Source: Antedon mediterranea
Taxonomy: Eukaryota > Echinodermata > Crinoidea > Comatulida > Antedonidae
NCBI RefSeq assembly: GCF_964355755.1
Contig: NC_092671.1
Coordinates: 8,381,001 to 8,445,000, forward strand
Length of the DNA stretch: 64,000 nucleotides
Direction of reading: 5' to 3'
Shown: positions 1 through 64,000 of the stretch, in pieces
How positions within the stretch are numbered: the first letter of the stretch is position 1
How the letters are laid out: every line of letters starts with the position of its first letter
Notes under the pieces: generated by a model
Told to the model about the DNA's origin: nothing
The model's input: only the letters and a program-made list of their open reading frames with translations
Database searches by the model: none
Program-made: the position numbers and the translations under genes

Positions 1-1046
1 TGCCAATCGGATGTTGTGACGTCATCATATTGCCAGTTGAATAAAAAAAGTCGTATTTTCATATTTTGCGTAATAGTTCATCACATTTAAAAGGGTGCGC
101 ATCTATATTTTACGTATTCAAATTTCTTCTACACGTTAATATGTTGTTCCTGAGATAATTTCCTTCTGAAATTGCTATTTAAGTGTTTCATTTTGATAAC
201 GTCGCCATGTTAAAAATTGGAATAAATGGCGGGTCCCGTAATTTCACCTATTCTACACTGTATGTAATATGTATACAGATTATACTGTTTGCATGTATAT
301 ACTATATGACACAAAATTGACAGAATTCAGCACTAACAGCATATCATATTCTTCAGTTCTTGTCATAATGCCATAATCTTTATCTGTGTGCAATATTCCA
401 ACGTATGACGTGCACGTGGCGTTTGTCGTTGTGCGGATAACTAACTCGTCAAAGTGACGAGTTTCATGTCTAGTTAGTATTTATTAGGTACATTTAATAT
501 TATTTGCAGGTTTATTTACCATTTATTGGCCTTTATTATGCCTAGTAGGCCTATCTATAGTTATACCTCCATCATGTTTTATCTTATTAATTACACTTGC
601 TAAACTCCAGAGTAGTGGTAGGCCTAGTAGACTTCATGGTTCAACTTCAATAATGTACTACTAGGCCTAGGCTACACAATAGTAACAGTATTAATAAAAT
701 GTTTATCTAATTGAATTATCTGGCAGCAAGCCACTACCTCTTAATAATATAATACCAGGAAATGCAATCATCAATGTATCTAGGCCTGTAGTGTCAGTAA
801 ATTCCGTCCATCATTTCAACTGTTAGCTCCATGTGAATCGGTATTAGTCATAATGGTAAGAGAGTATTAATTAACAAAGTAGAGTAGAGTAGTTATTGCC
901 CCACATCCAGTATTCCCTTTTAATATAATAGTGTTAGTGTCTAGTTCTGGTGTTACTATTTATAAAAGTAATTTCATATTCGATATTATTTAAACCAACA
1001 TTTGCACACACGCTGTAAAAACTTTTTTTTTAAATTTTATTTTTAG
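1..1046. other. 5' flank of PPIP5K, promoter not pinpointed
   Basis: No protein-coding exon was recognised here. A strong 3' splice site (pyrimidine tract ending in AG at 1045-1046) lies just before the PPIP5K coding exon, so the transcript probably begins in a noncoding exon further upstream, inside or beyond this stretch. A palindromic CRE-like TGACGTCAT sits near position 17. The rest is AT-rich with scattered TAGGCCTA words. No TATA box could be assigned. Confidence 0.4.
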
Positions 1047-1082
1047 GTATTATTAGAAGAATCAAAAAACATTTTTTCTAAT

Positions 1083-4000
1083 ATGGAAGAAGGTTTAACA
1101 CCCCCAGCTGCCTTACCCTCTTTCTTTCTGGAGGAGGATTCTGTGGCTCAGTCATGCAGTAGTGAGGTAAGAGACTTAATTTGTTATTTATGATCAAGGA
1201 AACACAAAAAAAATAGGTTACACTAAGTAATTTTAAAAACTATTGAGTCGACCAAGTTTGGAAAATCCGGCACCTACTTAGAAAATCTGTACACTACTAT
1301 TAACTGTATACTTTAAATGAATGAATTTCTATATATTCAATTTCATTTCAAACTAGTCATTTTATTATTATTTATTAACAGGGTTCGAATGACAGTTTTA
1401 ATCGTGGACCTGAAAGCATTAGAGTTGTTGTCGGAATATGTGCTATGAAAAAAAAATCACATTCAAAACCGATGCATGAGATTTTAGATCGACTTGGAAA
1501 GTTTGAAGGAATCAACATTGTTATTTTCGATGAAGAGATGATCTTAACGGAGCCTGTAAGCAACTGGCCACATTGTGATTGTTTGATATCTTTCTTTTCT
1601 ACTGGGTTCCCATTGGATAAAGCAATTGCTTATGCGGAGTCAAGAAAGACATACGTTATCAATGACCTCCATAGCCAGCATACACTAAGAGACAGGTAAA
1701 GAATTGGGGTTTTTTTTGTAGGTTGGGATGGTTTACTAGAAATTATACTATTAGTACAATCTGATGTGCAACAATTATGGAATAGATGTTTACACTACTC
1801 TGAATTAATTTATTTAATTTTATTTATATAAGTACATATTGAGAACACAATTCTCGTGTGGGACTCTAACCTATAACCTCTAAAGTACTAGCCTGGTAAT
1901 CATACTTATACTGTACCTCTTTAACTACCAAGCTTTTAAGGTTAGATTTGAGTCCAAGGAAACAGCAAGTATTGCACAATAGCACAATAATTTAACCATG
2001 ATTTTTCCCCAATTTTTTAAAGCCTCAGTCTCTGGTCTCACAAAATGTATTTATTTTTATTTAAATTAATTGAATAAATTTAAATTAACAAAATTTAAAA
2101 TGAATGTTATATACTGTATAATCAGAAGTTAACAATTTTGCTTTATTTTTTTAGGAGAGAGGTTTATAAAATTTTAAAAGACGAAGGCATAGGGTTGCCA
2201 AGATACGTCGTTTTAGATAGAGATAATAACAGTATACCAGAAGAAATTGAAATTGCTGATAATGATGATCAAATTGAAGTTTGTGGACAAATATTTCAAA
2301 AACCTTTTGTAGAGAAACCAGTGGATGCAGAAGATCATAATGTGTATATATATTACCCTCATTCAGCAGGTGGAGGCAGTCAGAGACTATTCAGAAAGGT
2401 AACACAAAAAACAAGTGTAAATACTTAAACAAGGTAACATATTTGTGTTGTTGTGAAGCTTAGAGTTTCTCTCTTTTTATAAAAAAATTCTTTTCAAATA
2501 TTAATAGTCACATAGAACCTAATACAATGTTTTTAAGTGCACAGAAATTATCCATAAAATTTCCTAAAATAACCCGAAGAAAAGCAAAGGAACCATTTAC
2601 ACTGCTCCATTCTTCAGCACCTTAAAACTTCCGTATGAGAGCGGAACAGTATTTACAGGAGCTCGAGTGTCTATCCTATCCTACCAAAATAAGAAGAAAA
2701 AAGATGTTGCTTAAGACTTTTTTTAATATCGATCGATTTTGCCTCTTTAATAGCCTGTGCCAGATCATTCATACATGAACCATTTTTTGGAGGAAGAATG
2801 AAATGTCATGATTTGTTGGTGTCTCACCATAAACCATACCTCTGTAGGTCTGAACATATCCCACTACCATGACCATCCTCTGACCACTGCCCACCCCACA
2901 CAAACAGACAATCATGAAACAATGCTCTATTTAAAAGCATCATTTTCACTAACCCTATTTGTGTTTGTTTTCAATCATACCATAAGGTTGGCAGTAGAAG
3001 TAGCGTTTACTCCCCAAACAGCTCCCTAAGGACACGCGGATCATTCATCTACGAAGAATTTATGCCGACTGATGGTACAGATGTCAAGGTAAAAACAGAT
3101 ACCAATATTTATAACTCGGTTAATAAGATGTTCGTTAAGTTTTTAGTTGATTCTCCGGTTGGTCCCCCCTAGGTCACAATTATTCCTACTGCAGGGGCTT
3201 GATGGCCAGTGGCTAATGTACAACAATCTGTTTATAATGAGTTTAAAACAATCCTGTATAGCATTGTAGGAGTGGCCAGATCATTTCTAATTATATCATC
3301 AATTTCTTTCATAGACAGTCTGTTCTAATAATGAATTTAAACACCATATCTCCAATGCATGATCTTGTCACATGTTGAATTAATAAAAGCTTTTTAAACT
3401 TGGCTCAAAATTGTAGATTTTAATATTAATGAAAAGACCTGGTGATAAACAAGTTTAGAAGCTTGTTGTCAATCCATGGCTTAAAAAAAAAACAAATTTG
3501 CAATCAATTTCCTGAGCAATTTCCTTTCATTGTAGCAATTTACAGTCTTTTTACATTACATTAGGTCAATTTATGGTCCAGTTTTGAGAGCGTTGACAAT
3601 GTAAAGCTCAGTTCCCATTTCGATGCAGCGCAAGTAATTTGACCAATCACAACAAGATGTTACTGAATTGTTACTTGTGATTGGTCAACACTTACATGTG
3701 CTCCATTGCATCAAGTCCAAGTTGGAAGCAATATTTATAAATGTAGCAATAAACAGAAATTCAAATTGTTAATGAATGTTTGAAAAAAATTAGCGGACAG
3801 AATTACAATTTTGAAATACAAACAAAATTGTTAAAGAATTACTTTTTGAACTAACTAATCTATTAATGAGTTTCAGTTATATTTTATTTTAATTTTATTC
3901 GGGTATAAATACAAAATACAAAAAGTAGCCAAAGGCTAAGAAAAATATAATTGGTCATTAAATATACAAAACGGCAAAATAATAACATTTTTTTAAAAAA

Positions 4001-7000
4001 GTGTTTAAAAAAAAAAAAAATAATAAATATAACAATACAAAAACTTGTAATTAACGTTGGTTGGAGCACATTCACATTCAATCTGTTTTGTCTAGGTGTA
4101 CACAGTTGGGCCAGACTATGCACATGCAGAGGCTAGGAAATCCCCAGCACTTGATGGTAAGGTAGAACGTGATAAAGATGGAAAAGAAGTACGTTACCCA
4201 GTCATATTGACAAATCAGGAAAAACTTATAGCAAGAAAAGTGTGCTTAGCCTTTAAAGTAAGTTTAGCCATCAACAAGATCAAATTACCATAGTAGCCTA
4301 AAGCTCTGTCTACACTATCAAAGTTTATGTGACAAAAAAATGTAATATGATGATGTCATATCACTACCATATTTGGGCAAATCACACTTTTTTGTCAATC
4401 TAGTTTGATAGTGTAGATAAAGCTTTCGTAATTTAATAAATTAAACAAACCAAGAAAATCTAACAACAGGACACTGAGCTTGCCAAGATAGGAATTCGTA
4501 ACAGTCCTTTACCTTATGTCTGGCTGCGACAAATACTAACAGTACTGTATACTGTAAATATTCTCTGCGGCAGCGGTGTCTGTTAAGAGGCGTGGAACTG
4601 ATCGTGTCGCAGCCACAGATAAACACTTTGATCTCAGGAGCTCATTATCCTGTTGTTAGATTGCCTTGCACAAACCAACAATGGTTTTAACCACTTTTTT
4701 TCTCAAACTACTGAAACTTAAAAACATTAAAACAAGGCCAACAGCCATTAAGTCGCGTGCTACAATGCATAGTGATACCAGACCGACAGACAGACGGACC
4801 GACCGACATAGTGAACTATACTGACCGAAATTACTGAACATGTTTAAAAATGTTGAAATGTTTAAAAACATTTATATTTTTTTAATTTACACGTGCGTAG
4901 CCTGTCACATTTGACGTGCTCGTATAACGTAATTTCGAGTTGAAAAGTAATTCAAGAAAACAGAAATCGGGCAAAAAGTGTTCGCAATAACATTTAACGC
5001 GCAGTGCGCGCGCAAAAATCTGCGCACTCATGGCAATTTTGTAAACGCTTAAAATTGCCTGAAACGTACTCTTATTTCATCGAAAATAAATTTTGAAAAT
5101 TTTAAGCGCGCGTACGCATGCGTTACATGCGCTACGCACGTAATTGTATTGCCATATGATGATTTATGCCCTGAAATTTATGAGTACCAAATTTTATTTA
5201 ATTGTGATTCATGGTTGTTAAGATATGATTACAAACGTGATTTCGTTAAATCGTGCGTAGACCGCGTAATTTTTTATTGCGCACCGTGAAAACATAACCA
5301 CATCGATTCCTGGCCATAAGGAATATTCTGTGAAAAATTTACTTAGCTAGATTAAACTGATATCAAGATAAGGTCATAAAGCGATAAAACGCATAGTGAT
5401 ACCGGACCGACAGACAGACAGACAGACCGACAGACAGACAGACAGACCGACCGACCGACCGACTTAGTGAACTATAGAGTCGCTTCCACGCGACTAAAAA
5501 AGAAAGGATAACAGATCAAGTAGGGAAATCTGTATTGTACTGAAATACAGTGTTTAGTCATGCATGTCATATCCCATACAGAAATTGAACACCTTGTAGA
5601 ATAATATATAATAAACAATTTTAAACATACAACAGAAAGGAAACATTTGTTTGCTTGTGTTTTAAATATCATTTTAAATTGAGTCAACAACAATCAAAAG
5701 AACTATTTCTAAATTTATTTTTTTTTCCAAAATGAATTTAGCATATATCCTCTTTTGTCTGGATTTGCACTTTCATACATAATTAACTCCAAATTGACTA
5801 TGGGTGGATGGGTGGTTGCATATTGTTTTTATTCTAAAACTAGATTACATCATTTTGATGCCTATTTATTTTGATCATTAAAAGGAATCAGCATAGAGTA
5901 ATATAAATAATGGTATTACCTTATTACCTAGTTAGGTCGTTTATTGTGCAAATTGAGAGCTCTCGAATATTGTGCTATTACAATTCATTAATGTTTTGTT
6001 ATGCATATCTTCACTCAAAAAACATTTACACAATTTCGTTATTTTATTTTACAGCAAACCGTCTGTGGCTTTGATTTGTTAAGAGCAAACGGAAAATCAT
6101 ACGTATGTGATGTCAATGGATTCAGCTTCGTCAAGAATTCAAAGAAATATTACGACGATTGTGCAAAGATACTTGGGTAATTTTGAGACAGTTTGTTCAT
6201 CTTACAATTGTTCAATTGTGCAAACATGTGTGGTTTTCGTGCTTTTTTTCATAGAAACTAAGTTGAAAAGTTCAATGGTTACTTAAAGACTACAATATGA
6301 TTACATTATTTACAATGTAATAAACACAACACTAATCCCGGAAATACTGATTTGAGACATTTTGTATTCAGTTGTTCAAATATTTTTATAAAGCGGAATT
6401 TTAAACTAATTCCCGAAATGATACTAATGGTTGACTTTTTTATAATGCCTAATAAAAATGTTCCCCAAACCTGTTAAATCGTATTTATATTTCGCTTTTT
6501 TATACTACTATTAAAGCGCAGTTTGGACTAGATGTAAATGGTTCAGGTTGAATGCTTATTGAGTTAATAGTACTGATCAAACTAAATATTAACAATAATA
6601 AATTAAAAAATTATACATATTATGTGGGTTTCTATGCTGTCCTGAAACATCATTTTGTAATAAAATAATTTAAAACATTTGGCAAAGCCTCATTGACATA
6701 TTAAAACATTTTAATAAACAATTTTAAAAAGTTAAGAAAACCAGACGATAATAATTATTATTATAATTATTGTATTTGCTTTTTGGACAGTAACATTCCC
6801 TGGCACTGGGCCCAATTAAATGCACATGTTATTTGTTCGTATTTTTGTTATTAATAAGTTAAAATTTAAATTACTTAAAATTATTCTAATACGATTCTGT
6901 AACAGGAATATGGTAATGCGTAAAATGGCTCCTAAATACAACATCCCATGGGAGATTTTTAGGCTGGAAGAGGAAATTCCAATGGTACCAACGACATCAG

Positions 7001-10000
7001 GAACAATGTAAGTACCTGATTTATTTGAACATAGGTTGGGGAGGAGTAGGGGTATTGGGACAGAAATTCCCTACTCCCAATACCCAATTCTTGTACCCAA
7101 CAACTTTAATATCATGTTATCCACAAGATGCGCTAATGATACAGTAGTTATATAAGAAATGGCCGAGCGGTTAAAACAGTGGAACCGTAATTACCTGGCC
7201 ATAACATTGGCAAGGGTTCGAGGCTCACTTGGATCAGGATTCGTAGGTCTAGTGTACACATCTAGATGACATGCACTTTAAAGGCCATGGTACATCTTTC
7301 GTGATGAGTAGGGGGTTACCCTGGTGTACTAGTCTACACACAACCACTGAAAAACAATTTTAATGATATCTTTCCATACTTAGATAATTAGTTTAATATA
7401 TCATAATGTAAGTTAAATATGAAACTGAAAATAATTCAAATATTTGATATACCCAAGATAAAAAAAAAAGCAATTAAAAAAAGTATAGGTAGATACAAAA
7501 CCTTTATTCAAATTCCTAGAGAGAGGATTAACATACTGGAGAAGTATTTACGCAGGACAAGTATTGAACTTCTTTATGGAAAGCAAGTTTTTGTTTATAT
7601 TTAATGTTTCGAATGGTACTCTGCTACAGTGTTATGCATGGTGGATGATGCATGATACTTAAAATTAACATCTTCGTATCATGACCAAATTAAAACCAAC
7701 AAGTTAACAATACTAAATTAATTCACAAAACCCTCCATAAAAGAAACGGAACCTTTGAAACCCATCTTGCCCCCACAGAGTATAAAGAATACAGACCATA
7801 TGACTTTATGGAACCTTTGAAACCCATCTTGCCCCCACAGAGTATAAAGAATACAGACCATATGACTTTATGGAACCTTTGAAACCCATCTTGCCCCCAC
7901 AGAGTATAAAGAATACAGACCATATGACTTTATGGAACCTGTGAAACCCATCTTGCCCCCACAGAGTATAAAGAATACAGACCATATGACTTTATGGAAC
8001 CTTTGAAACCCATCTTGCCCCCACAGAGTATAAAGAATACAGACCATATGACTTTATGGAACCTGTGAAACCCATCTTGCCCCCACAGAGTATAAAGAAT
8101 ACAGACCATATGACTTTATGGAACCTTTGAAACCCATCTTGCCCTCACAGAGTATAAAGAATACAGACCATATGACTTTAATTCAGACAACGTGATTGAT
8201 CCGAGTGCAGTCTCAGACTCGGAAACTGTTCAAGATGATAATAGTCAACTAAAATGTCATAAAATGTTTTGAAAATCAAATAAAGTCTAAACACAATTCT
8301 GCTTTCTAATGTTCAGCCTCATTCAGACACAATACCAATAGTTGAAGGTACTGTAAACAGTGCTGTAGCCATGAGAAATTAAACAAGAAAATGGAATAAT
8401 CGTTGTACTGGCTACAGGGTTGTTAAAAGCCTCTCTGTGAAAAAGTGGTTAGGTTGAAACCTTACCAACTGTACTGGTGACTACAGCCCTGGTATAGTAC
8501 AGTATGTCTACAATAGAAAGCATGAATGACAAGGTTTTATGCATGTCTGTTGTGATATGCTGTACAGTAGTATGGTATGAATTTGTTTCCAACTTTGAAA
8601 AAAAAACCAATAGACTGTAATATTAAAAAGATGAAATCTTAAGGTGGCAAATAGCCTTTTATTTTACAACCTTTATTCTATTTTAAGCTAAATGGATCAA
8701 ATAGTTTAGGTGCAATTGTCTAAATATAAATTTAAACCCTGAAGTTCAAAAGGAAATAGTAATTACAAGTAATTAATTAGCAAATTAATGAGTAATACCC
8801 TTAATAAAGATATTGTTTCCTAACTTCTAAGGAAATAGGAATAAATGGACATTGATTATGCTGGTTCATTACCAGTTTATTACATAATACTAAAGACAAG
8901 TATTCAATTAGTTGAAGTAGAATATGTAGTTATAATCTAAGTAGTCTCAGATATAGTGAACTGGAGAGGCCGCCAATATTCATATTCATTTAATGATCAT
9001 TCCAACCAACCAAGTCGCTTTTAACCATCCCGTTATAATTACCCACAATTCATTTTAAACCGATTATTATTATACTTTCAAAATTACCTCGGTCTTTGAA
9101 TTGAATAAATTTTGATATAATAATAATAATAATATTACTTACGTGCTCTCTCCATGTTCCAAATAAAAATCTGAATGCTCTACCACAATGTCACCTAATT
9201 TTCATGTAAGGAAAAAATGAAAAAAAACAGACATTTTAAATAGTCTATAGAACTTTGTCCTTTAATTTGCATCAAATTAACAAAATTCTTTGATTTAGCA
9301 TTTGATATTATCAAGGTAATTATGCCCCTCACAACCAAATCTATAATTAGAAAAATTAACCTCCTTTTTTGTTTTCATCACCAGTGCACCTTGGTTATAT
9401 TAACACAATATGTTGGTCTTGACATGTTGTTGCTTGAATTCAGCATCCACTAATAAAAGAAAGATGTATCAAATATAAAATTCTATATATAATCATATAC
9501 ATGCTATAATTTGGCACACAAAAGGTTAACACAAAAAGAAATACAGGGCTATTAAGTCTCACAGATTACCCATGAGGTTTCAGAATTACACAACCACACA
9601 TTAGGCTATCATGTTTAAAATGTTTTACAGAAAAAAGGAGGGAAAAGATCACATTTGGCTTATGTATTTGGAGTGGAGTTGTGGCTTGGTGGTTATGATG
9701 CTTTGCTACCACTCCAAGGGTTCTGGGTTGAAGTCCCGTCACATGTCAGGATTTTTTCTAAGGACCAAATTACTCCACTCCCTAAGACTTGTATTAAGAC
9801 TTTGTTTATGTAGAGCATCTTGTGTATATGTTGTCTTGTGAACCTCTGAGGGTCACAAATGATCAGCAATAGCTGGATGGATCACCCTCATTAAATATAA
9901 AAAAATTCTTTTACTCTTGAAGGTGGTTTGGCCGTAGTGTTAAAATGTTCAAACAATTTCATTGTATAGCATCATCTATATATTTAACAAAATAATAGTA

Positions 10001-10908
10001 AATGGATTCTAAATTTAAAATAAATATAGACCTGTGAAAGCTTGAAGAAGGAGGGTGTGGGGAAATGCCAATACCAACATTTGAAGTATACAACTTTGGC
10101 CTCTTATTGCGTAACCATAATTATTCAGCATTGTGTGTATGTACTTTTGATGTATGTACTTTTGACATATGTACTGTGACCCAAATAAAACACATTCTCT
10201 TTCACATTTAGGATGGAACTTAGATGTGTGATTGCTGTTATTCGTCATGGCGACAGAACACCAAAGCAGAAGATGAAAATGGAAGTCAAACACCCTAAGT
10301 ATGAATAGAATGATATTTTTATGAATTGCCTATACATGAATACTGAATAATAATTATAGTTACGATATGATTTAAAATATAATTCTAGATTTTTTCAGCT
10401 CTTTGAGAAGTATGATGGAATGGTTAAAGGCAAAATCAAATTAAAACGACCCAAGCAATTACAAGAGGTCTTAGATGTCGCAAGATTCCTTCTTGAGGAA
10501 TTACAAAGACAGCGAGATGCGGAGAAGCAAGAAATATGTGAGCGAGAATCAAAGCTTGAACAATTAAAGACTGTTTTAGAGATGTACGGTCACTTCTCGG
10601 GCATAAATCGTAAAGTTCAGTTGAAATATCAACCAAACGGAAATCCAAAACACTCGAGCAGTGAAGAAGGTGGGTATTTGTTTTCAAATAAAAAGTTTGC
10701 ATGGTAAACAAAGGTTTGCAGTACACCATGTAAAAAAGGAAGTGGGTATAACAGTTAGGAATGTCTCAACATTTCGTTTGTTGTACTATAATTTTCTTAG
10801 CGAGTCAAATGGCCGAGCAGTTAAGGCAGGGGCGCTGTTTACCTTAAGAGCCAACAACATCGACAAGGGTTCGAGGTTGAATCGCTCCTAGTTCTGGTTG
10901 TGCAACAA

Positions 10909-10942
<34 letters not shown>

Positions 10943-13900
10943 AGTGTACACAGTTATAACCTGTGTGCACTTTAAAGAACCCACATCATTATTCGAGAAG
11001 AGTAGGGGGTTACGCCGGTGAACTAGTCCACAAAATAGCCCCTGTATCAGAGGGATTACCACCTATCTGATAGGACAGTGTTAAATTTACTATTGGTAAT
11101 CCTTGGCCACATTGCCTAAAGACATGCAATTTTAAAAAAATAAAAATTATGGAGTCAGATGGTAAAACTACAGATTTTAGTACAAGAACCAGAAAGTCAA
11201 GACTTTCTCAACTCTACCTCCTTATTAGGAATTAGACAGTGTACCGCAAATCTTTCTTTACTATTAGGTGTGTTTTTAATTAGCTATGTAAAATACTGTG
11301 TTAAATACCATATTTGATCATAATCTTAATTATAACTATACCAATATTAAATGATTATGTTTAATAAACAAAATAATTGTTTTATTTTAATATAAGCTAA
11401 AATATCATATTAATTATTTTGATTTATTTTCTACTCCAAAAGACCTTGCAATAAAAGGTAAAAGTTGTTTAAATATTTTATATGGTTGGATCACTATACC
11501 TCGTATAGTTAACTAAACAGGCCAAAAAAGCACATTAACTTTACCCCCGAAATATTAATATATTTTATGTGTGTTAGCATTGGGATATGGTTTGAATGAA
11601 CTGACATTATCATCCAAAACAGATGATTTTGTCAGTTCTAATGGACAATATATTTCTAGCCAATTCTTGGTACTCCATTTTGTTCAGTATCGTAGACAAA
11701 TTATGTAATAAAGTGTCACATCACATGCCATAAACCTAATCTTAACATGTTACAGGAGCCATATGTGATACATGTGGACACTATATTATAGAATTTGCCT
11801 ATTATACTAGAAAATGTTGTACATGAAGATCAGAGAATCTGGTGATATTTTGCATATTGGAGTTTATTCTATTTATTTTTTCAGTGTCAGGTGAGAGAAC
11901 ACACATTGATTCACACACACACACACATTTTAAATCTGTTGGTATTTTATTATTAATTATTTGGGCAATATTTCATCACAGACACCTTTAAAATTCTATT
12001 CATTTCATGCTTCTTAATTTTTGTACTGTCTTATTCTGTCTACTGTATTTTGTATCTAAATTATATTAAATTTGTTTTCCTTATCCCTCACATAGCACAT
12101 TTTATAAATACATAAACTGTGACACTATTAGTAGTATGGAACTAACCCAACTAATATACTACTGTGCTGAATACAAACAGGTTATAGCTGGGGCGGATCC
12201 AATGGTGGGCGGGGAGGGGCGGGGCACATTGTAATGCAAATAGCTTAACCCTTCATTTCACTATTTTTAGGCCCTATTTCAAAATCCTGGATCCACCACT
12301 GTAAAGGTTGAGGAGGGGTCGATTCTTACCTATAGCAGTTTACTACCTCTGATAATCTTCATTGTATTCACTCTTGCTTGGCTAAATATTTTGGAATTTT
12401 TAACCTTAGAACCGTGCTTAATGCAGCTATGTCTAACTTGCTTTGGCTTTCACATTTAGTATAGTTTAGTAATATTAGTTCATTTTGGTTTTAATAATCA
12501 CAATATGTTGACTGCTGGGAATATAAACACAGTATAATTAACATACTGTACAGTATTGATTGATTGATTGGGTTGGGTCAATCAATCAATCAATCTACAG
12601 TACAGTAGTGTTAGTTGAAGCCAATCACCTGTTCTATCTGCTGTGATTGGTTCATAGTTGCACCATAGCTGCATCTCATTATATACACCTAACATGAAAC
12701 ACCTGTACTGCTTCAGAATTTATCAAAATAGTTTACATTCTAACAATTGTTCTTATGGATGGCTTGGAGAGAGGTCAGAGGTTGGAACAGCAGTACACAT
12801 TTATCAGATTATTGTAGTAAATTAAAGATGGTACACGTCTATGAACATTTGAATTCATCTCTCATTTTTTATTTCAGAGCCTAGGAATGAACCATCGTTA
12901 TTACTAATACTTAAGTGGGGTGGAGAATTAACCCCTACAGGTAGGGTCCAAGCAGAAGAGTTGGGCCAGGCTTTTCGATGCATCTACCCCGGTGGCTCAG
13001 GTAATTATGATGGTGTACAGTTAGCTACTGTCTATTGCTATATTTATTGCTAATGATTTAATAATGTAGCTATGTCTCTCTCGGATGGTTTAGTTTAATA
13101 AGGCTACTTTATGTGACAAACAACTTTTATGTTGCAGGTGACTATGCTGGTTTTCCAGGATGTGGGCTGTTGAGGCTTCATAGTACATATCGTCACGATC
13201 TTAAGATTTATGCGTCTGATGAGGGCAGAGTTCAAATGACTGCTGCCTCATTTACTAAGGTAACATTTTGTTTTTGTATATTTATAATTTATTTTTTTCT
13301 GAAAGCCGTTATTTTTTTAAGCTTTAGATATACAATAATATACATTTGTAATATCCATGCTAATATCTAAAATCCAATTTATTAATTTATCAAAACACAT
13401 TTTTTATTTCCAGGGTATGTTGGCACTAGAGGGTGAACTGACCCCAATTTTAGTACAAATGGTGAAAAGTGCAAATACCACTGGACTATTGGATCATGAC
13501 AAAGAATCAATATCATTACAGGGAAAGTAAGTATTGTCTTGCTATTCAAATCAATGTATATGTCCTACTAAAGCTCTGTCTACACTATCAAACAAAGAAG
13601 TGTATTGTGCCCATTATGGACATGATGACATATCATATCATCTTATCACTACCATATTTGGGCACATCATATTTGTTGTCACATAAAGTTTGATTGTGTA
13701 GACAGAGCTATATTGATAGCATTATTAATTTCTTTAAACCCCAAATTAAAAGTTTATGATATTTTATTTTATTTTTTAGAGTAAAATCTAAATTGTATGA
13801 TATGTTCCGTTCCAACAACAAATTTACAACTTCTGATTTTGAAAAGGTAAAGAATTTCTTTTTCGATTTATTTGTTTATATTATTGAATAATAGAGTTTT

Positions 13901-16900
13901 CACCTTAAAGTGACTTTATTTAAATGTCAAATATTACTGCAAATAATAGATTTGTAATTATTATTATTATATTGGTTTATTATACAACAATTTATTATAG
14001 TAAATAAGAATGATTTAAAGATAGTTCCACTAAATATGATGAAATGAAATTGTAACAGCTGGAAAATACACATGGTCAACAAATGTTGTTATAAAATACA
14101 CATGGTCAACAAATGTTGTTATAAAATACACATGGTCAACAAATGTTGTTATAAAATACACATGGTCAACAAATGTTGTTATAAAATACACATGGTCAAC
14201 AAATGTTATTATAAAATACACATGGTCAACAAATGTTGTTATAAAATACACATGGTCAACAAATGTTGTTATAAAATACACATGGTCAACAAATGTTGTT
14301 ATAAAATACACATGGTCAACAAATGTTGTTATAAAATACACATGGTCAACAAATGTTGTTATAAAATACACATGGTTAACAAATGTTGTTATAAAATACA
14401 CATGGTCAACAAATGTTGTTATAAAATACACATGGTTAACAAATGTTGTTATAAAATACACATGGTCAACAAATGTTGTTATAAAATACACATAGTCAAC
14501 AAATGTTGTTATAAAATACACATGGTCAACAAATGTTGTTATAAAATACACATGGTCAACAAATGTTGTTATAAAATACACATGGTCAACAAATGTTGTT
14601 ATAAAATTTCTTCAAAAAGAATAGAATACAGTTTGTGTAAAGCTCTGTTTACACTATCAAAATAGAAATAAAAAGTGTTCCCAAATTAGGTAGTGATTAA
14701 CATCATCATGTCCATATATATAGGCACATTTTAATAGTATAGACAGAGCTTTAATAACAAAGTAGTTGGGAGTTCATATCATCATTGATGGCTCTTGGAT
14801 CTTCCTAGGACCTACTATTTATCTATCTTTTTTGTGTTTTGTATTGTTTTTTTCTGATAATATGTTATATATATATCACTTGCACTGATGAAGGGCTAGT
14901 GTTGCCCGAAAGCTCTGCTAACTTTTCTGGCTGTTTACTGTATCGTTTAGATTTAGCCTTTCGCTTTTTTTTTTTGTATCTCCATTGAGATCCAGCCACT
15001 GATACCCACAGCATTGTCATTTTTTTAGTAATTTGCCTTTGGATTTATATACATATATATAATATATACATATTGTTACTTTCTAATAATAATAAACAAT
15101 ATTTAATTTTTTTATTTTAGCTAAACCCATGTGGTCAGAAATCAATCAATGAGTCAATGATGTACATTGATAGTCCAGTTGAGAAATGCCAACATATTCT
15201 GGGACTTATCCAGTCACTAATTAGTTTGTTACGACAGAAGATTCATGATCCGTCTTCCAAAGGTAGCATTCAAATATAGTAGGACCTCTATTTATCCTTT
15301 GGAATCCAACAAAATATCCTCATATTAGAGGTGTCCCGTGAATAGAGGAATTCAACAAAGCAGGGTTGAGTTAATAGGAAATCTATCAAAACCCGTAAAA
15401 AAGCTTAACATGCAATTAGTACCTTTAATCTTTGAAGTTGTAGAAAATAACAATAATATGAAACCAACCAATCAAATTGCAAGGATACATTGATCAATTT
15501 TTATTTAGTATTTATTTTTTACAACCAAATTTATATATTTCATCTATATGTAGATGTAGTTTTATATCACAATGAAACGTTGGAGTTAATGCTACGACGA
15601 TGGGCAAAACTTGAAAAAGATTTTTTCATGCAGAAAAACAGTCATTTTGACATCACAAAAATCCCAGACATTTACGACTGTGTCAAGTACGACATGTTGC
15701 ACAACAGGGCCGTGATTGACTTTGAAGAGCTCTGGGATCTGTACGCATGTGCACAGGCAATGGCTGATGTTATTATACCTCAGGTAATAATGGAATAGTC
15801 CCAAATTTCTATGTCCTATGTAATTGTCATGACCATTTATCATCAGCATTATATCTTATTTAATTTAAGGTGAGGATGAAGAGATACATATAGTTAGTGT
15901 AGCTGTAGCTTGGTGGTTAACATGCTTGGCTTCCAATCCCAGGGTTTAGTGTTCAATCCGACAAAGTGCCAGGGTTGTAACTTGTGATGCTTTCAACTCT
16001 ATTCCCTAAGCCTTAAACGAGACTTAGTTTATAAGCACAATAAATTATAAAATAGTTTATCCATCCTGTAATTGGCAAATTGCTCGATGTCGATGTGTAT
16101 GAAATAAAAAAAAAAGAATAAAAATTAAGACCAACAGTAATACTGCCAAAAACTACTATTTCATAATTAAGTGTTAATGCAAAGAAACCATTTGAAAATC
16201 TTTTAATTTGTTATATTTTTTAAACATTAAGGAATATGGAATTTCAGCCAGAGATAAACTGGATATCGGGACAGGTATCTGCACGCCACTCCTGCAGAAG
16301 ATTAAAGGTGACCTGATGCGAAACATTAAAGATGAGGAGTTCACGTCTCGGTTAAATCCGAGATACACACGTGATGTCATGACACCTGACCGTCATGTGC
16401 GATCGCGACTGTATTTTACGAGTGAGAGTCATATACATTCTTTGCTTTCTTGTATAAGATATGGTGGCTTATGTGATGTAAGTCTTGGTTGATACAATTT
16501 TCATTTTATTCAATTAAATTTTTTATAAGATCTTGAACAATATAATTTCCAATTTTAAATACTTGTTAATCTTATCCTGTCAATGTTTTATTTCATTAAG
16601 TTTTATTAATAAATAATTAATATTATTATTTCTTTTAATTTTATAGGAAACAAGTGACCCGCAATGGAAGCGTGCCATGGAATACTTAAGTGCGGTGCGA
16701 GAACTCAACTACATGTCACAGATTGTTATTATGTTGTATGAAGATCCCAAGAAAGACCCCACATCAGAAGATAAATTCCATGTAGAGCTGCATTTCAGCC
16801 CAGGGGCCCGAGGCCTTGAGGATAACTTTGATGTGCCTGAAAGCTGTGGTTATAGGCCTAGCTATTCAAGGGGCAAGGTAATTATTATTACTACAGTTGA

Positions 16901-19878
16901 ACCTGTAGAAGAGGACACCTTCAGGACCCACTAAAGTGCTCCTTAATTGAGGTGTCTCCTGAAATGGGCTTGGTGTTACAACATATATTGTTCGTTTCAT
17001 AGAAAAGTGTCCCTTTAATGATGGCGTTTACTGAATAAGGCTTGGCTATTATAGTGTTACAACATGTAACATATGTTGTTCGTTTCATAAGAAATGTCCC
17101 TTTAATAGGGGTGTTTACTGATTAAGGCTTGGCTATTATAGTGTTACAACATGTAACATATGTTGTTCGTTTCATAAAGAAATGTCCCTTTAATAGGGGT
17201 TTTTACTGAATAAGGGTTGGCTATTATAGTGTTACAACATGTAACATATGTTGTTCGTTTCATAAGAAATGTCCCTTTAATAGGGGTGTTTACTGAATAA
17301 GGCTTGGCTATTATAGTGTTACAACATGTAACATATGTTGTTCGTTTCATAAGAAATGTCCCTTTAATAGGGGTGTTTACTGAATAAGGGTTGGCTATTA
17401 TAGTGTTACAACATGTAACATATGTTGTTCGTTTCATAAGAAATGTCCTTTTAATAGGGGGGTTTACTGAATAAGGGTTGGCTATTATAGTGTTACAACA
17501 TGTAACATATGTTGTTCGTTTCATAAGAAATGTCCCTTTAATAGGGGTGTTTACTGAATAAGGGCTTGACTATTATAGTGTTACAACATGTAACATATGT
17601 TGTTCGTTTCATAAGGAATGTCCCTTTAATAGGGTGTTTACTGAATAGGGCTTGGCTATTATAGTGGTACAACGTGTAACATATGTTGTTCGTTTCATAA
17701 GAAATGTCCTTTTAATAGGGGTGTTTACTGAATAAGGGTTTGCTATTATATAGTGTTACAACATGTAACATATGTTGTTCGTTTCATAAGAAATGTCCCT
17801 TTAATAGGGGTGTTTACTGAATAAGGGCTTGACTATTATAGTGTTACAACATGTAACATATGTTGTTCGTTTCATAAGGAATGTCCCTTTAATAGGGTGT
17901 TTACTGAATAAGGGCGTCCCAAAGGATGAGTTCTACTGTATATTTATTTATATATATATATTATTTAAATAGGTTGAATTAGTAAATTTGGTGACCATTT
18001 AGGAGCCACAAATATTATATTTAAATCAAACAAATATCATAATACTGTTAAAAACATTGGATATTCACAGGCAAATGTACCAGATGTTGAAGTTGATTTA
18101 ATTGATGACCTTGTCAGTGCAGCAGAAGATGTCTTTTGCATGAGCCCAGTGGAAGAGGAGCCACAAGTAGGCTTCTCTCCTCCGGGCAACTACTGCAATA
18201 CTAACAAGAGTTACCCAGAGGTTTCAGCATCAACCCGTGAAAGAAAAGCTTCGGATAACACACCCCCGAGTAGGAACGAAGGAACGCCACCAAGATTTTT
18301 CAGTCGTGATGTTATTGATGATAAGCATCTTGTAATAGGTTCGTTCATCTAAATATTCTTCACATTCAACTAATACATTTATTATTTGTATATTATATAA
18401 CACGTAAATTAATTCCGGTCATTTGATTGGACAGTTGTGGGTCACATAGCATGCAATATTACACACTATTGAGTACTCGTTCAATAGTTCTTTTTAAAAA
18501 AGCATCTTCCAATAGGTTCGTTTGTCTAAATATTCTCCACATTAAACAAATACATTCATTATTTATATATTAAAACACAAATGAATTTTGTTTAAATCTT
18601 ATTGAATTATTTCATATAGAAGCAACGGATTAATTGAATAAAAGTTTACTTTATAGAACCATATCATATAAAACAAATAATAAATGTTTCGTCTTCTTTG
18701 AATATTCTAAAAATAAATAATATTCATTATCTGTATATTAAAATGGAGCATACAAATCCAACCTAATTTATCTATTAAAATTAAACAAAAGAAAGCTTTG
18801 AGGTTACTGTTAATGTCAACTATTTTATAGTTTTTTATTGACATTATTTATCTAATTTATTCAGGTCCACAGACAAGTTTGTTCAGTAAGGGTCTACTAA
18901 ATGTACGGAGTGAACCTGATCTGCCAAGCTACGGCCATCAAAATAATAGAGCATACAAGAGAAGACTGACAGACTTTAGTATTCTGCCAGGTAAGATGTT
19001 GTTTAGAACAGCAGCAGAATATTAACAAAATTAACATAAAACTGAGACCAATTGCTGAGGGTGTGGACCTTTCTAGAACCCTGCGGTTGTATTCACCAAT
19101 CCCACTTAAGTGAGATATTTCCCTTAAATATTAAATATTTCACTTAACTTAATACATTTTTATATATTTCCCTTAAATTGTATTCACTTAGAAAGGAGAT
19201 TTTTTTTATTTTAAGGGTAAGTGTTTCCTTAGCCTAAGTGTGAATGGTGAATATGGCCACTGGTTACAGGCCTGTACTTTATCTCTTTAAGACATACAGT
19301 ACATTTTTATTTACTTCTGGTCCCTTGTACCTCCACCTCCTTTCAACTAATCCTATTACAAGTTTATAGTTTACAATCTTTTTCCGTTTCCAGGTATTGA
19401 TAATGGTTCATCAATGCCATCTGTACGTCCACTAGAAACACTGCACAATTCACTGTCATTGAAACAAGTTGATTACTTCCTGGAGAAAGTAACAAGCCTA
19501 AACTCATGTCGCACCCAGCTAGAAACGCCACCATCATGTCCATACAAACTAAACACTTTTACTCCAAAGCGGGTTCTGCCGACTACGTTAGTGTACAAAG
19601 ACGGAGAGGCCTCGCTCCTAAGCCGATCATCATCCAATCCCTCGTCTAATGTCTCCAGTGCTTTGCCGTCACCAACTGAAAACCGAGTCTTTGATTTCAT
19701 GGACTTGGGATCAGACTTAATGATGAGTAGTCTGGATGGTATTTGCAGTTTAGGATCGAGCACATCTGAACAAACACTGGCTAAAAACACATTGAGTAAT
19801 ATATCATTGCTTTCACCTCCAAAAAACCTTATAGAAACATGTCCTAGAGACAGTTATCCAGGATCAGATGAAAATTGA
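1083..19878 (+). CDS. PPIP5K: Inositol hexakisphosphate / diphosphoinositol-pentakisphosphate kinase (PPIP5K, VIP1 family)
   Basis: Bifunctional cytosolic enzyme. The N-terminal ATP-grasp kinase phosphorylates InsP6 and 5-InsP7 to make 1-InsP7 and InsP8. The C-terminal histidine-phosphatase-like domain removes the 1-phosphate (family knowledge). Twenty coding exons: 1083-1166, 1382-1695, 2155-2398, 2987-3088, 4096-4257, 6055-6176, 6906-7007, 10212-10298, 10389-10669, 12878-13000, 13138-13259, 13414-13526, 13780-13846, 15121-15262, 15554-15783, 16232-16477, 16647-16877, 18071-18338, 18865-18990, 19394-19878. They total 3651 bp (1216 aa) with all junctions in frame. Kinase residues about 38-375 include [15 protein letters not shown], the [12 protein letters not shown] stretch and metal-site [10 protein letters not shown]. 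The phosphatase-like domain opens with [10 protein letters not shown] at 388-397 and includes SESHIHSLL. Residues about 925-1216 are Ser-rich and poorly conserved. Length matches animal PPIP5Ks (about 1240-1430 aa). The start ATG lies after a 3' splice site, so the 5' UTR is split. AATAAA at 20602 and 20690 would end the transcript. Confidence 0.96.
4299..4426. mobile_element. MITE copy 1 (TA-flanked, AAGCTCTGTC termini)
   Basis: Short palindromic element in PPIP5K intron 5. The left end AAGCTCTGTCTACACTATCA is matched by an inverted, slightly diverged right end, and the interior has the paired motifs GTGACAAAAAAATGT and ACACTTTTTTGTC. The TA at its edges is a likely target duplication. It belongs to a seven-copy family in this window. 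Confidence 0.75.
4441..4670. repeat. Interspersed repeat with GCTGCGACA inverted ends, copy 1
   Basis: Contains CTTGCCAAGATAGGAATTC, CTTATGTCTGGCTGCGACA, TGTCGCAGCCACAG and GATTGCCTTG. The same blocks occur in the opposite orientation at 25405-25610, upstream of PAAT. The internal GCTGCGACA / TGTCGCAGC pair makes it partly self-complementary. The family is unidentified. Confidence 0.6.
4735..5498. repeat. Interspersed element with GACC/GACA tetranucleotide core and terminal hairpin
   Basis: Two related tail segments, each with GCATAGTGATACC, a tract of CCGACAGACAGAC/CCGACCGACC units and TAGTGAACTATA, end near 4820 and 5498. The complete tail closes with the hairpin AGTCGC-TTCCAC-GCGACT followed by AAAA. 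The body between them (4880-5390) is rich in GCGCGC and TACGCATGCG runs. Inverted relatives occur at 39532-39660 and 59205-59330. A microsatellite core followed by a short 3' hairpin resembles Helentron-derived nonautonomous elements (inference). Confidence 0.6.
7151..7350 (+). mobile_element. tRNA-derived SINE, family A copy 1
   Basis: The head carries pol III box A-like TGGCCGAGCGGTTAA and box B-like GGGTTCGAGGCTC, as in a Leu/Ser-type tRNA. The tRNA-unrelated body follows, with GTCTAGTGTACACA, GCACTTTAAAG, GAGTAGGGGGTTACCCTGGTG and an end near 7350. The same layout recurs at 10800-11085, and the 3' portion at 41215-41420. Confidence 0.75.
7419..8285 (+). other. Unexplained protein-like reading frames inside PPIP5K intron 7
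   Basis: The 7419-7604 frame (61 aa) has protein-like composition near its end ([20 protein letters not shown]). The sequence after the 62-bp array reads open from about 8154 to a TGA near 8270 ([20 protein letters not shown] and onward, acidic and Ser-rich) and is closely followed by AATAAA. No homologue is recognised and no splice phase joins it to PPIP5K exon 7. It may be a nested-gene remnant, a retrocopy tail or chance. Confidence 0.25.
7748..8181. repeat. 62-bp tandem array, 7 copies
   Basis: Units start with GGAACC at 7748, 7810, 7872, 7934, 7996, 8058 and 8120 and are almost identical (CTTTG/CTGTG variants). Each contains TTGCCCCCACAGAGTATAAA, which looks like a 3' splice acceptor followed by exon-like sequence. 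The array lies in PPIP5K intron 7. The period is not a multiple of 3, so frames shift between copies. Confidence 0.95.
9671..9900 (+). mobile_element. tRNA-derived SINE, family B copy 1
   Basis: The head GTGGCTTGGTGGTTATGATGC (box A-like) and GGGTTCTGGGTTGAAGTCCC (box B-like) are followed by CACTCCCTAAG and TGGATGGATCACCCTCATTA, with an A-rich end. A second copy is at 15892-16120. It lies in PPIP5K intron 7. Confidence 0.65.
10800..11085 (+). mobile_element. tRNA-derived SINE, family A copy 2
   Basis: ATGGCCGAGCAGTTAAGGCA and GGGTTCGAGGTTGAA mark boxes A and B. The body shares GTCCAGTGTACACAG, GCACTTTAAAGAACCCACA and GAGTAGGGGGTTACGCCGGTG with copy 1. The element lies in PPIP5K intron 9. Confidence 0.75.
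11913..11929. repeat. (CA)n microsatellite
   Basis: A short run of CA dinucleotides in PPIP5K intron 9. Confidence 0.85.
12544..12608. repeat. Inverted repeat, TTGA/TCAA-rich cruciform
   Basis: The left arm (TACTGTACAGTATTGATTGA and on) is nearly the reverse complement of the right arm (ending TCTACAGTACAGTA), around a GGTTGGGT centre. Arms are about 28 bases. It lies in PPIP5K intron 9. Confidence 0.85.
13568..13713. mobile_element. MITE copy 2
   Basis: TA plus AAGCTCTGTCTACACTATCA at the left and GTGTAGACAGAGCTATA at the right are inverted ends. The interior has the family motif ACTACCATATTTGGGCACAT and TTGTCACATAAAGTTTGAT. It lies in PPIP5K intron 12. Confidence 0.8.
14062..14606. repeat. 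30-bp tandem array, 18 near-identical copies
   Basis: The unit is ATACACATGGTCAACAAATG plus TTGTTATAAA, repeated every 30 bases from 14071 to 14581. Only a few substitutions occur (GGTTAAC twice, TAGTCAAC once, TTATT once). Because the period is divisible by three and the unit lacks stops in two frames, both strands read open for over 180 codons, but this is not a gene. It lies in PPIP5K intron 13, with a MITE immediately downstream. Confidence 0.97.
14638..14754. mobile_element. MITE copy 3
   Basis: Inverted ends TAAAGCTCTGTTTACACTAT and ATAGACAGAGCTTTA give the clearest TA duplication in the family. It lies 32 bases after the 30-bp array. Confidence 0.8.
15892..16120 (+). mobile_element. 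tRNA-derived SINE, family B copy 2
   Basis: GTAGCTTGGTGGTTAACATGC and GGGTTTAGTGTTCAATCCG are the box A and box B regions. ATTCCCTAAGCC and an A-rich tail near 16110 match copy 1. It lies in PPIP5K intron 15. Confidence 0.6.
16972..17915. repeat. About 87-bp tandem array, roughly 11 copies
   Basis: Units contain GTGTTACAACATGTAACATA, TGTTGTTCGTTTCATAAG, AATGTCCCTTTAATAGGGG and TGTTTACTGAATAAGG. Each copy has an internal hairpin (ACAACAT / ATGTTGT). Period varies from 86 to 89 because of small indels. The array lies in PPIP5K intron 17. Related single sequences (TGAATAGGGG words) occur near 15275-15370, 59095-59180 and 62740-62840. Confidence 0.92.
18499..18581 (+). repeat. Diverged duplicate of the PPIP5K exon 18 3' end and its donor
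   Basis: Matches 18319-18402 with scattered changes: AAGCATCTTCCAATAGGTTC against AAGCATCTTGTAATAGGTTC, then a shared CTAAATATTCT and ACATTATTTAT-like stretch. It carries a decoy copy of the exon 18 splice donor 180 bases downstream of the real one. A weaker third echo is near 18690. Confidence 0.7.
19078..19262. repeat. Foldback element, copy 1
   Basis: Starts with TATTCACCAATCCCACTTAAG and ends with the inverted CTAAGTGTGAATGGTGAATA, with TTCCCTTAAAT blocks inside. A partial relative with ATGTCCTTAAATATTTAAG and CACTTAAGTATGGTTAATGA lies at 22555-22655. Confidence 0.6.
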
Positions 19879-20700
19879 TACAGAATATAGTGATTAGCAG
19901 TTGAGTAACGGCTATGAGCACTCACTGGCTAAACCAAGGGCCTTTCGAGTAGGCCCATGAGCAGTGCCCAGAGGGAAAACAAATATTAAAATATGTCGAA
20001 AAGGTCTAAAAACGTTGGAGGCCACTTAGGTTTCCTGAGGCCCCTGCGTTAGGCCACTGATAGCTAGGTAATGGTAGATCCAATATTTTAAAATATGGTG
20101 AGTCCAAGGGCCTATAATTTATAAAATTGAAATTTCCGAAATTCATGGATGGATGGGGGCCAGTTGGCTCCTCCTCCTTGATCAGAGGGAATGTGATAAA
20201 AGGATTATATAAGATTTTATTTAGGAGTAGATGAAAGAAATTATATGTTGATCAGAGGGAAGTAATACACACATAATACAAGATTACTCTGGATATTTCA
20301 TATAGCATTATGTAATTGTTTAACACCTCCAGCATATCTCCTCTTGAATCAGATGGAAATTATTGACACTGCCTTAACAGATGGAATTGATACTCAAACA
20401 ATACCAACATTAACCATGGAGTAGTGATCTTTAAAATTTAAAATTGATAATTAGTATCAGTACTGAAAAATGACATGCTAATGGGATGTACAGTATCTTT
20501 CCGTTTTTAGCATGTAAACCATTTTTTGCATAAGAGTAGGCCTACAGTTTTGTGACTTTATTTTCAATACATCTCAAATTGGTATGAAATATGTGTGCAA
20601 TAATAAATTTATCAATTTCTTGTAGGTTAGAATCATTTTAAGAGGACAGTTAATTATGAAGATAATGCGAATGTATATACATGTAAATTAATAAATATGG
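19879..20700 (+). other. PPIP5K 3' UTR
   Basis: Untranslated sequence after the stop codon, with AATAAA signals at 20602-20607 and 20690-20695. The actual cleavage site cannot be read from the sequence. Confidence 0.6.
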
Positions 20701-20769
20701 AAATGTTTTAATAGGCGTGTTTATGTGATTATTTGTAATGTAATACAGAGTTGTTTACCAGTGGGTCGT

Positions 20770-21440
20770 TTTCAAAAAAATCCATGTACAGGGATTTTTT
20801 TGAAAAATAGCCAAAATATTAAAGTTTTTAAAATCAAATTATGTGATAATATTGCTATGATCATATATTGCATTATTATCATCATCTTATAGTGACCATA
20901 GAAACCAGATGGCAAAAAATAAAAGGGTCAAAATTTGGCAAATTTCAAAAAATGACCAAAATATCAAGTTTTTAAAATTCAATTATGCGATAATATTGCT
21001 ATATATGATCATATAATGCGTTATGATCATCTTATAGTGCCATAGAAATCAGTTATGCCGAAAAATAAAAGGGTCAAAATTTTGCAATTTTTGAAAATGG
21101 CCAAAATATAAAGTTTTTTTTAATTCAATTATGCGATAATATTGCTATATTTGTTCATATATTGCATTATCATCATCTTATAGTGCCATAGAAACCAGTT
21201 ATGGTAAAAATAAAAGGGTCGAAATTTAGCAATTGACAAAATCCCTGTACTATTATCAACCAAAAAATCTAATTTTTAAAGTTTAATTATTATGCGATAA
21301 TATTGCTATAATGATCATATATTCCGTTATCATCATCTTATAGTGCCATAGAAACCAGATATGATGAAAAATAAAAGGGTCGAAATTTTGCCATTTTTGA
21401 AAAAAAAACCCTGTACTATTATTTGGCTATTTTTCAAACA
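20770..21440. repeat. About 147-160-bp tandem repeat (4 copies) with inverted outer ends
   Basis: GATAATATTGCTAT recurs near 20845, 20991, 21136 and 21297, each followed by TCATCTTATAGTG and ATAAAAGGGTC. The outer edges mirror each other: CAGGGATTTTTTTGAAAAAT and TAGCCAAA on the left, and AAAAAACCCTGTACT and TTGGCTATTTTTCAAA on the right. It fills the gap between the convergent PPIP5K and PAAT genes. Confidence 0.8.
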
Positions 21441-21576
21441 TTTTTTTTTTATAGACATAACTGGCTATATATATCATAACCTAACATGCGCAAAGGCGAT
21501 ATAACTGATTTAATAAGATTATACAAGGCTGTAGCGAAAGGTTAAAAACACATGAGGCAAAGATGCTTATAATATA

Positions 21577-21582
21577 TTTATT
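21577..21582 (-). terminator. Candidate PAAT poly(A) signal
   Basis: AATAAA on the minus strand, about 300 bases after the PAAT stop codon. It is the nearest plausible signal and is not proven. Confidence 0.4.
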
Positions 21583-21883
21583 AATATAAAATATAACGGT
21601 CTGTACTGAGAAATTGGGGTTGGTGTTAAAAATTGTAGACGAATCTGCCACATGATGATAAATATGTGCGCATATTATTCGATATTTTGTTCGCTTTTTA
21701 CGATGCATGTTTATGAGGATGGATTTTTTTAAATGTCAAAAACATTTACTTTTAAAAATATTTTACAGTATTATTATAATCCAAGTATTAATCCATAATT
21801 AAAACCTACAGCCTACAACTTTTAGAACTGACTGTTGTGCATTCATGCATGATCTCTTGAGACAAATACAACCATATTTCTTT

Positions 21884-24800
21884 TCAAGTATTATCCTTGT
21901 TTGATGAATTCTTTTCTTTTAATAAATCTATACATTTATTTTCTAATATTTCAAATTTTTTATCCATTTGAAGACGATAGTCATCCATCTCTTGAAATTT
22001 TGCTTGTAATCTTTCCTCCATTTCCTGCTGCATTTGAAGAACCCTGGCTTCTAAGTTTACTCCGCAGGAACATGTTACAGATTCTGATGCAGATCTAGAA
22101 CAAAATAAAATATATTATATACTACATCATATATTCCAGGCCTCTGATTGGTCAAAAAGTTATTATCATTTATCTCAAGAAGAAAAGGACTAGAAAGTAA
22201 TCTAGTTTTGGAATTGAGTACAGTCAACATTTCAACGGTCCAAATTCTTTGCTATTCTAAAAAGCCATATTTACTTAATCATCATTATGGTACAGGTAAA
22301 CTTGAAATTTAAATTATATTATTATGGCCGACGTCTGTCGCGAACAACAATGTAAATAAGTCTTACATTCATCTGAATGATGGATGAAACTAAGCGAGGA
22401 CTGTTTAAAGCACCTTTGGCTGGTCCTATCATTGACCAAGGGCTTCTCTCGTCCAGTGCCAACCTTGACCAGAAGAAAAGCATAAGGCAGTACAGCTGAG
22501 GAAGATACTAGATGCCATGAGAGTCAGCAGTGCTGATTTCAAATGCCTAATGGGATCCCATCTCTAAATATTCTCCATTTAAAAGAAAATGTCCTTAAAT
22601 ATTTAAGTGAAATACTTATCTCACTTAAGTATGGTTAATGAATATGGTCACAGGCATGTTGAGCCAGGGCAGAATGAACATTTTGGTAGAGTTGACTGTA
22701 CTATAATTTCCTGCAAAAAACTTACACTGCACAGTTATTTAATCCCTCTTTAGAGAACTCATCAGTTGAACATTTCTCCTCTTGTGATTCTACCAGATTC
22801 CACTTATCATTCCTACATTCTATACTTAATACAGTATCACTTGTTGTATTAGATTTATCCCTATTTGATTTTTTACACAGTAATTGTTTAGCTAAACATT
22901 CATTTGTCTCTGTTTGCCTCGAGTCCGATTGTTGTGACATTGTTCTTTGCGTAAACAGCTGAAGCATCATGGGAAGGAGAGGGTTTGTTTGTGATTGAGG
23001 GGTAGATGAAGGAGCACTGGCTGGAATGGACGATATTAGTTGGTGCAACATTGCTTGGCCCTAAAAAAAAAAATGAGCATAAAAATTTAATAGATATTTA
23101 ATTTAACAAGTTCATTTTTATGGATTGCTCTCAGAAAGTCTACTTGTAGGAATGTAAAATAGTTCATGTTATTTTGTGTATAATTGTAGCATAGACCATC
23201 AGGAGTCAGTCAGCTTAGCAGCAAAATAATAGTAAAACTGTTTATCTAACATGTACCATTATGGGAGGTGGTTTGCATTACGGCGACAAGAGACCTTGTA
23301 CAAATATAATTTTATTTTTGTGTTTTTAAATAAGTATATTTTTTTATAAACCTGTAATTGGTGGCTTTCTGTACTGTTGGTTGTAAGAATAAAAAATAAA
23401 AAAGGTTATCTTTTCATTATTTTCATGATTATTAAAACTCTGTCTACAAAGTTAGTTTGACAAAAAACTATGATGCACCCAAATATGGTAGTGATACACC
23501 CAAATACGGTAGTGATATGTCATCATGTCCATATATGGGCACATCACATTTTTTTGTCACATAAAGTTTTATAGTGTAGACAGAGCTCTAGACTTACATC
23601 AGTTTCAAATTTGTTATTAAGCAGCATACGATCTACTTTTTGCATGTTTACAAGCTTACTGCTGTCAGGGACGTCATTCTTCTCTTCCAATGTCAGCCAA
23701 ATACCAAACAGATCCAACTTCTGTTTTTCTTGCAATGAAACAAACTATATATTTTAAAAATTAAGAAAAACTTGAGAGCTATGACTCTAATACAGTGGTT
23801 GATCCAGAATGGTTAAATTTGGTGCTTTTTATTTCAGTCTGATGGTATGTAAACAACACAACTGCACATAATGCACTTGTCAATTATATGATCCACTATC
23901 AATCCCCGGGAGAGGTGTGTCAATTACAAATAATCATTGATTCAGGGGTGCGTCAAAAAACCTAAACGGTATGCCACATCAATGAACATTGGTGTGTCAA
24001 TGTCCGTCACTTTACCACCCGCCATATCTATACCGTGAACAACATGGTAATTGTTCTTCAAAATATGTACGCCAATGGTATTCAAGTATGACACCTCTCA
24101 TGGGGGTCGTATAGTGGGTTATATAAATGACAGGTGTTTAACACAAACATTCAAGATCTACATTATTGATAAAGAAAACTACATAAGATGCATAAGACAT
24201 TATCATGCATGGTTTTATAATGCTACCCTTTATTATCTGTAATAGTATAGAAATTGACCTTTCTACAACCACTACTAATACTATAAAAATATTATTGGGA
24301 AGTTGGTTATTTCAATATTCAAATTTTTGTACCTTGATTGACATTGTATCCAATGGTCTTCCACATTCGAACGTGTGCCAGTAAACACTGCTTCCATTGG
24401 ATGACTTCATTTTCCCTTTGACAGTTTCTAAATAAGAATCCTTGCCCTCGTACACTTCCATGTGACGAGCGCTGCACACGATACGCAGCTCAGTCAATGC
24501 CATGCTACTGTGGGCAGTTAACATTATTAGACAGCGTTCTGATCCTGAAGCATTGTCTGGACGAAGCACTGTAGATTGGAGACAGGTCTCGCCATCTTCT
24601 GCTAAAAGTCTGGATATTTAAGGGAAAACAAATAAAACCAGATATCAATTTAATTATTTAAAATGGTACTGATGTACTGTATAGGCCTAGTATGTATGAG
24701 TGGCAGAGTGGTGAAATTAAAATCAGTTTTTAAGTATTTTATATGAAGGCCCACTGACCCAGGCCCACTATATACGATTTTGATTATATCATTGTTAATG

Positions 24801-25260
24801 TTACTCACCACCAGTGCATCTTCAACAAGGGTTTGGGTAAAGCGCCCCTAAAAAAGGCCCAAAAAAAAAGAAGCCCTAAAATAATAGATTACAGAGAACA
24901 GAACACTAATAGTACACTACATTGTCAGCTAGCTTTTTGACAGTACTGTGGACTTATATTTAATAATAGTACCCGAGTCATATACATACAGAATGTACCT
25001 ACTAGACCTAGGCCTACCTATAGGCTAGGCTAAACAGAACAGTTACACCGGGGCAACCTGTTGTCCGACTCCCGGTGTTTGACTTTGATGCCTAACTAAC
25101 TAGCTAGGGCCTAGCCTACTAACTAAGGGCCAAGCTAAACAGCCTACATTTACAACTACTGGTCCAATATTAAAAAGAATTACCTATTAATATGAAGAAG
25201 TTCATCCAAACATTGGTCACCTCCGGCTGGCCAAGAAGAGTGAACGTCCACGATCGGCAT
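21884..25260 (-). CDS. PAAT: PAAT / C10orf88 homologue (mitochondrial ABC-transporter-associated protein)
   Basis: Five exons on the minus strand: 25184-25260, 24333-24609, 23598-23744, 22726-23060, 21884-22094. They total 1047 bp and encode 348 aa, against about 445 in human. The family evidence I see is SARHMEVYEGK in exon 2, where vertebrate PAAT has SARNMEVY; the block MSIKFVSLQEKQKLDL across exons 2-3; KVDRMLLNNKFETDGQAM across exons 3-4, where the vertebrate protein has a KVQTIMES...GAQQLM segment; and a C-terminal coiled coil (residues about 290-335, LEARVLQMQQEMEERLQAKF onward). Human PAAT is described as an ATPase that regulates mitochondrial ABC transporters such as ABCB7, ABCB8 and ABCB10. 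No Walker A motif is obvious here. Residues 168-290 look disordered and Ser/Gln-rich. A MITE (23432-23590) abuts the exon 3 donor. No TATA box was seen. Confidence 0.8.
22366..22525. repeat. Interspersed repeat, copy 1 (pair with 26138-26280)
   Basis: GAGGACTGTTTAAAGCACCTTT, ATTGACCAAGGGCTTCTCTCG and GATACTAGATGCC correspond to AGGACTGTTTTAAAGCACCT, ATTGATCAAGTGATTCTTTCG and similar text at 26138. It lies in PAAT intron 4. The family is unknown. Confidence 0.55.
22555..22655. repeat. Foldback element, partial copy 2
   Basis: Shares CCTTAAATATTTAAGTGAAAT, CACTTAAG and GAATATGGTCAC with the element at 19078-19262. It lies in PAAT intron 4. Confidence 0.45.
23432..23590. mobile_element. MITE copy 4, next to the PAAT exon 3 donor
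   Basis: TAAAACTCTGTCTACA on the left and GTGTAGACAGAGCTCTA on the right. The interior has two ACCCAAATAYGGTAGTGATA units and CACATTTTTTTGTCACATAA. On the minus strand the exon 3 donor GTAAGTC runs straight into this element. Confidence 0.8.
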
Positions 25261-25404
25261 ATTTTAGATGTAAACAAAAGTGTATTAGGACTTGGCCTAG
25301 GCTAGGCCTACACAACTTTGCTGTGTTGTGTGGTGCTACGACATGGTCGGTCCTTTGCCTTTCTTCGAAATATAAACGATAGAGGGCGTAACAAATAGCC
25401 GGCT

Positions 25405-25610
25405 CTCTTACTTAGTCACAGGGTTTGCCTGTGGCTGCGACACGATTTTACGCCCGTTCCACACGGAGAATAATATGTACATACTATGTTGTACAAAGGC
25501 TACAATTGGTACTGTATTTGTCGCAGACAGACATAAGATCAAAAGACTGTTAGGAATTCCTATCTTGGCAAGGCGAGTTGGATTGCCCGTGGGATTGCCT
25601 TGATTTAACA
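25405..25610. repeat. Interspersed repeat with GCTGCGACA ends, copy 2 (inverted relative to copy 1)
   Basis: GCCTGTGGCTGCGACACGAT, TTGTCGCAGACAGACATAAG and GGAATTCCTATCTTGGCAAG are reverse complements of blocks in 4441-4670. It lies in the short gap between PAAT and the secreted-protein gene. Confidence 0.6.
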
Positions 25611-25841
25611 TACTGTACCGTAGCCTAGGCCTATTTCATACACATCCAATTCGTTTAAAATTTGATCTATCCGATTTTCTCAACATGTTCTGTTCATAAC
25701 TTAGGCTATCCCCCCGCTCATGAACATATACCAGCTTTTTCCTCATTAATATTCGTTTATTCATTTAAATATTCATCGTAATAAAAGGCAGATCGTACAG
25801 TAGACATAATGATACAATAATTTATAATATTATTATAAATC

Positions 25842-25847
25842 TTTATT
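25842..25847 (-). terminator. Poly(A) signal of the secreted antistasin/collagen/TIL gene
   Basis: AATAAA on the minus strand, about 160 bases after the stop codon at 26006-26008, with an AT-rich stretch beyond it. Confidence 0.65.
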
Positions 25848-26005
25848 CACGAAATATGTTAAAAATATAAACGTAGATAGATAGGCCCTAGCTATTTGGT
25901 ATTTTCTTAGGCCTACAAAAAATAATTCATAAAAAATGCTCTTTTCACGAGCTTAAATTAAGTATAGTAACAACTAATGGAATTTAAACTTTCACTGCAT
26001 ATTTG

Positions 26006-29000
26006 TTAACCAGAGCCTTCTTCTCGTTCTGCATCTTCTTCACACTCAAAGTACTGGGAAGAAAGACATTCACATCGTTGACCTCGTAATGTGAATCTAT
26101 CACCGATCTGAAGAATAGAACAATTACATTTTGATATAAACTGAGCCAGGACTGTTTTAAAGCACCTTTGTTAGCTTGCTACCATTGATCAAGTGATTCT
26201 TTCGCCCAATGCCCACCTTAAGCAGAGGACAGGATACGTCTGAGGCAGATGGACACTAAATGCATCTAGTATGTGTTATATGAACTATAGTAACATTCGT
26301 AACGATTCTGTGGCAATTATGGTATTGATGACGTTGACAATCGACCCATTTCGGGTAATTCCAAATACAAATAATATTTAAAAACATCAATTTCTGTTGG
26401 CGTTATCGACTACTTCATTTAGTATGTCGTATTTTAGAGTATGTTACACCTTTTATTCTGAACTCCTGATCGTCAAGAAGTAAAGATAAAATACCTGAAA
26501 GTATTTCTGTATTTCGTCAACGTAGCAGCCACACCTCTGCTCGGGAACACAGTGTCCATCGTTATCTAACATCAATCCCTCTTCGCATTTACAATGTGCG
26601 CACATTTTGTTACAAATAATGTGATTTGTGTCGATACCCTGAACGAAGTCCACACAGTTTGGCTGGCAAGCACGTGCACACTTGGCTTCGATTTGGTTAA
26701 AAGGACAATCACGACCTAAAAAATGTGATCAAATGTATAACTATGTGTATGTATACTTGTATTTGCTCTCATGATTGGTTTTAGAGGTAGGCCTACATTC
26801 CGCATTCGCATCCGCACTCCATTATGAGGCATAGGGCTTAAAATGTTAACTCGTCCTAAATATCATCGATTTTTTTGTAATATTATACAAAATTAAATGT
26901 TCTATAGGCTTACGTTTGCAAGTCTTGAAACTAGATACAGTATATACTCATATTAATGATCGAAAGACAAAAATCATCTAGAAAAGGAGACATTATTGAG
27001 AAATGAGAAGATGGTGATTTAGGGAAATTCAAATTTAGTTTACCAAATGATGTATGTAGCAATAATAATGCTAACTTTGACCGATGTGCAATACTTCATG
27101 CTATATTTGTGTATTTTTATCAGGAAAAAGATTTTTTTTTTCTATGCGCTTCTAAAAGTGACAATAACATATCTTGTCTGTTTGGATACCCTTTAACAAA
27201 CACTAATCAAACTAAACCTGCTGGGCCTGGACCTGATGGACCTTCTTGTTTTGGGCCTGGTGGTAGTCCTTGAGTTGGTGGAGGTCCTTGAGTTGGTGGA
27301 GGTCCTTGAGTAGGTGATGGTCTTTGTGCTGCTTGACTTTGTTGTACTCCTGGTGTACCTTTTGGTCCTGATGGAAATTGTGGTCCTGATGGAACTTGAG
27401 GGCCCGGAGGCGGTGCTGTTGGTCCTGTTGGACCTTTTGGTCCTGTTGGACCTTTTGATCCTGTTGGACCTTCTGGTCCTGTTGGACCTTCTGGTCCTGC
27501 TGGACCTGATGGGCCTGATGGACCAGATGGGCCTGATGGACCAGATGGGCCTGATGGGCCTGGTGGTCCTGGTGGTCCTGGTGGTCCTGGTGGTCCTGGT
27601 GATCCTGGTGGTCCTGGTGGTGAAGGGCCATCGTCAGGACATGAACAACGCAGGCATCCAAATTCGTCGGGTGTTGGCGGAGCAAGTGGCTTTTTACAAC
27701 CACAAGGTGGACATTCACGAGGCGGACCGTCGTCACGAGGAGGGCCATCGTCACGAGGAGGGCCGTCGTCACGAGGAGGGCCGTCGTCACGAGGAGGGCC
27801 GTCGTCACGAGGCGGGCCGTCGTCCCGAGGGGGGCCGCCATCACGAGAAGGGCCTATAATTGAATTAGAATATTTTAAAGTTAAAACAACATCTACATCC
27901 TTTGAAATTAGTTTATGTTATGTATATGCCTTATTTAGATGTTTTCTTTTAATATGAATAATTCACTGTCTGGTATCGATGTGTCAATTTCCCAAGCATT
28001 ACATTTATATTCCTCTAGTAGGAGACAACTTTATTTATAGAAATGAAAAATATTATCTACTGTACATCAGCACCCACTACAAAAAAATACATACCTAATA
28101 TAAAATCTAGTATATCTAGTATGGGACAGCGGCATGTCATGCAATTATTTTCATCTAATCTTGGAAATATATTCTTGGGTCTTTTACATCGACATGGAGC
28201 ACAGCATACTTCTTTCTCTGCTTGGGAATAATAGTTAATTTAATACACTTTTTTGTTGGCAACAATTTCATAAACATATTCATTTGTGTACTGTATTTAT
28301 CATTACCTTTAACGTTTAACGAATGAAAAGTACATCAAGCTCTTAGTACAGAACAGTAATGTACTCACTTTTGTTCAGACCATCTCCTCTAGGGCCTTTA
28401 GTGTGTGAGCGATGTGCGTCTCTGGTCTCCCTGGGTGGTAATGGTTCTTCCACGGGACAGGTGCATCGAATGCACCCATTTTCATTTACGAATGGAGGTC
28501 CAAAAGGAATTTCACACTCACATTCCGGACATTCAGGACCTGTATCACAAAGGGAAAAAATTGTGTTTTTTATTTATTTTCATATAGTATGCTAAGTGAT
28601 ACGAAAAAGCATGACAGCGTAAAACAAGATTCATTGTAATAAAAAGCAAAATGGGAATCTAAAGTAAAGTAAACTTTTGATTTGCGACGACCGAAGACCA
28701 TCCTATATCAAGTTTGATGTGTGTTCAGTCGTCTTCAGGACCTAAAAACTAACAAATCTGTGTCGAGATAGTGGGGAGCGAAGACATACGCCTCGATTCC
28801 GCATAATCTGTGTCGAGATAGTGGGGAGCGAAGACATACGCCTCGATTCCGCATAATCTGTGTCGAGATAGTGGGGAGCGAAGACATACGCCTCGATTCC
28901 GCATAATCTGTGTCGAGATAGTGGGGAGCGAAGACATACGCCTCGATTCCGCATAATCTGTGTCGAGATAGTGGGGAGCGAAGACATACGCCTCGATTCC

Positions 29001-32000
29001 GCATGTGCTGCGCACAATGAATTAAAATAACGTAGTTTGTCCCCTCAATATTGTATCACCCTATTCTCAATCGGTGATACAAAATTACGTTCTATAAAAC
29101 ACAAGAGCTTATGGAATTTGCTGCAAAGGTTTACCGGAAAGGTGTGTAATATTGAAGCTGTTGCTCTGTTTTATACCAGACTTAATAATCCATAATAATT
29201 TTATATAATTAAGTTACTCTACATATTAGTTGGATCAAAGTTTAAATGAGTAGCAAGACAGGATATTGTGCCGGCACTCCTTTCAAATTGGATCATATTT
29301 TAATCGCTTAATAAAGAAAGGTCCTCGGTATGGGTGTCAACAGGATTTAGGAGGATTTCGCGAATAAATATTATTTTGAGAGATTTTAAGTAAACTCTAT
29401 AGTAACATAGTACAGACACTATTTATAACTATACACAACGTAGCAAAATATAGTAAGTCAATTATTTTATGGTTTATCAAAAAGAAAAAAATACAACCAT
29501 ATCAACAAAATATTTTACAGAAATGTTTTCCCAAACAGTTTCAAAAGTTTCTTGAACTTAAATACAGTTGGAAATTTGCCTGACAAGCTTAGAAATCGGG
29601 AGATGTAGTAAAATTAAAGTATATGGTTGAGAATTTGACATGCAAAATAATAAGTGAGAATAATTTCACCCAATCAATTCATCCATTTTATTTTCTGCAC
29701 ATGACCTACCCGCTGGTGGTTCTGGTGGTGGTGGTGGCCCACAGTCACACACTTGGCATCCGTTTTCATCAGTAGCAATAGGGGCATCTGGCATTGGATC
29801 ACACAAGCAGGGTTTGCAAGCTGTAACAGAAAGAAGGGGAATGACATATTTACACAAACGTCTTATACATTGCACTAGTAGAAACACTATCAGAAAAACG
29901 AAAAAGTCAAAACCATTACACCTTTTGGGCCTGTATAAAGTATTACGGGTAGTATGGTAATTACGGAAATACTAACAATATTAACGTAGGCAAAAACTAA
30001 TCTAACCCTCTGCAACCTGATTTTAAAATTGGTATAAAAATACCTTTTCCTAAAAAAAAAAAAAATATTTGTCCGAACATTCGAATGGCTAAAGGGGAGT
30101 TTTGGTCAGGCGGTTTAGGACGATAGTCATATCAACTTTCAGGTTATTGCTATTGCAATATAGATTACACTTATTATAATAAACTTTTTTTTTATAAATG
30201 ATAATCAACATGATAATATATGTATATAAATTATAATTCAATAAAGTGGTACATACGGACTGGGGGTTTGGGTGGACATGCGCACTTCAGACATCTATTC
30301 TCATCGATAAGTTGAAGTGGAAAAGGATTTTTACACGGACATGGTTTACAGCATTTACCTGAAAGAAAACAAATAAAAATAATGCAACGTCAAGTTTGCT
30401 TAGGTGATACAATATTATAGCAACTTTCTACTTTGTTTTCGATACACACGTACATTCAATAAAGAATGAACCTTTGTGCAGTTTCTTCTGTAGATACGCT
30501 TGTATAAAATATATATATAATATAATCTAAAAAGTAGAATTTATAAAAACTATATAATATTTATGAATCAGTTGATGAATAAAATATATGAATGAAGGAG
30601 TAAAAAGGTCCAAAACAGGCCTACCTTTTGGACCAATTGGTCCTTCTTCTGGTGGTGGACATTTACATTCTGGACATCCGTTTGAATCAATGGGAGCGTC
30701 AGACTTAACTCCACATGGACATTTGGGACAACCACCTATAAAATAAATGTAAATAAAAATGTATTTTATTAAGCGCTATTTACATAGAACTTACAAAATG
30801 GTACAAACAACATCAAAAATTGTATCGAATTTTCTATATTATGTATAAAATGTTATTTCAGTTTTTGTTTTTAACTACATGGATTCGTTTTTAAGGTTAT
30901 TGCTATATGTACAGTACTTTTGTATTTTATGAAAACGAATACCGAAATTTTGAAATTAATGAATGAAAATAAAACTTTTACAAAATGTTTTACCTGGTGG
31001 TGGAGGGGGTGGAAGCTTACATACGCAAGTTTTACACCCATTCTCATCCGGTTGGGTGCCAAGATCACAGCGGATTAAACACGTAATTGGTGGACATGTT
31101 GGTTCTGAAACAATAACTATCAGTAAAACGAATTAATGTTACCTATGTATCAGGATTGTTTAGAGAAAGTTTTTTTTCCGGTCATCGAAATATAGGAGCT
31201 CCAAAGAAAGATTCAAAGACAACCTAAAGAAAAACCTAAATTCTGGTCACATTAACCATAACCAATGGTCCACTCAACCCACAAACCGTGTGGCTTGGCG
31301 TCACACCACCCACCAAGCGGTCAACTCCTTCGAAAACACACGCAGGATAGCCCTTGAAGAAAAAAGAAAAAATCGAAAAAATCGCAATGCTAAACCACAA
31401 CCACAAGAGCTGCATCCGACATTCCTCTGCAGCCGCTGTGGACCGACATGCCTTTCTTGCATCGGACTTGTCAGCCACAAACGAGTCTGTGACAGACGTG
31501 GACAAACTCCTTTATAACAATCTTCGTTCGCGAAGCAAAGCCAAGAAGAAGAGACGAAATTTAGAAATTAATGAATGAATGAAAATAAAACTTTTACAAA
31601 ACTTAAATGTTTTACCTGGTGGCGGAGGAGGTGGAAGGTAACATACGCAAGTTTCACACCCATTCTCATCCGTTATGGTGCCAAAATCACAGCGGATTAA
31701 ACACGTAATTGGTGGACATGTTGGTTCTGAAATAATAACTATCAGTAAAACGAATTAATGTTACCTATGTATCAGGATTGTTTAGAGAAAGTTTTTTTCT
31801 CAAATTAAATTTCAACCAGCACCATAAAATATATTAAGATTTCCGGCGGTTTGTTTGGTTAGCAAAACAAACAAACGATGAAAACAAAATTATTTTGTCT
31901 CCATTTTTAGTTCAGTTACAACATTCATGTGTACAAATATGTAAACATGTTTCATCATTGTTTTAAATATTTTATATTGTTTTATTACAAACAATATACA

Positions 32001-32365
32001 ACAATATCATGGACAATGAACAAAAATCCTCTACGCCTAGGTAATCCGTGAAGGTTTAAGAATAACAACTTGTTTCCAATCTGTCGTCTTTGCCCAGTTT
32101 CTCCAAAACCATAGTCATAATTGGTATCTCCAAGTATCAAACATAAACCTTACATGATATATGATATTGGGCAAATATTGTAGTATGTGGAGATACAGCA
32201 CTGAGAATCGGGTTTACCAAGTGAAAATGAAGAAATCGCAAAATAAAGTAAACGATTAAAAAGCAAACAATGTTTCAAAACCAATGTTTTCCTACCTTGA
32301 GCGTTGACAATCAGTGATGCCAACACCAATACACCAGAAAACACCAAAACAATCGACTTCACCAT
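26006..32365 (-). CDS. Secreted modular protein: antistasin-like repeats, GPPRDD run, collagen-like stretch, TIL domain
   Basis: Eleven exons: 32296-32365, 31616-31726, 30994-31104, 30625-30735, 30257-30358, 29710-29820, 28369-28539, 28095-28217, 27218-27853, 26495-26715, 26006-26107. They total 1869 bp (622 aa). Residues 1-22 are a signal peptide ([19 protein letters not shown]). Seven exons, mostly 111 bp and all phase 1-1, each encode one cysteine module. The first two match antistasin (C-x4-C-x3-C-x8-DENGC-x2-C-x-C), and later ones follow C-x2-C-x-C...C-x2-C-x-C with Pro-rich linkers. Exon 9 encodes six perfect GPPRDD units (about 310-345), an eighth cysteine module (351-375), about 22 Gly-X-Y triplets (384-449), then PPPTQG repeats. 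Exon 10 is a ten-cysteine trypsin-inhibitor-like (TIL) domain ending CGC, followed by a TILa-like tail. Antistasin and TIL folds often inhibit proteases, so an extracellular inhibitor, matrix or adhesive protein is likely (inference). The exact architecture is unfamiliar to me. Confidence 0.85.
26138..26280. repeat. Interspersed repeat, copy 2 (pair with 22366-22525)
   Basis: AGGACTGTTTTAAAGCACCT, ATTGATCAAGTGATTCTTTCG, CCCAATGCCCACCTTAAG. It is in the same orientation as the copy in PAAT intron 4 and lies in the last intron of the secreted-protein gene. Confidence 0.55.
28755..29004. repeat. 50-bp tandem array, 5 essentially identical copies
   Basis: The unit begins AATCTGTGTCGAGATAGTGG and continues GGAGCGAAGACATACGCCTC, GATTCCGCAT. 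Copies start at 28755, 28805, 28855, 28905 and 28955. It is more GC-rich than its surroundings and lies in the intron between exons 6 and 7 of the secreted-protein gene. All three minus frames read open because the unit lacks stops; this is not coding. Confidence 0.95.
30943..31800 (-). repeat. Tandem duplication of an antistasin exon with its flanking introns
   Basis: The block around exon 3 (about 30943-31178) and that around exon 2 (about 31556-31798) are nearly identical: ATGAATGAAAATAAAACTTT on one side, the 111-bp exon, then AACTATCAGTAAAACGAATT and TATCAGGATTGTTTAGAGAA on the other. The spacing is about 613 bases. The encoded modules differ at only a handful of residues (LGTQP against FGTIT). 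Confidence 0.9.
31185..31565 (+). mobile_element. 5'-truncated non-LTR retrotransposon (ORF2 C-terminus)
   Basis: Opposite in strand to the host gene. It reads APKK, then (after an apparent one-base frame break) [39 protein letters not shown], and a terminal CX2CX12HX3C knuckle ([20 protein letters not shown]), stopping at 31517. A basic FKDNLK block, a tryptophan-rich segment and a Cys/His knuckle are typical of the C-terminus of RTE/CR1/Jockey-type ORF2. The 3' end merges into ATGAATGAATGA. It lies in intron 2 of the secreted-protein gene. It is a fossil fragment, not active. Confidence 0.75.
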
Positions 32366-32433
32366 TTTGTCAGTGTAATGGAAAGTGATAGTGATGTCTA
32401 AGGAAATAGTATGTGCTCTTAGATTACCTTGCT

Positions 32434-32441
32434 CTTATATA
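32434..32441 (-). promoter_or_regulatory. TATA box of the secreted antistasin/collagen/TIL gene
   Basis: On the minus strand CTATATAAGAGC lies about 70 bases before the ATG, which predicts a start site near 32405-32410 and a 5' UTR of about 40 bases. A strong TATA box suits a strongly expressed, cell-type-specific secretory gene (inference). Confidence 0.75.
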
Positions 32442-32828
32442 GGAAACTTTCGAACAAACCCTTTCCGATTGGATTCGACTATTTATCCGTATGGGATGGT
32501 CTCTTCGAAGGTCGATGAAAAATAGTGAAATTCGATATGCCCTGAATTTAAAATAAGTTCAAAGTAACTTTATCTAAATTCATATAATACCCAATGGTTC
32601 TGGACACACATATAACGTACAGTAGTACGTAGGCCTACAATATCATCATAATCGACAATCATTAAGCTTTGACATTTTCCTGCTACGTTTTTCTATTAAA
32701 TCATTGGGCCTATTATTAAACAGCATTGATCACGAAAAAGCTTCTTTTTTTTTTTCAAACACACACATTTTCTAACTGTTTGAACATATTCAGTTATTTC
32801 TATACTTAGACTTTCCCCAAGTCTGTAT

Positions 32829-33613
32829 GGGATATGACCGATTGGGCCGCCGACAAGTTGAGCCGCCGGTGATTTCTATGAAACGCCCAGTGCATGCGTC
32901 TTTTACGACATTTCGCGTAGTGATTAGGATGGTGTCCTAGTACATAAGTTCATGGTCTTGGTTTATTGTGTCATGAAAATAAATAATATATAATTACATA
33001 TTACAATTAACAACACAGCAAAGGAAAGTAGTAATATTTAATTGTTTTTAATCTTTCGAGGAAAAAATTCAGTGCACTCATTCATAATTGTTCTCACGTG
33101 TAGGCCTACCACCTAAAGTCACGTTGTCTCTCAGGACTAATTAATAGGGTATTAACATTCTTCGAATGAGGTTAAATAAATATTATTTTTTATATACTAA
33201 TCTTTTAATATCATATTTTATTGAATTTTACAATGTTAATACACAAAATATTTTACTAAAAAACGTGATTTTATGTAATTATTTAACCGAAAAATGGAGT
33301 AGGCCTAGTTCATACAACTGCCGACTGAGGGGCAACATGTTTACGTCATTTTTGGCTAAAAACGATCACTTTGTTCGGTGATGTTTTTTTATATTTTGGA
33401 ATCTACAAGCCAGATTTTCATAATTATTTCTTTAATTATAATATTTAATAATATATATACTAAAAACCATGATATATAAACTTTTGAATGTACATCGTTA
33501 TCCCTAATATAAATAGAACGAGCACCGGCGAAAGTTAGCATTTGGCGTTCCATAGAAAATAACGTTTTTCTGGCGGCGGCTCAACTTGTCGGCGGCTCAA
33601 CTTGGCCTAATCC
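32829..33613. mobile_element. 785-bp nonautonomous DNA transposon with 8-bp target duplication (hAT-like)
   Basis: GTCTGTAT occurs at 32821-32828 and again at 33614-33621. Between them, imperfect inverted ends carry CCGCCGACAAGTTGAGCCGCC on the left and its complement on the right (GGCGGCTCAACTTGTCGGCGG), with TTTCTATGAAACGCCC and GGCGTTCCATAGAAA just inside. No transposase frame is present. The 8-bp duplication suggests hAT (inference). It sits about 390 bases upstream of the TATA box of the secreted-protein gene. Confidence 0.8.
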
Positions 33614-33639
33614 GTCTGTATTTGTTGGCCTTTTATTTT

Positions 33640-36600
33640 TATATTTATATTTATTTATTTATTTATTTCATTTCGATATTTTTTTTACTTTCGATAGTAT
33701 ACGTATGAAACGCCATGTATGCCAAAATATTTATCTACACTGTACCTTTTGAAATTACATTGGCTATACGAGATTAAATTATAACCGGAAGTATTATTCT
33801 TTCACTTAATTGTTAAGAGTTTCAATTTGTCGAATTAGTGATGTTAGTTCAGCCTGCGGTTAGATCAGTATAACTGGAGGGAGGTACTGGTATTAAACCA
33901 TGGAGGTATTTCCTCCATGGACAGTTTCGAAACATTCTAACGTCAAAGGGTGTAGTTGAGAGGGCCGTAATAAAAACTGGTTGAAGGTTCGTGAACTTGT
34001 GCAATTGAAAGTGCATCCAGCAGCCATTGACTTGTGCTTCTCCATCACGCATTTTTACCGATTAAGATTTTGTTGAGGCATTGGTTAATCCATGGAAAAA
34101 TAACGTTTCTCCATGATTAATCTTTACTACTACTGTACTAATCCCATCACATGACTTATGGAGGTATTAGAGTCTAATGGTTTAATCCCATCGCATTACT
34201 AACGATATTTCCGCTGTAATTTTATGGAAAAGTAGAAAAGTAAACGCTGGGGAAATTCTGTTACGTACAAGCGACGTGTTTCAAGGCTCTTGGTATGGAT
34301 AGGTAATTTAGATATCTGAAAATTACAGAGTCTGATTGATAGTTATTGTCCATATGCAGAGCAGTTTTTGCTGTAATTGTTTTTTAACGTTCTTGTTGTC
34401 TATGCCTTGATATCAATGGATGGGTACTATTTCAAAGAAATGGGTTTTTATATTGATTATGGTAAACGACGCTTGTTGGATGAATTCATGAGTGTTATTG
34501 TGTTGTACTGATGATCTTGTTTATTTATTTTAATTTCATTTTTTTCAGAACAGAATAAATCACTCAACATTGTTAATTCAAAGGTTGTTTTGTTTCAGTA
34601 TATCTCTGAGTTTGTGGGCAAACAAAAAAAAAAGATTTGAATTTTAATCTAAGGATATTGCGAAATATCAGGCGCATAATGTTATTATGTTATTATATAT
34701 AAACACCGCCCACCTATTGTTGAAATCGGCGAAAATATAATAAAATCTATAGTAGCTATGACTTTAAACACATTTCAATTAGGCTAATGTCTTGTTTTTG
34801 TACGTTAAAGATTTGTTTTTTTATTTAGTAAATTTATGTAAATCAGCAAAACACAAACAATCTCATATTGTTTTGAACTGCATGATACAAATCTTTGAAT
34901 TCCTCTGATATCTTATAAGATATTGTAATATCGTCAGGGTCCCACAATGTTTTAAACCGTAACCTAGTTGAATTACGTTCTTGTATGTTTGTTGACGTCA
35001 GCCACAAAAAACATATATATTCAACCTGAACTGCTATTTGTTTTATGACAATTTAAACAAACAAATCGGATAGAATAAAAGGAAATTAAACATTTGTCTC
35101 CATTATTCAATTTAGATCTGTTTAAAATGTTTTCTCTTGAGGAAAACTTGTAGAAATTGTTACGATGTTTTATGACTCCTGCGTAATCAACAATCTGATA
35201 AAAAGCTTCTATTATATATAAAAACAAGATTGTAAATTAACGGATGCCTTTTGAAAATAGCACGCTATTTCATTCGTTCATTCAGCACTTATACAGCCCG
35301 TAAAACATATATTTTTCAATATAGAACAGTGTATGACCGTTTTCACAAATCATTTTCCTTAAATACTAAACAAAATTTAATTTTGATGTATTATTCTCTA
35401 AAATCATGAAAAATAAATATAAATAGATAAATAGATATAAAATCAGACTTTGAATAGGCCATTTTGCAGTTTTAATGAATTAATGAAGTTATGCACCTAA
35501 ATACGAAAAAGAAAACCGAAAAAAAATCATGATTTCAATTATAAAAAGACAAAATAAACGGTTAAATTTGACAGACAATTTGACTATTTTTTGCTTTAAA
35601 TTACAGTTTTCTTTTTCAATAAAATTTTTGATCAAAGTGAATAACTATTATGTGACATGTTAGAAAATGTTTTTATAAGGGGACAATATATCTTTAAGAA
35701 TAAGTTGTATTATTAACTTAGATATGAGAATGTTATAAATTTAATGATAAATGCTTCCCTCCACCACTATGCAGTATGGTAGTTTAGTAGTATTGATTAT
35801 CACTATGTCACAAATTAATAAAAATGTTATGGAACTGACCAAATTAATAAGATAATAGATTTTATAGTCTTATGTAGTCAATGTATTAAAGGAATAGCCC
35901 AAATAAGAACACTGTCAAATAGTTATATTCAATCAATCAATTGAAGTTTATTCCACAAATCCAAGTTAATGTATACAAAAACATCTTTACATTCTATAAA
36001 GTACTGCGAGCCACAATGAGGACTGGGGTACCTGAGCTTACAGCAGACGAGTTGTAGGCCTACCTGCCTATAAGATTCTACAATATCTGTTAAAGATGCT
36101 TGAAGTTCAAATTTCATTTAAGGTCATCAGTAATGTGTATGATGGCCTAGTTGTTATATAGAAAAATTGTTAAGTAGCACATTTAGAGACTCGCATATCT
36201 ATGACGAAATTCATCTTCCTATTTAATCCAATACTCGACCATTTCAAGCGGTAAAATGGTGGGAATACTGAAAGTGATCGTGAATCCGACGGTAATTAAG
36301 ATCTTCACCGAGGTCTCTTTCACTTAGTCAAAATGGACTTTAAAGATGTGCTGTCTCTCATAAAATCCGTAAAAATCAATAAAATAATTGAATTGCTAAA
36401 TGAAACAACAACATAGGTTATATTATCTTACATAGGTTAGTATCTTGAAATAACACGTTTTTATTGAGACATTTTCACATCAAAATTATAATCGGTCTGC
36501 TTTCCAGTGTCACATGTGACGATCATAAACCTAACATAACCCTAACCGTTACATAATACAGGGTGCATTATGATACATTGTGGCATTGTATTGTAGAATT

Positions 36601-37004
36601 GATTGCATATGATCTGGATACATAATACCATATGTGATGTACTGTTTGTCGTCTATTTTATAATGTATTTTATGTATGAACCAAATAAATTCAATCAATC
36701 AATCAAGATTATACAAACAGAAAATCTGTATATCTATATGGTAATAAACGAATATTCAGAACACGATAACTAACCCTTTTTCCAAATTTAATTGTGTTTT
36801 GTACGATTTGTAACATACCTTTACATCATCATATCAATTATTTTCTACTTTTTGTTTAAAATGAAGTTTCACACCTTCGAGAATCTTTATAATCATGTTT
36901 CATAACATCTCATAAAAATAGGCCTGTTGGCATTTTGTTTTCTATATTAAAATCGAATTGTAAATAACATGTACAATTTCCACACGTAATTTCCTATAAG
37001 TGTA
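33640..37004. other. Intergenic stretch between the secreted-protein gene and the RERG-like gene
   Basis: AT-rich and without a recognisable gene. It holds a near-palindrome CCATGGAGGTATTTCCTCCATGG at about 33898-33920, with related GGAGGTATTAGAG text near 34160. Two probable retroelement tails ending in AATC/GATT runs face each other: one at 35928-36120 pointing minus, one ending near 36705 pointing plus (CCAAATAAATTCAATCAATC). The short reading frames here look like chance. Confidence 0.5.
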
Positions 37005-40000
37005 TTAGACGGAGTATCTATTTGAACGAATCAATTTGGTTATTGCTTTTCGCCATTGCGTTGTAATTTTTGTCTTCTTGCCAGTTTCTATAATCACGTG
37101 TTTTTGACGCCAAGTTCGGTATAAATTTCGAAATACTTCAGCAACCGCTTGTATTTGTCGTCCATCCTTTGCTGATATTTCATAAAATGGTATCCCCATT
37201 TGTGACGCAAGAAGTTCGCCCTCTACCTCACGTATAGTCCGTTCATTATCCTGCATATCAACTTTATTTCCCACAAGTACTCCAGGCACGTGATCTGATC
37301 CTGTTGCCTCACTCACAACCTGACGAATATTCACAATCTCAGCGAAGCTTTGCGGATCGGTTATCGAGTAAACAAATACGAAAGCATCACCCCAGTACGA
37401 ATATGAGTTCGGTAGCCCTCTTGAATTCTGGAAATAAAATTGGAAACTCAAAAACTTCGGAAATAACGTCATGCATTATAGGGGTGTCACGAAACCTAAG
37501 ACCACGAAAGCGAAGACCCCCTAAGACCTAAGATCACGAAAGCTAAGACCTAAGACCTAAGATTACAAATATTTATCTTTCGCACCTGCCTTGTATTTTA
37601 ACTCCCAACATTTATTCTGAATGAATACCACACCTTAGAATTGGCACTTTCATGAAAAAGAATCACATAAAAAGTAACAAATACATTTTTAAATTGATGA
37701 TTTTACAGACGTTTTTCTCGAACACAAAATGACTAGCCTACAGTACAGTAGGCCTACCCCATGGGCCATGTTCAATGTTTTTGTTTCTATGGAACGTCAA
37801 AAGAGCAAAAATTATATAGAGGGCTGAAAACTCTGTGGAGTCCATCTACAGTGTGGATGGAACAATGTAAAATTAAAATTGTAATGATAATAGTATAATC
37901 ATGCAAGTACGAAGAAATAAATACTGGCAAATAAATTTTAATTTAAAAATCATGATAAGTTTTTTTTCTGTTTTTATACTTGTACTATTATTGTTGCTCT
38001 TTTGGCGCTCCATAGAAACAAAAACATTGAGCATGGGGAGCTCGAGGAGTTACATTACAGTATACAAAGAAACACATCTGTAAAATCATCAATTTAAAGG
38101 ATTTATTTATTTGTTATTATGTGTTTCTCCTTCTGAAAGTACTTATAAGTCCTAATTTTAAAGTGTGGTGTTCAGGATAAAGTTAGTCAACAAATTTGGA
38201 GTCAAAATACAAGAAAGGCAGGTGCGTAAGAAAAACATCCTCTGAACCAACACAATGGAGTAAATATATACCATCAAACAACCCGTCAAGTTTGTTTGTT
38301 GTAAAGAAAAAATATACATTTACTCAACGGGCGAAAATAATGTGAGTTTATCTATGTTTTGCGGTAGTATTAAATTATATTTATGGTAATAAATGAAACC
38401 TACTGTGTTTAAAATTATGTATGGATAAACAAGTATTGTTTTTAAGCTGTAGTATATCTTAGTATTTGTAATCTTAGGTGTTGGGTCTTAGCTTTCGTGA
38501 TCTTAGGTCTTAGGGGGTCTGAGCTTTCGTGGTCTTAGGTTTCGTGACACCCTGCATTATAGTTATGTACATTAGGCCTATGCCACTGACAGTTCAAGGG
38601 TCACTGACAGTTCAAGGGTCACTGGCAGTTTAAGGGTTACTCTGATGATTTACATGAATGATTATTACATGATTACATGATGAATGATTAAAACTTTTTA
38701 AACGAAAAATTTTGATCATTCATGATTAAAATTTTTATTTAGTATGACGACAATTTGTTTAGTTCAAATAGGTGTTTCGTCTTACCTGAACATGTCCAGC
38801 CGTGTCTAATATCTCCATGGTAACATCTTCGTTATCAATTGTTGTACTGTATGTACATAATGTTTCTAAAAAAGTAATATGTACGCAATAAACACAAATA
38901 AAGTAATTATGCAAAGATGTAAATAATAATATTCAAATTAACGTCAACCGTTACAATTTAAAAATTGTTTTCTTCGTGTCAGGGCGGTAGACGAAGAACG
39001 AACGTTAAAATCGACAAAATACAGTCCGAGAGTGCATGGATTTTTTGGTATAAATTAGCTTCTCCTCCGTCTTCTATACGGTCCAAAAGCGAAAACTTGC
39101 GATGTACAAATTTGTTAACGTAATAAGTTAATGGTGATGATTATTGATCTTGCAATTTAAGTAATAATTTAATTACGGCAAGCAACGTAATTACGTCAAG
39201 CATTATTATGTTTGTATGCTTGTTTCCGTATATAAAATTGTATAATTTTCACTTACCTAAGGTAGGATCGTATTCGCCAATAAATCTCTTTGTAGTGTAC
39301 CGCACCATTAGTGCTGTAAGAAAGCAGAATTATATCATTAAGGTAATTTGAGCGTCCAATATGTCTTATTATTGTTAACCAATATCGTTATGAATAACAT
39401 AGTAGGCCTGGAATTTGGTAAAGTATTTTTAAAATGAGCTGCTGACGACGAAACAGGAAAGACTATAATGCTCTATAAACAAACGAATATTAAGTTGTTT
39501 ATTATTATAGTTATATTTTATTAAATGTGACGTTTTTAGTCACGTGCAACGCGACTCTCAGCTCACTATGTCGGTCGGTTGGTTGGTCGGTCGGTTGGTC
39601 GGTCGGTCAGTCGGTAAACACTAACTCAAATTTGAGCACGTGACTGCAGCCATATATATGACCTTGTTAATATTAATATATAACATTGAAAAAATCATCA
39701 GTATATATAAAGTCTAAACTATCAAACTACTTTGGCACAAAAGTGATGTGCCCAAATATGGTAGTGATATGCCTACATATGGTAGTAATATGACATCATC
39801 ATGTCCAAATATTTGCACATCACATTTTTTTTGTCACATAAAGTTTGATAGTGTAGACAAAGCTTAAGATCAAACAATTATGTGAAGAAATATTGAGAAA
39901 GAAATAATGCTACAGATATTTTATAAAGTTAAGATAAGGGTGGTGAATGTGCCAAAAAAGCATAACCGGTAAAGTTGTGAAAAATATGCGAAACTGAGAA

Positions 40001-42746
40001 GTTTATTTTTATTATCATTATGGACACCTGACATTTCCGAATGCTTTATCTTTGCAGTTTTTCTTACAGTATCTAAGTGATATAGTTTACTAATCATCGA
40101 AATACGATTAACTACAAATATCAAAATACTAAGACTGTAATTATTCATAGTCAACTTAATTTTGAGAGATTTTTGCCATTTTCCTTGAATAACGATCTCA
40201 TGGTAACACAACTTAATTACGGTTTGTTATCAAATTTATTGTGTGACGTAAGATACTTCGAACCACGTGACGTAACATTGCGTATGTCGGAATCGTGTTC
40301 TTCAATCTATGACGTAAACAGAAAATGAACAATCAAGTTTTAAAATCTTTCGGGATTTAAAAACGCATTAACTTTTAGATTTTCTTAAAAAAACCATCAC
40401 ACCTAATGTAACACTATCTAGTTAGAAAAGAAAGTAATATCTGATATGTTGAGAAGATTCATAATGAATCGTAATTTCAATTTAATATTTGGATTAATTG
40501 TAATTTAAATTTACTGCTGGATGAATGTTGTTAAATGCGTGTATAATTTGTATCTATATGCCAGTGACGGTTATTATCGTTCAAGCAACGTTCAGATTTA
40601 ATATTAATATTCACCTTAGTGAAGTTAATGTTCATTAATCAAGGAAATTACTTTAAAAAAACTAAATTAAACAGAAAACCAGGATATACATTTTACCAAT
40701 GATTTGTTTGTTTTGCTTATTGAGTTCTTGTTGGACAATTTGTTATCAGATAATTTTAATCCATAGATTTAATATTAAAATTGTATTTTGATTTTCAACA
40801 AAGATAATAAAAATAGAAAACACAAAAAGAAAAAAAAAGGCAATTACTACATTTCCGGTATTCTTTCATAATAAACAAGGTTGGTTGATATTTAAATATT
40901 AATTCTTTAAAAAAAAATAATATTTGAAATTTGTTTTGCCTTATTGTAAATATTTTCCCAACAAAAACATATTTATATCATTCCAAAGATGGATATTGAG
41001 CTTTCGTCACTTTATTCAATGTTTGCAGACGAAAACAATAAACACAATATCGTCGGGTGGCAATATTGTTAATACATGATTGATAGCAGAGATCTTAAAC
41101 TTAAAGTATATATTTAACTTTCTTACATCCAATCTAACGTAATAAGATTATAGGATTAGAATAATTATAAACAGTAGGATGATCGGATTCAGTCAAAATG
41201 AATATTTGAACGTCGAATGCGTAGCGCATCGTTTTTCGGATGAAACGTTAAGCTGTTATAAGTGTTAGTCGTGTGTGAAATATGGGTACACTCTTCGAAA
41301 AGAGTAGGGGATCGTCTCACGATCCCTGCCCAATTCACCACCAGAAGAAAACCACCAGGACACCACCGGAAACAAGTCTAAGTGGACTATTATAGTGGGT
41401 TATCCGCTTGGTGTTCAACACCAACATAATAACTTATTTGTTGATGGCGCGACACTTAGCGTATGCGTATATTTGTCTGAGAATGCGCAGAATCGTTATT
41501 ATTATGATAGTTACATAGTCGAGAGAATAAGAATAAGTGAATAGTCCATATTCGTACCGTACTCTAGTTAATTTCCACAATGAATACCAGCCGACCTTCA
41601 AGTTCATTAGAACATTTATCTCGCTTTATTTTGCTTTGGGAATTCGGGACTGAAAGTAATTATAAAAGTCTTATAGATAATAAAGTCTTTAACACCTGAC
41701 TATTGTCTCTTATTTCAAATGTCTCAATCAACGTCACATTGCGTCATCAATTATATTATGAATACGGCCATTAACGTTGAAATATACCGTGTAACAAGAG
41801 TGATTTCTTAATGTTATATTTGGGCCTGAATATCTTGAGAACCAATTATATATTATAATGTAAAGGCTAAATGCAGAAAGTGCACACATTTTCTTGAAAA
41901 CAAAGGGTGGGATAATCAGATGGATCACATTAGTTGATCAAGAAATGTGGATGGTTCACCAAAAAGTAGATTTTGATAATTTGTTTACACTAATCAGAGA
42001 TGGAAAAGCAGGTCTTGGTTCTGACGTGAGTTTTTTAACGAATATGAAATTGTATGCGAATAAGTACAATATTAAATCTCATAGATACATCTCTAAAATA
42101 CTAGAATCCTTCTTTCTCTCTCTCAAGCCAAATCTTTCCTCCTGCGCGCCCATTTCCTTTGTTGCCTTATAATTTTACGTGTGTGAACCGTATTATTTAA
42201 AAGCCAATATATAAACTTCTCGTAAACGTCATTTATATAAATTTGTAAGAAAGAAAAGAAAGTTCTTTATCCAATCTCTATCCAATATGTTCTCATCTTT
42301 ACCGTCTACATTATTGCTATGCTTCATATTTTATAGATAGACTATATAGAATTAAAAAAAATAATAATAAATGAAATTATCTACTCTAAAAGACTCCGAT
42401 CAAATGCCCATTTCATAACGCCTGTAAATCTTCAAACGTTTTGCCGTACGCCTGAACGTGGTATAAAGTTTCATTCACACTGTTCCGTTTCACGGAACGG
42501 AAGACGGAAGTGTAAATGTAGGCTATACTAGCTTTAGTCCGACAAAGAGTTTTTTTACTTTAAACTGTATTTCTTAAGTCACATGTACACCACACACAAC
42601 AATTAAAAATGAAGCAGCTAATAATTACCTGTTTTTCCAACGGCCGGTGTGCCAAGAACAGCCACTCTAAAATTGATAGGATTAGTGCATCGTTTCCTGA
42701 ATATGTTAGGCGAGGTGCTAAATGTGTAAGATCTCCTCCTTGACAT
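37005..42746 (-). CDS. Ras-family small GTPase, RERG/RASL-like
   Basis: Four exons: 42629-42746, 39257-39313, 38786-38865, 37005-37427. They total 678 bp (225 aa), all in frame. G1 is GTPAVGKT at 32-39, switch I EYDPTLE around 53-59, G3 DTAGH at 79-83, G4 NKVD at 139-142, and G5 EISAKD at 168-173. KRFIGEYDPTLE and VTMEILDTAG most resemble RERG (KRFIWEYDPTLE, VSMEILDTAG), but the C-terminus is basic (TQWRKAITKLIRSNRYSV) without a CAAX box, as in RERG and RASL proteins, so lipidation is unlikely. The residue equivalent to Ras Gln61 is His83, which predicts slow intrinsic GTP hydrolysis. A 21-residue N-terminal extension is Arg/Ser-rich. A Mutator-like element sits in the last intron. The nearest gene, phnX, is divergent with 1.2 kb between the start codons. 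Assignment to a subfamily is uncertain. Confidence 0.88.
37482..38552. mobile_element. 1071-bp foldback DNA transposon with 10-bp target duplication (Mutator-like)
   Basis: TGCATTATAG at 37472-37481 is repeated at 38553-38562. The ends GGGTGTCACGAAACCTAAGA and its complement are perfect, and the inverted repeats run about 90 bases at high identity, built from CCTAAGA and TCACGAAAGCTAAGA subrepeats. Weaker mirror symmetry continues inward (TTTCTATGGAACG at left, GGCGCTCCATAGAAA at right; CTGCCTTGTATTTTAACTCC at left with its counterpart AAAATACAAGAAAGGCAG at right), so the whole element can fold back. It has no transposase. A 9-11-bp duplication with long inverted repeats fits Mutator-type elements. 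It lies in the last intron of the RERG-like gene. Confidence 0.9.
39532..39660. repeat. CGGT-core repeat, inverted copy 2
   Basis: TTTTAGTCACGTGCAACGCG, ACTATGTCGGTCGGTTGG and a run of GGTCGGTC units, then AAACACTAACTCAAATTTGA and GCACGTGACTGCAGCCAT. The beginning is the reverse complement of the 5460-5500 end. It lies in an intron of the RERG-like gene. Confidence 0.65.
39706..39867. mobile_element. MITE copy 5
   Basis: TAAAGTCTAAACTATCAAAC on the left and TTTGATAGTGTAGACAAAGC on the right; the interior has CCCAAATATGGTAGTGATAT and TTTTTTTGTCACATAAAG. It lies in intron 1 of the RERG-like gene. Confidence 0.75.
41215..41420 (+). mobile_element. SINE family A, 3' fragment
   Basis: CGGATGAAACGTTAAGCTG, ACTCTTCGAAAAGAGTAGGG and GATCGTCTCACGATCC correspond to the tRNA-unrelated body of the family A SINEs. 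No tRNA head is visible. It lies in intron 1 of the RERG-like gene. Confidence 0.5.
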
Positions 42747-42806
42747 TCTGATTCCGAAGCTACGTCGTGTTTTTCATCAGAAACTGTGTGTACATCGAAA
42801 GTACCA

Positions 42807-42814
42807 CTTATATA
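42807..42814 (-). promoter_or_regulatory. TATA box of the RERG-like gene
   Basis: On the minus strand AAGTATATAAGTGG lies about 65 bases before the start codon, giving a short 5' UTR. Confidence 0.65.
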
Positions 42815-43963
42815 CTTAGTAGCCTTTTCGAGTATTGGTTATCTGATTGGCTAATATAAAAACGTCTTGAAATTCGCATTTATGTTGGATTTCGTGCTTC
42901 TCTGACATTTTAGAGACGAAACGAAGAATAATAGTATTATTGCTCTTTATTTTTTTCTTATTTCGAAGAGGCGCCAGTCCAATTCATTTTCTTCACCTTA
43001 AGCTTGGTTTCGTCTGGACACAATATTTTGTAAGAAAACAAAGTAATTTTACCAAGGCAAACTATGCCTTGATTTGGCCGATTTTACCGATCACCTCCCA
43101 CTTGGACGAAATACGTAAGCGCAACTCAATGGCGGAGTAGGCGCAACACAACGACGTGACACAATGACGTGGTGTACACGGCGGCGTAGGCACGCAACGG
43201 CGTAGGCGCAACGCAAGTCAAATTACGGTTACTGGTTTATATATTTGACACAATGACCTATAGTTCGGTACATGAACATTACGGATAATATCACAGTTTT
43301 ATCCAGATGTAGGGGCCTACATTTGTTTGGAAAATGTTATTTTGAAATTAAGAATTTTTGATAGCGGTGATGCCTATCTGGATTTTATTTATTGAAACTC
43401 AATTAATGCATAATTTTATTACAATTACATTATAGTAATCAGCATATAAATGCTAATTATATACTTATTATTATATTATTATAAGATATAAATTAAAGCC
43501 AATCTCATGTAATTTATATTTTACATTTTGGTATTCGATCCAAATTTTATGATAAATATTGTGCAATGTTTGATATTCATTTACATACTGCCCGCTTGGT
43601 CTACATTATTTTATTTATATCTACTCGATTGCAGTAAATAAGTTAAATTAATCTTATTATAATTGAACCTATGTTACTGTATAAGTTTATGAGAGTTTAG
43701 GTTTTTCCCATTCTTGTGGATTTTTCCAGGGTCGTCAAACACAAACACGCATTCCCAGGTACGTGAAAGTCATTAAAGCGGAAACAAAGGTCATGGTTTG
43801 TGTTGTTGGTTGCGAATTGCATGTATGACGTGTGCATGTGTGACAGGTCCGTTGACTTTCTACTGCAAACTTTTGGTTTTTCAGGCTTACTGTGATATTT
43901 TGTATTTTATTAAGGTCTAGAATAGGCCTTCTACAGACGTGTATTACTTAAATTAATGATATT
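42815..43963. other. Divergent intergenic region between the RERG-like gene and phnX
   Basis: About 1.15 kb separating two head-to-head genes. It holds a GC-rich degenerate repeat at about 43132-43215 built from GGCGTAGGCGCAACGCAA-like words (GGCGGAGTAGGCGCAACACA, GGCGGCGTAGGCACGCAACG). The remainder is AT-rich. No TATA box was assigned to phnX. Confidence 0.5.
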
Positions 43964-46823
43964 ATGTTAAGAAGTGGTCTATGCTTATCTAGGCTTGGTA
44001 GTGTCACCACCAGGAGTGGTGGACTGTCGCCTTGTTTGGACCATTCAGCTGCGCGTGTCAACAGCACCCAGAGAACTAAATCTAGGCCTAACCAAGATAT
44101 TCTTCAAATCCAATGCAAGCAGAATTATACAGGCGAGTTATGTTAATACTGCATTACCATTAAGTATACATATTACTAAATGTCTGAGTAGTGAGTGAGT
44201 TTATAGTCTATAAACCAGGTCTTTTTACTAGACACATATTTCCTAGCTAGCTATTTTATATAATAGGCGGCTTTCCTAGTACAGTACCGACATAATTTGT
44301 ATTAGTATATTTTGTAAGATACTAGATAGGGAGGCTACTACTACTTTAACTTGCAAAAAAACTGTAGTTTTCCTTTTGTAATGTAATAAATATTATTTAT
44401 TGTTGTTTTTTTTTTCAATTTGTCCTTATTTTGACACTCTTAATTATAACTTTCTCTTTATTAAAATTCTATTTTGTAGCATGGACCAATCCACGAATGC
44501 CATATCAAAGTATTCGTTCATATCAAGGCCCCCTTAAGGCTGTTGTTTTTGACTGGGGAGGTACAGTGGTAGACAGTGGTGTGATGGGGCCAGCAATAAC
44601 ATTTGTCAGAATTTTTAAAGAGGAAGGAATAGATATCACAGATGATGAAGCCAGAGGACCTATGGGAACACATAAAAGAGTAAAAATAACTTTTTTTTTT
44701 TTTTTTTACTTTTTTTTCATTTCATATTTATATTAATAAAATCACAAATTAAAAATAACTTTTTTCTCCGTGGTTGTCTAAAATCAATTCATGTCAAATC
44801 AATTGGCATAATATTAATTATTATCAATCATGTTATATAATACTGTATATATATTTTCTGATTTAAAAATAAATATCAAATACCGAATGCTATGCCTCAG
44901 AAGGATCTGTTAAGTGTCATTCTAATCCATCACATGGTTCCAAAGCCTTTTACAGGATGTATAGCAGAATCAATTTTACTGATATTTATAGATATACATT
45001 ATACAACATACTTTCTAATGTTGCTAGGTCCATATACAGAAGGTGTTACAAAACAATGCAGTATTAGAACGATGGTTAAACCAGCATGGCAGGGAACCAA
45101 CTGATGAGGATATTGACCGAATGTATCACCGCTTTATTCCTGTGCAATTAGAAGTGCTAAAAGACTACTGTTCCATGATTACGGGTAAACCATACAGCTG
45201 TTTAGCTTTATGTTCTTCCACCCCATATACACCTGTAGGGAGCTTGCATGATGTAATACGGAAGTACTATTCGCACTAGTTTGGCAATTTTTGTCTTCAA
45301 AGTCATCTGACCCAGGTCAGATGTCGACCTTCTGTTATCACAAAGATGTTTTGAAAATGTCCAAAAATTGGATCGGAACAAAAATTTATTAAACAACAAA
45401 TAGTCAAATTGGCTGCCAGTCAATGGTTGTTTGCTTGAATTTAACCATTTATTTTGTCATTTTGTAAGTTACACGTGTTTTAATAAATAGAGTTTTGTTA
45501 CATTTTATAGGAGCTGCTGAGGCTGTGAAAGTTCTACGAAATGAGTACAACCTGAAGATTGGCTCATCAACTGGTTGGAGTTCTGAGATTGTCAATGAGA
45601 TCAAACCAATTGCTGCAGCTGCAGGCTATGTACCAGACTGCTACGTAGCTGCGGATGAAGTACCCCAAGCACGACCCCTTCCCTACATGGTCTGGTTAAA
45701 TGCTATACGTATGGACATTCATCCTCTAGAATCCATTATAAAGGTGCGAGACTGATGCTATTATAGTAATATAGAAAAGATGATAAATAATTAAGTTGAC
45801 ATGCTTCCATCTTTCTGTTTGAGAGATGTGATAAAATAGTCTACTGTAAAACTGACTAAGACTGAATTTGACTAATGATTTGATAAATATATTCATTTTT
45901 TGTTACCAAACTGACAAGCACCTGCTTCTTTTGGTACTATTGAATATTGTAATTGTGAATAAATTGGACATACATAATTAGGTAAATAACCGCTGCGTTT
46001 CTTTGTTCAAATTAAATATGTATGTTTTAACATTACTATACTCTATTATTTAATGCTCACATTTTATATTAGTGAGGTGTATGATCACATTTCATTATTA
46101 AAAAACTTAACATAGTTCTTCTCACCAACATTTGGAGTTTTTGTGATTTTACAATCTGCAGCCACTAACCAAATACTATTGTAAGCCTGTTATGTTTAAT
46201 TGTAGGTTGATGATACATTTGATGGCATTAGGGAAGGTACAAGTGCTGGGTGCTGGACTGTAGGCGTTGCTAAATATGTAAATATTCATTCTGTGTTGGT
46301 TTTATAGTTCCTTTGTATGTCAGAATAGAGCTCTACCGTTAAGTGCAAAGGTTTCTGACCCACAGTTAGTAATCCATCCATGGTAAAATATCACATTTTA
46401 CTTTAAGTGGTGTAACAGCCGTATTATATCCAGGTAGAAAGCAATTATCGATCTTTGAGATTTGAAAAATTGAATTGTATTGTTAATTTGAAAACAAAAT
46501 ACCTCACATTATTATTTACAAATGTCTTGGTTAATAATATATAATTTATGGTATAGGCATTTGATTACAACCCCATTTTTCCTGGATATGCCACAGTTGT
46601 TTCTATTCTCAAATTTTTTTTCTATTCAAAACAGGGAAATTATGTTGCAGCTACCGAAGACCAAATCTCCAGGATGAATCCACGGGAGTATGAACGCAAG
46701 TTACAGCACGCTTATGACGTACTTTCTGATGCAGGCTCGCATTACGTAGTTGATAGTGTTTCCGACTTACCTGGAGTTGTCGAAGATATCAATCAAAGGC
46801 TTGCACGAGGCGAACGACCATAG
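43964..46823 (+). CDS. phnX: Phosphonoacetaldehyde hydrolase (phosphonatase, HAD superfamily)
   Basis: Cleaves the carbon-phosphorus bond of phosphonoacetaldehyde to acetaldehyde and phosphate, the second step of 2-aminoethylphosphonate breakdown. Six exons: 43964-44132, 44480-44679, 45028-45184, 45511-45743, 46206-46277, 46635-46823. They total 1020 bp (339 aa). Seen: nucleophile motif FDWGGT (Asp81; bacterial enzymes have DWAGT), MGTHKR with the Schiff-base Lys122, GSSTG at 193-197, KVDDT at 253-257, and the C-terminal [20 protein letters not shown], very close to bacterial PhnX. Exon 1 encodes an Arg/Ser-rich, acid-poor start ([20 protein letters not shown]) that resembles a mitochondrial leader. 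Its donor is AG|GCGAGT, a GC-AG intron. If exon 1 is not used, Met63 (44498) gives a 277-aa protein, the usual bacterial length. AATAAA at 46960 and 46976. Confidence 0.92.
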
Positions 46824-48320
46824 TTTGTGTAGAAGTTCTTCTTTCTCTGGTGTGCCATATCTGGTACAGACGTGGCCTCGCAATCGATAGAAGTACTTAA
46901 ATTACCTATTTAGAGAGACGATTATAATAATCAGGTTTAATTTCAATGTGTTATATATAAATAAACACTAAAACAAATAAAGAATATAAGAATATATATT
47001 TTTAATAGGAACGCCATCCATAAATGATTGTACTATTAAGAAATACATTATATGCTGCAGTTTTTTAGTATTATATTGTTTATTATAGAACTAAATTCTT
47101 TTGCCTACTCCACACCAAATTTTATTTAGTACAATAATTTACTAGCCTAGAACAAGAGTATCTACGGGTGTGCCATTACTTGTGATTATTCCCAGGAAAT
47201 CGGTATATCTGGGTATACAGGACAAGAATAATGGATTCAGTAATATGTTTTACTTGTATGGTGCAAATTTCAAGGGTTGATCAGCCCGGTCTTGATTGCC
47301 AATTTAAATGAAACTAACGATGTTGCATTAACGCTTTAATCATGTAATCAATTCTAATCATTAACAATGCGTCTAGAATATCCCTGATCTAATAAAGGAC
47401 AAAATATAGAATGAATTATGGCGGCACGGTTTTCATCATACTCTTAGATACTAACCTAATAACAGTACCGGTAATTTCTTTATGTGTTAGATTATTGCAA
47501 TTGATTTACATTGATTGCTATATTGATTATATTTATATAGTACAATACAGTATTATCTAATTATATTACTTAAATATATATTATTTTATTTTTGTTTGTA
47601 CGAAAGATTTTTAAATTAAATTGAATTTAAATTATGGCTATATAATATCACAAATTAACAAATTAAGATATATATTTTTAGATCGCATGTTAAATAAAAA
47701 AATTATATATTACAGACATATAGATCATTTCAATATGTGGTTGAGTTTATGTTTGTTTTACTTTAATAAAAGATGACTTTGAAAAAAAAGAAGCAAATTT
47801 TATAGAAAAATATTAACTAAATAAATAACAACATTTAGAACAAACTATTAACAAGCTGATTATAAAGAAAACAAAAACATTGAAAAATATCAAACATTTG
47901 AACAGCAAACTATTTAAATTCTTGATCTTCTCAAGAGGGCGCCAAACACAAAATCAATTTCCTCAGAGTGGGATTTTTAAAAAAATTATTTTTTTTATAT
48001 TATTTTATATATTATTTAGGAAAATATTCATAGGATTCATTGTGTGTTTGTGAAAACACGTTTTCATTCGTTTATAAAGGTTTGTAGACAAGACTGTTAC
48101 AAAATTAACACCGGTTTATGTAGGCCTACGATTTGTACTACTAAAATGAAAGCCACTTTAACTGTCCTAAGAACACATGCAATTTTAATTGTGGATCTCA
48201 TGAATTAAAACTTCGCATTATGCGTGACAGGTAAATAATATATAATGTATCATAATATAAGTATTATTATTGTTTTTTAGCTTTATGATACTCATTGTTC
48301 TTCCTAGAAGTTAGTCTACA
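46824..48320. other. phnX 3' UTR and AT-rich intergenic DNA
   Basis: Two AATAAA signals at 46960-46965 and 46976-46981 probably end the phnX transcript. The rest is very AT-rich, with no gene or clear repeat recognised. Confidence 0.5.
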
Positions 48321-48321
48321 C

Positions 48322-48440
48322 TAAAGCTCTGTCTACACTATCAAACTGTATGTGACAAAAAATGGATACGATGACGTCATATCACTACCATATTTGGGCA
48401 CACCACATCATATCACTTTTGTCAAACACACACTACACTA
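48322..48440. mobile_element. MITE copy 6 (degraded right end)
   Basis: TAAAGCTCTGTCTACACTAT and ATCACTACCATATTTGGGCA are intact; the right end has decayed into CACACTACACTAGCC text. Confidence 0.65.
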
Positions 48441-49237
48441 GCCTACACTAAGGAACTTTACCAAAACGTTTGTGTGAAAGTTGTGAGTTTGTTCAAATGG
48501 CAAACTAAAGTTTTCTAGTGTACACTAGGTATTAGCATTTACTTTTTTTCTCCTCTAACTGTAGTCTAAATGTTATCTTATATTTATAAACTGTACTATT
48601 GAATTCCACTACTGATATAAAGGCGATTCTTTTGAATAAATAAAATTAAATATCTATCACTTTGCATAAACTATACAGCCTTGCCTAGTAACTGATGATT
48701 ATCATTTTTATTGCGCCCTCTGTATCAGTTCTGTTACAAATTCTTCATTTCAAATTTAGAATTTTAAAAAAGATTTACTGGGTGACATTTCCGGTTCCGG
48801 TGCCACTTGGTTTTCAAATGCAATAAAATAAAACATTTAGATAAATCATGTTAAATAAATTGTCGTTATTTGACGTTTGTTAGTTTTTTAGCTCACCTTA
48901 AATTGTTAAATCAAAGACATTACCAAAACAGGTGAATGAGATTATTGTATTGTGCCGCGGCCTCTAGATGAACTTTATATAAAGGTTTGTTTAAAAAAGT
49001 AAGAAATATTATTTTACTTGGTCTTAAAACATAAGACATACTTTTATTATCTCCAAAGAAAAATTTCAGGAGCTTGCGAAACAACAAGATTCATATACAA
49101 CATATAAAAGAACAAAATAAAAATCAGACCCAATCCTACAAGTTACCTTTTATAATCTATAATCTTAAAGAAAGCAATATCCTTTATTTAGTTTATAGTT
49201 CAATATCAGAAAATAGCTATTAAGAGTTTTGTACATA

Positions 49238-49378
49238 CCATACACTATCAAACTTTATGTGACAAAAAAATGTGATGATGTCATAACACTACCATATTTA
49301 GCCATATCGCTACCATATTTGGGCACATCACACTTTTTTGTCAAATTATTTTGATATTGTTTGTAGACAGAGATTAAG
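49238..49378. mobile_element. MITE copy 7
   Basis: ACACTATCAAACTTTATGTG, two CTACCATATTT units, CACACTTTTTTGTCAAA and GTAGACAGAGATTA. The left terminus is truncated. Confidence 0.65.
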
Positions 49379-49460
49379 CTAAATATCCGAAGTTACTGGT
49401 GAACTCTTCTTTGGAACACCTCTATTTACATTTAATATGATTTTCTTGGTCAGTTGTAAC

Positions 49461-49493
49461 AGGGAGATGTAAAATAATATTTTACATCTCCCT
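49461..49493. repeat. Perfect inverted repeat, 15-bp arms
   Basis: AGGGAGATGTAAAAT, a 3-base centre, then ATTTTACATCTCCCT. The flanks CAGTTGTAAC and GGTTGTAACT form a direct repeat rather than extending the stem. Confidence 0.9.
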
Positions 49494-49499
49494 GGTTGT

Positions 49500-52400
49500 A
49501 ACTACTAATGATAAGAGGAAACGAACGAATGACACTACGACCAACTTCCTATCACTGGATGTCGAAGGTGTCCCCTTAGGTTTTAATGTATTCATGATTT
49601 CAACAATAAAACCTCTAATACCATTGAAATAATTATTTCAAACAACGTTTCTGTATGCGTAGTACAGAAGGTATATTGTCTACTTTTACCAAAAAATGTA
49701 TATGTATGTGTATGTTTAATAATTTACTTGGAAGCTACACTTTTGAAACAGTGGCACACTTCTTGAATGAAGGTGCGTGCAGAGTAAATAAAATAAAAGT
49801 TAAGAAAAAAATGTTACCTGTTTTACTTTATCGTTTTGATTTAGCTTTGTATCTGCGTTAAAATCCAGCCAATTGCAAATTTTTGTATATGTATAAATAT
49901 ATTTTCATTTAAAAATAGAACAATGGAAAACATTATCTTCTTCAAAGTCGAGCAAACCAATTAGCAGGTCCAAACCGAAGTAAAATCTCATTTCATCCGA
50001 CCTATATCTTTTTCAGTCGTGTTGATGGATGTAACCGGTAAAGCCAAACTTCTTTTTTATCCTTTGGCACATACCATAGTTTTTATAATCAAGCGGGAGT
50101 TAAGTTCACTTAACACCTAAGCTATTGCACTTTTACTGTCCAGGATCAATGAAGCTATAGCCATATACCTTACAGAAAGGGTATTGAGCTTTTGCATAGA
50201 TCACGGTCAAAGAATGTTTCACGCGAGGGAGATTAGCATACGTGATGTTACCACCCATTAAGTAGCTAAATCTAAACTTCTAAAGTTTCCACTTCATTTA
50301 TTTAAATAATTAACATAGAGATACATTTAAAACCTTTTTAAAAATCTTTTTAATCTTTTTATCTTTTAAATTTGTATATTTATGTACCGATCCCTTATAC
50401 TCATTTTGAGTCTTAAGATACTTTTTATAAGCTTTACAAATGTTCTTGGTGCAATATTTTTTATATTTCGATGTTTTTTAAGGGGAAACTGACTTTTTGA
50501 GTTATAGTAATTGTTTTGCTGTGGTTTCCCCTGACCATTGTGCTCTGTTTCTGTTGTGTCTGTGTTTTGGTCGAATAAATAAATGAAATGAAAACACTTA
50601 GAATTGTTATTATGGCTTATTGGTACGTTAGAATAGTCCAGATGTACTACAGTATGCCAGCAATGTTCAACCATCAAACAAGATATCATATCACCAAATT
50701 TAATAGGTGTGCTAAACTTACTAAATATACGATAAACACGTTTTTATTATCATATAAATCTATAAATCGTCGTCATGCGGTAACAAATCTCAAACTTTCG
50801 ACCATCTTGTGTCAGTCAGATTGGAGCTTTGAAAATGTTGGCGCCAGGTAAAAATATCCCGACAATTATGACAATATTAAGACATCATTTACCCCTTTAT
50901 CAAATCAAATTTAATGAAAATGTAGACATTAAAGGTAAAGGAGGGTTAATAACACAGTATTGTCTTACCAGTTATACCAATTCAAAGATCACTACACTAT
51001 TTTTTGCTCCAATGGGCTTCAAAATGGAAATTCACAAGTCTAATTGTTTTAACCACTAAACTTTTGATTCTTCGGTTTAAAAAAACGTAGAAAAGTTATT
51101 TGTTTAAGTCATCCTTTGCCCAAGTGAAGGGACACAAAGTTGACACGCGCATAAAAACTGTATCATTATTATCAGCGTTTGAATGCGCGCGTATACAACG
51201 TGTTTTCGGCGTTCGCGTACAACAGTCGTTATAATCATATCAACGTCTAAATTTGAGCGTACGTTGTATGTCTTTACATATCTTCTGAAGATATCAGAAT
51301 GGCCCTGAGCTAATTTTATCATTTCAACACTTCTCTGGATGTACGGCACATTTTCGGAGCACGTGTCCAGCAACTTTAGGTCTAAATTAGAAGTGTGTAC
51401 AGGTAGAAACGTAAACAAGGACTACATACTTTTAAACCAGCGTCATAACAATGTACACATGTAGTATCGATTAGTATTTGTAACATTTAACTCAACATTC
51501 CGTAGGCATATACAAAAAAGCAGGTAGGCCTATTCAACGTGCAAATTCTGCTCCTGTAATATAAAATCAACCATCTAGCAAGATCTATAGTATACTCCAA
51601 AATAAAGAGAAAATTCATATCAAATATATCAAAGCATATCAAATATATATCTTTATACAGTAAAGGCGGGTTAGAATTAATTTCTTTGCCTTTTATCTTT
51701 TTACAATGTCAGTGTTATACATTGTAAAACATTCTATTAAAGTAATATATGCTTTCTTGACAAGGTGTTTAGACGAAACGAATCTAAATAGTGCGACGTA
51801 TGTCATAATTGACTCACAGTAAATCATGTATAAACGCAAGAGAATAATGTTAATTTAGTTTACGGTACGCTAGTGTAAAGAAGGAACTATATATAATAAA
51901 CTAAGGTTAAATCATTGGTTAGACCTATTCGCCACAGTGGGGCCATGCTTGTTAAAACGCTCGTGGGATGAACTATCGACGATTTTATCTTTCCGAAACC
52001 ATGATTCACGTGTCTATCCCTTTTGTTACATGAATTACTCCCCGTACGCTTGGTCAAAGGTCGAGTTAAATTTATGCGGTTACAGAGCTAAGAAGAACCC
52101 GGGGGGTATTAGCAGATATTCGTAATGTTGTCCCACGGGGAATATTAAGCATACATCACTACAACATCTTTTAATGCTACAGGCAACGTACGTCAGTATA
52201 CATTCAACCGTTATTTAAGTGTGCAAAGTAAATTTTTCATGACAGTTTTTGCATTGATATGGTTTAGTATATTAAACATGTTAATGTTTATTTCGCCCAA
52301 TGTTGATTATTATAAAGTAAGCTATAGGCCTAAATGATATAATCTTGCACGGGGTGTAGTGTACAATTATATTTATAGACAGCTAACAGTAGCTTTAATT

Positions 52401-53400
52401 AAAACGTTTGGTGTTATCACGTAACATAACTTTCAGCCAATCAGAACGTCTTCTTTACTTTACTCATTTCTGAATACGTGGCCCGTACTAAGAAAAAACC
52501 ACGTAAGATTTCCAGCAACCAAAATGCGTATTGTGGGCCTAGCTGGCGAATTGTAAGTCTCAATAAAATAGTATCGTTCAGCTTCACATCAATTAATGTA
52601 TAGCTTGTATATATTATGCACTGATTAACCTATAACTTGGAGTAAATTACGTCAGGGTGGGACATTAAAGTCCCACGTCACATTGAGCGCTGTAACGAGG
52701 TTTTATCAATCACCATTTTCAGACATGATTTATTATATCCATTGTTAATTAACAATCTTATCACACAACAATGATGTGATTTTGTGTATTATTAATAAAG
52801 ATATTATGTATTTTGTTCACTTAAGATTGTCCCAGCGGTCAAGCCATATGCTAAGATTTTAATGTGACCATGTAAACACTATGTCACCATCTGGCGTCAT
52901 CGCGTAGGGCTAATGATTAAAAACAAAGAAATTTGATATTGTATAAAAAAGATGCATTTAAAAATTCATTATTAGTACTTGGTTTGCTTTTTATAATGTT
53001 CGTTAGATAACGGTTTTAGAAATTAGTTATGGTTGTATCGTATATTGTATTTTATCTATATGAAAACGCTGACGTAATGATCCTAGAGCAAAGCTCAGCC
53101 TGGGTTCATTTTGTACATCACATTTTAAGTTGGGTTTTATCGAGAAATTATTGAAAATTCCTACCCTTTTTTACATACGGTGAACACTTTTAGAGATAAA
53201 AAAAACATATTTGAATAGGTCGAGAAGTCAACCTTTTCGTAAAATACGGAAAATGGGGAAATAAAATTTGTCACCATATCCGTCGCATATTTCATAAATC
53301 CCTTCCGAATTGATATCAAAATCAGATCATATTTTTATTTGCCTTATAAAACGATCGTCGACGCAAAATCGGAAGTGTATCGCGGCGCCATCGGTGGCGA
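49500..53400. other. Intergenic DNA between phnX and the MyoD-type gene
   Basis: No gene recognised. At 50340-50590 a probable non-LTR retrotransposon tail (GTTTCCCCTGACCATTGTGC, ending GGTCGAATAAATAAATGAAA) is visible. A less AT-rich patch at 51925-52140 has no assigned function. The open frames at 50366-50851 and 51104-51418 lack recognisable domains. Confidence 0.45.
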
Positions 53401-53437
53401 GGGAGGCGACAGCCCGTCATAAAAAACGGCACAGGAG

Positions 53438-54165
53438 CAGCTGTTTCAGGGCCTCAAATTTACTATATGACATGGTTATTTTATGAGGTAATTATGCAGT
53501 TATTCTACCATTGAGAGAATCGAATATACACAGTTAATATGAGATGAGTCGCTACAGTAATTCCTAAACAAAACGATGAAATTCTGTCTTGCGTCTTCCT
53601 TTGCACATCCATTGCGATGACTACACTACGGTATTCATAAATGATATAACGCTATTAACGCGTGCTAACATTGATAGCACATATTATTGCGTAGATACGG
53701 TTGCATGTGCATGGATCATTTAGATTTAATAATGACAATCGATATTGACTCTTCCTTCAGCTGGGAAATTAAGCTGTTGAACCTATGTATCTGTCTAACG
53801 AAAAAGAAACAGCGCTGCGGATCCTCTCCTCTAATGTGGATTCATAAGTATATCGAATACAATATATTAAACTCACATACAACGAATTATTATAAATGAT
53901 GTTTTAGGAGTTAGGCCTATCTCTTGTTGACATTTTCATACGTCATCGATACAATCAAATAATGGGCGGAGAGGCAAATCCCGGTGGACAGACTACAAGC
54001 AATTCTTTGCTTCCTGTGACAGGTATAGTAACTAGTCCGATGATAATTCCTCTTTCCGATCAGTTGTATCCATTATTTCATCTTTGATAACTTTGAAATT
54101 AAACAATTAAGCATAACATCAATCAGTATTATGACGGTTATGTTGGAAGGATCTGCAGCCAGCTG
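53438..54165. promoter_or_regulatory. Cluster of three CAGCTG E-boxes upstream of the MyoD-type gene
   Basis: CAGCTG at 53438-53443, 53758-53763 and 54160-54165, about 1.9-2.6 kb before the start codon and partly in GC-richer patches (53340-53420, 54150-54240). CAGCTG is the E-box preferred by MyoD-type factors, so an autoregulatory enhancer is conceivable. This is inference only. Confidence 0.3.
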
Positions 54166-55184
54166 CGTCGGGCGAGAACTGGGTCGATCGTAGCATATAG
54201 GTCACGGCGCCCGAGCTTCGTTCTATTCCCCTCCCTTCAACTATGAATTAACTTTTACCAATAAGGTTAGGAAGCAAAAATAAATTTTCGGTTGATTTGC
54301 AGTAGTTGTTGAATGAAACCGATGGTTATTCGTTGAAATTAGGGATCGGGCGCATCTTCCAGGAGTTAGACTTAATTTTGTCTCTGAGTTGTCCACTCGC
54401 GGGGTTTATTTTTTAACGCTCATATTAAGTAATAAATACATGATTGTCATTAGTCTGAACGTTTTCAACTGCGAATGATAATACGTAATCTAATCTACTT
54501 AATGTTTTCATTAGGGATATAAAAAGATAAACGAATAGGTTTTTTTATTGTTTTTATAGAAAAATTCCTTTTATTGCTCCTTGTTTTCCTAAATTTGTAA
54601 CTGTATCTTTAAAGAATAAACATGCAAATGTGAAAACGGTTAAATCTTTGTTAACACAATCACACGACTGATTCCTATCAACACATGCGTTGTTATTTCA
54701 ACAAATTATGATTAAACTTTTCTTAATGTGACGCAACGAATAACATAATAACATTTAACATTGTTTGTTGATTTTCGTGCCAATTATAAACTAGATGAAT
54801 GTCTAAAATTGTAGAACATGATATGGTTTACTAACTTTTGACATCTTTTACACGACTCCCAACGTCTACCATTTTTTTTTAATATTTTAAAAACTCGAGT
54901 TAGACGCCAATATAAATAATTAGTTTTCAGTGTTTTAGATTTATACTGAGTCAAATTATATTAAATTATATACGGTAATAGAATCATGTAATCTCAAATT
55001 CTGGGTTTGTTCTATTTATGTCACTTCTAATATGAACTTTGCCTGATTGAGTTCCAAGGTCAAAATATATTTAGATCTTTAAAAAAGTTGAAATAGAACG
55101 CACCAAATCAGTTGCTAAGAAACTAATTGAAGATACCAAACTATTTTTTGAATCAATAACTATTATCCTTATTTCATTCAAAAT

Positions 55185-55370
55185 TAACTATCTCAATCGA
55201 TTATTTCAATCAAAATAAATTATTATGTCAATCAAAATTAACGACTATTTCAATCAAAATTAACTACGGTACTATTTCAATCAGAGTTAACAATTATTTC
55301 AATCAAGATTAACTACTATACTACTTAAAGCAAAGTTAACTATTATTTCAATCAAAATTAACTAAATTTA
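55185..55370. repeat. Degenerate tandem repeat, TTTCAATCAAAATTAACTA unit
   Basis: Six to seven imperfect units of about 28-32 bases (ATTTCAATCAAAATTAACTA, ATTTCAATCAGAGTTAACAA, ATTTCAATCAAGATTAACTA), about 0.7 kb before the MyoD-type start codon. Confidence 0.8.
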
Positions 55371-55930
55371 TGAATCAAAAGTTTTTGTTTTGAGGTCATC
55401 TTTAACCGGAAGTAAGTGATCTAAGTACCACATTTTCTGGAGTTCTGTTGCATGTTTTAAAAAAGAGTTTTACTCTTTGCCAGAGGCAAAACATGTATTT
55501 GAATTAACTTCAAGAAATCAACAAGCCCGCCTCACCATATGGATAAATGGACGATTGACTTTGCTAATGACTTCAGCTCCCTAAAGGCATTCTACGTTTC
55601 ACTCTCTTAGCACTATTTTGATTTGACTTCCCACACACACTCGCATACCACTGATGTGGTACAACTGATGTAATAAAGTTTCCTACATGAGTTTAAAACG
55701 AAGAATTTAAAACTTTTTCTGAAATAAATCCGATTGTTTTATACTTTTACGTCACGGTTTTGGGCAGACGATTTTAACGTCATAAAAATCACATCACTGC
55801 GTCCATTAACCACCACAAGAGAACATCTTTATTCCGGAAGCGGTCTGTCGATAATTCCGTTCATGGATTATTTAGTGCGCATGTGCAATAAGAAGCGATA
55901 TCAGTGTAAAAGTACAGAGCGCTGTCTGAT

Positions 55931-55938
55931 AATATAAG
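55931..55938 (+). promoter_or_regulatory. Candidate TATA box of the MyoD-type gene
   Basis: GATAATATAAGTTATG lies about 100 bases before the ATG at 56036, consistent with initiation near 55960. It is weaker than a canonical TATAAA. Confidence 0.5.
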
Positions 55939-56035
55939 TTATGAGAGGCTGGATTTCAGCACGATCTTAAAAGTATTTCTTTGCGATACTACACACTGAA
56001 GTAACTAGATTAGTTTATTGACTACTACAAACAAC

Positions 56036-56575
56036 ATGGCATCGGCAAGCCAACTACCGCATAGGAATCAGAACCATTTAAATTCATGCCGTTTCTACGA
56101 TTCCCCTCAATATAATGGATTTTCAAATTATGATCAGTTTTACCAAGACAGCGACCATTATTCGTCATACTCGAAGTATCCAAAAAGTCCGGACGAACTG
56201 TACGACGGCGACGAAAACTGTGAAAATGATGAAGAATGTTGGCGACGAGAAGAGAACCCAGATCATGTGTTGAATCCTGGTCATGCAAGGCATGGTAATC
56301 GCAGCTGTCTACTTTGGGCTTGTAAAGCCTGTAAAAAACAATCACATAGTTTGGACAAACGCCGCGCCGCAACCATGCGAGAACGCAGGCGGTTAGGTAA
56401 GGTGAACTCGGCATTTGAAACTTTAAAACGACACACCTGTCCGAACCCAGACCAGCGTATTCCAAAAGTTATGATATTAAGACACGCAATTCAATACATT
56501 GACAGACTGCAAATGATTCTCCATCAAAGTGAACAATCAGATACGGATAGTGCAAGGGATTCACCATTGAACAGG
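56036..56575 (+). CDS. MyoD-like: MyoD-family myogenic bHLH transcription factor, first coding exon
   Basis: A 180-residue first coding exon that ends at the donor AGG|GTAAGT in phase 0. The protein is partial here. Residues 1-75 are Tyr/Ser/Asp/Glu-rich, as in MyoD activation regions. Residues 77-99 ([24 protein letters not shown]) carry the family His/Cys-rich stretch and the CLLWACKAC motif. The basic region [12 protein letters not shown] (108-119) keeps the myogenic Ala112-Thr113 pair and Lys122. The helix-loop-helix runs to about residue 162. Differences from vertebrate MyoD include PKVMIL for PKVEIL and RLGKVNSAF for RLSKVNEAF. The Ser/Asp-rich end ([13 protein letters not shown]) is where vertebrate MyoD exon 1 also ends. 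The start is ATG at 56036; the in-frame TTG 18 bases upstream is not credible. Expected role: muscle-lineage control in the nucleus. Confidence 0.92.
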
Positions 56576-59204
56576 GTAAGTTTATTAAGTTAACATTATA
56601 AAAATGACCGAAATAAAGGAAATGAATGAATGATATCCTAAGGTTGGAAATAGTAAACTAACTTGCATGCTTAATTATTAAATGTCTGCAATATGAAGTT
56701 TCTGTTGCAGTATTATATGATTGTTATGAAAACTAGTTAAAAATAAATAAAATGAAAGTAAATACGGTAATATGTGATGTTTAGTCGTATAATAGTTAAT
56801 ACGATCTTTCAAAGCAACTTACGTTACAAATTAAATGGAAAATTTACTGGTGAAGTTAATAAACAAAATAGATAAATCTGTACTGAAACATCTGCACTTA
56901 ATAATATCATTATTACATTAAAGAATATCGTAATATTTTCTTCCAACTTCATCGTAAAAAAAAATCGAGTTTTCATCAATGGGTTCAAGGCCCAGCTCGT
57001 CAGTGTGAGGTGGAAACGGTCACTTACGTGCCTATAATTTAAAGTATTAGTGATTTTAATGAGATACTTTTATAAATGAAAATTCCACATGGGAATGGGA
57101 AGTAAACAATAAGATGACTTATAACGAACTTTCATTTTCTGCAAAGCTTCTTGTGTTTATTAATTAGGAAGACAAAAAACAATAATTGATCTTTTTGTTT
57201 CATTTACATATTTTACTGAATCGGTTTTAAAAAACTTCGCAACGATTTTTCATTTATGTATACGAATGATGAATAAATTACTGTATACATAATATTACAT
57301 AAAGTATATACATACAGTACAACGGGTATACGGTAATATGCACCTTTTTACAAAATACATTTAAGTGAAACTTTACATTTTAAACCATACATTTATGTGT
57401 AAGTTTGTATTATTTTATTTGCTATATTATTTCACAATAAACTAAAGTTTAAATCGCTCATGAATTCCTTACGGATTAGTGTAATAATATCGTTATTACA
57501 TAGCCTATAGAGGCCCATAATGTAACAAAAATACTCAATAAAAAGGTTTATATAACTCCAGAAAATCGTTTCGATTTTAGGTTAACATGCGATCTAGTTT
57601 CTCTTTATCAGAGGCTATTCTATTTAATGTTGAAAGCAACAACTTTTTGAAGATTTAAAAATGTGATGTTTGTGAATAAAACAGTTTCTTGATTAAGGCT
57701 TGAGTTTACCAGCAGTGATGGTGTTCACACGCAAACGCGACGTATTATTATTTTCGACCTTGATGTCTCCCACTAATGGGGTATCGTTTCACTTCCTTCC
57801 GGTTTTCTCAAGGTGGGTATACTTTTGACAGATCTATCTATGTACCCGGCCTTCGATGTGTACCTATGTAACTGGTATAATGCTATAGTAACTGGCTATT
57901 ATGTAAAATTACAATTTAATTCAAGATGTGCCATTTGTCCTCCTTGAAGTAATCAATGTAATAAACTATAACATTGGATTTTTAAATTAACTTGCTCTCT
58001 CTACCAGGAAATGCTGAGGCAGGCTTCTATTGGTCGTTTTTACTTATTTTTTGTAGCTAAGGCTACAGAGCTCCGAGTTAATAGTAAAGTAAAATGAGAT
58101 AATCATGCTTGATTACAATTATTCTTTTCTCATTTTAGTGTGTTCGTTAGGGCCATCTGGACAAAGTGGGATTTAATTGAATGGAGACCTATTAAAAAAT
58201 CATGTCTCCATTCTCGTTATAAGCTGCCGCCCATTCCTTAGTCATTTAAATTGGTTGATTTGTAAAGCAGATTCAGATTCTTTTCTTCTTGTACTAAATA
58301 TTAGTCTATCAATATTAAATTAAGTTTTTCTTCTTTTTTTCTAAGTTTCTAACAGGCTTACCCAAGGTCTTCAGGCAGAGGATAGTAATACAGTAATTCT
58401 CCTTAACATGTTACAACAAGTGCTCTTATTAGAACTTCTACAAAATTAGGATACTGAGTTTACTAGATAACAATTATTCATCCTTTACAATTATTTCACA
58501 TGCTAACAGTACAGCGACATGTTTCTGACTTAAGTCAAAAAATGTATCAAATGTATTACCCCGTATATTTTGTAATCATCTATGATTCAACAGATTGCAT
58601 CAGTACTAACCCTGTAAAATGTAAACGTATACAAGTAATAGAAATTAGAAGAATATGTGAGGCACATCCACAAAGATAAAAAAATGCTATAGGCCTTGTG
58701 CGATAAACCCAATTTATGTTATGGATGTGTTGATGCTACAGTTTAGGTTCTGAAAAGTTACGTGTTTCAAACGCTGTTTTAATTATTTGAAACGATTTAC
58801 ACTATTTCTTTATTTATTTGGAGTTCTTTAACACAGGTGCTATGGTTTTTATAGATGTAAAACCCCTACCCGTCTGCGAATGACCTTCTTGGTTTGAACA
58901 ACGTCTTTAACTCCCGACAGCGCGGTTAAGCGTCCGAACCGCAACGGCTGTGGTTAAACGTTCTCATTGCTGAATGATATAAACAACCTTTACCCTGATT
59001 TCAAGTTATAAATTTCAATAGGCTTTATACCATTCCCCTGGAATTCCCAATAAGAGCATACCTCCAGGACCCAACAAAGGTCCCTTAAGAAATTTCCTCT
59101 GAATAGGGGTTGGCAAATGTGTTAAAACATATTATTTCCCCTTGGTTTCACGGGAAAGTGTTCGTTTCACGGGAAAGGAGTGTTTTATACTGTATTTTGT
59201 TTTT

Positions 59205-59330
59205 ATTCACGTGCAATGCGACTCTACAGCTTACTATGTCGGTTGATCGGTTGGTCGGTCGGTAAACACTAACTCCAATTTGAGCACGCGACTGCGTCCA
59301 TGTATATGGCCTTGTTAGTCTTTGTTTTCG
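59205..59330. repeat. CGGT-core repeat, inverted copy 3
   Basis: CACGTGCAATGCGACTCTAC, ACTATGTCGGTTGATCGGTT and GGTCGGTCGG, then AAACACTAACTCCAATTTGA and GCACGCGACTGCGTCCATG. It matches 39532-39660 throughout. Confidence 0.7.
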
Positions 59331-59995
59331 TTGATTACGGTATTTATTAAGCTCTTTTTATCAATGATACCAAAAGAGACAAAGTTGGTGTATCGTCCGC
59401 ATAGTTGAGTGTTTCTTCATATTTTAAATGCATAATGTGAATTTGTCGACCAGAAACTGATTTATTTTGCTTACGAGTCACATTTGTTGATGTAGCTGTT
59501 TTTTCAGCTTATGCTGTTTTCCAACCTGACATTATTATATAATTACATTTTGTTGCAGTTTTGTAGGTTCTTGAACTCGAACATTAAGATCACATAATAT
59601 TGTGTGTGTGATATGCTGGATTCCATACGTGCTCATCTGTTACTGTCATTAATTAACATGACAACTAATTAGAATTAACTATGAGCCGTTTCAGATCTGT
59701 AAAATTTGTAAATATGCACAGTAGAATATTTTGATTTCATATTATGATATTTCATGTTCATATCTCCTTAGGCTTATTACTGTAAATTACATGAAAAAAA
59801 ATGATAAAATTGTGTAATGAAAACAATACTTTATAATTCACGGACTCTCCTCCATCAATTTCGCCTAACTTTCCTCTTTTGTTTTGAAATATTTTTAAGA
59901 TGAGGATGGCCTACTATATTTACACAACATATAAATTTACGTAACTATTTCTAAATGAATTTAGATGTTCGTGTACAGAACAGCGAAACTGTCTG

Positions 59996-60313
59996 GTAAC
60001 TTTTACCATATTTTTTATTTCAATTGGTTTGTTCATGAAAAAAATATCAATGCTATTTTATCCATGGTTTTTAAATTCATTTTATAAAAAATGTAGAACA
60101 TCTACAAACCAATTGCTTCTAGTCCTATCTAGGCCTAACAACCTTTTTTTTTTATTTATGGTAACTTTTACCATTTTTTTTTAATTTCGATTGGGATGTT
60201 CATGAAAAAAATATCAATGTTATTTTATCCATGGTTTTTAAATTCATTTTATAAAAGTCTAGAACACATACAAACCAATTGCTTCTACTAGTCCTATCTA
60301 GGCCTAACACACT
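59996..60313. repeat. About 160-bp tandem duplication
   Basis: Two units (about 59996-60143 and 60159-60312) share GGTAACTTTTACCAT, TTCATGAAAAAAATATCAAT, TTATCCATGGTTTTTAAATT and CTAGTCCTATCTAGGCCTAA, with few differences. Confidence 0.9.
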
Positions 60314-63300
60314 TTTTTTTTATTTATTTAGTTTTTTTCTCACCTCCATTTACAATTTACAATGAATAAAACAATAAAATCAAAGTGTATTGAGTTATTC
60401 AAAATCTATTAGACATATAGAAGTACATATTGCATTGTATTGCTCTTTGTATGAGCATTAACTTGTTTTTAGAAAGATCTACTTTTCTCTGCGGAATAAT
60501 CTATTACTAAAATCCGTGTGTTAGATAGATTAGGCGCACCGAAGTATGGAGTTCTGTCTGCGGAATAATGAAAATCGCTTTATATAAACCCAGTTAGCAT
60601 TTCCCCGATTACCCAAAACATTTCCGAGTAGTCTTGTTGCGATACAATACAAGAAATAACTGTTGGTCAAGGCCATTACTGTATTAGACTGGAAAGTTTG
60701 CATTGCAGTCAATCGGGGAGAAAGTCCACAATCATCAGCAATGGAAAGTTATTTGAATTCCCTTGCTGATATAAAATACAACATCATAGCATAATAGATA
60801 AATTTACCTTGAAGATAAAGAAAACGAATTATGCAATATTGATATGTTTAATTATTGCGTATAAGGCCTATTCTCTTTTCCTTCTTTGATGTGGTGATAT
60901 CATTAACTTCTAATATGTCAGTAGCTAGTAGTAGGCCTATCATGACTCGCAATACATACATACGGGTGATAGTATTTTTTTCAGCCGAGAATAATGCATT
61001 TTAGATTCTACTTTAAGTACTTTTAGTCCTAGCTCATGTCGGGAGCATCTTTCTTACTACCTATAGTATAATGAAGGCCTCCGAAACCAGTTTTAAACCT
61101 GGAAACCGTGAGTTACTATAATATAAAAATGAAACAAATTACTTTAACGCCCGGCAAGAGTTTAAATAATTTTACGGAATTCTATTTTGTGGTAAAACAT
61201 TAGAAACATGATACCTAGAGCTATTCGCTTGTAAGAAGCTACAACTGAACATTCGCTGCTGTTCAATAAATTATTTTAAGCCCCCTACATTTTTATTGTG
61301 TAGTTTATTTGCGCATATCATAAGGATAACATTAGAACACGGATCCTCTCTATTCATGATTTAAGAGCAACCGGTTTGGGATTTAACCCGGCGCCTTGTT
61401 GGTTTTTCGGATCAGGATAATTTTACTAAACGAACCCACGCGAATTGCAGTCTTTTTTGTACATTCAAGAAGTTAATAATATTCCTTTTTAATGTAATAA
61501 ACAGTATGATTAATACATTAAACAGATTATTTAACAATAAAGGAGACATTAAATTATTACGGTTATCATTATTATTTAACTCCATATTAATATCATTTTT
61601 AATATCTTCTTTGTGTTCTGCTTTTTCACCACATTTTGCCTTAGGTGAAAGAGAAGATCTTCCTCCTATCTAACAACAACAAAAATCCTTTTAATTACTT
61701 TTAACAGCTTTCTTGCCATTAACTTAATTTTATATCTAATTTACTCTAATCTCTGTTTATTTAAATAATAGGTATCATGTATTTTATAATTATTTTGACA
61801 ACATATTAAATGTAATGTTTACAGCACAGGAGGAAATATCAGAGAATGCAGATTAAACATTGAATCCATTTAAGGAACATTTTTTAATTTCAGACTAAAA
61901 TAGATCGGTTTCCATGAATATTAAAAGTACGGTACCTTTTTACACCTTAATTTTTCTTTAAAATTTCAGACTACTGGCCTTTATATCATAATGATATTTC
62001 AGTATTTTGTCCTTAAAAATATTGGAGCTTACAAAAGTGATTTCTTAGTACAGACGTGTATCGAAAGAATAAATAATTCCACTATATTGTCTACCGTAGT
62101 TTATGCCAAGACTAAACAAAATTGTTAAAATTAACTGTACTTAATTTTTTTTTAATCTAATATTTTGATTAAAGACTAAAGTTTTAGACGTAACGCATAC
62201 ATACAAAAGAGTAAAACTGGTGGTGGTCTGACATTTAATGACTGGGTCACAAATCATCCGGGTACAGATTCAATGGGGCGTTTGTGAAATTGCTATTTTA
62301 CCTGGTGGTTCATTATTACTGGGACGATACATGTCAATAATGGTTAAGGACAATATAATTAACTTTGAAAAAAAAGTACAGTAAACGATTAGTTCTGCCC
62401 TTTTCCCATTCACCGCTTCAGCATTCCTAAATCCTTTCCGGTCAAATTTTCCCAGACCGTCTGTTAATACGCGCGCGTACACTGTGGTAAAAATCCCCCG
62501 CGGGAGACCTATTTTAATCGAATTATTTCCTCCCCGTGTGAGAGTTTTTTCTTGATATGACAATTTATATTATATAAATATAATATATTAGCTTTTTAGT
62601 GACATCTTTATAATTGATCTGCGATTACTTTAAGCCTCTACAATTTTTGTTTACGGTTTTGTGTAGATTTTATTTTGTCCGGTCCTGAAAACGGGTTACG
62701 TTACTTTCGGGGGTGGGGCGGGGGAGTGCACACCTATTCAGGGGACAACTTCCCGTGAAAGAAACGAGCTGCATTATATGATATATTTATATGGCCAACC
62801 CTTATTTAGGGGCCAACCCTTATTTAGGGGACACCTATATTCTAATTTTTAGGATTGTCTTGTCTGGTTTTTTATTTAACATGAATATTAAACATATTTT
62901 TTTATCGATTCAAATTCAAAATTATTCCAATTGTTTTGGTTTTGAATAAACTACAAATCATCTATTTTCCCACAGTCCAACATCGCCTAAATTTACAGCA
63001 TTAGTATATCAATCAGTGTCGGTAAATTGAGGTACATTACCGTTTGAAGGACACATTTTATTCGTATAATGCCGCTAGAAACATAAGGAAAAGTTTTCTT
63101 CTTCTCTGTAATTCCCCAGATGATATAGTAAACTCATTCTCATTTCTAAGAACACTAAAAGAGAAGTCATTAATTGTTTTTAATCTATCTAAAGCAATCT
63201 CTTTTATAAAAATTTATTTTTACACTTTTTTTTTGTGATAGGTCTAGGCCAACTTTTTTACTCGTAATGGCGCGTCAGTTTACCTTTTATAAAATATGTT

Positions 63301-64000
63301 TTTTACATTATAATATCTTGTTGCGTCATTGGGTCATTTTAATACAAGTTAATAAACTAATTAACACATAACTATACTTGCATACTATACTATACTGTAT
63401 GCTTCACTGATGTTGATTGAAATGTATATTTCATACTTTTTTGTTTTACTTATTATTGTGTGTTAAATGTTTTTTATTTCCTTTTTTTTTTAAATAAATT
63501 TTCATTAGGATATATATCAGTATCAATGCCAGATTAATTAAACCCATATTAATTAACTCCAAACTAGTGTTTTCGTTAATGAATGGAAGGCAATAAACAT
63601 GCAGTCAATGCAACAAGTAATCAACACGTTTGATCCTACAAAAGTAGGGCCTAAATCAATTTTCTCGTGAAATCTTAATATGGAAAGCATTAGGCCTATA
63701 CGTTATAAAAGTATGGCATACTAGTTAAGGACACGTAATGTTCTTGAAACTTTCATCGGTTAACTCCGTCAACAGGAGTCCGTTATGGAACTCAGTACAG
63801 TCCTGATTACATTAACCACCAATACGTACTCTCAAAAAGGTTGTTTGACATTAGATCAAAAGATCTAGTGTCATTCTCCTAATTGTAACACTTCCTTTAT
63901 CAATCTACCTTAATAGTTTTATCAGATGGTTTACTACTAAAATCTCTTTTAATGCATTATTTCACAACTAAACTGACTCTACAAAATATGTCCAAATTAA

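Follow-up and report, generated by a model that had tools for sequence, protein, structure and literature searches.

In a 64,000-nucleotide stretch of the Antedon mediterranea genome (contig NC_092671.1, positions 8,381,001 to 8,445,000; hereafter the window, with positions counted from its first letter), we found 11 exons with GT/AG borders on the minus strand, from 32365 to 26006. They keep an open frame throughout and encode 622 aa (623 codons including the stop), with 139 prolines and 64 cysteines. Exons 1 to 9 end in phase 1 and exon 10 ends in phase 0. The features of the locus were as follows.

32435..32441, minus strand: TATA box (TATATAA), some 70 bases before the start codon
32296..32365, minus strand: exon 1, putative signal peptide of 23 residues with a hydrophobic leader, judged by eye
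31616..31726, minus strand: exon 2, canonical antistasin module (CX4CX3C) with the loop Leu-Ile-Arg, then polyproline; from Pfam and the hirustasin alignment
30994..31104, minus strand: exon 3, a second canonical antistasin module that duplicates exon 2 in tandem; from Pfam (28.2 bits) and the duplication
30625..30735, minus strand: exon 4, variant module (CX2CXC) without the loop; from cysteine spacing, no Pfam match
30257..30358, minus strand: exon 5, variant module with a seventh cysteine (CC) and a weak donor, TCC/gtatgt (exon/intron); no Pfam match
29710..29820, minus strand: exon 6, variant module, then polyproline; Pfam antistasin below cut-off
28369..28539, minus strand: exon 7, variant module with a longer linker holding RGD at residue 256; no antistasin match
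28095..28217, minus strand: exon 8, variant module with a seventh cysteine (CC); no Pfam match
27218..27853, minus strand: exon 9, holding the GPPRDD repeats, the eighth module (a variant one), the 22 Gly-X-Y triplets and a Pro/Gln-rich tail
27729..27836, minus strand: six perfect GPPRDD hexapeptides, an 18-base tandem repeat, in exon 9
27639..27713, minus strand: variant module 8, CX2CXC...CX2CXC, in exon 9; no Pfam match
27417..27614, minus strand: 22 uninterrupted Gly-X-Y triplets (residues 384-449), in exon 9
26495..26715, minus strand: exon 10, TIL domain and start of an E-like module of von Willebrand factor (VWF) type; from Pfam and PDB matches
26006..26107, minus strand: exon 11, remainder of the E-like module, followed by an acidic tail and the stop
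25842..25847, minus strand: polyadenylation signal AATAAA, 159 bases from the stop codon; a second AATAAA lies at 25761

The 11-exon model supports a secreted modular chimera, possibly trimerised through its collagen stretch. It bore out much of an earlier sequence-only reading of this DNA, namely the signal peptide (by eye), the six GPPRDD units, the 22 Gly-X-Y triplets and the TIL domain, and the TATA box described there was present at 32441-32435. The serial phase 1-1 exons with one module each, also part of that reading, were recovered for seven modules but not for the eighth, which lies inside the collagen exon.

Each of the eight modules has six cysteines, except those of exons 5 and 8, which have seven; modules 1 to 7 occupy exons 2 to 8. 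A pattern written after the modules had been seen occurred 8 times in the window; in 100 first-order Markov simulations its mean was 0.01 and its maximum 1. Chance does not account for eight modules in one window. The Pfam antistasin profile (PF02822, cut-off 21.2 bits) matched the whole 622-aa model with 30.7 bits (E 4.4e-7). Taken singly, two of the eight modules passed the cut-off, those of exon 2 (31.1 bits) and exon 3 (28.2 bits). Among the six variant modules, exon 6 reached 17.8 bits, below the cut-off, and the other five gave no antistasin match. Exon 7 also matched two other families, at chance level (E 2.7 and 3.2).

The loop between Cys2 and Cys3, at the reactive-site position, is present in exons 2 and 3 and absent from the other six modules. 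The modules of exons 4 to 9 read CX2CXC-X(12-14)-CX2CXC and have a single residue where the loop would be. By comparison, all 33 antistasin modules that the same expression caught at five other loci of the genome, where it missed some others, keep two to four residues at this position (two in 3 modules, three in 26 and four in 4). One missed module, behind a TIL at another locus, had three residues there when read by eye. The earlier description of eight antistasin-like modules was right in their number and for the two canonical copies, but six of the eight lack the loop and only exons 2 and 3 exceed the PF02822 cut-off. We take the six variant modules for antistasin derivatives that have lost the loop, because the C-X2-C-X-C end is common to all eight modules and the single phase 1-1 exon to all but that of exon 9. 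A different origin is also possible. Cysteine spacing is the evidence on which the variant modules would have lost inhibitory function.

The exon 2 module matched leech inhibitors across the reactive-site loop (hirustasin, E 5.7e-4; bdellastasin, 0.007; guamerin, 0.053; antistasin, a weak 0.51), and the exon 3 module has the same loop. By alignment with hirustasin, whose P1 residue we take to be Arg30, P1 of the canonical modules would be Leu, a residue expected to suit a protease of the chymotrypsin or elastase type. The tandem of exons 2 and 3 is a 244-base duplication at 91%. Nine of 108 exon bases differ (dN 0.091, dS 0.081) and three of 74 in the adjacent upstream intron (Fisher p 0.37), and we make no claim of selection from this divergence. 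AlphaFold2 modelled the exon 9 module, from an alignment of six rows, as a two-stranded hairpin with middling confidence (pLDDT 75.7, pTM 0.36), for which Foldseek found no match among solved structures; the exon 2 module, from an alignment of two rows, reached a pLDDT of 61.2. When searched against the genome, the exon 9 module matched itself and exon 7 only (2 of 2 candidates, E up to 10), a search of low sensitivity with so short a query.

The run of 22 uninterrupted Gly-X-Y triplets in exon 9 is long enough for a triple helix. With the Pfam collagen profile (PF01391, cut-off 27.2 bits) the whole 622-aa model scored 20.0 bits (E 5.7e-4), below the cut-off, and the same locus scored 33.7 bits, over it, in the genome scan. 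Pfam recognised no trimerisation domain in the 622-aa model. There was no second copy of exon 9 among the 150 of 248 candidates scored in the genome: the only full-length match was exon 9 itself and the other 41 matches were partial, at 63% or less.

At the C-terminus, exons 10 and 11 alone matched Pfam TIL (PF01826, cut-off 24.5) with 30.5 bits (E 3.9e-7), and the genome scan gave 31.8 bits at the same locus; TIL was absent from the Pfam matches when the whole 622-aa model was scanned. There are 11 cysteines in exon 10 and 3 in exon 11, and by our own division these 14 would fit the ten of a TIL domain and the four of an E-like tail. Against PDB sequences all 14 matches of exons 10-11 were weak, among them VWF (E 0.002, query residues 3-90), Mucin-5B (0.0056) and the chymotrypsin inhibitor 1ccv (0.072). 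Neither the 622-aa model nor exons 10-11 had a Pfam match to TILa, and exon 11 alone matched only DUF4802 (17.2 bits, below the cut-off of 27). VWD and C8 domains had no Pfam match at E up to 1. The C-terminal TIL and tail weakly resemble the TIL-E pair of VWF. As to the ten-cysteine TIL with a TILa-like tail that had been proposed, the TIL is above cut-off and the cysteine count agrees with ten plus four, but the tail has no TILa match in Pfam.

A paralog of the TIL-E pair was found at C2:7448207-7448428, matching at 58% over exon 10 and with the same exon phases. Exons 10-11 look coding and constrained, since 56 of 106 aligned residues are identical to the paralog, with a dN of 0.38 and a dS that could not be computed, as at saturation. 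In about 34 kb upstream of the paralog, a search by cysteine and collagen content showed neither an antistasin nor a collagen exon, and one by Pro/Gly/Ser/Thr content showed no exon; a crude signal-peptide scan of part of this region gave nine rows, none convincing. The paralog, having no antistasin or collagen exons in this interval, suggests that a different N-terminal part can precede TIL-E.

This bears on the junction of exons 9 and 10, which joins collagen to TIL. It is the weakest link of the gene model, and the splice there is one that we infer. With an approximate matrix the exon 9 donor, CAG/gtttag, scored -3.2; the 450 GTs between 25.5 and 33 kb had a median score of -5.0, with the 75th percentile at -2.2. 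An in-frame stop stands directly behind it (...GPAGLV*). Because this donor is weak, we kept as a rival a reading with two genes or several isoforms, in which the antistasin-collagen part ends at that stop, or the chain ends within intron 10, with the TIL-E exons present in some transcripts only or belonging elsewhere. The paralog without antistasin or collagen exons would agree with this. At 26457 in intron 10, the position at which a read-through of exon 10 would end, there is also an AATAAA that fits this reading. Together with the weak exon 5 donor, this signal makes a shorter isoform possible. On the other side, the phases of exons 9 and 10 match, a second in-frame phase-1 donor at 27358 would likewise join collagen to TIL, and AATAAA occurs after exon 11 while neither AATAAA nor ATTAAA occurs in intron 9. 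A free-standing TIL-E gene was rejected as a candidate, the crude scan of intron 9 having given no signal-peptide exon with a phase-1 donor between exons 9 and 10. We consider the division into two genes or isoforms decidedly unlikely.

Profile scans over the genome covered 354 Mb in 18 contigs. They gave at least 125 TIL matches (all 138 candidates scored), at least 135 antistasin matches (150 of 205 scored), which by eye formed 11 clusters, and at least 142 collagen matches (150 of 502). Antistasin and TIL also occur on one strand within a few kb at C2:16.00-16.02 Mb, C2:7.164-7.168 Mb and C2:7.190-7.195 Mb, and one open frame at another antistasin/TIL locus (local coordinates 6723-7091) combines a TIL with an antistasin module. 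Among the matches listed, an antistasin cluster with collagen nearby was found only in the window, the other clusters lying at least 0.6 Mb from the nearest by hand-picked coordinates; other antistasin-collagen cases may exist, since both searches scored only part of their candidates. Among the matches listed, the one closest to the antistasin part by E-value was an array at C9:25.07 Mb, with a best value of 2.7e-8 and identities of about 50-62%. None of the matches listed for the antistasin part, for the collagen exon or for TIL-E had the whole layout. In the open-access literature, the titles and abstract openings among the matches listed described no protein with antistasin, collagen and TIL together. 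The term unfamiliar, applied to this chimera in the sequence-only reading, is fair for the combination with collagen, but antistasin near TIL on one strand recurs in the genome. The layout is real and unusual as a combination, and its class is that of modular secreted matrix proteins rather than a new kind of system.

We put at about 0.5 the probability that the product is a secreted, disulfide-rich structural protein of extracellular matrix, mucus or an adhesive, joined into trimers by its collagen and cross-linked by disulfides. This reading is favoured because six of the eight modules lack the loop and the TIL with its tail scores best, if weakly, against VWF and mucins. Three chains would join through the collagen rod into a three-armed molecule with 24 cysteine modules. 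The unpaired cysteines of the exon 5 and exon 8 modules, together with the TIL-E end, could then link the trimers, which would set into a cross-linked layer, although these odd cysteines may instead pair within one chain. The six variant modules, unable to inhibit through the loop, would act as stiff cross-linking beads on polyproline or charged linkers, and the modules of exons 2 and 3, with Leu at P1, could shield the layer from proteases of the chymotrypsin or elastase type. Inhibition would be at most a side role of these two modules. Mucus, adhesive, cuticle or connective tissue would be the likely sites.

The multi-inhibitor proposed earlier would be a trimeric or matrix-bound, multi-headed inhibitor of serine proteases, in which antistasin modules and TIL inhibit and collagen anchors or multiplies them. 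TIL and antistasin are indeed inhibitor folds, exons 2 and 3 fit both the profile and the loop of leech antistasin and hirustasin (PF02822), and an antistasin/WAP-like inhibitor of a sea cucumber is cited in the available text of PMC11310086. The six modules without a loop that aligns to the leech reactive site count against it, as does the best, if weak, score of the TIL and tail, which is to VWF. Leech inhibitors of the antistasin type have ten cysteines per domain, whereas the modules here are half-domains with six or seven, and collagen and TIL-E are attached to them. We therefore regard a multi-inhibitor as unlikely, and the alternative of an adhesive or mucus protein, offered beside it, has emerged as the better half of the earlier reading. 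Still less probable is a metal-binding structural or storage protein, in which the twelve CX2CXC halves of the variant modules would bind metal ions like metallothionein. Every variant module carries two such halves, but the secretory route favours disulfides, and the conserved DENGC-like end points to a fold inherited from antistasin and not to metallothionein. Metallothionein-like motifs may confer metal binding on a mussel byssal protein that has antistasin domains, as noted in the available text of PMC9382459, and we nevertheless hold metal binding to be highly improbable here.

The nearest analogues of the proposed structural protein would be the minicollagens and the sea star footprint proteins. 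Minicollagens of cnidarian stinging capsules, as described in the available part of PMC4863159, combine 12-16 triplets with polyproline and six-cysteine domains and form polymers through disulfides; the protein described here is likewise secreted, with a short Gly-X-Y stretch, polyproline runs and six-cysteine domains of about 20-25 residues. It has 22 triplets, however, and CX2CXC...CX2CXC modules in place of CX3CX3CX3CX3CC, and so does not show the minicollagen arrangement of CX3CX3CX3CX3CC domains at both ends of 12-16 triplets given in that source. Eight modules precede the collagen and TIL-E follows it, and there is no sign of kinship.

The footprint proteins of a sea star are secreted adhesive proteins of an echinoderm. 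In the available text of PMC9382459, Sfp8, Sfp3 and Sfp15 contain antistasin domains, Sfp1/2 carry TIL within VWD-C8-TIL, and disulfides perhaps give stability. They differ from the protein described here: WAP is named there for Sfp8, Sfp3 and Sfp15, along with FAMeT in Sfp8 and EGF in Sfp3, and the main text of that paper does not contain the word collagen. A limpet adhesive protein also carries WAP and antistasin, according to the available part of PMC7333891, and the word antistasin is absent from the main text of a review of echinoderm matrix (PMC10381214). The TIL followed by a four-cysteine tail, in our division, is like the end of the D assembly of VWF and gel-forming mucins, with weak PDB similarity to VWF, Mucin-5B and Mucin-2 (E 0.002-0.093), but differs from them in having no VWD, C8 or TILa match. 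A disulfide-rich eggshell protein was considered as an analogue and rejected, its spacing in the available part of PMC3068167 (C-X4-C-X5-C-X8-C) differing from that of the modules here.

As a collage of domains in a genome rich in antistasin and TIL genes, the locus is otherwise ordinary. We tentatively suggest, with considerable doubt, that it encodes a deuterostome counterpart of minicollagen, in which inhibitor modules were duplicated, shed the loop and came to serve as disulfide cross-linkers on a short collagen. The outcome would be a matrix or glue that polymerises by itself and arose independently of the cnidarian capsules. If true, this would be a clean case of inhibitor modules losing the active loop exon by exon and being reused beside a short collagen, and a testable convergent counterpart to the minicollagens. 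The protein would then be a candidate constituent of mucus, cuticle, adhesive or connective tissue in echinoderms.

The cysteine-module gene has other gene features around it in the window:

56009-56590: MyoD-type gene for a myogenic bHLH factor, with Pfam matches to Basic and HLH
37011-37475, minus strand: exon of a Ras-family GTPase
24315-24617, minus strand: PAAT-like open frame (Pfam, 38.8 bits against a cut-off of 27)

The MyoD-type gene lies about 24 kb away, and the PAAT-like frame is the next gene piece behind the cysteine-module gene. Long, in-frame tandem repeats, which are perhaps satellites, were also found at 14033-14662 and 17147-17908. Their repeat units include, for example, one of 10 protein letters, and a frame of 18 protein letters is likewise repeated.

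Two introns of the cysteine-module gene contained further features. Between exons 2 and 3, which are duplicates, the intron contains an open frame on the plus strand (31164-31517) with an ending of the C-X2-C...H type. This frame resembles a retroelement's 3′ terminus; a Pfam search of it returned no match. Intron 6-7 carries a 50-base tandem repeat in five copies with a 100% match (28755-29004). The linker of exon 7 (28369-28539) includes an RGD at residue 256, within GPRGDG. This RGD is a possible integrin site, or it may be a chance occurrence.

Antistasin and TIL arrays were detected elsewhere in the A. mediterranea genome (G000). The TIL array, at G000:C3:38.097-38.157 Mb, comprised about 30 matches, mostly spaced at about 1.7 kb, and many of them had equal scores, as if they were nearly identical. 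A poly-antistasin array was found at locus L008 (G000:C9:25067000-25075999), where 15 modules were picked up and the loop reads FIY in eight. Judging by sequence, this array is a possible source of exons 2 and 3 of the cysteine-module gene.
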